DNA from: Ruminococcus sp.
GTDB taxonomy: Bacteria > Bacillota > Clostridia > Oscillospirales > Acutalibacteraceae
Length of the DNA stretch: 45,047 nt
Direction of reading: 5' to 3'
Assembly: GCA_017473775.1 (NCBI GenBank)
Contig: JAFUJH010000081.1
Coordinates: 1-45,047, forward strand
In this document: in pieces, positions 1 to 45,047 of the stretch
How the letters are laid out: each line of letters opens with the position of its first letter
How positions within the stretch are numbered: the stretch's first letter is position 1
The notes under the pieces: model-generated
Told to the model about the DNA's origin: nothing
Database searches by the model: none
Seen by the model: only the letters and a program-made list of their open reading frames with translations
Program-made: the position numbers and the translations under genes

Positions 1-401
1 TAACAAGTATCTATGCATTCCATATAATGCTTACATTCCTTGCAACCGTTTTCCAAATTGATTGTATCGCGGCAATCCTCATACTGTGGAAATTCATCGT
101 CGTATCTTGGATAGGGTTTCGGTGTAACATTCAAGTAATCATTCATACCCTCTTTAAACAAAAAGCGGTATGAAATCCTTTTAAGACGGCACTTTTCAAC
201 AGGTCGCCGTATGCCACGGATGGTATTTCCATTAGACAGCTTAATGCCGTTTCCAATATGTAACAAAAAATTGCGATATTGTGCCGGTATCTTAACATTA
301 TTGTTTTCTTCAAAAGAAATAACTTCATCTTCTGTCAAACAATCATCTAAACGCTCAAAAGACAATTCATTGAAAAACAAATTGATGTTATCCATTTTCA
401 T
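1..401 (-). CDS. SMI1/KNR4 (SUKH) family protein, 3' end outside window
   Basis: An open frame runs from ATG at 401 leftwards to the window edge without a stop (133 codons). The segment at residues 27-50 (ISFEENNNVKIPAQYRNFLL, then HIGNG) has the usual SMI1/KNR4 pattern of an acidic helix, a 'hydrophobic-P-xx-Y-xx-F/L-L' motif and a following glycine-rich turn. SUKH proteins are often immunity proteins of contact-dependent or polymorphic toxins, but many are orphans. The visible C-terminal part has several cysteines (CRDT, CKECKHYMEC, DTC), which could bind a metal. A ribosome site (AAGGAGA, about 407-415) precedes the start and a promoter lies at 526-554. A second ATG two codons in (394) is possible. 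No toxin gene is visible, so an immunity role is inference from family only. Confidence 0.7.
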   Translation of the reverse strand, partial: MKMDNINLFFNELSFERLDDCLTEDEVISFEENNNVKIPAQYRNFLLHIGNGIKLSNGNTIRGIRRPVEKCRLKRISYRFLFKEGMNDYLNVTPKPYPRYDDEFPQYEDCRDTINLENGCKECKHYMECIDTC

Positions 402-525
402 CTTGAATTCTCCTTTAATGTCTTGCAATTCAATATTAGTATTCGTCTGATATTTGTATAAACTCAGGTTGCCGAGAACAAACAAGTAAATAATTTTTGG
501 GAATAATATCACTTTCCTTGTGATG

Positions 526-554
526 ATTATAGCATTGATTTATAAACAAATCAA
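526..554 (-). promoter_or_regulatory. sigma-A promoter of the SUKH gene
   Basis: Reading the minus strand, a -35 box TTGATT (549-554) is separated by 17 bp from a perfect -10 TATAAT (526-531). It faces the SUKH gene, leaving a leader of about 120 nt. The -35 box touches the first palindrome of the neighbouring array. Confidence 0.55.
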
Positions 555-735
555 TGCGAAGCATTGTATATTATCAATTCCGCAAGGAATTGCATATCAT
601 CAAAACTTCAGTTTTGTATATCATCATTGCGAAAACTGCTGATATACACGCAGTGCGATAATATACAGTCCTGCAGGACTGATGAGATACACCGACATAT
701 TATGTCGGTGATGATATGCCATTGCTTTCGCAATG
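552..735. repeat. Array of short palindromes with 8-9 nt spacers
   Basis: At least six clean inverted repeats lie in a row, each bounded by C...G: 552-566, 575-592, 601-616, 666-681, 690-710 and 720-735, plus a degenerate one near 635-657. The stems differ in sequence, but the spacers resemble each other: TATATTAT, CATATCAT and TATATCAT on the left, and ATGAGATA and ATGATATGC on the right. The right-hand spacers are roughly the reverse complement of the left-hand ones, so the whole array is symmetrical about its centre. No ORF of note lies inside. It is not a CRISPR array because the palindromes vary in sequence and the spacers are conserved. Confidence 0.7.
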
Positions 736-739
736 AATA

Positions 740-772
740 AAAAAACGACTTGTCGAAACAAGTCGTTTTTTC
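740..772 (-). terminator. Intrinsic terminator of tRNA-Gln
   Basis: The hairpin ACGACTTG / CAAGTCGT with a short loop is flanked by an A-run on one side and a T-run on the other. On the minus strand it directly follows the encoded CCA end of tRNA-Gln. The symmetry would let it act in both directions. Confidence 0.75.
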
Positions 773-847
773 TGGCTGGGCTGGCGGGGTTCGAACCCAC
801 GAGTGACGGAGTCAAAGTCCGTTGCCTTACCGCTTGGCTACAGCCCA
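773..847 (-). tRNA. tRNA-Gln (anticodon TTG)
   Basis: The minus strand folds as a cloverleaf. Acceptor TGGGCTG (847-841) pairs with CAGCCCA, followed by G and an encoded CCA (773-775). The anticodon stem ACGGA/TCCGT encloses CTTTGAC, giving anticodon TTG (reads CAA/CAG). The T arm carries GGTTCGAACC. It has its own promoter (870-898) and terminator. Confidence 0.95.
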
Positions 848-869
848 ATATTAACTTTATAGCCTGTAT

Positions 870-898
870 ATCATACCACGAGCAAAGAAAAAAATCAA
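870..898 (-). promoter_or_regulatory. Promoter of tRNA-Gln
   Basis: The minus strand shows TTGATT (893-898), a 17 bp spacer and TATGAT (870-875), placed about 22 bp upstream of the mature tRNA 5' end. Confidence 0.6.
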
Positions 899-949
899 CA
901 TAAATATAGATATTTAATTTTATACAGCTCATTATAAATATATAATCTC

Positions 950-978
950 TTGATTCAGCCTGCAAAATGTGATACAAT
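950..978 (+). promoter_or_regulatory. Promoter of the NSS transporter gene
   Basis: TTGATT (950-955), a 17 bp spacer and TACAAT (973-978) give an expected start near 985 and a leader of about 68 nt before the ATG at 1053. Confidence 0.5.
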
Positions 979-1052
979 TCTAATGTTTTGTAATTTTCAG
1001 GATTTGTTACCTGTATAGTTTACATAAAATCCATAGTAAAGGAGTAGATTTT

Positions 1053-2426
1053 ATGACAGAAAAACGCAGTAGTTTCACAGGCAAGATTGGCTTTGTCCTT
1101 GCGGCGGCAGGCTCTGCTGTAGGACTTGGTAATATATGGAGATTCCCATACCTTGCGGCTAAGTACGGTGGCGGAATATTCCTGCTTGTTTACCTTATAC
1201 TTGCAGTTACCTTCGGCTTTGCATTGATGTGCGGAGAAATTGCACTGGGAAGAAAGACCGGCCAGAGTGCAATCGGTGCTTTCTCAAGTCTTAATAAAAA
1301 GTTTAAGTTTGTAGGTATACTTGCATCAATTGTTCCTATGATTATTCTGCCTTATTATTCGGTTATCGGCGGATGGGTAACAAAGTACCTGGCAGTTTAT
1401 CTGACAGGCGGGGTAGAGGCAGCTGCTCAGAAGGGCTACTTTGACAGCTACATTGCACAGCCCCTTGAGCCTATAGGTTGGTTTTTGCTGTACTTCGGAC
1501 TAACTGCACTCGTTGTACTTTTCGGAGTAGAAAAGGGAGTAGAAAAGGTCAGCAAGTTTATGATGCCTGTGCTTGTTGTGCTCACTGTGGGAATTGCAGT
1601 GTACACACTGTTTATCCCCGGTGCAATGGACGGATTTATCTATTATATTAAGCCCGACTTCACCAAATTCTCTGCCACAACCGTTCTTGCGGCTATGGGT
1701 CAGCTTTTCTATTCTATGTCCCTTGCAATGGGCATTATGATAACCTACGGCTCCTATATGAAGAAGGATGTCAGCATCGAATCCTCTGTAAGTCAGATTG
1801 AATTATTTGATACAGGTATAGCCTTCTTTGCAGGAATGATGATTATCCCTGCTGTGTTCTCCTTCTCAGGCGGTGACGAGTCAGCTCTTGGCAAGGGCCC
1901 GGGACTGATGTTTGATACTCTGCCCAAGGTATTCGCAAGTCTTGGCAATGTGGGCGGCACAGTAATAGGTGCACTGTTCTTTCTGCTTGTGCTTTTTGCG
2001 GCGCTTACTTCCTCGATTTCACTTATGGAGACTATAGTTTCCATCTTCCGTGATAAATTCGGCTGGAGCAGAAAGTTTACCTGCATTGTTGTTGCAATCG
2101 GCTGTGTAATTCTGGGACTTCCCTCATCATTAGGCTTCGGACTTCTTAAAGATTTCTCCATCGTTGTGAGCGGTTCCACAATGACAATCCTTGATATATT
2201 TGATTTTCTTTCTAACAGCATCCTGATGCCTGTAGTAGCCCTGCTGACCTGTATCTTTATCGGCTATGTAGTAAAGCCTCAGGTGCTTATCGACGAGGTG
2301 GAGTCAAGCGGCAAGTTCAAGCGTAAGAAGCTTTTTGTAGTAATGATTAAGTACATCGCTCCCATATGCATTGTGCTTATCCTCATCTCCTCAGTCCTCG
2401 ATTTCCTCGGCATCGCACGAATCTGA
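1053..2426 (+). CDS. Sodium-dependent transporter, NSS/SNF family
   Basis: The 457-residue protein begins with the NSS signature around residues 13-65: GSAVGLGNIWRFPYL, then KYGGG. This corresponds to the unwound TM1 of LeuT-type transporters that binds sodium and substrate. About 11 hydrophobic segments follow, which fits the bacterial Tyt1-like group (11 TM) rather than the 12-TM eukaryotic form. It should import an amino acid or related amine together with Na+ across the cytoplasmic membrane; the substrate cannot be read from sequence. A ribosome site (AAAGGAG, 1038-1044) lies 8 nt before the ATG. It is a single-gene unit with its own promoter and terminator. Confidence 0.93.
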   Translation: MTEKRSSFTGKIGFVLAAAGSAVGLGNIWRFPYLAAKYGGGIFLLVYLILAVTFGFALMCGEIALGRKTGQSAIGAFSSLNKKFKFVGILASIVPMIILPYYSVIGGWVTKYLAVYLTGGVEAAAQKGYFDSYIAQPLEPIGWFLLYFGLTALVVLFGVEKGVEKVSKFMMPVLVVLTVGIAVYTLFIPGAMDGFIYYIKPDFTKFSATTVLAAMGQLFYSMSLAMGIMITYGSYMKKDVSIESSVSQIELFDTGIAFFAGMMIIPAVFSFSGGDESALGKGPGLMFDTLPKVFASLGNVGGTVIGALFFLLVLFAALTSSISLMETIVSIFRDKFGWSRKFTCIVVAIGCVILGLPSSLGFGLLKDFSIVVSGSTMTILDIFDFLSNSILMPVVALLTCIFIGYVVKPQVLIDEVESSGKFKRKKLFVVMIKYIAPICIVLILISSVLDFLGIARI

Positions 2427-2434
2427 TTTATAAA

Positions 2435-2478
2435 AAGCCTGACAGTATGAAATTTCAATCTGTCAGGCTTAAACTTTT
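2435..2478 (+). terminator. Terminator of the NSS transporter gene
   Basis: An 11 bp stem (AAGCCTGACAG / CTGTCAGGCTT, 2435-2445 and 2460-2470) is followed by AAACTTTT. It lies 9 nt after the stop codon. Confidence 0.75.
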
Positions 2479-2489
2479 GTGAAAATAAA

Positions 2490-2519
2490 AACTCCCTTAT
2501 CCGATAGGATAGGGGAGTT
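2490..2519. repeat. Isolated strong inverted repeat
   Basis: AACTCCCTTATCC and GGATAGGGGAGTT form a 13 bp stem with one wobble pair and a GATA loop. No T-run follows on either strand. It lies between the transporter terminator and the tRNA cluster terminator. The CTCCC/GGGAG ends resemble the dispersed CTCCCTC repeat family of this window. Confidence 0.55.
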
Positions 2520-2562
2520 GCTGTTTGTGGCTATATTAATTTAATACAAAACATCTTAAAAC

Positions 2563-2594
2563 AAAAAGACCCGAACATTTTGTTCGAGACTTTT
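2563..2594 (-). terminator. Terminator of the tRNA-Arg/His/Lys cluster
   Basis: On the minus strand an imperfect stem (AAAAGTCTCGAACA with TGTTCGGGTCTTTT) closes directly after the tRNA-Lys CCA end and finishes in a T-rich stretch. Confidence 0.65.
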
Positions 2595-2595
2595 G

Positions 2596-2671
2596 TGGTG
2601 ATCCATCGGAGATTCGAACTCCGGACACCTTGATTAAAAGTCAAGTGCTCTGCCAACTGAGCTAATGGATC
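2596..2671 (-). tRNA. tRNA-Lys (anticodon TTT)
   Basis: Acceptor GATCCAT pairs with ATGGATC, followed by A and an encoded CCA (2596-2598). The anticodon stem CTTGA/TCAAG holds CTTTTAA, giving anticodon TTT. It is the last of three tRNAs transcribed leftwards. Confidence 0.95.
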
Positions 2672-2674
2672 ATG

Positions 2675-2752
2675 TGGGGTGGCTAGCCGGATTCGAACCG
2701 GCGGTCTCCAGGGCCACAACCTGGCGCTTTAACCAACTAAGCTATAGTCACC
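2675..2752 (-). tRNA. tRNA-His (anticodon GTG)
   Basis: The anticodon stem CCAGG/CCTGG holds TTGTGGC, giving anticodon GTG. The extra G-1 (2752) expected of tRNA-His faces discriminator C, and CCA is encoded (2675-2677). The acceptor arms read GTGACTA and TAGCCAC, leaving an A4-C69 mismatch. Only 3 nt separate it from tRNA-Lys and 4 nt from tRNA-Arg. Confidence 0.93.
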
Positions 2753-2756
2753 ATAT

Positions 2757-2833
2757 TGGCGCGCTAACAGGGACTCGAACCCCGGACCTACTGCTTAGAA
2801 GGCAGTTGCTCTATCCAGCTGAGCTATTAGCGC
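2757..2833 (-). tRNA. tRNA-Arg (anticodon TCT)
   Basis: Acceptor GCGCTAA pairs with TTAGCGC, with discriminator G and encoded CCA (2757-2759). The anticodon stem ACTGC/GCAGT holds CTTCTAA, giving TCT (reads AGA/AGG). It is the first gene of the cluster. Confidence 0.95.
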
Positions 2834-2862
2834 ATATGCTGTCTTTTTCAGACAGCTTTATT

Positions 2863-2891
2863 ATTATATCGTAAGGTACAAAAAATGTCAA
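2863..2891 (-). promoter_or_regulatory. Consensus promoter of the tRNA cluster
   Basis: The minus strand has perfect TTGACA (2886-2891), a 17 bp spacer and perfect TATAAT (2863-2868). Transcription would begin near 2856, inside a small GCTGTCT/AGACAGC hairpin (2838-2857) just ahead of tRNA-Arg. Confidence 0.75.
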
Positions 2892-2950
2892 TACCTTTAT
2901 TTCCACTAAATGCACAAATAAAGATACAAATTAATTGTGGATTTTTACCC

Positions 2951-4312
2951 TTAATTTTTCAGTGCCTGAATAGGAGCAGGGATTCTGCCGCCTCTTTCAA
3001 TGAACACCTTGGGTGAGCCTTTTCTCAGCTTCATAATGGGAGCATAACCGAAAAGTCCGCCGAAGTCAAGGCACTCGTCATCGTTTTTACCTACAGCAGG
3101 AATAAGACGCACCGCGGTAGTCTTTGTGTTAATCATACCGATAGCCGCCTCGTCTGCAATAATTGCAGAGATAACCTCTGCAGGAGTGTCACCGGGGACA
3201 ACAATCATATCAAGACCAACAGAGCAAACTGCTGTCATAGCCTCAAGCTTTGTAATGTCAATTGCACCCTGCTCTGCGGCGGCAATCATACCAGCATCCT
3301 CAGATACGGGAATAAATGCACCTGACAGACCTCCAACATGGGATGACGCCATAACTCCGCCTTTTTTAACTGCATCGTTAAGAAGTGCCAGTGCGGCAGT
3401 TGTGCCGTGGCATCCGCATATCTCAAGTCCCATTTCCTCAAGGATATGAGCAACAGAGTCGCCTACAGCAGGAGTAGGAGCAAGGGACAGGTCTACAATA
3501 CCAAAGGGAACACACAGACGCTTGGAAGCCTCCTGAGCTACCAGCTGACCCATTCTTGTAATCTTGAATGCAGTTTTCTTTACAACATCTGCTATGTGAG
3601 AAAGGTCCTCTTTATCGTCAACCTTAGCCAGCGCCGCTCTTACAACGCCGGGGCCTGATACACCAACATTGATAACGCAGTCAGCTTCGCCGACGCCGTG
3701 GAATGCACCTGCCATAAAGGGGTTATCATCGGGAGCGTTACAGAATACGACCAGTTTGGATGCACCTGCACAGTTGTCGTCCTTTGTAAGCTCTGCGGCT
3801 TCCCTGACAATTCTGCCCATCATCTTTACAGCATCCATATTGATGCCTGCCTTGGTGGAGCCGATGTTAACAGAGGAGCACACATGGCTTGTCTCAGCAA
3901 GGGCTCGGGGGATGCTCTCAATGAGGGCATAGTCACCTGCAGAAAAACCCTTCTGTACAAGAGCTGAGTATCCGCCGATAAAGTTTACACCCAGTGTCTC
4001 TGCGGCTCTGTCCAGTGCATAAGCAAACTTGATGGGGTCTTTGTCCTGACATACAGCGGCAATCATAGAGATAGGAGTAACCGCGATACGCTTGTTGATA
4101 ATGGGAATACCGTATTCTCTGGAAATTGCCTCAACAGTGGGAACAAGGTCTGCAGCATATCTGCAGATTTTGTTGTATACATTCTCACAAGCCTTGTCAA
4201 TATCAGGGTCGATACAGTCAAGCAGAGAGATACCCATTGTAACAGTACGAACATCAAGGTGTTCGTTGTCAATCATATTTATGGTTTCAAGAATGTCTTT
4301 TGTTTCAAGCAT
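2951..4312 (-). CDS. PFL family protein (UPF0210/DUF711)
   Basis: The 453-residue protein matches the UPF0210/PFL family over its full length. Recognisable stretches include [21 protein letters not shown] and the glycine-rich VGVSGPGVV region. The family has a glycyl-radical-enzyme-like fold, but its reaction is not established. The start at 4312 follows a GAGGTGG ribosome site and lies 11 nt after the stop of the ACT-domain gene, so the two are co-translated. The same ACT + UPF0210 pairing is standard in streptococci and clostridia, which suggests that the ACT protein is a regulatory partner. That link is inference from conserved gene order. Confidence 0.9.
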
Positions 4313-4323
4313 TTGTCGCCACC

Positions 4324-4596
4324 TCAGATCTTATGCATGCTGTTGAAGATATCTTCGTGCATAATGTGGATTTTGGTGCCGATTTCCTCGCCAAGCTTGT
4401 CAAAGTCCTTGTTCAGCTTCTCGAATGAGGGAGCTTTGTCCTTCTCAAACTCAACCAGCATAATCATAGCAAACAAATCCTGCAGAACGCTCTGTGTAAC
4501 CTCAAGGATGTTGAGGTTTCTCTCGGCGCAGGCACAGGATACCTTTGCCAGAATTCCAACATTATCTTTACCAAGTACAGTAATTACTGCTTTCAT
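4324..4596 (-). CDS. ACT domain protein (UPF0237)
   Basis: This 90-residue protein is a stand-alone ACT domain, with [19 protein letters not shown] at the N-terminus (beta1, then the glycine turn that binds small ligands). ACT domains usually bind amino acids and regulate a partner. It sits just upstream of the UPF0210 gene with an 11 nt gap, a conserved arrangement. The ribosome site GGGAGAT lies about 6 nt before the ATG at 4596. Confidence 0.9.
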
Positions 4597-4620
4597 TTTA
4601 TTTATCTCCCTTCAAAATCC

Positions 4621-4650
4621 GTGGACAGCAGAGCACCTCGTACTGTCCAC
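4621..4650 (-). terminator. Hairpin between galU and the ACT gene
   Basis: A GTGGACAG / CTGTCCAC stem of 8 bp with a 14 nt loop follows galU on the minus strand. Only GGATTTTG comes after it, so termination would be weak. It may attenuate rather than stop read-through into the ACT/PFL genes. No clear promoter was seen for those two genes. Confidence 0.45.
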
Positions 4651-4662
4651 ATATATGGTTAT

Positions 4663-5565
4663 TTATTTTAACATTTCAGGTTTGTCAAGAATCCCTGAGT
4701 TTGTCAGCTCATAGAGATACTGTCTGAACTCCTCGCCAATCTCGGGATGATTCAGACCAATCTCAATTGTAGCCTTCATAATGCCGAACTTGTTGCCTAT
4801 GTCGTAGCGTGTGCCTGAGTATTCAACAGCAGTCATACCGCTGGTTATAGCAAGCTCTCTCATAGCATCTGTCAGCTGTATCTCGTTCTTTGCTCCCGGG
4901 GGAGTGCGGTCGAGAATATCAAATATCTCAGGAGGCAGAATACATCTTCCCAGAATAGAGTAAAGTGAGAACACATCCTCGTCTCTCTGGGGTTTTTCAA
5001 TCATATCTGTGCATCTGAAGATATTGTCTTTTACATGGTCAACCTTAACACAGGAGTAGTTGACGATTTCTTTCCTTGTAACAGGCTTGATGCCGATAAC
5101 TCCCTTGCCGTATGTACCGTAGGCGTCAATAAGCTCCTTTGTAGCAGGTGCATTGCCGCCCACAACCACATCATCGCCATACAGTACAGCCACAGGGTCA
5201 TTGCCTGCAAACATTCTTGCTTTGCTTATAGCGTGTCCCAGACCTTTTGTCTCAATCTGACGGACATAGTGAATGTTGGCAAGCTTGTCCAGATGGCTTA
5301 TGCTCTCAAGTAAATCGTACTTTTTGTCTCTTTCCAGAATACTCTCCAGCACAGGAGCCTTGTCAAAGTGGTCCTCAATGAAGCCTTTGCCGCGGTTTGT
5401 GATGATAAGAATATCAGTGATACCTGACTGCACAGCCTCCTCAACAATGTACTGGATAGCAGGCTTGTCTACAATGGGGAGCATCTCCTTGGGCATAACT
5501 TTGGTTGCAGGAAGCACCCTCGTTCCGAGTCCTGCCGCAGGGATGACAGCTTTTGTAATTTTCAT
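4663..5565 (-). CDS. galU: UTP--glucose-1-phosphate uridylyltransferase
   Basis: The 300-residue protein begins with the nucleotidyltransferase motif VIPAAGLGTRVLPATKVMP and KEMLPIVDKPA, which binds UTP and Mg2+. Length and motifs are those of bacterial GalU. It makes UDP-glucose from glucose-1-phosphate and UTP for cell-surface glycans. The ribosome site GGAGG lies 7 nt before the ATG at 5565. The gene starts 12 nt after the stop of the RING/zinc-ribbon gene and probably shares its promoter at 6610-6638. Confidence 0.95.
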   Translation of the reverse strand: MKITKAVIPAAGLGTRVLPATKVMPKEMLPIVDKPAIQYIVEEAVQSGITDILIITNRGKGFIEDHFDKAPVLESILERDKKYDLLESISHLDKLANIHYVRQIETKGLGHAISKARMFAGNDPVAVLYGDDVVVGGNAPATKELIDAYGTYGKGVIGIKPVTRKEIVNYSCVKVDHVKDNIFRCTDMIEKPQRDEDVFSLYSILGRCILPPEIFDILDRTPPGAKNEIQLTDAMRELAITSGMTAVEYSGTRYDIGNKFGIMKATIEIGLNHPEIGEEFRQYLYELTNSGILDKPEMLK

Positions 5566-5577
5566 TTTTATCCTCCG

Positions 5578-6593
5578 TTAGAAAAACATAGACATAATGC
5601 TGATTATCCAGAAAGTGATAATCAAACTTATAGCCACAGCGGTGTTAACTCCGCCTTTTGTCTGTAATTCCGCATCGGCAACTTCTTTGCTGGCAGCAGC
5701 GGATTTGATTTCTGATATTTTTTTGATGCAGTGGTTTCTGTACCACTTATTGCCGAAGATACCGCAAAGTACACTCAGTGCAAGCCGACCTGTACTTGCG
5801 AACGAGTTGATTGTCAAAACAACGATATCCTCGGTATCAAGCCCTGCTAAAAAAGCTTGTGGGGTAATTGTGCTTTCTGTCTGTGTAAATGAAAAGCTTG
5901 TCAATTGGTTGTACTGTGTCATCAAATCGCTGTAAAATGTACCTATATAAAGCTGTGTGAGCAGCAGAATAGCCATGGCAATTGCTATCACAGCACCAAT
6001 TTTGTACATTTCCTGTACAGAAGCCATATACCGGAGAACAGAAAACCTGAGAACGAAAACCTGAATCCGCCTGTTTTGTGCATCTGATGAAACAGCCTTG
6101 AGTAGAAGGGTGTGTTGTTTTTTACAAACTTTGCACATTCACCCACAGTTACACCTTCGCCGATTTCATCCTCAGCTTTGAGCCCTCCCATAGGGTCAAA
6201 GGTAAAAGTTGTGAAAGGGGTTTCGTCCTTTCTTTCACCCTGTGGGGGAGTGTAAGGTGTACCTTCACGGCTCTCAGTTTCCTGGCTGTGTCTGTCAAAG
6301 GCTGTGTGTTCCTCAGTAGCGGTACCGCACTGACTGCAGAATCTGCCGCCTTTTTCAATCTCTGAACCGCACATACGGCAGGTAAGTGCATCTGCCTTTT
6401 TCTGTGTCTGTTGTGTTTCGTATTCTGTTTTGTAGTCAAATCCGTCTTTGTGCCTGTCCTGAAAATGACATTTCATCTCAAGCTCGTAGCATTCTCTGTG
6501 GTGAGGTGCTCCGCACTGAGGACAGACCACAATATCGCTGCTGTTTTCAAAAGGTTTATCGCATACAGGACAGCGATGATTATAATAATCCAT
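5578..6593 (-). pseudogene. RING-finger/zinc-ribbon DUF2628-type membrane protein, frameshifted
   Basis: Two minus-strand frames make one protein. The first (start 6593) has an N-terminal Cys/His-rich prokaryotic RING-like domain (CPVCDKPFE, CPQCGAPHHREC) and a zinc ribbon (CRMCGSEIEKGGRFCSQCG). It ends with the DUF2628-like stretch GFLFSGIWLLYRK. The second frame continues MYKIGAVIAIAMAILL and supplies the hydrophobic C-terminal segments. The break falls inside the family signature W-LLYRKMY, at 6009-6011, where AAA would need to be AAAA. The two reading frames overlap, but neither alone makes a complete protein. Promoter position excludes ATGs at 6641 and 6611 as starts; AAAGGTGAT precedes 6593. 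The event is a recent mutation, an assembly error or, less likely, recoding. The family's function is unknown. Confidence 0.8.
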
Positions 6594-6609
6594 ATTATCA
6601 CCTTTAGCC

Positions 6610-6638
6610 ATTATACCAAATAATCTGCCCCAAATCAA
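6610..6638 (-). promoter_or_regulatory. Promoter of the RING/zinc-ribbon gene and galU
   Basis: The minus strand shows TTGATT (6633-6638), a 17 bp spacer and TATAAT (6610-6615). The expected start near 6603 leaves only about 10 nt of leader before the ATG at 6593, which decides the gene start. Confidence 0.65.
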
Positions 6639-6673
6639 CATAATAATTTGTAATTTATATATTTATATATGGG

Positions 6674-6702
6674 TTTACATTTTTTGTGTTTTGGAGTATA
6701 AT
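6674..6702 (+). promoter_or_regulatory. Promoter of prfB
   Basis: TTTACA (6674-6679), a 17 bp spacer and TATAAT (6697-6702). It diverges from the promoter at 6610-6638 within a 150 bp gap. Confidence 0.7.
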
Positions 6703-6744
6703 CTAATGAGTTTATTATGAGTTTATATAAAGAGAGGTATATTT

Positions 6745-7872
6745 ATGCTTCAATTTGAAGAGTTACGCCTGAGACTTGAAGGCTCCAGACCTGATATCGA
6801 CGATTACGCCGATGCACTTGGTCTTGACCATATGCGTTCTCAGATACAACAGCTTGAGAATCGAGCAACCGAGCCGGGCTTTTGGGATGACCTTGAGAAT
6901 TCTCAGAAGGTACTCAAGCAGACCAGTGACCTTAAAGCAAAGGTTGAAAGATACGAAAAGCTGGATACTATGTACTACGATGCCCTGACACTTATCGAGC
7001 TTGCTGACGAGGCAGAGGACGAATCCCTCTATGACGAGGCTCTGGCTGAGGTTGAGGCAGTGGAGACGCTCCTTGCCACTGCAAGACTTGAGACCCTCCT
7101 TACAGGCGAGTACGACAAGAACAATGCAATACTTACATTTCACGCAGGTTCAGGCGGTACTGAGGCTCAGGACTGGGCTCAGATGCTCTATCGTATGTAC
7201 ACCCGCTGGGCAACTGCACACGGCTTCAATGTCAAGGAGGTTGACTACCTTGACGGTGACGAAGCAGGACTCAAGAGTGCAGTGCTTCTTATTGAGGGTG
7301 AGAATGCATACGGCTATCTCAAGAGCGAGGCCGGCGTTCACCGTCTGGTGCGTGTGTCTCCCTTTGACAGTGCAGGCAGACGCCACACAAGCTTCTCCTC
7401 TCTGGAGGTTATGCCCGAGATTGAGGAGGACACTTCTGTTGTAATTCCTCCCGAGGAAATCAAGATGGATGTTTACCGTGCGTCAGGTGCAGGCGGTCAG
7501 AAGGTTAACAAAACCTCCTCTGCTGTTCGTCTTACCCATATCCCCACAGGTATCGTTGTAGCATCTCAGGTAGAGCGTTCACAGTATCAGAACCGTGATG
7601 TAGCTATGAAGATGCTTATCTCAAAGCTGGTTGAGATTAAAGAACAGCAGCACCTTGAAAAGATATCCGACATCAAGGGCGTCCAGAAGGAAATCACCTG
7701 GGGCAGCCAGATCCGAAGCTATGTGTTTATGCCTTATACTCTTGTCAAGGACCACCGCACAGGCTTTGAAATGGGCAATGTTAACGCAGTTATGGACGGT
7801 GAGCTTGACGGCTTTATCAACGCATATCTGAAGGCTCTCTCTACAGGCGAGCTCAACCAGAACAACGGCTAA
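6745..7872 (+). CDS. prfB: Peptide chain release factor 2
   Basis: The 375-residue protein has the RF2 anticodon-mimic SPF (VRVSPFDSAGRRH) and the catalytic loop GAGGQKVNKTSS. It releases peptides at UGA and UAA. The coding sequence is one continuous frame: at codons 27-28 (6823-6828) it reads CTT GAC. Many bacteria have CTT TGA C here and need a +1 frameshift. The ribosome site AGAGAGG lies before the ATG, under its own promoter. Confidence 0.96.
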   Translation: MLQFEELRLRLEGSRPDIDDYADALGLDHMRSQIQQLENRATEPGFWDDLENSQKVLKQTSDLKAKVERYEKLDTMYYDALTLIELADEAEDESLYDEALAEVEAVETLLATARLETLLTGEYDKNNAILTFHAGSGGTEAQDWAQMLYRMYTRWATAHGFNVKEVDYLDGDEAGLKSAVLLIEGENAYGYLKSEAGVHRLVRVSPFDSAGRRHTSFSSLEVMPEIEEDTSVVIPPEEIKMDVYRASGAGGQKVNKTSSAVRLTHIPTGIVVASQVERSQYQNRDVAMKMLISKLVEIKEQQHLEKISDIKGVQKEITWGSQIRSYVFMPYTLVKDHRTGFEMGNVNAVMDGELDGFINAYLKALSTGELNQNNG

Positions 7873-7873
7873 A

Positions 7874-7900
7874 CGCGTAGGGACGGGCATTGCCCGTCCG
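7874..7900. repeat. GTAGGGACG palindromic repeat, copy 1
   Basis: CGCGTAGGGACGGGCATTGC is followed by CCGTCCG, a palindrome centred on GCATTGC. Related copies lie at 9235-9265, 9268-9298 and 19530-19556. It sits directly after the prfB stop codon. Confidence 0.75.
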
Positions 7901-7939
7901 TAACTTTTACTTAACTTTACATAATAAGGAAGAATGTAT

Positions 7940-9148
7940 ATGAAATATCTTGTAATGCTATGTGACGGTATGGCTGATGAGCCTAATACCAATCTTCAGA
8001 ACAAAACTCCTATGGAGCTTGCAAATAAGCCCTGTATGGATTCACTTGCAAAGACAGCCGAGGTAGGTATGGTCAAGACCGTGGCTGACGGAATGTCTCC
8101 CGGCTCTGATGTAGCTAATCTGGCTGTATTGGGCTATGACGCCAAGAAATATTACAGCGGCCGTTCACCTCTTGAGGCGGCATCAATCGGCATTGACCTG
8201 AAGGATACAGATGTTACCTTCCGTTGTAACCTTGTAACCCTCTCTGACGAGGAGAATTACGCTGACAAAACTATCCTTGATTACTGTGCAGATGATATTT
8301 CTACCGAGGAGGCAAGAGTCCTCATCGAGTATGTGCAGGAGAATATGGGTACAGATGAGTTTGCTTTCTATGCAGGTGTGTCTTATCGTCACTGCCTTGT
8401 ATGGGCAAACGGTAACTCAAAGCCCGGAAAACTCACACCTCCTCACGATATCACAGGCAAACCTATCAAGGATTATCTGCCTACAGATATGGCAAAGGAT
8501 GTACTCCTTCCTCTTATGGAGAGAAGTTATAACCTCCTCAAAGACCACCCCGTTAACCTTGAGCGAATCGCAAGGGGCAAGCGTCCTGCTAACTCTATCT
8601 GGCTGTGGGGCGAGGGCACAAAGCCTCTCCTTGACAGCTTTATGAAGCTTTACAGCCTCAAGGGCAGTATGGTTTCTGCAGTTGACCTCCTCAAGGGTAT
8701 TGCTATCTGTGCGCAAATGTCCAGCGTTGATGTTGACGGTGCAACAGGCTACATTGACACTAACTTCGAGGGCAAGGCTCAGGCGGCAATGGCAGAGTTT
8801 GACCGTGGTCAGGACTTGGTATATATTCATGTTGAAGCTCCCGACGAGTGCGGCCACCGTGCAGAGTATGAGAACAAGGTCCGCTCTATCGAGCTTATCG
8901 ACGAGAAGGTGCTTGCACCTATGGTTGAATATTTCAAGAGCACGGGGGAGGACTACTCTATTCTTGTTTGTCCCGACCATCCCACACCTCTTGTAACCCG
9001 TACTCATTCCCGTAATCCTGTTCCTTACCTTATCTATCGCAGTAACACAGAGAATAAGGGTGTTGAAAAATTCACCGAAGCAAATGCAGAGACTACAGGT
9101 TTGTATGTAGCAGAGGGCTACACACTTATGTCACGCTTCATCGGCTGA
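7940..9148 (+). CDS. apgM: 2,3-bisphosphoglycerate-independent phosphoglycerate mutase, archaeal type
   Basis: The protein belongs to the ApgM group of the alkaline-phosphatase superfamily, not the long GpmI form. The N-terminus MKYLVMLCDGMADEP carries the metal-binding Asp. DGMSPGSDVANLAVLGYD carries the nucleophile region, and HVEAPDECGHRAEYENKV and CPDHPTPL carry further metal ligands. It interconverts 3- and 2-phosphoglycerate in glycolysis. The start was set at 7940 (402 residues): the ribosome site AAGGAAG (7926-7932) is 7 nt from this ATG but only 1 nt from the ATG at 7934. No promoter was seen after prfB, so co-transcription is likely. Confidence 0.93.
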   Translation: MKYLVMLCDGMADEPNTNLQNKTPMELANKPCMDSLAKTAEVGMVKTVADGMSPGSDVANLAVLGYDAKKYYSGRSPLEAASIGIDLKDTDVTFRCNLVTLSDEENYADKTILDYCADDISTEEARVLIEYVQENMGTDEFAFYAGVSYRHCLVWANGNSKPGKLTPPHDITGKPIKDYLPTDMAKDVLLPLMERSYNLLKDHPVNLERIARGKRPANSIWLWGEGTKPLLDSFMKLYSLKGSMVSAVDLLKGIAICAQMSSVDVDGATGYIDTNFEGKAQAAMAEFDRGQDLVYIHVEAPDECGHRAEYENKVRSIELIDEKVLAPMVEYFKSTGEDYSILVCPDHPTPLVTRTHSRNPVPYLIYRSNTENKGVEKFTEANAETTGLYVAEGYTLMSRFIG

Positions 9149-9173
9149 TATCAAAGTAAATAAATAAAAAACA

Positions 9174-9212
9174 GGCGGTACAGTTTTGATTAACTGTACC
9201 GCCTTTGCTTTT
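9174..9212 (+). terminator. Terminator of apgM
   Basis: A perfect 12 bp stem (GGCGGTACAGTT / AACTGTACCGCC) with a 6 nt loop is followed by TTTGCTTTT. Confidence 0.85.
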
Positions 9213-9234
9213 GTAAAATAAAATTATATCAAAT

Positions 9235-9298
9235 CGCGTAGGGACGAGCAATGCTCGTCAGAATTCTCGCGTAGGGACGAGCGTTGCTCGTCAGAATT
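9235..9298. repeat. GTAGGGACG palindromic repeat, tandem copies 2 and 3
   Basis: Two 31 nt units (9235-9265 and 9268-9298), each beginning CGCGTAGGGACGAGC and ending GCTCGTCAGAATT, differ only in the central loop. They abut the stop codon of the TSCPD gene and the tail of the apgM terminator, in a convergent gap. Confidence 0.8.
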
Positions 9299-9300
9299 AA

Positions 9301-9549
9301 TCAGATATCCAACGCTTCCTCAAGTGCTGTTGCCAGCTGGTCGGGGCAGGATGTAGACCTTCCTCCGCAACGGATACCCTTGAGTCGCTCTATTGCTTCG
9401 TATGCGTTCATACCCTTCACAAGAGCAGTGATTCCCTGTGTGTTGCCGTGGCATCCGCCGAGGAATGCAACCTCCTTGATAATATCTCCGTCAAGGTCAA
9501 CCATAATCTGTCTGGAGCAGACGCCGTGTGTTGTGTATGTGTATTTCAT
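9301..9549 (-). CDS. TSCPD-domain protein (TIGR03905-like)
   Basis: This 82-residue protein has conserved cysteines in the TSCPD pattern: HGVCSRQI, GGCHGN and GIRCGGRSTSCPDQLA. The TSCPD domain is also found at the C-terminus of some ribonucleotide reductases, but the stand-alone clostridial form has no assigned function. The start at 9549 is 8 nt from AAGGAG; the upstream GTG at 9558 overlaps that site and is rejected. It is convergent with apgM, and no convincing promoter was seen. Confidence 0.85.
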   Translation of the reverse strand: MKYTYTTHGVCSRQIMVDLDGDIIKEVAFLGGCHGNTQGITALVKGMNAYEAIERLKGIRCGGRSTSCPDQLATALEEALDI

Positions 9550-9600
9550 AATAAACACTCCTTGTAGTAAGATAGGGGAAAGCCCTGGTTTTAATTACAT

Positions 9601-9635
9601 AAAAGAAAAATCCGCCGAACTTAATCAGCGGATTT
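9601..9635 (-). terminator. Terminator of tRNA-Gly
   Basis: On the minus strand AAATCCGC pairs with GCGGATTT around a 12 nt loop, followed by TTTTCTTTT, just after the tRNA CCA end. Confidence 0.75.
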
Positions 9636-9636
9636 T

Positions 9637-9712
9637 TGGAGCGGATGACGAGGCTCGAACTCGCTACCTCCACCTTGGCAAGGTGGCGCTCTACCGGATG
9701 AGCTACATCCGC
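9637..9712 (-). tRNA. tRNA-Gly (anticodon GCC)
   Basis: Acceptor GCGGATG pairs with CATCCGC, with discriminator T and encoded CCA (9637-9639). The anticodon stem CCACC/GGTGG holds TTGCCAA, giving GCC (reads GGC/GGT). Confidence 0.95.
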
Positions 9713-9755
9713 AAATACCATACAGAAGAAAATCTGTAATTTCGATTGCTTGACT

Positions 9756-9784
9756 ATTATATATCAAGCCTTCTCAGTTGTCAA
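9756..9784 (-). promoter_or_regulatory. Consensus promoter of tRNA-Gly
   Basis: Perfect TTGACA (9779-9784), a 17 bp spacer and perfect TATAAT (9756-9761) on the minus strand. Confidence 0.75.
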
Positions 9785-9816
9785 GAACTTTTTTACAAAA
9801 ATTTTAAATTACTCTA

Positions 9817-9845
9817 TTGCTGTTGCTGTGATTTCTTGGTATAAT
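9817..9845 (+). promoter_or_regulatory. Promoter of the M16 peptidase pair
   Basis: TTGCTG (9817-9822), a 17 bp spacer and TATAAT (9840-9845). The leader of about 110 nt contains a CTCCC-family repeat (9863-9910). Confidence 0.6.
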
Positions 9846-9862
9846 AAAAATGTATATTTATA

Positions 9863-9910
9863 GGCTTCTCCTTGAGGAGAGGCTCCGCCAAAGGCGGTGG
9901 TGAGGTGTAG
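9863..9910. repeat. CTCC...GAGG dispersed repeat, diverged copy
   Basis: GGCTTCTCCTTGAGGAGAGGC followed by CTCCGCC AAA GGCGG and TGGTGAGGTG. It has the two-hairpin plan of the copies at 19399-19500 and 44894-44940, but lies inside the 5' leader of the M16 genes. Confidence 0.55.
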
Positions 9911-9959
9911 GACACTTGTGTCCGTTACTTTTTCACCAAGATTGTTTGGAGGTAAAGCA

Positions 9960-11225
9960 ATGAACTCTATGGACCGCAAGCAGATAGCACAGGGTGTCAA
10001 TTTCTCTGCTGTCAGCGATAACCGATTCAAAACCATGAAGATTTCAGCCACAGTGCTGGTGCCTTTAAGTAAAGATACTGCATCAGCTTATGCACTGCTC
10101 ACTCAGGTTATGACACGCTCCTGTGAGGAATATCCTGATTTTACAGCACTTTCCAGAAAGCTCAGCTCTTTGTATGGAGCATCCCTTTCAGGCGGAGTAC
10201 GCAAGATAGGCGAGTCCTTGGCACTGACCTTTTCTGTGTCAGGACTTGATGACCGCTATGCTCTCACAAACGAGAGTATATCAGAGGAGTTGTCCCGTAT
10301 TCTCTGCTCTGTTATTTTCAAGCCTCTGCTTCAGGGTGAAGCATTTAACAGCGAGGAGGTAGAGCAGGAGCGCCGTCAGCTTATAGAGCTTGCAGAGGGC
10401 GAAATTAACGATAAGCGTGCCTATGCCAACAACCGTCTCCTTGAGCTTATGTGCGGTGACGAGCCCTACGGAATCCGCCGTTACGGTACTGTAGAGGCTA
10501 TAAAAGGAGTCACAGCAGCCGAGCTTTACTCCACTTGGCGGACAATGCTTAACCGTGCTCATTTTGAGATATTCTTCATTGGTGATTCCTCTGCCGATAC
10601 AGCAAGAGCCGTATTCACAGAGGAGTTTGCAAAGATTGACCGCAATCTCTTTACACTTTCTACCGATATTGTCCGTAGTGCAGACAATGTTCGCGAGTAC
10701 GAGGATAGAATGGAGGTTGCACAGGCAAAGCTACTCTTGGGCTTCCGCACAGGTTGCGGCGGTGCTGACGAGGGTGTAACTGCTATGCGTCTTATGTGTG
10801 CAATCCTTGGCGGAAGTGCTCACTCCAAGTTCTTTATCAATGTCCGCGAGAAGCAGAGTCTTTGCTACTATTGTGTCAGCCGTTATCAGCGTGCAAAGGG
10901 TCTGATGATTGTTGAAAGCGGAGTTGAATTTGATAATATCGAAAAAACCAAGCAGGCTGTCCTTGCAGAGGTTGACGCTATCCGCAGGGGAGAGGTCACC
11001 GAGGACGAAATTAACTTTGCAAAGCTCAGCGTTGCAAACGATTTTGTCAGCATCTGTGACACTGTCTCAGGTATCGGCGAGTGGTATATATCTCAGCTTT
11101 CAGACGGCAGACTCCTGTCTGTAGAAGAAGCAATTGCCGAGTTCAACGCAGTTACCAAGGAGCAGATTGTTGAGGCCGCAAACAAGCTCACCCTTGATAC
11201 TGTCTATGTTCTCAGGGGCGAGTAA
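9960..11225 (+). CDS. M16-family peptidase-like protein, YfmF type (non-catalytic subunit)
   Basis: This 421-residue protein has the two-lobed M16 (insulinase/pitrilysin) layout but no HxxEH zinc motif; the place where it should lie reads LTQVMTRSCEEYPDFTALS. The following gene supplies the intact motif, matching the YfmF/YfmH pair of Bacillus, named in databases as EF-P 5-aminopentanol modification-associated proteins. It is probably a structural partner of that enzyme. ATG 9960 follows GGAGG by 7 nt; the open frame extends upstream to 9897 through the repeat element without a ribosome site, so that extension is rejected. Confidence 0.88.
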   Translation: MNSMDRKQIAQGVNFSAVSDNRFKTMKISATVLVPLSKDTASAYALLTQVMTRSCEEYPDFTALSRKLSSLYGASLSGGVRKIGESLALTFSVSGLDDRYALTNESISEELSRILCSVIFKPLLQGEAFNSEEVEQERRQLIELAEGEINDKRAYANNRLLELMCGDEPYGIRRYGTVEAIKGVTAAELYSTWRTMLNRAHFEIFFIGDSSADTARAVFTEEFAKIDRNLFTLSTDIVRSADNVREYEDRMEVAQAKLLLGFRTGCGGADEGVTAMRLMCAILGGSAHSKFFINVREKQSLCYYCVSRYQRAKGLMIVESGVEFDNIEKTKQAVLAEVDAIRRGEVTEDEINFAKLSVANDFVSICDTVSGIGEWYISQLSDGRLLSVEEAIAEFNAVTKEQIVEAANKLTLDTVYVLRGE

Positions 11226-11237
11226 GGAGGGTTTATT

Positions 11238-12503
11238 ATGCAGATTAAAGAAGTCGTTTCACAGAAACTTAACGAAAAATATTACGAGATAGAGCATCCC
11301 ACAGGTCTGAGGGTTTTTGTCTGGCCTAAGGAGGGCTACAATTCCACCTATGCAGTGTTCGGTACTCCCTTCGGCAGTATCTATAACCACTTCACAGCAC
11401 AAGGTAAAGAGATTAAAGTTCCCGACGGAATCGCTCACTTCCTTGAGCACAAGCTCTTTGAATGTGAGGAGGGTGACGCGTTCACTCTCTATGCCTCCAC
11501 AGGTGCTAACGCAAATGCTTACACAAGCTTTGATAAGACCTGCTACCTTTTCTCCTGTACAGATAACTTCTCCCGCTGTCTGGAGATACTCTTAGGCTTT
11601 GTGACAAATCCCTATTTTACCAAGGAAACCGTTCAGAAGGAGCAGGGCATCATCGGTCAGGAAATCCGTATGTACGATGATTCTCCCGACTGGCGTGTAA
11701 TGTTCAATATGCTCCGCGGTATGTACAAGGTGCATCCTGTCAGAATCGACATTGCAGGCACAGTTGAGTCTATAGCACAGATTACTCCCGAGGACCTCTA
11801 CGCTTGCTATAATTCCTACTACAATCTTCACAATATGGCACTCACCATCGTGGGTAAGGTTGATGTCAACGAAGTAGCAGAGATTTGCGACCGTGAGCTC
11901 AAGCCCTGTGCAGAGGTAGATGTGCAGAGCCATTTCCCCACAGACCCCTACGAGGTGTCAGAGCATTATGTTGAGGACAAGCTCCCTGTTGCAGTTCCCA
12001 TCTTCAATCTTGGATTCAAGGGCGACGCTTCAAGACGCCTCAGCGAGCAGGAGATAGCCTACACCGATATCCTTCTGTTCCTCCTTGCATCCTCCACAAG
12101 CCCCATGTACCGCGAGCTTATGGATACAGGACTCATCAACGCCTCCTTCTCTTACGAGCAGTTTGAGGGTCCCGGTTATAACAGCATCTTCTTCGGCGGT
12201 GAGTCCAAAGACCCCAAGGCTGTAGAGGCTGTTATCAAGAAATATATCAAGAAGCTGAGAGCAGAGGGGATTTCTCCCGAGGACTTCGAGACAGCACGCA
12301 GAGCCACCTACGGCGATGCACTGTCCTCTCTTAATTCAGTTGACACCACAGCTAACCTGACAGAAGATTTCTTCTTCAGCGGCCGTAAGCTGTTTGATTA
12401 TTTCGATGCAATTGCAGGCGCAACTGTACAGGATGTGGAGTCCCGACTCAAGGATATTCTTGATACAGATAACACAACTCTTTCAGTTGTTGTAGGTGAG
12501 TAA
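11238..12503 (+). CDS. M16-family zinc peptidase, YfmH type
   Basis: The 421-residue protein carries the inverted zinc motif HFLEH (GIAHFLEHKLFE, about residue 68) and the downstream acidic ligand region typical of M16 peptidases. It starts 12 nt after the YfmF-like gene with ribosome site AAGGAGG. Its stop codon at 12501-12503 is directly followed by the lgt-folD start at 12505, so the three are probably one transcript. It acts in the cytoplasm; no signal peptide is seen. Confidence 0.92.
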   Translation: MQIKEVVSQKLNEKYYEIEHPTGLRVFVWPKEGYNSTYAVFGTPFGSIYNHFTAQGKEIKVPDGIAHFLEHKLFECEEGDAFTLYASTGANANAYTSFDKTCYLFSCTDNFSRCLEILLGFVTNPYFTKETVQKEQGIIGQEIRMYDDSPDWRVMFNMLRGMYKVHPVRIDIAGTVESIAQITPEDLYACYNSYYNLHNMALTIVGKVDVNEVAEICDRELKPCAEVDVQSHFPTDPYEVSEHYVEDKLPVAVPIFNLGFKGDASRRLSEQEIAYTDILLFLLASSTSPMYRELMDTGLINASFSYEQFEGPGYNSIFFGGESKDPKAVEAVIKKYIKKLRAEGISPEDFETARRATYGDALSSLNSVDTTANLTEDFFFSGRKLFDYFDAIAGATVQDVESRLKDILDTDNTTLSVVVGE

Positions 12504-12504
12504 T

Positions 12505-14160
12505 ATGCATCAGGTATCATTCCCTGTATTGGGGATTGAGTTTACCATTAACGAGGTTGCTTTTTCTATAGGCAACTACGATATACGATGGTACGCAATC
12601 CTCATTGCTACAGGCTTTTTGCTTGCGTTCTTTTATGCAATGCATCGGGCACCGTATTTTGGTGTTGATGCAGATAAGCTCTTCGATTGTGTAATCGTGG
12701 GCTTTTTCACAGCAATAATCGGTGCAAGGCTATATTATGTTATATTTTCTTGGGAGGACTATAAGGACAACCTTATAAGCATCCTATATATCCACAAGGG
12801 CGGACTTGCCATATACGGCGGACTCATCGGTGCACTCCTCGGCGGATGTACAATGGCAAAAATCCGCAAGGTGAACATCCCCGGTTGTCTCGACCTTGTA
12901 GCTCTCGGCTTCCTTATCGGACAGGGCTTGGGCAGATGGGGCAACTTTATGAATCAGGAGGCATTCGGCACAGAAACAACCCTTCCTTGGGGAATGCTCA
13001 GCGATACCACAGGCGGCAAGACAGTACATCCTTGTTTTCTTTATGAATCCCTCTGGTGTCTCTTAGGTTTTGTGCTTCTGCACTTTTTCAGCAAGAAGCT
13101 TCAGCGTTATAAAGGACAGATTTTTATTCTGTATATTATCTGGTACGGCTTCGAGCGTACTATAGTCGAGGGACTTCGCACAGATTCCCTGTATCTGCCT
13201 TTCTCTATAGGCGGATATACTCCCAGAGTATCACAGGCATTGTCTTTTGCTTTGGTTATCACAGGTATAGTATTGTTAATTTTATTCAGAAAGAGGAGAG
13301 AATCCATGGGTGCAGTATTAATGGACGGCAAAGCCGTATCTGCAAAGGTTAAAGAACAGGTAGCACAGGAGGTTGCAGTGCTCAAAGATAAGGGCATAAC
13401 CTCAACACTTGCAGTTGTTATCGTAGGGGATGACCCTGCCTCCAGAGTGTATGTAAATAATAAGAAGAAGGCTTGTGAGGCTTGCGGTATTACCTCTGAG
13501 GAGTACGCTCTGCCTGCAACCACAACCAACAGGGAGCTTCTCACACTTGTTGAAGAACTCAATCAGAGAGCGGATGTAAACGGTATCCTTGTTCAGCTTC
13601 CTTTGCCCAAGGGTCTGGACGAGAAGGCTATTATTTCTGCAATCCGTCCCGATAAGGATGTAGACGCCTTCCACGCTTCCAATGTAGGCAAGATTATGAT
13701 AGGCGAGTATGATTTCCTGCCCTGTACACCTGCAGGTGTTATGGAGATTCTGCATCACTATGATTGTAACCCCGAGGGCAAAAACTGCGTTGTAATCGGC
13801 AGAAGCAACATTGTAGGCAAGCCTATGGCGATGCTCCTTCTCCACGATAACGGTACAGTTACCATCACTCATTCCAGAACTCTTAATCTCAAGAAGATTA
13901 CTAAAGAAGCAGACATTCTTGTAGCCGCTGTAGGTAAGCCTAAGTTTGTCAAAGCTGATATGGTAAAGGCAGGTGCCGTTGTTGTTGATGTAGGTATCCA
14001 CAGAACGGAGGACGGCAAGCTCTGCGGCGATGTAGACTTTGAGAAGGTCCGCGATAAAGCATCTATGATTACACCTGTTCCCGGCGGTGTAGGTCCTATG
14101 ACAATCGCCATGCTTATGAAAAACACCCTCAAAGCCACAAAACTTCAAAATAATTGTTGA
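12505..14160 (+). CDS. lgt-folD: Lgt-FolD fusion: prolipoprotein diacylglyceryl transferase / methylene-THF dehydrogenase-cyclohydrolase
   Basis: One frame of 551 residues holds two complete enzymes. Residues 1-264 are Lgt, with several membrane helices, the signature GRWGNFMNQEAFG and LYESLW. Residues from Met268 on are FolD: VNNKKKAC near the active lysine, VQLPLPKGLDE, VIGRSNIVGKPMAMLL for NADP, and PVPGGVGPMTIAMLM. Lgt puts diacylglycerol on the lipobox cysteine; FolD makes 10-formyl-THF. There is no stop between them. A good ribosome site (AGAGGAGAG, 13292-13300) precedes the internal ATG 13306, so free FolD may also be made. The C-terminus of Lgt faces the cytosol, so the fusion is topologically possible. 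The start ATG 12505 follows AGGTGAG; an upstream GTG at 12496 is less likely. Confidence 0.9.
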   Translation: MHQVSFPVLGIEFTINEVAFSIGNYDIRWYAILIATGFLLAFFYAMHRAPYFGVDADKLFDCVIVGFFTAIIGARLYYVIFSWEDYKDNLISILYIHKGGLAIYGGLIGALLGGCTMAKIRKVNIPGCLDLVALGFLIGQGLGRWGNFMNQEAFGTETTLPWGMLSDTTGGKTVHPCFLYESLWCLLGFVLLHFFSKKLQRYKGQIFILYIIWYGFERTIVEGLRTDSLYLPFSIGGYTPRVSQALSFALVITGIVLLILFRKRRESMGAVLMDGKAVSAKVKEQVAQEVAVLKDKGITSTLAVVIVGDDPASRVYVNNKKKACEACGITSEEYALPATTTNRELLTLVEELNQRADVNGILVQLPLPKGLDEKAIISAIRPDKDVDAFHASNVGKIMIGEYDFLPCTPAGVMEILHHYDCNPEGKNCVVIGRSNIVGKPMAMLLLHDNGTVTITHSRTLNLKKITKEADILVAAVGKPKFVKADMVKAGAVVVDVGIHRTEDGKLCGDVDFEKVRDKASMITPVPGGVGPMTIAMLMKNTLKATKLQNNC

Positions 14161-14185
14161 CATTTACCCTTTGTTGTGGTATAGT
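14157..14185 (+). promoter_or_regulatory. Promoter of the rplU-prp-rpmA operon
   Basis: Perfect TTGACA (14157-14162), a 17 bp spacer and TATAGT (14180-14185). The -35 box includes the folD stop codon (TGA, 14158-14160). Confidence 0.75.
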
Positions 14186-14191
14186 GTATGA

Positions 14192-14268
14192 GCCGCTTAT
14201 TGTGGGTCATAAGTTGACTTTGGTCACACCCAGCGATAGCGAGTCTATAAAAAGGATAGGTACTAACT
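14192..14268 (+). promoter_or_regulatory. Probable L21 leader
   Basis: About 77 nt of untranslated leader separates the expected transcription start from rplU. It contains complementary segments (TGTGGGT...GGTCACACCCA) and an AGCGATAGCGAG element, followed by AAAAAGGATAGG as ribosome site. The position fits the L21 leader of Firmicutes, an autoregulatory RNA. The assignment rests on position and foldability, not on a covariance match. Confidence 0.45.
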
Positions 14269-14577
14269 ATGTACGCAGTAATCGAAACCGGCGGCAAGCA
14301 GTACAAAGTAGAGAACGGCGATGTTATCTATGTTGAGAAGCTTGACGCAGAAGTAGCTGCAACTGTTGAGTTCAAGGTTGTTGCTATCTCCACAGACAAC
14401 GGTCTCGTTGTCGGCACCCCCTATGTTGATGGTGCAAAGGTAACAGGTGAGGTTCTTAAGACCGCAAAGGGCAAGAAAATCACAGTTGCTACTTACAAGC
14501 CCAAGAAGGGTGAGAAGAGAAAGCTCGGACACAGACAGCCTTACACAAAGGTTGAGATCAAGTCCATCGCCGGCTGA
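14269..14577 (+). CDS. rplU: Ribosomal protein bL21
   Basis: The 102-residue protein starts [20 protein letters not shown], the standard bL21 N-terminus, and ends with the [11 protein letters not shown] region that contacts 23S rRNA. It heads the rplU-prp-rpmA operon. Confidence 0.98.
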
Positions 14578-14579
14578 TT

Positions 14580-14909
14580 ATGACAGCCGTCTGCTTCATC
14601 ACATCAGAGGAATTAATCATAGGTTTTGAGCTCAAAGGTCACAGCGACTATGCCGAGGAAGGCAGTGATATCGTTTGTGCAGCAGTCAGCTCAGCAGCTT
14701 ATATGACAGCCAATACCATCACTGACATTCTTTGCCTTGAGGCAGAGGCTACAGCAGATGACGGCTATATGATGATGAGGCTTTCTTCACAAGATGCTTT
14801 GAAAGCACAGGATATATTAAGAGGCTTTGAGCTTCATATGAAAGAGCTTTCACAGCAGTACCAAAACAACATTAAAGTAGTATTTCGGAGGTGTAAAGAT
14901 AATGCTTAA
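14580..14909 (+). CDS. prp: Ribosomal-processing cysteine protease Prp
   Basis: The 109-residue protein has the Prp active-site pattern [20 protein letters not shown], with catalytic His and Cys. Prp removes the N-terminal extension of L27 in Firmicutes. It lies between rplU and rpmA as usual, starts 2 nt after the rplU stop and overlaps rpmA by 8 nt. The neighbouring L27 does carry a cleavable extension. Confidence 0.95.
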
Positions 14910-15186
14910 GATTAATATCCAGTTATTCGCACATAAGAAGGGAATGGGTTCTACCAAGAACGGCCGTGACTCTGAGTCCAAGCGTCTTGGTGTTAAGCGT
15001 GCAGACGGCCAGTTCGTTCTCGCAGGCAACATCCTCGTAAAGCAGAGAGGTACTCACATCCATCCCGGCGCAAATGTTGGCAGAGGCAAGGATGATTCTC
15101 TCTTTGCACTCGTTGACGGTGTTCTCCGCTTCGAGCGTATGGGCAGAGACAGAAAGCGCGCTAGCGTTTATCCTGTTGAGCAGTAA
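14902..15186 (+). CDS. rpmA: Ribosomal protein bL27, with Prp-cleaved extension
   Basis: The 94-residue protein begins [10 protein letters not shown] before the conserved [20 protein letters not shown]. The NIQLFA segment is the Prp cleavage motif; cleavage after Ala10 exposes the N-terminus that reaches the peptidyl transferase centre. The ribosome site CGGAGG lies inside prp. Confidence 0.98.
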
Positions 15187-15199
15187 TAACGAAGCATTC

Positions 15200-15230
15200 G
15201 GGCGGATTTCTTAATCCGCCCTTTTTATTT
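15200..15230 (+). terminator. Terminator of rplU-prp-rpmA
   Basis: A perfect 9 bp stem GGGCGGATT / AATCCGCCC with a 4 nt loop is followed by TTTTTATTTT. Confidence 0.85.
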
Positions 15231-15267
15231 TGTCCTGGAACAGGTCGTAGATATTTGCTATCTCCGT

Positions 15268-15322
15268 GCCTCCCTCTGATTGAGGAAGGTGGCAAAAATC
15301 TTTGATTTTTGACGGAGGGAGA
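15268..15322. repeat. CTCCCTC...GAGGGAG dispersed repeat (subtype with GCAAAAATC arm)
   Basis: GCCTCCCTCTGATTGAGGAAGG is followed by a second hairpin (CAAAAATC TTT GATTTTTG) and CGGAGGGAGA. Its reverse complement closely matches 44970-45025. It fills most of the 190 bp gap before obgE. Confidence 0.65.
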
Positions 15323-15351
15323 GATATTTTTCTTTAAATCCTGTGACTTGA

Positions 15352-16647
<1,296 letters not shown>

Positions 16648-16670
16648 TTTCGGTTTATAAAGGATTATTT

Positions 16671-17075
16671 ATGGATAAACTATTTTTATCAGATATAAAT
16701 CCCAGAGAGCTTCCATCCCTGAGTCTTGCTTTTATAGGTGACAGCGTCTACGAGCTTCTTGTCCGTGAGTACCTGCTGTCAACAGGCAAGCGTCAGGTGG
16801 GGGAGCTTAATAAAGATAAGGTTGCTATGGTTTGCTGCAGTGCTCAGACCAAGGCGCTTGATAAAATCAAACCTCTCCTCACAGAAGAGGAAGAAGCTGT
16901 TTTCCGCAGGGGCAGGAATGTTCAGGTTCATTCAGTGCCGCGTAACAGCTCTCTCAGAGATTATCATACCGCCACAGGTCTGGAGGCTCTGTTCGGTTAC
17001 CTTTATCTTTGCGGTGAAACAGCTCGTATCAGAGAGCTTTTCAGCCTTATTATCAATACTGATGTTAATGAATAA
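16671..17075 (+). CDS. mrnC: Mini-ribonuclease III
   Basis: The 134-residue protein is a single RNase III domain without a dsRNA-binding domain. LSLAFIGDSVYELLVREYLL carries the first catalytic acidic cluster and ATGLEALFGYLYL the second. MrnC matures 23S rRNA ends in Firmicutes. It begins 23 nt after obgE with ribosome site AAAGGA. Confidence 0.95.
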   Translation: MDKLFLSDINPRELPSLSLAFIGDSVYELLVREYLLSTGKRQVGELNKDKVAMVCCSAQTKALDKIKPLLTEEEEAVFRRGRNVQVHSVPRNSSLRDYHTATGLEALFGYLYLCGETARIRELFSLIINTDVNE

Positions 17076-17098
17076 ATATGCATAATCGGTGAATATAT

Positions 17099-18070
17099 AT
17101 GAAAAGAAAAGCCAGAGAGAAAAAGATTGAAAAAATCGGCATTTCGGATATTATCATAATCTTTGCAGGGTGTGTACTGTATGCCCTTTCGATTGTTCTT
17201 TTTATATCTCCCAACAACATTGCCCCCGGTGGAGTCATAGGTATCAGCACCTTGATAAACTATACTTTTGATTTTCTCCCACTGGGTACAATGAGCCTGA
17301 TTCTGAATATCCCTCTTTTCATCTGGGGCTTCGTTGTTCTGGGGTGGAAGTACCTGAGTCGTTCTGTTATCTGTACTGGGATTTCCTCAGTGTTAATCGA
17401 CCTTTTCAACTTTGTTATTGACCTTGGATATATCAGACCCTATACAGGTGACGGACTTCTGGTGTCTATTTTCGGCGGACTGTTTTGCGGTGCAGGTCTT
17501 GCACTGATTTTCTATCGTGGCGGCTCCACAGGCGGCACCGATATTGTGGCACGCATTATGCACGAGAAAACACCCCATATTTCTCAGGGTAATTTTATGC
17601 TTTCTGTTGATGCTTTGGTTGTCCTTGTGTCTGCCTTTGTGTATGGCAATATCGAGAATGCACTTTATGCAATAATATGCATATTTGTTATGAGCCGTAC
17701 TATCGATACGATTCTCTACGGAGTATCCCGTAATAACGGCAAGCTCCTGTTCATAGTTACCTCAAAGTACGATGAGGTTACAGATACAATCCTCAGGCGT
17801 GTGGATAGGGGAGTTACTCTCCTTAAAGCAGAAGGCGGATTCCGTCGTGACGATAAGCGCGTTATACTTTGTGCAGTCCGTTCCAATCAGGTGCACCTGA
17901 CAAATCAGCTTGTGCATCAGATTGACCCTGAGGCTTTTGCTATAGTCACCACTGCAAATGCCATCAAGGGCAGAGGCTTCTATTCCTACGACGAATCTCC
18001 TAATCCTGCCGTGCACGAGAGCCTTGATGTATCAAGTACCGATGCAGAGAATACTCAGCAGAATTCCTGA
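17099..18070 (+). CDS. YitT family membrane protein (DUF161 + DUF2179)
   Basis: The 323-residue protein has about five hydrophobic segments. These include the YitT-type SPNNIAPGGVIGISTLINY near residue 40 and FYRGGSTGGTDIVARIMH near residue 140. They precede a soluble C-terminal DUF2179 domain of ACT-like fold (VTSKYDEVTDTILRRVDRG). The family is widespread in Firmicutes and its transport substrate, if any, is unknown. It follows mrnC by 23 nt, so it probably ends that operon. Confidence 0.9.
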   Translation: MKRKAREKKIEKIGISDIIIIFAGCVLYALSIVLFISPNNIAPGGVIGISTLINYTFDFLPLGTMSLILNIPLFIWGFVVLGWKYLSRSVICTGISSVLIDLFNFVIDLGYIRPYTGDGLLVSIFGGLFCGAGLALIFYRGGSTGGTDIVARIMHEKTPHISQGNFMLSVDALVVLVSAFVYGNIENALYAIICIFVMSRTIDTILYGVSRNNGKLLFIVTSKYDEVTDTILRRVDRGVTLLKAEGGFRRDDKRVILCAVRSNQVHLTNQLVHQIDPEAFAIVTTANAIKGRGFYSYDESPNPAVHESLDVSSTDAENTQQNS

Positions 18071-18099
18071 TTATTTCTCAAAATTATTCCATTTTATTC

Positions 18100-18127
18100 T
18101 TGACAACCGAACAATTTATGTTATAAT
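18100..18127 (+). promoter_or_regulatory. Promoter of rpsF-ssb-rpsR
   Basis: TTGACA (18100-18105), a 16 bp spacer and TATAAT (18122-18127). It sits directly in front of, and slightly overlapping in action with, the hairpin at 18130-18163. Confidence 0.65.
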
Positions 18128-18129
18128 AA

Positions 18130-18170
18130 GCCTGTTATGTGTATAAGTATGCACATAGCAGGCTTTTTAG
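18130..18170 (+). terminator. Terminator-like hairpin at the rpsF start site
   Basis: GCCTGTTATGTG (18130-18141) pairs with CACATAGCAGGC (18152-18163) with one wobble, followed by TTTTT. RNA coming from yitT can form the full 12 bp stem and terminate. RNA started at the promoter (about 18134) would lack the first GCCT and form only a shortened stem, so rpsF transcripts may pass. Confidence 0.6.
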
Positions 18171-18181
18171 TTTAAAAGCCG

Positions 18182-18241
18182 CGCTGCGGTCAGCAGCGTT
18201 TATCCTTGCACTGAACGCGCAAGCGTCATTCCAATCAGTGC
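18182..18241 (+). promoter_or_regulatory. Structured rpsF leader, possible S6:S18-binding element
   Basis: The leader has CGCTGC/GCAGCG (18182-18198) and a longer pairing GCACTGA/TCAGTGC (18208-18214 with 18235-18241) enclosing an ACGCGCAAGCGT hairpin. Position upstream of rpsF fits the known S6:S18 autoregulatory leader, but no covariance check was possible. Confidence 0.35.
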
Positions 18242-18267
18242 CAATAGTCCAGAAGGAGGTGCAAATA

Positions 18268-18564
18268 ATGGCAGTTATGGCTAACTACGAAACCGTAATG
18301 GTTCTCTCACTGAAGAACGGTGAGGAGGCTGTGCAGGCTATCGTTGAGAAGTTCAAGAATACTATCGAGAAGCATGCAACACTGCAGAGCATTGATGAGT
18401 GGGGCAAGAGAAAGCTCGCATATCTCATCAACAAAGAGTCTGAAGGCTACTATGTTCTTATCAACTTCGAGTCCGACGCAGCTTTCCCTGCAGAGCTCGA
18501 CCGTAGATACAAGATCACAGACGGCGTTCTCAGATCTCTCATCATCAAGAAGGAAGACGAATAA
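18268..18564 (+). CDS. rpsF: Ribosomal protein bS6
   Basis: The 98-residue protein starts MAVMANYETVMVLSL and has the S6 core WGKRKLAYLINKESEGYYVL. The start is fixed by AAGGAGG (18253-18259), 8 nt upstream. The frame stays open to 18139 but that extension covers the leader. It heads the canonical rpsF-ssb-rpsR operon. Confidence 0.97.
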   Translation: MAVMANYETVMVLSLKNGEEAVQAIVEKFKNTIEKHATLQSIDEWGKRKLAYLINKESEGYYVLINFESDAAFPAELDRRYKITDGVLRSLIIKKEDE

Positions 18565-18613
18565 TCACATTTTTTCGCATCATCACTGATGCACAACGAA
18601 AGGACGAGTATTT

Positions 18614-19069
18614 ATGATTAACAGAGTAGTTCTTATGGGCAGACTTGTTTCTGACCCTGAGCTTAAGACAACACAGTCAGGCATCAATGTTACTACATTC
18701 CGTATTGCCGTTGACCGTAGCTATGTCAAAGCAGGCGAGGAGCGTCAGGCAGATTTCTTTGATATCGTTGCATGGCGTTACACCGCAGATTTTGTATGCA
18801 GACACTTCAGAAAGGGCTCTCTCATCGCAATTGATGGAAGCTTACAGAGCCGTACCTATCAGGCAAAGGATGGCACAAACCGCTATGTTGTAGAGGTTAT
18901 CGCTGACAGCGCATCCTTTACAGGCGAGCGCCGCGATTCAAACGGCGGCGGTTACAACCAGCCTCAGGCTCCCCAGCATCCCGCATATTCTGAGCAGACT
19001 CCCTCCTTCGCAAGCGGCTCCGCTTCCGATTTTGAGGAGATGCCCGCAGATGACGACCTGCCCTTCTGA
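18614..19069 (+). CDS. ssb: Single-stranded DNA-binding protein
   Basis: The 151-residue protein has an N-terminal OB fold (MINRVVLMGRLVSDPELK), a disordered Gly/Gln/Pro linker from about residue 110, and the acidic tail ADDDLPF that recruits replication and repair partners. It lies between rpsF and rpsR as in other Firmicutes. Confidence 0.97.
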   Translation: MINRVVLMGRLVSDPELKTTQSGINVTTFRIAVDRSYVKAGEERQADFFDIVAWRYTADFVCRHFRKGSLIAIDGSLQSRTYQAKDGTNRYVVEVIADSASFTGERRDSNGGGYNQPQAPQHPAYSEQTPSFASGSASDFEEMPADDDLPF

Positions 19070-19108
19070 TAATACTCATATTCGATTTTTTTGAAAGGAG
19101 ACTTTAAA

Positions 19109-19342
19109 ATGGCTGAAAGACCTATGCACAGAAAGTCCCGCAGAAAAGTATGCGCATTTTGCGTTGACAAGGTAGAGAAGATTGATTACAAGGATATCAA
19201 TCGTCTTCGCCGTTACATGTCTGAGAGAGCAAAGATTCTCCCCAGAAGAGTAACCGGCACTTGTGCAGCACACCAGAGAGAGCTCACAGTAGCTATCAAG
19301 CGTGCTCGTTACCTTGCTCTGCTTCCTTATTCTGCAGACTAA
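19109..19342 (+). CDS. rpsR: Ribosomal protein bS18
   Basis: The 77-residue protein has the S18 core [25 protein letters not shown] and CAAH could bind zinc, i.e. the Cys-containing paralogue type. ATG 19109 lies 8 nt after AAAGGAG; a TTG at 19091 upstream overlaps that site and is rejected. Confidence 0.96.
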
Positions 19343-19361
19343 TTTTATATTAACAGATTTT

Positions 19362-19397
19362 ACCCATCGGGGATTATTCCTCGGTGGGTATTTTATT
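19362..19397 (+). terminator. Terminator of rpsF-ssb-rpsR
   Basis: An ACCCATCGGGG / CTCGGTGGGT stem with wobble pairs is followed by ATTTTATTT, 20 nt after the rpsR stop. Confidence 0.7.
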
Positions 19398-19398
19398 T

Positions 19399-19500
19399 GG
19401 CTCCCTCTTTGAGGGAGCTGTATTTGCTGTAGGCAAATACTGAGGGAGTGAACCAGGCTCCCTCTTTGAGGGAGCTGTCTGCGAAGCAGACTGAGGGAGT
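19399..19500. repeat. CTCCCTC...GAGGGAG dispersed repeat, two tandem copies
   Basis: Copies 19399-19449 and 19456-19500 share GGCTCCCTCTTTGAGGGAGC and then TGT...ACTGAGGGAGT. The inner hairpins differ: ATTTGC/GCAAAT in the first and CTGC/GCAG in the second. The variable inner arm and constant outer arms are the mark of this family here. Confidence 0.8.
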
Positions 19501-19529
19501 AGATCCCTCCTCACAAAACCTTTCCTTTT

Positions 19530-19556
19530 CGCATAGGGACGACCAATGGTCGTCCG
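19530..19556. repeat. GTAGGGACG palindromic repeat, copy 4 (GCATAGGGACG variant)
   Basis: CGCATAGGGACGACCAATGG is followed by TCGTCCG. It keeps the palindrome GACGACCA/TGGTCGTC. The AT-rich stretch 19557-19737 that follows has no gene I can support. Confidence 0.7.
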
Positions 19557-19737
19557 CTCATAGAACTTAGTTGCAATCAAAAATGTTGCCCTGTCAACAG
19601 GCTGAATCGTTATAATTCTCCAAAAGATTTTAGTGGCTTTATAATTCTAAATTGCAATATTAAATTATGCAAACTGCCCAATTAAATAGTCTTTTTTTGA
19701 CCATAATCACAGTTTGCTAAAAACTGCAAAATTGCAG

Positions 19738-19767
19738 TTGATTTTTGCCATATATATGTATTATAAT
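19738..19767 (+). promoter_or_regulatory. Promoter of the CotH/dockerin gene
   Basis: TTGATT (19738-19743), an 18 bp spacer and TATAAT (19762-19767). Transcription from about 19774 gives an unusually long leader of about 170 nt. Confidence 0.55.
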
Positions 19768-19810
19768 ATTATGGTAAATTATAGATGGGGTAGTATACCC
19801 TTTTGGCATT

Positions 19811-19859
19811 TGTTGTGTGTTACGGACTGCTAAGTTTTGGCAGCCCATAACACACAACA
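19811..19859 (+). promoter_or_regulatory. Long hairpin in the 5' leader of the CotH gene
   Basis: TGTTGTGTGTTA (19811-19822) and TAACACACAACA (19848-19859) pair perfectly over 12 bp. An inner GGACTGC/GCAGCCC stem adds about six more pairs around a TAAGTTTTG loop. No T-run follows, so it is not a terminator. A smaller GGGTA/TACCC hairpin lies just upstream (19788-19800). I could not match it to a known riboswitch. Confidence 0.6.
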
Positions 19860-19944
19860 GCAACGAAGGTCAGTCGCTGTTTCTGCACAATCGGTATACA
19901 CTCCCTCTTACTGCAATGCAAATTGTAATATAGGAGGTTATATT

Positions 19945-22900
19945 ATGAAAACTCTTAACAGAGGTTTTGCAAAGCGTGCGTTGTCAGTTCTTCTGACTCT
20001 GATGATGCTTTTCTCACTGTGCACAGTAGGAATCGTATCCTCAAACGCTGCTGACGTAGACCTCGCACCCTCCGGTGCAAACTTTGAAGGTGGCACTACC
20101 ATATACTTGAAGCCTAATGTTTGGGATTATACCAGTGCTTGGTTTGCTGCCTACTTCTTTAACTCATCTGGCAGTCAGTGGGTTAAGATGGAAGCAACAG
20201 CAGAAGAAGCATATGTTTTTTATGCTGAGATTCCTTCAGGTTCATGGACAAATGTTATTTTCTGTCGTATGGATCCTGCAAAAACTGCTCTTTCATGGGA
20301 CAGCAGATGGAACCAGACCAATAACCTGACTTGTGACGGTGATCTCTTCGTTGTTGAATCATGGGGAGCTGATGGTAGTAATTCCACAGGTTCATGGTCA
20401 ACATACGTTGCTCCCGGTGACAGTGAGGAAACAGGTTCTAACACTGCAACAATTTATGTAACAGGTCTTGACAATACATCCTACTACGATGAATCATCTT
20501 ACCTGTATGTATGGGAGTCAAGTACAAATACCGGTATCGGTGGCGGTTGGCCAGGCAAAGTTCTTGAATATGATTCAACTACCGGTTACTATTACCGTAC
20601 TTTCCAGTACGATTTAGCATATAAGTTTATCGTTAACAATAACAATGATAAGCAGACTGACGACCCTACTGTAAAGTTCACAGCATCTGAACTCCTTGTA
20701 ACTTTTACAGGTGATAATACTTACACAACAGAGGAGCTGTCAGCACAGACAGGCGGTAAGTTCTGGGTAGATGTTGATGGTGATATTTCTACCACTACTG
20801 ATATCATCTATCCTTCATCTAACACCTTTTACCTGCCATCTGGTGTTACCAGAACAGAGGTTACTCTGGTGTCTGATGACGATTCAACCGTCACTGTTAA
20901 CGGTACTGGAGTTACAACTGCTGGTGTAACGGTTGACCTTTCAAGCTCAACCTGTACTGTAAACGATGTTTCCTACAAGGTTATGCAATCTGCTAATGTT
21001 TCCTCTATTCACACCACCACTGAGGAGAAGATTCCTCAGGGCACAGGCTACGGTGCAAGCAAGGATGACTACAATAGCGAGAACAACTCCGATGGTACAG
21101 GTGACTCACAGTTTATTACAGTCATTGGTCCTGACGGTACAGTTAAGCTTGAGGAAGCAGTCCTCAAGAAAATCAAAGGTAGAGGTAACTCCTCTTGGGA
21201 AGCATCCAACTCCATTATCGGTAAGTATGCTTTCAACATCACTCTTGGTTCTAAGGCTAAGCTCCTTGACGAAAGTACAAAGTCCAAGAAGTACTGCCTT
21301 GTTTCCTATAATGCAGACGAAGCTCGTATGCGTAATATGGTTATCTATGAGCTTGCACAGCAGATTGGCGTTAAGTATGTAGCAGACTACGAGCCTATCG
21401 ACCTGTACAATAACGGTTACTATATCGGCTCATATCTCCTTACAGATAAGGTTGAGATTGGCGATCCTCTGGTTGCCCTTGATGTTAACCTTGATGATAT
21501 CAACAAGGATGCCACAACTGATACAAACAGTGACGGTATTCTTAACGCTACTCTTTATGATGATGATAGCCAGATGGTGCGTGCATACGCCGGTAGTTCT
21601 TCTATAAACGAAACAGCAACTGCAGGCTTCTTCAAGTTTATCACAAACCTTGATGAGCCCGATCCTTCAGAGTATGCAGACTCAGGCTTCCTTCTTGAGT
21701 TCGAACTTAATGAGCGATTCGCCGCTGAAATTTCAGGCTTCATCTCCACAAAGGGTCAGCAGATTGTTTGTAAGTACCCTGAGTACGCTACATATAAAGA
21801 AATTCTTTTCATTATGGATAAGTGGAACACAGCCGAGGCTCTTATGTATGACGATACAGCTACCTACGAGGAACTTGATGCTGTTATTGATGTTGAGTCT
21901 TTCGCTAAGATGTACCTGATTCAGGAGCTTTCCAAGAATCTGGATGCAGGTGCTACTTCCTACTATGTATACTATGACGGCGGCAAGCTCCACGCAGGCG
22001 TTGCATGGGACTATGACTGGACTCTTGGTCAGTATATCCAAAGCGGTGATACCAACAAGAGTGTTGCTAACCAGACAAGCGGAAAGTTTGATTCAGAAGC
22101 TACAAATACGCTCGAAAATCCAGAAGGTTGGTGGGCTAACTCCAAGGAGATTTATCCTAACACTAATGTTCTCAATGCACAGGCAGCTCTCTGCCAGAAC
22201 GAAAACTTCTGGGCTGTAGTTGCCGCAGAATGGAACGAGCTGTTCTACTCCGAAGCACTCAAATTCGCTGATAGCACAATTTCTTCTGTATCTGAGCTTG
22301 ACGGCAATATGCTTGAGTTCTACAACCTTGTTCATTCTTCCACTGAAATGGACGAAGATAAGTGGGGACTCATCTGGAAGGATCTGCTTGCAGGTGAGAA
22401 CGGTGGTGAGAACTGGGGTTCTAAAGATACAGGCGATACTCACGATGCCGCTGTTGTATCTCTTAATAACTTCTTCTACAAGCGTCTTGTATGGATGAAC
22501 GGCAAGCTTTCTGTTGTCGATTACACAATCCAGCCTCCCACAGTTTCCTTTGATAAGGAGCTTTATCAGGCAGGGGAGACAGCAACTCTTGTAATCGACG
22601 ATAAAACCGATGGTGATTATACATACACTATCTACAAGGATGGCACACAGGTTGACACTACTACTGAAAAGACCTACACCATCACAGCAGAAAAAGCATG
22701 TGTGGGCAACTACACAGTAGTCGCTACATCAAATAATGATTCAAATAAGGTTTCTGCCGCTTCCAATGCATCAACCTTTGCAATCGATGGCTTCAACTTC
22801 ACTCTTGATGTTACAGCTCCCGAGTCTGTAATGGTTGGCAACTCAATCGTTATTGATGCAACCACCAACTCCACCGAGACTGTTACATATACACTCAAGG

Positions 22901-23970
22901 ATTCCGAGGGTAACACTGTTGATACTAACACAACAGGTGATTTCAGCATCACAGTTACAGCTGATGATATCGGCACAAAGAACTACACTCTCGATGCTGT
23001 AACCACAGTTGACGGCGAGCAGTTCACAGCTACCAAGGATATCACAGTTGAGGTAACAAAGTTCACATTCTCCGTTACACTCTCTGCTCCCGAGTCTGTT
23101 GAGGCAGGTATGGTTATCACCCTGAATGCTACTGCTGTTTCTAACTCTACTGTTACATATACATTCTATACAGAAGACGGCACACTCGTTGCTGAGAACA
23201 CCTCAGGTATTTATACTGTAGACGCAACTCAGGCTGATGTGGATACCATCAAGTCCTACTATGTAGTAGCTTCGACTACAGTTGCAGGTGTTGCATACAC
23301 CGATACCTCTGATACTGTAAATGTTCAGGTTACAGCAGTTAAAGAGACCTACGAGGTAACTCTCTACTTCAAGAGCACATCTACTCTGGGATATAAGCCT
23401 CTGCTTACCACAGAAGGTGCAGTTGTAAACTTCACAGACTTCGAGATGACAAAGGATACCTTTATTTGCAAGAATGCAACCGATACAGCTTCTTATTATT
23501 GGTATTCAGCTGTTGTTCAGGTTTCCAAGGCTTCTCCCACACTTTCTGTCAGCATCCTGTCCTCCCGTTACGCAATGGAGGGTGACATCGACCTGACAAT
23601 CACACAGAGCGGTGCAATCTACCTTGCAGTTGATAACCTCAACGAAGGCTACGAGATGTTCAACCTCACCGATTGGACAGAGACAGAGCGTAACTGGACA
23701 CAAAGTGCAGTTCATATGGTATACGACGCTCAGTATGATACCGAGGAGTCTCTTGCTGAGGTTTCAGCCCGTGTTAACCTGACATCTGTCGGCGATGCAA
23801 ACGGTGACGGTATGGTTAACATCAAGGACGCAACTCTTATCCAGAAGTTCCTTGCAAGCCTTGAGACATTCACCGCTTTTGATAAGGAAATCTCCGACAT
23901 AAACGACGATGGTTTCGTCACAATCAAAGACGCAACTGCTATCCAGAAGAAGATAGCAGGTTGCCTTTGA
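19945..23970 (+). CDS. Secreted CotH-type kinase with starch-binding-like modules and C-terminal dockerin
   Basis: The 1341-residue protein has an N-terminal signal peptide (cleavage likely near residue 35, SNA-A). Two aromatic-rich starch-binding-like modules (CBM26-type; about 53-150 and 168-250, e.g. YLKPNVWDY, GGGWPGKVLEYD) follow. Then comes a CotH kinase domain (KGRGNSSW at 411-418; AGVAWDYDW with W688-W692, the metal/active-site region). Ig-like repeats fill about 863-1135. A type I dockerin at 1283-1341 has two calcium loops (GDANGDGMVNIKDATLIQ, INDDGFVTIKDATAIQ). It should be exported and held on a cohesin scaffold. CotH proteins phosphorylate other proteins outside the cytosol; the target here is unknown. 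ATG 19945 follows TAGGAGG by 7 nt; the open frame upstream covers the leader. Confidence 0.88.
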   Translation: MKTLNRGFAKRALSVLLTLMMLFSLCTVGIVSSNAADVDLAPSGANFEGGTTIYLKPNVWDYTSAWFAAYFFNSSGSQWVKMEATAEEAYVFYAEIPSGSWTNVIFCRMDPAKTALSWDSRWNQTNNLTCDGDLFVVESWGADGSNSTGSWSTYVAPGDSEETGSNTATIYVTGLDNTSYYDESSYLYVWESSTNTGIGGGWPGKVLEYDSTTGYYYRTFQYDLAYKFIVNNNNDKQTDDPTVKFTASELLVTFTGDNTYTTEELSAQTGGKFWVDVDGDISTTTDIIYPSSNTFYLPSGVTRTEVTLVSDDDSTVTVNGTGVTTAGVTVDLSSSTCTVNDVSYKVMQSANVSSIHTTTEEKIPQGTGYGASKDDYNSENNSDGTGDSQFITVIGPDGTVKLEEAVLKKIKGRGNSSWEASNSIIGKYAFNITLGSKAKLLDESTKSKKYCLVSYNADEARMRNMVIYELAQQIGVKYVADYEPIDLYNNGYYIGSYLLTDKVEIGDPLVALDVNLDDINKDATTDTNSDGILNATLYDDDSQMVRAYAGSSSINETATAGFFKFITNLDEPDPSEYADSGFLLEFELNERFAAEISGFISTKGQQIVCKYPEYATYKEILFIMDKWNTAEALMYDDTATYEELDAVIDVESFAKMYLIQELSKNLDAGATSYYVYYDGGKLHAGVAWDYDWTLGQYIQSGDTNKSVANQTSGKFDSEATNTLENPEGWWANSKEIYPNTNVLNAQAALCQNENFWAVVAAEWNELFYSEALKFADSTISSVSELDGNMLEFYNLVHSSTEMDEDKWGLIWKDLLAGENGGENWGSKDTGDTHDAAVVSLNNFFYKRLVWMNGKLSVVDYTIQPPTVSFDKELYQAGETATLVIDDKTDGDYTYTIYKDGTQVDTTTEKTYTITAEKACVGNYTVVATSNNDSNKVSAASNASTFAIDGFNFTLDVTAPESVMVGNSIVIDATTNSTETVTYTLKDSEGNTVDTNTTGDFSITVTADDIGTKNYTLDAVTTVDGEQFTATKDITVEVTKFTFSVTLSAPESVEAGMVITLNATAVSNSTVTYTFYTEDGTLVAENTSGIYTVDATQADVDTIKSYYVVASTTVAGVAYTDTSDTVNVQVTAVKETYEVTLYFKSTSTLGYKPLLTTEGAVVNFTDFEMTKDTFICKNATDTASYYWYSAVVQVSKASPTLSVSILSSRYAMEGDIDLTITQSGAIYLAVDNLNEGYEMFNLTDWTETERNWTQSAVHMVYDAQYDTEESLAEVSARVNLTSVGDANGDGMVNIKDATLIQKFLASLETFTAFDKEISDINDDGFVTIKDATAIQKKIAGCL

Positions 23971-24007
23971 TAATCCTATACTATTAATATAGGAGGTTTT
24001 TAACGAC

Positions 24008-27000
24008 ATGAAAACTAAGAAAATTTTCAAACGCGCACTCACCCTGCTGCTGACCCTGTTGATGTTGCTTTCAACATCCTCTCTGGCACTCTCCGCCGCA
24101 CAGGTAGAAGTTGCCGAGACAGGTGCAACAATTGTTGCTGGGGATATTATCTGGTATAATAATTCTAATAATTGGAGCACTCCTTACATTTATGTATGGG
24201 GTAGTGATTCGTCAGACTGGCCAGGTTATCCTATGACTAAGGATGATACCAGCGGAAATTACTACTGGATATCCAACGGTACTTATACAATGTGTATCTT
24301 TAGTAATAATGGTTCAAACCAGACAGGCGATCTGACAATTGGAGGTGCTGGTTACTTATACAACGGTTCTTCTTGGTCCTCTTATTCAAATGAGGCTCCC
24401 GTTGTGCCTGTAAGTGATGATCTTCTTTCTGTATTAAAAGGTGAGAAGATTATGTTCTACATTGGTATGCCTACGAGTTGGGGTAACAATACAACAACTA
24501 TCTATCTCAAATTGAACGGCTCTAATGTAGCTTTAGGTGCTTCCTCATTTGAATATTCAAGTTCATTTTATTTACCTGTATGCGCTGCTGCAACATCTGG
24601 TTATTATGTTTCCAATAACAATAGTTGGGGCGGTAACGCAATAAGCGGTACACCTGTATCAGGTGGTGCTTATCTTGCAAGTGGTTCTGCAACGGTATCA
24701 ACAGCATATACTGTTTCTGCTTCTTTGGAAAGCAACAGTATAACAGTTGGTTCAAACGCTACTATTAGCAATGTATCAGCTTCAGATGGACATCTTGGTA
24801 AAACCACACAGGTTAAATATTATGTCACCTCTGATGGTTCGGAATTCACAGAACTTTCTTGTTCTAATACAACTCTTGAGACTTCCGAACTTGAGGTCGG
24901 TACATATACCGTATATCCTGTTCTCTATGATGGTTATGTATATACAAGAGGAAACGCGATTAGTTTAACCGTTGCAGATGCAGTTTCTGAGCACACTGTA
25001 ACTTTCGTTAACTACGATGGCACAGTTCTTGATACTCAGACTGTTAAAGACGGCGAGTCTGCCACAGCTCCCACAGTTTCTCCCCGTGAGGGCTACACCT
25101 TCACAGGCTGGAGTGACGGAACTAACACATACAAATCCGACACTCTGCCTACTATCACAGCAGACACTACCTTCACAGCACAGTATACTATTAATACTTA
25201 CGATGTAACTGTTAATTCTGCAACCGGTGGTTCTGCTTCTGCAAATACAGCCACAGTTACTCACGGTAGCACAGTAGAGCTTACTGCTACTGCTGATACC
25301 GCAAACGGCTATGCATTCACAGGTTGGGATATAACCGGTACTTATGATGTTGTTTCCGGTACAACATCATCAGCATCTTTAACCATCAAGGTTTATTCCA
25401 ATATTACCGCGAAGGCCAATTTCCAGCAGATTCCTACTAATACAGTTCAAGGTGTAGTAGGAACAGGAGAAGGTGAGGTTTCACCTGTACAGCAGGAAAT
25501 TGCAGAGGGTAGTTCAGTTATCATCACTGCAACCCCTGCAGACGGTTTTAGATTCTCAGGTTGGTTAATCAGTGGTGACTATACACCCGTGAATTACAGC
25601 GAAACTTCTCCCTCTATTTCCATCATTCCTCTGAGCGATGTTACTGCTACAGCAAACTTCATCAAGACCTACACTGTTACCTTCGTTGATATGAACGGTG
25701 ACACAATCAGCAAGGTTACAGTTGATGAAGGTGCAGATGCAACTGCTCCTTCAGCCCCTGCAGTTGACCACTATACATTTTCTAAGTGGGACACAGACTA
25801 TACTAATGTAACCTCTGACTTGACTGTAAAAGCAGTTTATACAGCTAACACCTACACAGTAGCTGTTACTGCAGGCACAGGCGGTACTGCTCAGACTTCC
25901 GCTGAAAGCGTTACATATCCTAATACTGTAACTCTTACAGCAGATCCTTCCTCCACCGATTATGTATTCGCAGGTTGGGAGATTACAGGTGATTACGAGG
26001 AAGTTTCTTCTACTGCTAACACTATTACAATCCGACCCGAGGGCAATGTAACAGCAAATGCTACATTTTCACTTGGTCAGTACCTCACAGTTTATACCTA
26101 CTCCGATGATGGCTACAAAAAGCTGACTCTCACAGAGTCCAACGGCACAACTGACAACACTGTTATCAATGGTGTTGCACAGCCTTCAACAGAAACCTTC
26201 AACGGCGTAACATGGGATAAATCCGAAGAGGCAGAGCTCAAACAGGGCTACTCCAACTCCGTAACAGCAGTCCTCGCAGGTGAGGGTACATCTTCCGACA
26301 CGGTTATCTATGTTGATTTCAGCAAGGCTACAAGCTGGAGAAGCGGTCACTATCTTTCAATTACTGCTTCTTCCAACTCAGGTAAAACCATATCAAGTTC
26401 TGACACCTCAGGTGCAGGCTCTTATGCTCCTAAGAACGATGCATGGCTTGGCTCAGGTACACTGGTATCCGGTTCTACCTATATGTGGACTATTCCCAGT
26501 GCTAACCTTTCTAACCTTAAGAGTTATGGTTTTACTGTTTGGTCAGTAAATGAGAGTTCCCATGATCAGGTATGGCAGACGGATGTTTCTCATATCGCTT
26601 ATAACGCTTCTTATAATACTTATGAGGTAAGTTCTTCACGCACATATCATACAGACCGTCAGTCATACTGCTTCACACTTACTGCAAGCAGTAACACAAT
26701 GAGCCAGTCCGACTCCATCGACCTGACCTCAACTCTGTACAACGGTACAGCTTGGAGAGGGGAGAGCGAGGTCTGGATTTACCAGTCAGGTACAACTGAG
26801 GTTGTAACTCTCCGTCGTGACCTCCTTAATCTTGTAACTGATACTACTACAGAGTACAATGGCGGCACAAACTCCGTCGGCTACACCGACGACTCCTGGT
26901 CTGCTTTCGTTACTGCTTACGATAACGCTTACAGCGTTTCAGGTGCGGCAGCTTCTACTCAGAAAGCTATCGACGATGCTTACACAGCACTTGATGCTGC

Positions 27001-30000
27001 CTACAAAGCACTCGAGCTTGAGGCTTACTTCATAGTATCATACACTCAGAACGATGTACCTTACAGTGCATCAATCGGCACAACCCAGATTACAACTGCT
27101 ACAGGTACAGTAAATGTAGTTCAGAACAAGGAAGTTACTGTTACCTTCACAGCTCCCACTAACTACTACATTGTATCTGTGAAAATTGGCGAAGAAGTGG
27201 TAGCTACCAACTTAATGGCAAGCTATTCTGCAAATTACACATTTACAAAAGATACCACAATTGAGGTTGTCTATGCTCCCAACCCCACACTTTCCTATCA
27301 GGAGAATGGTGCAACTGGTGGCACAGTAACATTTACAGGAAACACACACACAGCAGATGATGGCACAGTATCTGTTTCTTACGGCTATGATACTACCCTC
27401 AATATCACTGCTCCCGACCTGTACTATATCAACACTGTTGTTATCGGCAGTTATACTTACACAAACACCGTTGAGTCTAAAACAACCTATACATCTACAA
27501 TCACAGAGATAACAGCAGACACAAAGGTTATCATCACCTATATAAAGCGTGAAACCTTCAATGTTGAGGTTCTCGCATATCCCACAACAGGCGGTACACT
27601 TTACTACGGTGAGACCGAGATTCCTGCAGAGGGTACAACAATCGAGGTTCTCGCAGGCGAGTCTGTTACCATCACCGCAGTTCCCAACTCAGGCTACGGC
27701 GTATATTATTGGGTTGCAGACACTGTATCAAACAATCGCGAAAGCTCCTATACCTTCTCAAACATCAACGCAAATCACACTCTTGATATCGAGTGGATAG
27801 AGCTGGAGCAGGTAACTGTCACTACTAACTCAAAGCCCGGCACTGCAGGTACTGCTACAGTTGACGGCTCATCCTCTGTAACAGTTGATGAATTCACAAA
27901 GGTAACACTTTCTGCAACTGTTACCGATACTCGTTACGCTTTTGTCAGTTGGACTATCGAAGGTAGCTACAACACAGTAGACACTACTACCCGCTACGAT
28001 GCAACCTTCAATATTTCCGCTAACAGCAACATCAAGGCAACAGCAAACTTTGAGCAGGTAAACCGTAGAATTTACCTGAAGAATGTTGCCGGATGGAGTA
28101 GTAGTAGTATATATATATATTGCTATGACGGTAATGGTGATGTTGGCAAGTCTTGGCCCGGTTATAAAATGACTTATGATAGTACATTAGGATTCTATTA
28201 TGCAGATGTTCCCCTTGAGACGGTAAATATCATTTTTAACAAGGGTCACAACGATGATCAGAGTCAGGTAGAGTATAAAAACATCGGTAATGAGAACTTG
28301 TATACTAACGGTTCTGACAAAACAGGTTATCCTACTTCTTATGTTGAGCCCGGTTATTACCTCCAGGGTAAATGGAATGGTGCTACCTTCGATGGCTATG
28401 ATCTTGTTATGTTCACAGATAACGGTGACGGCACCTACACCTTAACCCTCACAGTAACCTCTACAACTGACGGTTATATCTATGTTAACCCCACTAACGA
28501 GAAATCATACTTCTGGAATGCCGCTACTGCACATGCAACCGGCAATCCCCAGACTCTTGTTGCTACAGGTGCATATCAGTCTTCTCCTAACTTCGTAAAG
28601 GTTGAAATCGATACATCTGATTATACAAAGGCTTACGATGTAACCTTTACCTTCAATCCCACAACAGGTGAGTTTAGCTGGACAAAGGCTGAGAATGTTC
28701 CCACTATCTCCATTATCGGTACAGATGGTCGCGGCATTAACCAGGCTGATGCTGATATGAGTTCCTCTAATGACAGAGTAGGTGACACCTACTTTGATGC
28801 AGACACAGTTAACCGTGTAAATGAGCACACTTACTACGCTGAGGCTCAGGTAGTTGCAGGTAGCCCTGTAACCTTCTATACTCAGGTCAACGATAACGGT
28901 GCAGGCGGCTACGACTACTATGTTGCAGGCTGGGTAGTAAACGGCACAGAGTTTGTTTCTGCAACTGCTCTGGGTAAGGGTCTCTACAGCGGTTCCTATG
29001 TATTCACAGAGGATTCCGACATCGTTCCTATTTACTTCCACACCAACGATTGGCTTACAGCAAAAGGTGTTAAAACAGTTACTGTTTACGCAGTTGCAGA
29101 TAAGACCATCACAAACTGGGATGAGTATTTCGCAGCTTATACATGGTATAAGACAGGCGGTACAACAAAATACGAGCAGTTTGGTAATTGGCCCGGTCAG
29201 CTTATGATTCCTGTTGCAGGTCTCGATGGCGTTTACTACACCATCATCGAAACCACTTCACCTGACGGCGTACAGATTTCAGGTATTTCCTTTAATAACT
29301 ATTCCAATGGCGATACAATCGATGTTGTTGTACATGACCACAGCAATATCCAGACCTACGACTACTACGAGTTTATCGCTCTCCTTGAGGACGGTAAAGA
29401 GAACATCACCTTCGTTATCAAAGATACAAACGATACCTACAATTCAAACAGAGTTTCAACAAGCTCAATCGACATTACAAACGGTAACTGGGACTTTGTT
29501 CAGTATACCGACTACTCCGGTCTCAAGACCGATATCTTCGGTAACAACATCGAGTCAATCGACTCCACACTCTCTGATGATAACGCACTCTACATCATTC
29601 AGGCAGGTAATAAGAATGTAACTGACAGTACTCTTGATGGTCAGTACTATGTTGAGTGTTATCTCTACAATGCTTCAGGCACATACCTTGGTAAGTGCTA
29701 CTCCTACGAGCTTCACGATGAGGATTCTGCAATCTGGACTACACTCTCCGCTTACAAGAATCAGAGAGCATACATCTCCTACGAAACCGTTAACGGCGCT
29801 CGTTACGACGGTGAGTGGTACGGTGACTCTGATGTGTCCGTAACAGTTAACCTTGCCGTTAATGTTGCACTTATGACAAACGGCTCTTTCACAGCTAAGA
29901 CAGATTCTCCTGTGAATGAGGCTGACTACGGTACAGGCTATATCAACGCTACTTATCAGAATGTAGATGTAACCCGTGGTGCTACAGTAACTATTACAGC

Positions 30001-31756
30001 AACTCCCAAGACAGGTTACAAGTTCGTTGGTTGGTACTCAGCTGACGGCTCACTGTTCACAACTAACACAACAATTACTGTTACAGCAGCTATCGGTACT
30101 ACCTACACAGCTGTATTCGAGGCTCTGGAGAAGGGTAACTATTATGTTAACCATTACATCTATCAGGGTGTAGGTACATCTTCCTATGTTCCTTCTGCAC
30201 ACGGCGGCAACGCAGTTCTCTATGTTGGTATCGATAACCAGACAAAGGGCACAACAGCAGGCTTCAGCGCTCGCGAATCAGCTTACATTGCAGCTGAAGA
30301 GGGCGATATGCTCCTCATCACAATTGCAACTGATGCAACAGGCGCAGATAAGTTCTACGCTTGGTACACAAATGCAGTTGATAAGTACGGTCTCACTACC
30401 TTCGAGGAGGTTGGTGTTGACTCCGTAGATAACATCTACAATAACAACGGCACAGTAGTTGGTCGTAACGATATCGTTTACTTCCAGTTCTACTACACAG
30501 TTAAGGATAACGACAGCTACAGTATGACACTGTACTCCGACCTTATGCCCGTATCTGTTAATGTAACTCTTGTATACCAGTACACAGACCGTTACGAGAA
30601 TGTTAAGTCCTACTATGTTCCTTATACTCTCACAACTGAGGAGGTTGAGGGATTCGAGGGCAACGGCAACACTCCCTACACACCTGCTTATATCAGCGGT
30701 GACGGTTGGGTTAACACAATCATTGCCAATGCACCCCGCGTTGAGGACTACTACAAGGATACAACATGGAAGATCAACAGCGCTATGTACGATACAATGA
30801 CCTTCCACCTGTGGGCAACTCAGCCTTACACAACATACACAGTAACCACTACAGTTACAACTGAGACCGGTTCCAATGTTGTTGTAAATAAGGTTCCCTA
30901 CAACACAGTTGTTGACCTTGATATCCGTGAGATTGCACCCGATGCAAGCTACACTGGCTTCTGGTACAACGATGTTAACAACAACGGTACATACGAGAGC
31001 ACAGTTGATATTATGCTCACATACGGCCCCTACTACGGCTACCGTGTAACTCAGAATATGGCTGTTAACTATCAGCCTGTTAACTCAGCAGAGGATTACG
31101 AGTTCAATGTTTCACTTGACGCTCCTGTTTACGGCCGTGAGCAGACAACTGATGATAAAGGAAACAACAAGACCGATGTTGTAGTAGTTGACTATCTTAT
31201 CAACATCATTACACCTTACTTCTATCTGGGCTCCGATTTCACTCCCATCTATAAGGGTGAGGTTATCACTGATGCAGATTGGAACAAGACTCTTGTAACA
31301 ATCGAGTCACTTGAGGATGCAGGCTACACTGTAGAGTATGGTGTAATCCTCCAGCAGGTAGGCACATTCAAGGTTGACGCTGACTACGCAGGCGACTTTA
31401 CAGCAGCAGAGGCAGCAGCTAAGGAGAAGGGCTACGGCACAGCAACAGATGCTGAGATTCTCAAGTCCTTCCTTGCAACTGACAGCACAAAGGGCTGGAT
31501 TGGTGAGACAGGTACCTACGGTTACAAGTACGATGCTTCTAACCATAATATCACTAACAAGAACAGAGTTCTCTTTGTCTTCGAGCATAACAACACAGAG
31601 TCAAATCAGAACAGATTCTACAATGTATATTCTTATCTGACTGTTACAACACCTGATGAAGTTACAACAACATACATCAGTAATGTACAGACTCTGAATA
31701 TTTATACTGAGGGCAATAAGGACGCTGTTGTAGAAAACAACACATCCTTTGCATAA
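24008..31756 (+). CDS. Giant secreted InlB/Ig-repeat protein with starch-binding-like modules
   Basis: The 2582-residue protein starts with a signal peptide (MKTKKIFKRALTLLLTLLML, cleavage near ALSA-A). A CBM26-like module (about 45-125, IYVWGSDSSDWPGYPMTK) follows. InlB/Flg_new-type repeats with the GYTFTGW or YAFTGWDITG core lie at about 330-690, 1195-1350 and 1985-2040. A FIVAR-like helical part lies near 940-1000. Further CBM-like modules lie near 1353-1450 (SWPGYKM) and 1680-1760 (NWPGQLM). No dockerin, LPXTG motif or SLH domain is at the C-terminus, which ends in ENNTSFA, so the mode of surface retention is unclear. It follows the CotH gene by 37 nt with a similar AATATAGGAGGT ribosome site and is probably co-transcribed. 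A role in adhesion to starch or cells is inference. Confidence 0.85.
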   Translation: MKTKKIFKRALTLLLTLLMLLSTSSLALSAAQVEVAETGATIVAGDIIWYNNSNNWSTPYIYVWGSDSSDWPGYPMTKDDTSGNYYWISNGTYTMCIFSNNGSNQTGDLTIGGAGYLYNGSSWSSYSNEAPVVPVSDDLLSVLKGEKIMFYIGMPTSWGNNTTTIYLKLNGSNVALGASSFEYSSSFYLPVCAAATSGYYVSNNNSWGGNAISGTPVSGGAYLASGSATVSTAYTVSASLESNSITVGSNATISNVSASDGHLGKTTQVKYYVTSDGSEFTELSCSNTTLETSELEVGTYTVYPVLYDGYVYTRGNAISLTVADAVSEHTVTFVNYDGTVLDTQTVKDGESATAPTVSPREGYTFTGWSDGTNTYKSDTLPTITADTTFTAQYTINTYDVTVNSATGGSASANTATVTHGSTVELTATADTANGYAFTGWDITGTYDVVSGTTSSASLTIKVYSNITAKANFQQIPTNTVQGVVGTGEGEVSPVQQEIAEGSSVIITATPADGFRFSGWLISGDYTPVNYSETSPSISIIPLSDVTATANFIKTYTVTFVDMNGDTISKVTVDEGADATAPSAPAVDHYTFSKWDTDYTNVTSDLTVKAVYTANTYTVAVTAGTGGTAQTSAESVTYPNTVTLTADPSSTDYVFAGWEITGDYEEVSSTANTITIRPEGNVTANATFSLGQYLTVYTYSDDGYKKLTLTESNGTTDNTVINGVAQPSTETFNGVTWDKSEEAELKQGYSNSVTAVLAGEGTSSDTVIYVDFSKATSWRSGHYLSITASSNSGKTISSSDTSGAGSYAPKNDAWLGSGTLVSGSTYMWTIPSANLSNLKSYGFTVWSVNESSHDQVWQTDVSHIAYNASYNTYEVSSSRTYHTDRQSYCFTLTASSNTMSQSDSIDLTSTLYNGTAWRGESEVWIYQSGTTEVVTLRRDLLNLVTDTTTEYNGGTNSVGYTDDSWSAFVTAYDNAYSVSGAAASTQKAIDDAYTALDAAYKALELEAYFIVSYTQNDVPYSASIGTTQITTATGTVNVVQNKEVTVTFTAPTNYYIVSVKIGEEVVATNLMASYSANYTFTKDTTIEVVYAPNPTLSYQENGATGGTVTFTGNTHTADDGTVSVSYGYDTTLNITAPDLYYINTVVIGSYTYTNTVESKTTYTSTITEITADTKVIITYIKRETFNVEVLAYPTTGGTLYYGETEIPAEGTTIEVLAGESVTITAVPNSGYGVYYWVADTVSNNRESSYTFSNINANHTLDIEWIELEQVTVTTNSKPGTAGTATVDGSSSVTVDEFTKVTLSATVTDTRYAFVSWTIEGSYNTVDTTTRYDATFNISANSNIKATANFEQVNRRIYLKNVAGWSSSSIYIYCYDGNGDVGKSWPGYKMTYDSTLGFYYADVPLETVNIIFNKGHNDDQSQVEYKNIGNENLYTNGSDKTGYPTSYVEPGYYLQGKWNGATFDGYDLVMFTDNGDGTYTLTLTVTSTTDGYIYVNPTNEKSYFWNAATAHATGNPQTLVATGAYQSSPNFVKVEIDTSDYTKAYDVTFTFNPTTGEFSWTKAENVPTISIIGTDGRGINQADADMSSSNDRVGDTYFDADTVNRVNEHTYYAEAQVVAGSPVTFYTQVNDNGAGGYDYYVAGWVVNGTEFVSATALGKGLYSGSYVFTEDSDIVPIYFHTNDWLTAKGVKTVTVYAVADKTITNWDEYFAAYTWYKTGGTTKYEQFGNWPGQLMIPVAGLDGVYYTIIETTSPDGVQISGISFNNYSNGDTIDVVVHDHSNIQTYDYYEFIALLEDGKENITFVIKDTNDTYNSNRVSTSSIDITNGNWDFVQYTDYSGLKTDIFGNNIESIDSTLSDDNALYIIQAGNKNVTDSTLDGQYYVECYLYNASGTYLGKCYSYELHDEDSAIWTTLSAYKNQRAYISYETVNGARYDGEWYGDSDVSVTVNLAVNVALMTNGSFTAKTDSPVNEADYGTGYINATYQNVDVTRGATVTITATPKTGYKFVGWYSADGSLFTTNTTITVTAAIGTTYTAVFEALEKGNYYVNHYIYQGVGTSSYVPSAHGGNAVLYVGIDNQTKGTTAGFSARESAYIAAEEGDMLLITIATDATGADKFYAWYTNAVDKYGLTTFEEVGVDSVDNIYNNNGTVVGRNDIVYFQFYYTVKDNDSYSMTLYSDLMPVSVNVTLVYQYTDRYENVKSYYVPYTLTTEEVEGFEGNGNTPYTPAYISGDGWVNTIIANAPRVEDYYKDTTWKINSAMYDTMTFHLWATQPYTTYTVTTTVTTETGSNVVVNKVPYNTVVDLDIREIAPDASYTGFWYNDVNNNGTYESTVDIMLTYGPYYGYRVTQNMAVNYQPVNSAEDYEFNVSLDAPVYGREQTTDDKGNNKTDVVVVDYLINIITPYFYLGSDFTPIYKGEVITDADWNKTLVTIESLEDAGYTVEYGVILQQVGTFKVDADYAGDFTAAEAAAKEKGYGTATDAEILKSFLATDSTKGWIGETGTYGYKYDASNHNITNKNRVLFVFEHNNTESNQNRFYNVYSYLTVTTPDEVTTTYISNVQTLNIYTEGNKDAVVENNTSFA

Positions 31757-31766
31757 TAAATTATAC

Positions 31767-31795
31767 TTGACAATGGTAAAAAATTGTGATAAAGT
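31767..31795 (+). promoter_or_regulatory. Possible promoter of the small peptide gene
   Basis: TTGACA (31767-31772) is followed after 17 bp by TAAAGT (31790-31795); a perfect TATAAT lies slightly further (31795-31800, 22 bp from the -35). Either would start transcription close to the 51-codon gene. Confidence 0.45.
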
Positions 31796-31829
31796 ATAAT
31801 CGTGATTTTGTAAGGAGGTTATTGGTATT

Positions 31830-31985
31830 ATGAAATATGAAGCACCAAGTATGGAAATTATCAGATTTCAGCCTATGGCAAGCGTACTGACTGCGAGCGT
31901 ATTCGTTACTGAAAGCCCCGTTGAGGACAACACACGAGTCACTATTGATGACGAAGACCCCTTCGCAGTTATTCAGAACAACTGA
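31830..31985 (+). CDS. Small RiPP-like precursor peptide, 51 residues
   Basis: A strong ribosome site (TAAGGAGG, ATG 11 nt after AGGAGG) and a perfect terminator 18 nt after the stop frame this 51-codon gene. The peptide begins MKYEAPSMEIIRF. Y3-x-x-P6-x-M8 resembles the YxxPxL leader box that RRE/PqqD proteins bind in lasso-peptide systems. The middle part is Ser/Thr/Val-rich (ASVLTASVFVTES, 17-29). The C-terminal part is acidic (DDEDP, 40-44) and ends IQNN. There is no signal peptide, Cys or Gly-Gly. A PqqD, an HPr-kinase-like enzyme and an exporter are encoded 1.4-4.2 kb downstream. Small peptides of this N-terminal type also occur as orphans in clostridia, so being a modified precursor is inference. 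Confidence 0.7.
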   Translation: MKYEAPSMEIIRFQPMASVLTASVFVTESPVEDNTRVTIDDEDPFAVIQNN

Positions 31986-32003
31986 TTTTCCAAAACATAA
32001 TCA

Positions 32004-32036
32004 GGGTGGATGCATACAGCATCCACCCTTTTTATT
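32004..32036 (+). terminator. Terminator of the small peptide gene
   Basis: A perfect 10 bp stem GGGTGGATGC / GCATCCACCC with a 5 nt loop is followed by TTTTTATTTT. It separates the peptide transcript from the following operon. Confidence 0.9.
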
Positions 32037-32069
32037 TTATTTACCCCTTATAAAGATTGCTCTTGTGTA

Positions 32070-32098
32070 TTGCAATTCCTGTATGGTTTTGGTATAAT
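32070..32098 (+). promoter_or_regulatory. Promoter of the LRR-dockerin/kinase/PqqD/ABC operon
   Basis: TTGCAA (32070-32075), a 17 bp spacer and TATAAT (32093-32098), about 40 bp before the GTG start at 32138. Confidence 0.6.
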
Positions 32099-32137
32099 TA
32101 TTATTATCAGAAATTATGTCAGATAGGGGAGTTTACT

Positions 32138-33391
32138 GTGAAAAAAATATCTTACAAACCTTTGTTAAGCTTGCTTTGTCTTGCAGTTATTATTGCAGTT
32201 TCTCTTGTCCCTGTCTTTGCTTCAACTTATGCGGTTGACGGAGACTGGCGTTACGAGATTACAGGCAGTAATGTGTATTATATCGACTTATATCTGGGCT
32301 CCGGCTCAAGAGTTAATATCCCTGCTCTTTATCAGGAGAAGAAGGTAACTCAGATTAACAGCGAGGCATTTATGAATAACACCACCATGATGTATGTTGA
32401 GATTCCCGCTACTGTTACCTCTATCGGTGCAAACGCCTTCTATGGTTGCACCGCTCTCAAATCTGTTACAATCCCCTCAACAGTTACTTCTATCGGTAAT
32501 AATGCTTTTTATGGTTGCAATTCACTTGTTTCTGTAACCTTTAATTATAAGTCAGCGGTCAAGGTTATACCTGCGCATTGCTTCAATAACTGCCTGTCTC
32601 TGACTACCGCAGTTGTTTCTATGGAAACCGAGAAGATTGATTCATACGCTTTTAGCGGATGCTCCTCACTTTCAACTGCAATTATCCCTCCCTCAGTTAC
32701 AACCATTGCAGACACAGCCTTCCTCGGCTGTAAGTCCCTTGTAATCTACGGTTGGGAGGATACCTATGCTCAGCAGTATGCACAGGATAAGGGAATTCAG
32801 TTTGTATCCTACGGCCCATATGTTGAGCCAACCGCTCCAATATTTACAACCGCTCCTGTTACCACTGTTCCTGAATCTGTAACTGATGTAACACAGCTTC
32901 CCACAACTATACCTTCCACATCAGCATCAACTTCTGCCGATACAGACCCTACAGAGTCAACTGTACCTACAGAGTCCTCTGTTCCTGCTTCCTCCTCAGA
33001 GTCCACCGACCCTGTTGAGTCCTCTACAGCAGGCGTGACCTCAACCTCAACTGACCCTGCAGAGTCCTCAGGCAATTCAGAGGTTACCACTGTTACCTCA
33101 TCAACCGTTGAGACATCATCTTCAACTACACCCACAACCTCAATCGTTCTGCCTACAACAGGCAAGGTGTATATCATCGGTGACTGCGACCTTGACTCCA
33201 AGGTTACAATCAAGGATGCCACTATGATTCAGAAGGCGTCTGCTGAGCTTATCACTATGGATAATATACAGAAATTCCTTGGTAACTGTGACGGCACCGA
33301 GGGTGTAAATATCAAGGATGCCACCCAGATTCAGAAGTATTGCGCAGGTTTCCTCAACATCCTCTTTGTAGGCACAGAGGTACAAATCTGA
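32138..33391 (+). CDS. Secreted BspA-type leucine-rich repeat protein with C-terminal dockerin
   Basis: The 417-residue protein has a signal peptide (VKKISYKPLLSLLCLAVIIA, cleavage near VFA-S). About five LRR_5/BspA repeats (70-208) follow, of the form TVTSIGANAFYGCTALKSVTIP. A Ser/Thr/Pro/Glu-rich linker (228-341) with repeated TESS-like units leads to a type I dockerin (343-408, DCDLDSKVTIKDATMIQ and GVNIKDATQIQ). BspA LRRs bind protein or cell surfaces. The GTG start (32138) is set by AGGGGAG 6 nt upstream; the frame stays open to 32057 without a ribosome site. Its stop overlaps the next start (TGATG), tying it to the kinase gene. The Thr/Ser linker could be glycosylated or phosphorylated; that is inference. 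Confidence 0.9.
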   Translation: MKKISYKPLLSLLCLAVIIAVSLVPVFASTYAVDGDWRYEITGSNVYYIDLYLGSGSRVNIPALYQEKKVTQINSEAFMNNTTMMYVEIPATVTSIGANAFYGCTALKSVTIPSTVTSIGNNAFYGCNSLVSVTFNYKSAVKVIPAHCFNNCLSLTTAVVSMETEKIDSYAFSGCSSLSTAIIPPSVTTIADTAFLGCKSLVIYGWEDTYAQQYAQDKGIQFVSYGPYVEPTAPIFTTAPVTTVPESVTDVTQLPTTIPSTSASTSADTDPTESTVPTESSVPASSSESTDPVESSTAGVTSTSTDPAESSGNSEVTTVTSSTVETSSSTTPTTSIVLPTTGKVYIIGDCDLDSKVTIKDATMIQKASAELITMDNIQKFLGNCDGTEGVNIKDATQIQKYCAGFLNILFVGTEVQI

Positions 33392-34089
33392 TGCCCCGAT
33401 ATAAAATAGCGGATGTGGTAGTATCGCTTGCTACCGAATATGACGAGACTTCTCATTGGTACGAGCCCTACATAACCTCTGAGCCTCTGTCTTTTCCAAA
33501 GACTCTGGCGTGTAATAAAAAAGACATAGATTACCTTGTTACGCAGGGAGTGGGAATCACTGAGCCTATTGCTGAGAATGTACTTCTCTGTAACCTTTTC
33601 AACCGCCTGCTTATCCGCTTTGATGGTAGCTTTATCCACAGCTCAGCCATTATGATTGATAACAAGGTCTACCTTATTTCAGGAAACTCAGGGGTTGGCA
33701 AGTCCACGCTCACTCGACGCCTTCTGAGGCTTTATCCCCAAGGCTCAGTTATTATTAATGATGACAAGCCCTCATTCCGTATTATAGATGATAAATGTAT
33801 TGTTTACGGTACACCCTTTGCAGGTGGCACTGATATCCAATGTAATATGAGCGGTGAGCTTGGCGGTATTGTTTTTCTTGAGCAGGCACAGGAGGATAAG
33901 CTTGTTACACTTACTTCGGCTGAATCCCTGTGTGAGCTGTTACAGCAAACACCGCGGAAACTCTCAAGGGGAGAGACAGACAAGCTCTTTGAGTTTTATG
34001 AAAAGATTATTTCAGCCTATCCCATCTACAAATTATTCTGTACTGACAGCGACAATGCTGCCCATACAGCTTATAAAATTACACAGTAA
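33391..34089 (+). CDS. HPr-kinase-like protein of the peptide-modification type
   Basis: The 232-residue protein has the HprK-like core only. HSSAI (83-87) is followed by Walker A GNSGVGKST (98-106), the acidic pair in INDDKP (122-127) and the family stretch GTPFAGG, then GGIVFLEQA (140-165). It lacks the N-terminal domain of true HPr kinase/phosphorylase. Proteins of this group next to PqqD/RRE genes include the lasso-peptide kinases (paeninodin type), which phosphorylate a serine of the precursor. Its ATG overlaps the LRR stop by one base, so translation is coupled to a secreted dockerin protein, which is unusual. The substrate is inferred: the 51-residue peptide is one candidate, the LRR protein another. 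Confidence 0.82.
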   Translation: MPRYKIADVVVSLATEYDETSHWYEPYITSEPLSFPKTLACNKKDIDYLVTQGVGITEPIAENVLLCNLFNRLLIRFDGSFIHSSAIMIDNKVYLISGNSGVGKSTLTRRLLRLYPQGSVIINDDKPSFRIIDDKCIVYGTPFAGGTDIQCNMSGELGGIVFLEQAQEDKLVTLTSAESLCELLQQTPRKLSRGETDKLFEFYEKIISAYPIYKLFCTDSDNAAHTAYKITQ

Positions 34090-34109
34090 GTCTGAAAGGA
34101 TGTATTAAT

Positions 34110-34373
34110 ATGAAAATTAAAGATAATTTTATGCTCAGAAAAGTTGCCGATTGCTATGTGGTTGTTCCTATCGGCCCTGCAGTTGCTGACTTTAACGGTA
34201 TGATTAATCTTAACGAGGCAGGTGCCTTCCTGTGGCAGTTGCTGGAGAATGAAACAACAGAGGACGCTGTTGTAGCCGCAATGCTGGAGCACTACGATGT
34301 AGATGAGGCTGTAGCCAAGAACGATGTAAAGAAGTTCGTTGCACAGCTTACAGAGGCTGACCTTCTGGACTAA
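34110..34373 (+). CDS. PqqD-family peptide chaperone (RiPP recognition element)
   Basis: This 87-residue protein matches PqqD over its whole length. MLRKVADCYVVVPIG forms the beta-strand start that usually pairs with a leader peptide, LNEAGAFLWQLLE is the first helix, and a winged-helix end closes it. PqqD-type RREs deliver precursor peptides to modifying enzymes. No radical-SAM or cyclase gene is nearby, so the partner is presumably the kinase. AAAGGATG lies 8 nt before the ATG. Confidence 0.88.
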   Translation: MKIKDNFMLRKVADCYVVVPIGPAVADFNGMINLNEAGAFLWQLLENETTEDAVVAAMLEHYDVDEAVAKNDVKKFVAQLTEADLLD

Positions 34374-34395
34374 TATTTTGACCTATATCTTCAAG

Positions 34396-34425
34396 CCGTA
34401 CAGTGTACTGTGCGGTCTTGTTTTA
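34396..34425 (+). terminator. Hairpin between pqqD-like and ABC genes
   Basis: CCGTACAG / CTGTGCGG form an 8 bp stem with one wobble and a TGTA loop, followed by TCTTGTTTTA. It may lower read-through into the ABC gene or stabilise the upstream mRNA end. Confidence 0.5.
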
Positions 34426-34456
34426 TTACAGAAATTATCACAGGCAGGTGATATTT

Positions 34457-36208
34457 GTGGATGATAAATTCACCTTTAAGAAGTTGTTCAGGGCACTGAC
34501 CGACAGCAAATCACTGAAGTGGCTTGTAAGGAGTGCCAGACCCCAGTGGTTTAATATTATAGCTCTGACTGTACTCAATATTATTCTTGCGGCAATTGCA
34601 GTGTTCAATTCCTATATGCTCAGGAATGTTATCGATTCCGCAATCGGTAAGAGCAGCTTCGGTGCACTTGAGGCTGAAAGACTCAGAGGAATCCTGTTCT
34701 GGGGTGTGTTGTTTGGTGCACTTGTTCTTACAAGGGTTATCCTGTCAATTGTCAGTAACCACTTAGTGTTCAGGATTAACGCAAGGCTGACCATTGAGCT
34801 TAAATCAAGTCTATATAAGAATATTCTCAAAAAGAACTATTCCAGCATCACAAAGTTCCACACAGGAGAGATGCTCAACCGTCTCAATAACGATATCAAC
34901 ACCATCGTCGGTGCAATTACCTCCCTTATCCCGGGACTTACCCTTGCACTTGCCCGAATCGTTGGTATTTTCTTTGTTCTTTTGTCAATTGACCCGTGGT
35001 TTACAGTTGCATTCCTTGCAGTGGGTGTCTTTGTGTTCCTTGTTTCCTCCTTCTTTAAAAAATATATGAAGGAGTACCACAAGCAGATTATGGAGACCGA
35101 TGGTAAGATTCGCTCATTTATGCAGGAGACCCTGTCAAGTCTGCTTGTTATCAAGGTGTTCAGTTCTGAGGATAAGGTTTGCGAGGCAGCCTCTGAGCTT
35201 CAGGAGGCAAACTATAAGCGTAAGGCAAAGAGAAATATCATTTCTCTTGTTACTAACGGTTCTTTCTCTGTAGCTTTCAATGCAGCATATTTGTTTGGAC
35301 TTATCTATTGTGCTGTCAAGATTGCACAGGGAGATCCCTTTATTACATACGGTACACTTTCTCAGGTTCTTTCGCTTATTTCTCAGATAAGTGCTCCCAT
35401 TAACTCTCTCTCCGGTGTTCTGCCTATGTATTATTCAGCTATAGGCTCCGCAGAGCGAATTATGGAATTTGAGGCAATTGAAGATGAGATTGCAGTCAAC
35501 GACAGTAACATCGACTTCAGCTCCCTCTACGAGAACCTTGATACAATTGAATTCAAAGATATCACCTTCAGATACGATAGAGACCTAATTTTTGATAGGA
35601 CTTCTCTAACCATAAACAAAGGTGATTTGATTGTTATGACAGGTATCTCAGGTATCGGTAAGAGTACTCTCACCAAGCTTCTGTTAGGTGTATTTCCTAT
35701 TGAATGCGGAGAAATATACCTGAGTCTCAAGGATGGTAGTAAGATTACAGTTGATTGCAACCTCCGTAAACTTTTCTCCTATGTACCTCAGGGCAACTTC
35801 CTGCTCTCAGGCACTATCAGAGAAAATATTGCGTTTATTAAAGAGGATGCTACCGAGGATGAAATTCGCGAGGCAATTGGTTTTGCTTGTGCAGATTTTA
35901 TTTATACATTACCTGACCGGCTTGAGACAGTAATAGGCGAGAAGGGTATGGGTCTGTCTGAGGGACAGATTCAGCGAATCGCCATTGCACGAGCCTTCCT
36001 TTCAGGTGCACCTGTTATACTTCTTGACGAGGCAACTTCTGCACTTGACGAGGCAACAGAGCTCCGACTTCTTGAGAATATCCGCAAGCTCTCTGATAAA
36101 ACCTGCATACTTATTTCTCACAAGAAAGCTGCAAACTCCCTTTGCAATAAAGAGGTACGCATTATCGACGGAAAGATTGTGGTGATTGACCTTGAACACA
36201 AGAGCTAA
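34457..36208 (+). CDS. ABC transporter, ATP-binding and permease in one chain (exporter type)
   Basis: The 583-residue protein has an N-terminal ABC_membrane domain with about six TM helices. The nucleotide-binding domain has Walker A GISGIGKSTL near 396, signature LSEGQIQR near 500 and Walker B VILLDEATSALD near 517. All key motifs are intact, so it should work as a homodimeric exporter. It has no C39 peptidase domain, so any leader removal would need another enzyme. GTG 34457 follows AGGTGA; the frame is open upstream to 34403 but without a good site. In lasso clusters an ABC exporter of this type carries the finished peptide. Confidence 0.9.
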   Translation: MDDKFTFKKLFRALTDSKSLKWLVRSARPQWFNIIALTVLNIILAAIAVFNSYMLRNVIDSAIGKSSFGALEAERLRGILFWGVLFGALVLTRVILSIVSNHLVFRINARLTIELKSSLYKNILKKNYSSITKFHTGEMLNRLNNDINTIVGAITSLIPGLTLALARIVGIFFVLLSIDPWFTVAFLAVGVFVFLVSSFFKKYMKEYHKQIMETDGKIRSFMQETLSSLLVIKVFSSEDKVCEAASELQEANYKRKAKRNIISLVTNGSFSVAFNAAYLFGLIYCAVKIAQGDPFITYGTLSQVLSLISQISAPINSLSGVLPMYYSAIGSAERIMEFEAIEDEIAVNDSNIDFSSLYENLDTIEFKDITFRYDRDLIFDRTSLTINKGDLIVMTGISGIGKSTLTKLLLGVFPIECGEIYLSLKDGSKITVDCNLRKLFSYVPQGNFLLSGTIRENIAFIKEDATEDEIREAIGFACADFIYTLPDRLETVIGEKGMGLSEGQIQRIAIARAFLSGAPVILLDEATSALDEATELRLLENIRKLSDKTCILISHKKAANSLCNKEVRIIDGKIVVIDLEHKS

Positions 36209-37394
36209 ATCCGAATACAAGGCTTGCTTTCCGTATCTTCTCACCCTGTTGTCCTGTTCGCTCAGAGGGTGTAAGCCACCTGTTCCCGAGTCACCTGTGG
36301 ATTGGGCTTCGCTTCTCAGCTTGTCTGAGTTTCACTCCTTGGCAGGTATGGTATCATATTCTGTGAGTCAGCTTCCTGCAGAGTATCAGCCCTGTGAGGA
36401 GATTAATAATATCTTTCGTCAGCATCAGGCTTTATCCCTTGTCTCTGAGTCAAACATCACATTTGAGACAGAGCGACTCCTGAAATCGTTAAGTGACAAG
36501 GGTGTACGGGTACTGCCGGTTAAGGGGTATGTGCTCAAAAATGACTACAGAATTCCTGCAATGCGGACTATGACGGATGTGGATATTATCTACGACGCAA
36601 ACAACAAGCAACAGGTTATAGATGTTTTTACAGATTTTGGTTATACTCTTGATGAAACAGGCTCAGAGCTTGATTTTACCAAAGATAACCTGCATCACTA
36701 CGAGCTTCACGCAAGCTCAGCGGATGCTTACGATACAAGCCATACCTATTTTTCTGATATCCTCAGCCGTGCTGTGTACAGCTCCGACTCCCTTGTAGGG
36801 TGTCTCAGGGATGAGGATGCCTACCTGTATTTGCTCTCTCATCTGTCAAAGCATATGCTCTCAGGCGGAGCAGGAGTTCGTATGATTATGGATGTGTTTG
36901 TTTTTTACGAGGCACACGGAAAGACTCTTGACAGAGCTTATCTCTCAACTGAGCTTTCAAAGCTGAAGCTCATTGATTTTGAGGATAAAATCAGATGCCT
37001 TTCATACAACTGGTTTTCAGGAGGAATTCCAAACACCGATTCACTTCTTGCAGATTTCATACTCTGCGCCTGTACCTTCGGTATTTCAAGGGATTCTCTA
37101 CTTCAATCAGCCTTGAAGGCAGAGAAGTCAACAGGGAAGAAGCAAAATCCTGCAAAGGCATTTTTCAGAAGGCTTTTTCCTTCCTATGGTTTTATTTCCG
37201 ATTTATATCCCATCTCACGAAAGCATAAGTTATTTTATCCCTTCTGCATCGTAGCCCATTGGTGCAACCGAATTTTCAGAAGGCGTAACATCAATACAAA
37301 GAATCTGAAGTATTATATGACCTCAACAGATTCTGCGCAAGCTCAGCGAATCAGCCTCATTATGGAGCAAGCAGGGCTTTCGCCATTTATCTGA
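36186..37394 (+). CDS. Nucleotidyltransferase family protein (NTP_transf_5)
   Basis: The protein of about 400 residues has the NTP_transf_5 signature VLPVKGYVLKNDYR followed by MRTMTDVDIIYD, where the Asp pair binds metal. Reactions of this family are mostly unknown. Members sit in phosphorylated-lasso and other RiPP clusters, where they may add to a phosphate. No ATG is near the N-terminus; TTG at 36186 or 36192 is the likely start, after GGTGAT, overlapping the ABC gene by about 20 nt, so translation is coupled. The C-terminal third is basic (KKQNPAKAFFRRLFP) and resembles a membrane-surface segment. Confidence 0.82.
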   Translation: MTLNTRAKSEYKACFPYLLTLLSCSLRGCKPPVPESPVDWASLLSLSEFHSLAGMVSYSVSQLPAEYQPCEEINNIFRQHQALSLVSESNITFETERLLKSLSDKGVRVLPVKGYVLKNDYRIPAMRTMTDVDIIYDANNKQQVIDVFTDFGYTLDETGSELDFTKDNLHHYELHASSADAYDTSHTYFSDILSRAVYSSDSLVGCLRDEDAYLYLLSHLSKHMLSGGAGVRMIMDVFVFYEAHGKTLDRAYLSTELSKLKLIDFEDKIRCLSYNWFSGGIPNTDSLLADFILCACTFGISRDSLLQSALKAEKSTGKKQNPAKAFFRRLFPSYGFISDLYPISRKHKLFYPFCIVAHWCNRIFRRRNINTKNLKYYMTSTDSAQAQRISLIMEQAGLSPFI

Positions 37395-37410
37395 TATCAC
37401 AGGAGTCTTA

Positions 37411-38049
37411 ATGAAGAATTACACAACTATAATCTGGGATTTCAACGGCACCCTCGTTGATGATGTTTATGCGGCACTTGGTGCTGTCAACGATATGCTC
37501 ATCCGTCGTGATCAGCAGACAATTACAATTGATGATTATTACAAAGCTGTGGATACTCCTATCTGGCACTTTTATGAGCAGGTGTTTATCCCCGGCACTA
37601 TCACACCTGAGGAGGCAATCGCAGAGTTTGACTCGGGCTATGATAAGCATCTCAATCCCAACCCTCTGATGGATGGAGCAGCTCAGATGTTGTCTTACCT
37701 TGCTTCTCTCAACAAAACCCAGCTTGTAGTGTCTGCTTCTCATATCCACAAGGTTACATCAAAGCTTGAGTCCTTAGGAATAATCGGATATTTCCACAAT
37801 GTCCTTGCACTGACAGATTATCATGCAGGGGATAAGACCTTTTTGGCTCAGCAGTATCTTTCCGATAATCAGATAAATCCGAACGATGTAATTGTCATCG
37901 GCGATTGCGTAGCAGATTGGCAGATGGCTCAAGCTCTCGGCTGTGATTGTATTCTTAATACAAAAGGTCACCAGAGTGTCAGAGAGTTTGCCGTCACAAA
38001 TGCAGTGATTATCGACTCTCTGTATGAGCTTAAAAACATCATAAAATAA
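37411..38049 (+). CDS. HAD-family hydrolase
   Basis: The 212-residue protein has HAD motif I as DFNGTLVDD, motif II around VVSAS, and motif IV as VIGDCVADWQMA. The second acid of motif I is Asn, a variant seen in several HAD phosphatases; the nucleophile Asp is kept. It probably removes a phosphate. It follows the nucleotidyltransferase gene by 16 nt with GGAG before the ATG. Whether it works on the same phosphorylated peptide is inference. Confidence 0.85.
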   Translation: MKNYTTIIWDFNGTLVDDVYAALGAVNDMLIRRDQQTITIDDYYKAVDTPIWHFYEQVFIPGTITPEEAIAEFDSGYDKHLNPNPLMDGAAQMLSYLASLNKTQLVVSASHIHKVTSKLESLGIIGYFHNVLALTDYHAGDKTFLAQQYLSDNQINPNDVIVIGDCVADWQMAQALGCDCILNTKGHQSVREFAVTNAVIIDSLYELKNIIK

Positions 38050-38052
38050 AAC

Positions 38053-38088
38053 AAACCCGTATGTACAAACCAAAGTACATACGGGTTT
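38053..38088. terminator. Bidirectional terminator between the cassette and rex
   Basis: A perfect 14 bp stem AAACCCGTATGTAC / GTACATACGGGTTT (38053-38066 and 38075-38088) with an 8 nt loop serves the convergent HAD and rex genes. A-rich and T-rich flanks allow use on both strands. Confidence 0.9.
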
Positions 38089-38100
38089 TCTCATTGTATT

Positions 38101-38754
38101 TTAATCCTGAGTGTCGGGTTCCTTATTTGTAATAAGATATCCCAGTGTCATCAGGCTTTCGCTCAGATGCACATCATTTGACACGCAGTCAGGATAGTGA
38201 GCAGTAATGTCAAAGTGGCTGAAGTTCAGATAATTCCTGATGCCTGCATCATACAGCTTCTTCACCACATCCTCGGCACTTACTGTAGGAATACACAGGA
38301 TTGCAGTGGTAACTGAATTCTCCTTCACACAGTCCTCAATGTCACAGTTGTCCTTGATAGTAAAGCCTGCTAGCTCTGTGCCCACAAGGTGGGGGGCAGT
38401 GTCAAACAGACCGCAGAGCTTAAAGCCGAATTTCTCAAAATCAAAATGAAAAAGCACAGCTCTGCCCAAGTTACCGATACCGTAGATAACAGTATTTTTT
38501 AGTTCATCAATACCCAGTAGCTTCGCAATTTCTTCACGGAGGGTTTTGGTTATATATCCGTATCCCTGCTGACCGAATCCGCCAAAGCAGTTCAGGTCTT
38601 GTCTTACCTGAGAAGCAGTGATGTTCATTGCTTCTGCAAGAGCGCGTGACGAAATTTTCTCTATGCCGTTTTGTTCCATAGTGCAAAGACATCTGTAGTA
38701 TTTAGGTAATCTGCGGATTACAGGCATAGAAATCTGTCCGTCTGTTTTGCTCAT
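38101..38754 (-). CDS. rex: Redox-sensing transcriptional repressor Rex
   Basis: The 217-residue protein has the N-terminal winged helix (RLPKYYRCLCTMEQNG, ASQVRQDLNCFGGFGQQGYGY) and a Rossmann domain (VIYGIGNLGRAV) that senses NADH/NAD+. Rex represses fermentation and redox genes when NAD+ is high. It starts 37 nt downstream of icd with ribosome site GGAGGG and no promoter of its own that I can see, so it is probably part of acn-icd-rex. I found no complete Rex operator by eye in the acn promoter. Confidence 0.95.
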   Translation of the reverse strand: MSKTDGQISMPVIRRLPKYYRCLCTMEQNGIEKISSRALAEAMNITASQVRQDLNCFGGFGQQGYGYITKTLREEIAKLLGIDELKNTVIYGIGNLGRAVLFHFDFEKFGFKLCGLFDTAPHLVGTELAGFTIKDNCDIEDCVKENSVTTAILCIPTVSAEDVVKKLYDAGIRNYLNFSHFDITAHYPDCVSNDVHLSESLMTLGYLITNKEPDTQD

Positions 38755-38791
38755 AATAACCCTCCGTTCAGTTTAATTAAATTTGTTAAGC

Positions 38792-40003
38792 TTACGCCAT
38801 AAGTGTAGCAAGCTTCTTTCCGATTTCCTTGAGGAAGTCCTGAGTGTTTACCTTCTGCTTGTTCTCAAGAGTAGAGATAAGGTACAGGTCGCCTGTCATA
38901 ATGCCGCTCTCGATAGTGTCGATTGTAGCCTTCTCCAGCATATCAGCAAAGTGTACAAGCTCAGAGTTTTCGTCCAGCTCACCGCGTTTTCTCAGTGCGC
39001 CGCTCCATGCAAAGATTGTTGCAACAGAGTTTGTGGAGGTTTCCTCACCCTTCAGATGCTTGTAGTAGTGACGCTGTACTGTGCCGTGAGCAGCCTCATA
39101 CTCGTAAACGCCGTCGGGAGATACCAGTACGCTTGTCATCATAGCCAGTGAGCCGAAGGCTGTAGCTACCATATCGCTCATTACATCGCCGTCATAGTTC
39201 TTGCAAGCCCAGATGTAACCGCCATTGCTTCTGATAACACGGGCAACTGCATCGTCAATAAGTGTGTAGAAATACTCGATGCCTGCAGCCTCGAACTTCT
39301 CCTTGTACTCATTGTCATAGATATCCTGGAAGATATCCTTGAAGTTGTGGTCGTAAATCTTAGAGATAGTGTCCTTGGAGGAGAACCATACATCCTGCTT
39401 TGTAGCAAGTGCATAGTTAAAGCAGGAGCGTGCAAAGGATGCAATGCTCCTGTCAGTATTGTGCATACCCTGTACAATACCGTCACCCTTGAACTCCATA
39501 ATTGTAGCTCTTGTCTCGTTGCCCTGTGCATCAGTTACACACAGCTCTGCCTTAGAGCCTGCAGGAGCCTTCATCTCAGTGTTCTTGTATACATCGCCAT
39601 ATGCGTGACGAGCAATTGTGATGGGTTTAGTCCAAGTGGGGATAAAGGGAACAACACCCTTCACAAGGATAGGAGCACGGAACACTGTGCCGTCCAGAAT
39701 TGCACGGATTGTGCCGTTGGGGGACTTCCACATCTTTTTAAGGTCATACTCTGTCATTCTTGCGGCATTGGGTGTGATTGTAGCACACTTAACAGCAACG
39801 CCGTACTTCTTAGTAGCCTCAGCACTGTCTACAGTAACCTGGTCGTCAGTTGCGTTTCTGTTCTCAAGACCTAAATCGTAGTACTCACTGTTCAGGTCAA
39901 CAAAGGGGAGGATAAGCTCCTCTTTGATAAGAGACCAGATAATTCTGGTCATTTCATCTCCGTCCATCTCAACGAGGGGAGTTGTCATTTTAATCTTAGC
40001 CAT
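38792..40003 (-). CDS. icd: NADP-dependent isocitrate dehydrogenase, eukaryotic-type
   Basis: The 403-residue protein is the homodimeric eukaryote-like form, with [13 protein letters not shown] at the start, [19 protein letters not shown] for isocitrate binding, and [13 protein letters not shown]. It is not the E. coli type. It makes 2-oxoglutarate and NADPH. Its start overlaps the acn stop by 8 nt, and AAAGGAG lies within acn. With aconitase it forms the oxidative arm that feeds glutamate synthesis; citrate synthase is not in this window. Confidence 0.95.
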
Positions 40004-41933
40004 TGTTCTGCTCCTTTGTGTAGTTTAAGAGTCCGCCTGCAAGGATGATAGCCTTCATTCTGTCTGTCAGGTCGCACTTTGCAACAATAGTCTTGCCTGT
40101 GGTCATGTTCTCGATGATAACATCGCCGCCATTCTCAATAATGCTTCTGACTGAAGGCATAACGATTTCGTTACCGAGGGAGAGTGCATCGTAGTCAGCC
40201 TCGTTTGCAAACTCAAGGGGCAGAATACCTGCATTGATAAGGTTAGCTCTGTGAATTCTTGCAAAGCTCTTCACAAGTACAGCCTTAACACCGAGGTAGA
40301 GGGGAGCGAGAGCAGCGTGCTCACGGGATGAGCCCTGACCGTAGTTGTTACCGCCTACAATGATTGATGAGCCCAGAGCCTTAGCGCGAGCAGGGAACTC
40401 CTTGTCGCATACAGTGAAGCAGTGCTCAGAGATTGCAGGAATGTTTGAACGAAGGGGCAGAATCTTTGCACCTGCAGGCATAATGTGGTCGGTAGTAATA
40501 TTGTCGCCTACTTTAAGTGCAACAGAAGCCTCGATGCTTTCCTCCATAGGCTTGGTTGTGGGGAAGGGCTTGATGTTGGGTCCGCGGAGAACCTCAATAG
40601 TATCCATAAGTTCTGCCTCAATTGGCTCGATAATCATATTGTCATTAACAAGGAACTTCTCAGGCAGTGCAATCTCTACAGCCTCACCCAGAGTTCTGGG
40701 GTCTGTGAATACACCTGTCAGTGCAGATACAGCCGCAGTCTCAGGAGATACAAGGTAAATCTGACCGTCAGCAGTACCGCTTCTGCCCTCAAAGTTACGG
40801 TTAAATGTTCTAAGGGATATGCCTGCAGAGTTGGGGGACTGACCCATACCGATGCAGGGACCGCAAGCACACTCAAGGATTCTTGCACCTGCTGCAATCA
40901 GGTCTGCCAGAGCACCGTTTTGTGCCAGCATATTGAATACCTGCTTGCTGCCGGGAGCAATTGAAAGGGAAACAGAGGGACAAACAGTCTTGCCCTTGAG
41001 GATAGCTGCAACTCTCATCAGGTCAAGGTAAGAGGAGTTTGTGCAGGAGCCGATGCAAACCTGGTCAACCTTCTTCTCGCCAATCTCCTCAATAGTCTTG
41101 ATGTTGTCAGGGCTGTGGGGACAAGCAGCCATAGGAACAAGGGAAGAAAGGTCAATATCAATTATCTTGTCATATACTGCGTCCTCATCTGCAGAAAGCT
41201 CTGACCAATCGTTACCTCTGCCCTGAGCCTCAAGGAATGTTTTTGTAATTTCATCAGAGGGGAATACAGAGGTAGTAGCACCGAGTTCTGCACCCATATT
41301 TGTGATAGTAGCACGCTCAGGTACAGACAGAGTCTTAACACCCTCGCCGCCGTACTCGATAATCTTGCCTACGCCGCCCTTAACAGAAAGGATGCGGAGC
41401 ACCTCAAGGATAATATCCTTAGCAGATACCCAGGGGGAGAGTTTGCCTGTAAGGTTTACTCTTACCATCTCGGGCATTGTGATGTGATATGCACCGCCGC
41501 CCATAGCAACAGCAACATCAAGTCCGCCTGCGCCAATAGCCAGCATACCGATACCGCCGCCTGTGGGGGTATGGCTGTCAGAGCCGATGAGAGTCTTGCC
41601 GGGGATTCCGAATCTCTCAAGGTGTACCTGGTGGCAGATACCGTTACCGGGGCGTGAGAAGTAGATACCGTGCTTCTTACAAACAGACTGGATAAATCTG
41701 TGGTCGTCAGCATTCTCAAAGCCTGTCTGCAGAGTGTTGTGGTCTATGTAAGCAACACTTCTCTCAGTCTTAACTCTGGGCACACCCATAGCCTCATACT
41801 CAAGGTAAGCCATAGTGCCTGTTGCATCCTGAGTCAGAGTCTGGTCAATTCTCAGTGCAATGTCAGTACCCTTAATCATCTCGCCTTCCACAAGATGAGC
41901 TTTAATGATTTTTTCCGCGATAGTATAACCCAT
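39996..41933 (-). CDS. acn: Aconitate hydratase
   Basis: The 645-residue protein is the shorter aconitase form. It has [13 protein letters not shown], the first cluster cysteine in CIGSCTNSS, the pair in [15 protein letters not shown], and a C-terminal swivel domain with [11 protein letters not shown]. It converts citrate to isocitrate with a [4Fe-4S] cluster. The ribosome site AAGGAGG precedes the ATG at 41933, and the promoter is at 41972-42000. It is co-translated with icd. Confidence 0.95.
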
Positions 41934-41971
41934 ACGGATTCCTCCTTTTTAATCATAAAAATACATAATAT

Positions 41972-42000
41972 ATTATATACTAACAGCCGTCAGTTGTAAA
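41972..42000 (-). promoter_or_regulatory. Promoter of acn-icd-rex
   Basis: The minus strand shows TTTACA (41995-42000), a 17 bp spacer and TATAAT (41972-41977), 38 bp before the acn start. Confidence 0.7.
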
Positions 42001-42079
42001 GAAGATTTGAAAACTAATATATCTGTCTTATATAGAATAATTTTCATATAATATTACCATAGTATTTGCTGTCGTATTG

Positions 42080-42088
42080 TGCTATAAT
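42080..42088 (+). promoter_or_regulatory. Extended -10 promoter of typA
   Basis: TGC-TATAAT is an extended -10 element. No good -35 lies 17 bp upstream, as is usual for this class. It is 34 bp before the GTG start. Confidence 0.45.
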
Positions 42089-42122
42089 CATACATTGGAA
42101 ATTTACAGAAGGATATGATATT

Positions 42123-43943
42123 GTGAGTGTAAACGCAAATTTAAGAAATGTAGCAATCATTGCTCATGTTGACCACGGCAAGACAACCCTGGTTGACCAG
42201 CTTCTTCATCAGAGCGGAATCTTCCGCTCCAACGAGGTAGTAGCTGACCGTGTTATGGACTCAAACGACCTTGAGCGTGAGCGTGGTATCACCATTCTCT
42301 CCAAGAACACAGCTGTAATGTATAACGACATCAAAATCAACATTGTAGATACCCCGGGACATGCCGACTTCGGCGGCGAGGTTGAGCGAATTCTCATGAT
42401 GGTAGACGGTGTTCTGCTTCTTGTAGACGCCTTTGAGGGCTGTATGCCCCAGACCCGATTTGTTCTGAAAAAAGCTCTCAGCCTTAAAAAGAAGGTAGTA
42501 GTTGTTGTCAATAAGATTGACCGCACAGGTGCTCGTCCCGAGGAGGTAATCGACGAGGTTCTTGACCTGTTCATTGAGCTTGGTGCAGACGATGACCAGC
42601 TTGAGTTCCCTGTAGTATACGCCTCAGCCCGTGAAGGCTACGCAATGCTTGATTATCATGAGCAGGGCACAGATATGCAGCCTCTCTTTGAAAAGATTGT
42701 TGAGGAAATCCCTGCACCCGAGGGGGATTCTGATGGCGGACTTCAGCTTCTTCTTTCCAATATCGACTACGACGAATATGTAGGCAGAATCGGTATCGGC
42801 AGAGTTGAGCGCGGCTCAGTTAAGTCGGGTATGCAGGCTACTCTCTGCTGTGCAGACGGCACAAGTAAGCGTGTGAAAATTGCAAAGCTTTATCAGTATC
42901 AGGGACTCTCCCGTGTAGAGACCGACAGTGCCACAGTAGGTGACATCGTCTGTATCAGCGGTATCGGTGAGATTAACATCGGCGAAACTATCTGTGACAC
43001 AGAAGTAATTGAGCCACTGCCCTTCATCAAGATAGATGAGCCTACCGTATCTATGAACTTTATCGTCAATAACAGCCCCTTTGCAGGCAGAGAGGGCAAG
43101 TTTGTCACTTCCCGTAATCTTCGCGACAGACTTTTCCGCGAGATAGAGACCAATGTGGCTCTCCGTGTGGAGGAAACCGACTCCACAGATACCTTCAAGG
43201 TATCAGGCAGAGGTGAGCTTCACCTTTCAATCCTTATCGAGACTATGCGCCGTCAGGGATATGAATTTCAGGTGTCCCGTCCTCAGGTTATCACCAAGGT
43301 TATCGACGGTGTCAAGTGCGAGCCTATGGAGTATCTGATGATTGAAGTTCCCGACAATTATGTTGGCCCTGTTATGGAGAAGCTGGGCTCCCGTAAAGCA
43401 GAGCTTATCAATATGGGAGCAAGGGTCGGCAGTAATATGACTCACATCGAGTTCCGTATTCCCTCCCGCGGACTTATGGGATATCGTCCCGAATTCCTGA
43501 CAGATACCAACGGCAACGGTATTATGAACAGTGTGTTCGATTCCTACGAGCCTATGAAGGGTGAGATTATAACCCGCCACAAGGGTTCTCTCATTGCTCA
43601 CGAATCAGGCGAGAGTGTAGCCTACGGACTCTATCAGGCACAGGAGCGAGGCAGACTTTTCATCGGCCCCGGTGTTGAGGTTTACGAGGGTATGATAGTA
43701 GGCGAGAATCCCAAGAGTGAGGATATGACAGTAAATGTCTGCAAGCGTAAGCATATGACCAATACCCGAGCATCAGGCTCCGACGATGCATTAAAGCTTG
43801 TTCCTCCCACAATTATGTCTCTGGAGCAGTGCCTTGAGTTCATCGCAGACGATGAGCTTGTAGAGGTAACTCCCGAGTCAATCCGTATGAGAAAAACAAT
43901 CCTTTCCAAAGAACTTAGAATGAAGAAGGCTTTCCGTAAATGA
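42123..43943 (+). CDS. typA: Translational GTPase TypA/BipA
   Basis: The 606-residue protein has the G domain motifs AHVDHGKTTLVDQ, RERGITILSKNTA, DTPGHADFGGEVER and NKIDR, then EF-G-like domains and the TypA-specific C-terminus (KRKHMTNTRASGSDDA). It is a ribosome-associated GTPase for assembly and stress. The GTG start at 42123 is set by AGAAGGAT; the frame extends upstream to 42066 past the promoter, which is rejected. Confidence 0.95.
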   Translation: MSVNANLRNVAIIAHVDHGKTTLVDQLLHQSGIFRSNEVVADRVMDSNDLERERGITILSKNTAVMYNDIKINIVDTPGHADFGGEVERILMMVDGVLLLVDAFEGCMPQTRFVLKKALSLKKKVVVVVNKIDRTGARPEEVIDEVLDLFIELGADDDQLEFPVVYASAREGYAMLDYHEQGTDMQPLFEKIVEEIPAPEGDSDGGLQLLLSNIDYDEYVGRIGIGRVERGSVKSGMQATLCCADGTSKRVKIAKLYQYQGLSRVETDSATVGDIVCISGIGEINIGETICDTEVIEPLPFIKIDEPTVSMNFIVNNSPFAGREGKFVTSRNLRDRLFREIETNVALRVEETDSTDTFKVSGRGELHLSILIETMRRQGYEFQVSRPQVITKVIDGVKCEPMEYLMIEVPDNYVGPVMEKLGSRKAELINMGARVGSNMTHIEFRIPSRGLMGYRPEFLTDTNGNGIMNSVFDSYEPMKGEIITRHKGSLIAHESGESVAYGLYQAQERGRLFIGPGVEVYEGMIVGENPKSEDMTVNVCKRKHMTNTRASGSDDALKLVPPTIMSLEQCLEFIADDELVEVTPESIRMRKTILSKELRMKKAFRK

Positions 43944-44836
43944 GTTATGTAATTCTCGACCTTGAGTGGAATGCTGCTTTCAGCAAGAAACGCAAGAAGT
44001 ACATCAACGAGATATTTGAATTCGGCGCAGTAAAAATCGATGATGATATGAACATCATCGGTGAATTTGCTGTGCTCATTCGCCCTGTAATCGGAAAGTT
44101 TATGAATCCTTATGTAAAGAAGCTGACAAACATCACCTTCGACGAGCTCAAGGCGGCAGAGCACGATTTTCAAAGTGCAATGAGGAGCTTTGCTGATTTC
44201 CTCGGTGACAGTGTGCTTATGACATGGAGCACCTCTGATTTGCTGGCACTTCTTGAGAATCAGAGCTACTTCACAGGGGGAGAACGACTTAATTTTATGA
44301 AGCGCTATTGCGACCTGCAGAGCTATTGTGAGCATTGCCTTGGTGTAGGCAGTGCTTCCAGACAGCTCGGGCTTTCTGCTTGCGCAGAGCTTCTCTCTAT
44401 TCCTGTGGAGGGTGACCAGCACAGAGCTCTTGCTGATGCACAGCTTAGTCACAAATGTTTCAAGGCTCTTTTCAGAAAATCCGTCCTTGATGAGTTTATT
44501 GAGGATACCACCGATGATGAGTTTTACCGCAAGCTTACATTCAAGTCCAAACTCATCACCGATATACGCAATCCCTTGGTGGACCGCTCAAAGATGTTCT
44601 TCGATTGTCCCGAGTGCGGTGCCCGTTGTGTACAGAAGTCCAAATGGAATGTAAGAAGCCGAAGCTTCAAGGCGTTCTTTGTCTGCCCTGAATGTAAGAA
44701 GGAATTTGCAGGTCAGGTATATGTAAAGCAGAAGTACGAGGGCATAGTCTTTACTAAAAAGATAGTAGAGCCCAAGCCTCAGACAGAGGAAAATCCTGAT
44801 AATAAACTTTCTTCATCAGATTCAGCTGATAATTAA
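43940..44836 (+). CDS. DEDD-type 3'-5' exonuclease with C-terminal zinc ribbon
   Basis: The 298-residue protein has the exonuclease motifs DLEWN (Exo I), FADFLGD with STSD (Exo II area) and HRALADAQLS (Exo III, DEDDh type). A zinc ribbon follows at about 215-255 (CPECGARCV...CPECKKEF) and an acidic, disordered tail. It resembles KapD/DnaQ-like nucleases, and the zinc ribbon may bind nucleic acid. Its ATG overlaps the typA stop (ATGA), so the two are translationally coupled. The substrate, RNA or DNA, is not known. Confidence 0.88.
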   Translation: MSYVILDLEWNAAFSKKRKKYINEIFEFGAVKIDDDMNIIGEFAVLIRPVIGKFMNPYVKKLTNITFDELKAAEHDFQSAMRSFADFLGDSVLMTWSTSDLLALLENQSYFTGGERLNFMKRYCDLQSYCEHCLGVGSASRQLGLSACAELLSIPVEGDQHRALADAQLSHKCFKALFRKSVLDEFIEDTTDDEFYRKLTFKSKLITDIRNPLVDRSKMFFDCPECGARCVQKSKWNVRSRSFKAFFVCPECKKEFAGQVYVKQKYEGIVFTKKIVEPKPQTEENPDNKLSSSDSADN

Positions 44837-44841
44837 TACAG

Positions 44842-44865
44842 GCATCGCAGTTTTCACTGCGGTGC
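44842..44865 (+). terminator. Hairpin after the exonuclease gene
   Basis: GCATCGCAG / CTGCGGTGC form a 9 bp stem with one wobble and a 6 nt loop just after the stop. The following TTCAGCTTG is a poor T-run, so termination may be incomplete. Confidence 0.45.
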
Positions 44866-44893
44866 TTCAGCTTGTCGATAAAGTATAAATCGT

Positions 44894-44940
44894 GGCTCCC
44901 CTTGTCAGGGGAGCTGTCACCGTAGGTGACTGAGGGGTAG
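44894..44940. repeat. CTCCC...GGGAG dispersed repeat copy
   Basis: GGCTCCCCTTGTCAGGGGAGC, then a GTCACC GTA GGTGAC hairpin and TGAGGGG. It has the same plan as 19399-19500 with a different inner arm. Confidence 0.75.
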
Positions 44941-44969
44941 TTAAAAAATTGCATTATATCTGCGTTTTC

Positions 44970-45025
44970 TCTCCCTCCGTATTTTGCCTTCGGCAAAATC
45001 CACCTCCCTCGTCAGAGGGAGGCAC
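44970..45025. repeat. CTCCCTC...GAGGGAG dispersed repeat, inverted copy
   Basis: CTCCCTCCGTATTTTGCC followed by TTCGGCAAAATCCACCTCCC and the outer CGTCAGAGGGAGGCAC. Read in reverse complement it matches the copy at 15268-15322. Nothing else is seen in 44837-45047. Confidence 0.75.
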
Positions 45026-45047
45026 GGACTTTTTCTACAGTCACAAA

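Follow-up and report, generated by a model that had tools for sequence, protein, structure and literature searches.

The window, that is the whole stretch of 45,047 nucleotides analysed here, which is from a Ruminococcus relative of the gut, probably encodes a trans-acting kit for peptide phosphorylation and export which is similar to the linear polyphosphorylated peptide (LPP) systems and serves peptides that are partners of surface proteins; we give this reading a probability of about 0.65. We infer that the PqqD-type protein binds the YxxP leader of the precursor, one serine of the core (Ser23) receives a phosphate from the kinase, the NTP_transf_5 protein probably puts a sugar or a nucleotide on the phosphate of that Ser23, and the peptide, still linear, leaves the cell through the MsbA-like pump. 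Phosphorylation is likely to be the main modification made by this RiPP-like kit, which would serve the adjoining peptide and also YxxP peptides encoded elsewhere in the genome.

The original prediction had named a small peptide gene followed by genes for a kinase, a PqqD protein, an ABC exporter, a nucleotidyltransferase and a HAD protein, and all of these are present on the + strand in the ORF listing of the window, at the coordinates it gave (Table 1). It had, however, overlooked the LRR gene between the peptide and the kinase, as well as the tie of the peptide to the giant-protein gene directly upstream, which is recurrent in relatives. Its view of a RiPP-like kit with a conserved YxxP leader is retained here, whereas the parallel drawn for the leader is replaced and the known relative and the LRR and giant-protein links are added. 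The LRR protein has a signal-peptide-like start by eye and a C-terminal dockerin match below the cut-off (E 0.061, Pfam). MsbA is the best of many NCBIfam models matching the exporter, yet it stays below the equivalog cut-off, and no peptidase domain was found among the Pfam matches of the exporter.

Table 1. Features of the peptide locus and the adjoining kit in the window
Feature	Position	Strand	Basis or remark
Giant protein, 2582 aa, with InlB-type repeats, CBM26, weak FIVAR and a signal-peptide-like start	24008..31756	+	Directly upstream of peptide gene
C-terminal domain 1 (CTD1) of the giant protein	31364..31753	+	Alignment A5; segment without Pfam name
Promoter-like site of peptide gene, TTGACA-17-TAAAGT	31767..31795	+	
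Precursor peptide, 51 aa, leader motif Y3-x-x-P6	31830..31985	+	
Ser23, predicted phosphate acceptor, 20 residues after motif Tyr	31896..31898	+	Ser column in clade peptides
Acidic D-P-F motif near peptide C-terminus	31956..31964	+	[DN]PF kept in clade
Intrinsic-terminator-like hairpin (11 pairs) and T-run after peptide gene	32003..32029	+	
Promoter-like site before LRR gene, TTGCAA-17-TATAAT	32070..32098	+	
LRR_5 (BspA-type) protein, 417 aa	32138..33391	+	Pfam
HPr-kinase-like putative peptide kinase	33391..34089	+	Weak profile matches, catalytic-type residues
PqqD-type discrete RRE	34110..34373	+	PqqD, E 1.9e-20 (Pfam)
MsbA-like ABC exporter	34457..36208	+	ABC_membrane and ABC_tran (Pfam)
NTP_transf_5 protein, putative modifier of phosphorylated Ser	36186..37394	+	E 5.9e-39 (Pfam); precedent PsmN, from the available part of its source
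HAD hydrolase	37411..38049	+	HAD_2, E 1.5e-19 (Pfam)

The peptide gene has its own ribosome site (AAGGAGG, eleven bases before the ATG) and its own terminator-like hairpin, in line with the original prediction. A hairpin with a T-run stands behind the peptide gene in 7/7 clade loci examined, terminator-like sites being enriched across the region (11 against 5.0 in shuffles); a promoter-like site precedes the peptide in six of seven, such sites not being enriched (14 against 13.6). The window peptide differs from its homologue at locus L100 at 3, 6 and 19 of the first, second and third codon positions over 45 codons, and it therefore looks like a real gene. It has no Pfam or NCBIfam name, and 18 of the peptides gave no NCBIfam match. 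Serine at position +20 after the motif tyrosine is kept in 7/8 clade peptides, a number reached in 0 of 10000 shuffles, which makes Ser23 the likely phosphate acceptor. In the wider set, 23 of 31 peptides have serine at +18 to +21 (29% in shuffles), and a [DN]PF motif lies within the last 14 residues of all eight clade peptides. For the peptide set, near-duplicates were removed (39 to 37) and three F-x-x-P peptides (L159, L173 and L175) were added by hand, along with eight whose loci have no scanned kinase or lie at a distance from one (L066, L076, L080, L083, L062, L068 and two of C40), six of these eight being excluded from the 31-peptide serine count. The YxxP matches at L111 and L130 were judged spurious and were left out of the peptide comparison and the pairing count, while they are still in the neighbourhood listing.

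The kinase had been called HPr-like, and this holds only in a weak sense. Its Hpr_kinase_C match (E 0.0014) is below the Pfam cut-off, Pfam ranks generic P-loop families highest, all of them below cut-off, and the best NCBIfam model, ScmC, is also below cut-off. Against PDB sequences other P-loop proteins rank first, HPr kinase itself reaching E 1.6. The catalytic-type residues are nevertheless kept: His83, Lys104, Asp124 and Asp125 are invariant in 13/13 aligned homologues, a pattern that agrees with the His-Lys-Asp-Asp residues which the available part of PMC9266682 reports in kinases that tailor lasso peptides. In the PqqD protein, Asn35, Tyr62, Asp72 and Phe76 align with N33, Y60, D70 and F74, pocket residues of the crystallised LppB (PMC13381572, available part), in an alignment of only E 0.5, lasso RREs scoring better. 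Tyr62 and Asp72 are kept in 16/16 homologues; other pocket positions differ, V63 of LppB facing Asp65. The NCBIfam families TIGR04353 and TIGR04355 (HprK-related and PqqD-related systems) show weak profile similarity to the PqqD protein and the kinase, below their curated cut-offs.

The kind of system present here is already known, since the kit matches LPP apart from a missing peptidase. LPP was described from the lpp cluster of Paenibacillus alginolyticus (Popov et al., May 2026, PMC13381572), and as far as the available part of that paper goes, both have a discrete PqqD-type RRE, a kinase that is HprK-like (by profile only weakly so in the window), an NTP transferase, an MsbA-like exporter, a YxxP leader with serine 18-20 residues after the tyrosine, and no cyclase in the kit. 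LPP has in addition an SpI-like (SipW-type) leader peptidase, whereas no S24/S26-type peptidase gene was found in the nine clade loci (-6.5 to +7.5 kb, as far as the sequence reaches); the window's own genome has one SpI match over the cut-off on contig C30 and weaker ones on C30, C34, C92 and C67. From the published LPP leader consensus YxxPxVLxHQxIxFETxxS the YxxP and a downstream serine are kept, but not the middle VLxHQxIxFET. Relative to LPP, the HAD and LRR genes are additions of the clade loci, and the peptides are dispersed, often standing in pairs with giant proteins of secreted type.

Homologous kinase loci support the association of the peptide with the kit. Of 99 homologous kinases, 26 have a YxxP ORF with a ribosome site close by on the kinase strand (27 matches; one on the opposite strand), and 15 control motifs occur near the same kinases at 0 to 5 loci each; the occurrence of YxxP near the kinases thus exceeds chance. 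At 73/99 loci no YxxP peptide was found nearby under the scan used, and some of these carry F-x-x-P peptides or other small ORFs. HAD relatives occur in nine of the 99 loci, which are the nine clade loci (after removal of four, L057 to L060, as repeats of the same genomes). Within the clade no relative was seen to keep the kit without the peptide, which is present in 8/8 loci with upstream sequence.

YxxP peptides are also found away from the kit, with four matches in the window's own genome and as many as 11 in a single genome among 59, though some genome matches may be due to chance because 18 of 40 orphan regions gave no peptide call (and are absent from the pairing count). At the order level, peptide matches occur in 7/8 genomes with PqqD (one of them, G091, weak at E 0.107) and in 0/15 without it (Fisher 3.3e-5). 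In one genome, G010, there are peptide matches but PqqD is not matched at E 1e-5, and six genomes of the genus carry PqqD yet yielded no match to the peptides. In the eight clade loci with a peptide, the gap between it and the end of the preceding same-strand ORF is 52-78 bp (at L102 the available sequence covers just the last 90 aa of that ORF). In total, a same-strand protein of 400 aa or more precedes the peptide by no more than 80 bp in 32 of 55 cases, against 73 of 444 for control ORFs (Fisher 1.2e-10), raw counts that are inflated as the choice of context loci and test genomes was for the most part guided by the presence of peptides. The large proteins ahead of the paired peptides are mostly of secreted type. 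CTD1 predicts a following YxxP peptide (20/22 assessable cases), and CTD2 is followed by one in 19/28, against 13/375 in the control; without seeds the counts are 9/11 and 12/21, which are fairer, though from the same genomes and with the seed split made by hand. These counts used strict start rules and distinct C-termini; 4/26 A5 loci and 1/30 A6 loci were not assessable, and of the 39 A6 matches listed only 30 came with a locus. Against Pfam, the CTD1 of the window has no family (one member gave one weak match) and CTD2 has no match, and profile comparison gave no family shared by the three C-terminal domain types. Orphan peptides are also followed by LRR_5 proteins, four of five with a dockerin over the cut-off, which makes the LRR protein look like a part of the peptide module; the own-genome orphans on contigs C40 and C23 are without a tight downstream arrangement.

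As the peptides are frequently encoded as small partners of large proteins of secreted type, the product would most likely act at the cell surface or in the matrix, and an antibiotic function is less likely. The alternative that the peptide is a diffusible phosphopeptide, a RiPP secreted as an antimicrobial or a signal, and stands beside large-protein genes only for operon convenience is unlikely by comparison. Bacteriocins are known among the RRE-guided RiPPs. The core of the peptides is variable while the leader is kept, and LPP is patchy in Bacilli, a distribution which its authors read as typical of conflict genes (PMC13381572, available part). Against this stand the many loci where the peptide is paired with a large secreted-type protein, the acidic and mostly cysteine-free cores, and the kit genes, among which no immunity gene was recognised using Pfam and NCBIfam.

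It is improbable that the substrate of the kit is another protein such as the LRR protein, even though the LRR gene shares one base with the start of the kinase gene and an LRR-type gene is found at that place in 9/9 clade loci; the YxxP enrichment over the 15 control motifs, the kept PqqD pocket residues and the conserved serine column speak for the peptide, and an LRR protein of the same kind follows orphan peptides away from the kit. Least probable of all is a lasso-peptide system that has decayed or been split, with its cyclase acting from elsewhere in the genome. RRE, His-Lys-Asp-Asp kinase and NTP transferase are common to the kit and the paeninodin/pseudomycoidin-type phosphorylated lasso clusters, and in the latter the NTP transferase installs a hexose on phosphoserine (PMC9266682, available part); Asn-synthase-like genes are also present on contigs C90, C50 and C47. 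The window's contig (C75), though, has no Asn-synthase match, in line with the original prediction, and the genome, which is 94% complete, has no match to the B2 protease (Transglut_core3) at E 10; on these grounds the lasso reading was rejected. All nine clade loci moreover hold an identical gene set, and the predicted acceptor serine is internal in the window peptide whereas it is C-terminal in paeninodin and pseudomycoidin. The leader had been likened to those of paeninodin-type peptides, which are in fact WxxP; YxxP is the form of LPP and of non-paeninodin lasso leaders (PMC13381572, available part).

For the preferred LPP-like kit, a role of its products can tentatively be speculated: RiPP kits of this kind may make dedicated phosphopeptide partners for giant secreted proteins, the C-terminal domain and the peptide encoded behind it cooperating and the modified peptide being an anchor, an assembly tag or a regulator. 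Neither the pairing of giant protein and peptide nor such a partner role of a RiPP was found in our literature searches, and in the available part of PMC13381572 the biological role of LPP is called unknown, biofilms being only a speculation. The new part of this study is genomic, namely the scattered YxxP peptides and their pairing with large proteins. Through this pairing, LPP-like peptides are linked, in relatives of gut Ruminococcus, with large proteins of secreted type, which offers an initial hint at the possible function of such phosphopeptides; the domain, the serine and the partner genes named here are open to direct testing. The findings also suggest that precursors may lie far from the kit, so that searches limited to the cluster would miss them.

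Open reading frames were confirmed, at the positions given, for the genes that the original prediction had listed; it had missed the LRR_5 gene. The peptide gene was found by sequence scan to carry a promoter-like site and a terminator-like hairpin of its own, and these were present in 6/7 and 7/7, respectively, of the loci examined in the clade (the window locus and the eight loci nearest to it). In the kinase profile scan, the nearest named relatives among the matches listed are genomes from animal-gut metagenomes, under the labels Ruminococcus and other Clostridia. A CotH-kinase protein (19837-23970) with a dockerin and a CBM26 match below cut-off ends 37 bp before the giant protein, and the modifying kit (kinase, PqqD-type protein, exporter, NTP_transf_5 and, in the clade, HAD) is flanked at 38101-41933 by genes which we take from resemblance to be Rex-, isocitrate-dehydrogenase- and aconitase-like.

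Genes of the window locus and the evidence for each
Feature	Position	Strand	Evidence
Giant protein	24008-31756	+	ORF call, domain scan
Precursor peptide, 51 aa	31830-31985	+	ORF call
LRR_5 protein with dockerin match below threshold	32138-33391	+	Pfam
Kinase, weak HPrK match	33391-34089	+	Pfam, NCBIfam
PqqD-type protein	34110-34373	+	Pfam E 1.9e-20
MsbA-like exporter	34457-36208	+	Pfam, NCBIfam
NTP_transf_5	36186-37394	+	Pfam
HAD hydrolase	37411-38049	+	Pfam

The PqqD gene claimed earlier was borne out by its Pfam match. In a sequence search, the crystal structure 9x8z of LppB, the RRE of the linear polyphosphorylated peptide (LPP) cluster of Paenibacillus alginolyticus, matched the window PqqD at E 0.5, and the lasso RREs 5v1u and 9x90 scored better. 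In the sequence alignment, Asn35, Tyr62, Asp72 and Phe76 correspond to LppB N33, Y60, D70 and F74, which PMC13381572 describes as holding the YxxP leader motif, and the remaining pocket positions are not the same residues; Tyr62 and Asp72 are invariant in 16/16 homologues. The claimed HPr-like kinase gave only a weak HPrK match, but His83, Lys104, Asp124 and Asp125 are kept in 13/13 aligned homologues, in keeping with the His-Lys-Asp-Asp set reported for lasso-tailoring kinases in PMC9266682. The same paper links PsmN, a precedent for NTP_transf_5, to a hexose on phospho-Ser.

The predicted association of the kit with a YxxP peptide holds in the clade, the peptide being present in 8/8 clade loci with upstream sequence covered; L055, outside these eight, begins too near its contig end. 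In all eight peptides, position +10 counted from the motif Tyr is Phe, and [DN]PF occurs close to the C-terminus. Ser is found at +20 in seven and at +21 in the eighth (L105), each remaining Ser/Thr column holds at most four, and a Ser column of seven was reached in 0/10000 shuffles. Among kinase-locus peptides, 23/31 carry a Ser between +18 and +21 (29% in shuffles), a count reached in 0/5000 shuffles. For LPP, PMC13381572 places the phosphate on core Ser3, 18 residues after Tyr by its numbering, and reports that Thr is not accepted at core position 3. From the conserved clade Ser, its counterparts elsewhere and, by analogy, LPP Ser3, Ser23 is predicted as the phosphate acceptor of the window peptide. 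In the kinase locus L126, a YxxP peptide encoded 580 bp before the kinase ORF continues past its leader into a long repeat of Glu, Ser and Asn, possibly a multi-phosphorylated core, and five related kinase loci (L109, L113, L118, L122 and L147) have small ORFs without YxxP directly upstream, perhaps another precursor type.

A kinase-alignment scan of genome contigs gave at least 556 relatives, of which 80 were kept, and these together with loci from further relatives made 99 distinct kinase loci. On the same strand, from -3.5 to +4.5 kb, the counts being lower bounds owing to contig ends, PqqD was found in at least 79, an S24/S26-type gene in at least 58 (a label based on four seed proteins; 1/3 scanned had a Pfam match, Peptidase_S24), an ABC gene in at least 46, NTP_transf_5 in at least 33, an LRR/dockerin-type gene in at least 17 and HAD in at least nine, namely the clade loci (the window, L100 to L105, L055 and L056). 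No S24/S26-type gene was found in these nine loci in the same-strand neighbourhood scan. In five loci of the same genus (L070, L079, L085, L086 and L087), genes presumed from resemblance to be Rex- and isocitrate-dehydrogenase-like adjoin the kit as in the window, with an aconitase-like gene too in four. This shared flank, together with the clade loci free of the S24/S26-type gene, points to one ancestral place of the kit and later loss of the peptidase gene. The window gene set equals that of LPP as given in PMC13381572, minus its SpI-like peptidase. The biochemical kind is LPP-like and already published there; since the clade lacks this defining feature and its leader differs too, it is called an LPP variant rather than a member.

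YxxP peptides were also found away from the kit. A peptide-start profile run at E up to 0.5, at which the weakest matches may be chance, matched in 37/59 genomes with a maximum of 11 per genome; the window's own genome has four matches, one in the window, two at contig C40 and one at C23 (E 0.0066). In 40 regions around orphan matches, away from a kit, a peptide was called in 22 and none in 18. Outside the genus, a match was present in 7/8 genomes with PqqD (6/8 when the weak G091 is omitted) against 0/15 without (Fisher p 3.3e-5). Two observations speak against this association. Genome G010 has YxxP matches, e.g. C91:12034-12102 (L239), yet no PqqD match at E 1e-5. Within the genus, the profile gave no match in six genomes that carry PqqD (G001, G011, G016, G024, G027 and G030), though G016 has a peptide behind its gene with the C-terminal domain CTD1 (31364..31753 in the window giant); therefore the profile misses some peptides.

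The peptides are often paired with large, mostly secreted-type proteins. Of the 55 peptides with the neighbouring gene covered, 32 follow at most 80 bp behind a protein of 400 aa or more encoded on the same strand; a simple rule gives a signal peptide in 20 of these 32 partners, and nearly all others begin at the edge of available sequence. Among control genes of the same loci, 73/444 have such a neighbour and 21/444 one with a signal peptide or truncation (Fisher p about 1e-10 in both comparisons). Eighteen orphan peptides lie within 80 bp of their neighbour, and in 14 of them the gap is 12 to 18 bp. CTD1 of the window giant is related to C-terminal parts of orphan partners. In 16 chosen genomes, a YxxP peptide follows CTD1 in 20/22 distinct assessable ends (9/11 without profile seeds) and a second domain type, CTD2, in 19/28 (12/21 without seeds), against 13/375 controls, and those 13 resemble real family members. 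In several peptide-less CTD2 cases the next gene looks like another giant, and in one (L283) the peptide reading frame that follows is interrupted by a stop codon. G015 and G007 have 17 and 18 CTD2 matches, partly in apparent tandem arrays of giants. CTD1 was found in 54/148 genomes and 1/44 genera, that of the window only. Proteins behind orphan peptides with CTD1 partners have LRR_5 in 5/5 checked and a dockerin over cut-off in 4/5; therefore the window's LRR gene seems to be part of the peptide module and not of the modifying kit.

The giant, the peptide and the LRR protein would form a surface module. The adjoining kit would bind the YxxP leader, probably phosphorylate Ser23, perhaps add a sugar or nucleotide, and export the peptide. 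No peptidase gene for leader removal was found in the clade loci by neighbourhood scan. In the window's own genome, SpI-type matches occur at C30, C34, C92 and C67. Two signal peptidase matches of this type lie at C30 (L095 and L096), one over cut-off, beside proteins that resemble TasA; the two matches may be trans-acting leader peptidases.

The same genome has a second system on one strand of C34 (L018, 14661-17308). It consists of a PqqD, a YxxP peptide that contains Cys, a kinase like that of the window and a radical SAM protein, followed by a large protein that by eye looks CotH-like with a dockerin; the first four occur in the same order in L094 of another genus.

In the open-licence literature searched, no print precedent was found for the hub-and-spoke layout or for the pairing of the peptides with giant secreted-type proteins. 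We infer that the peptide may serve its giant as an anchor, assembly tag or regulator.
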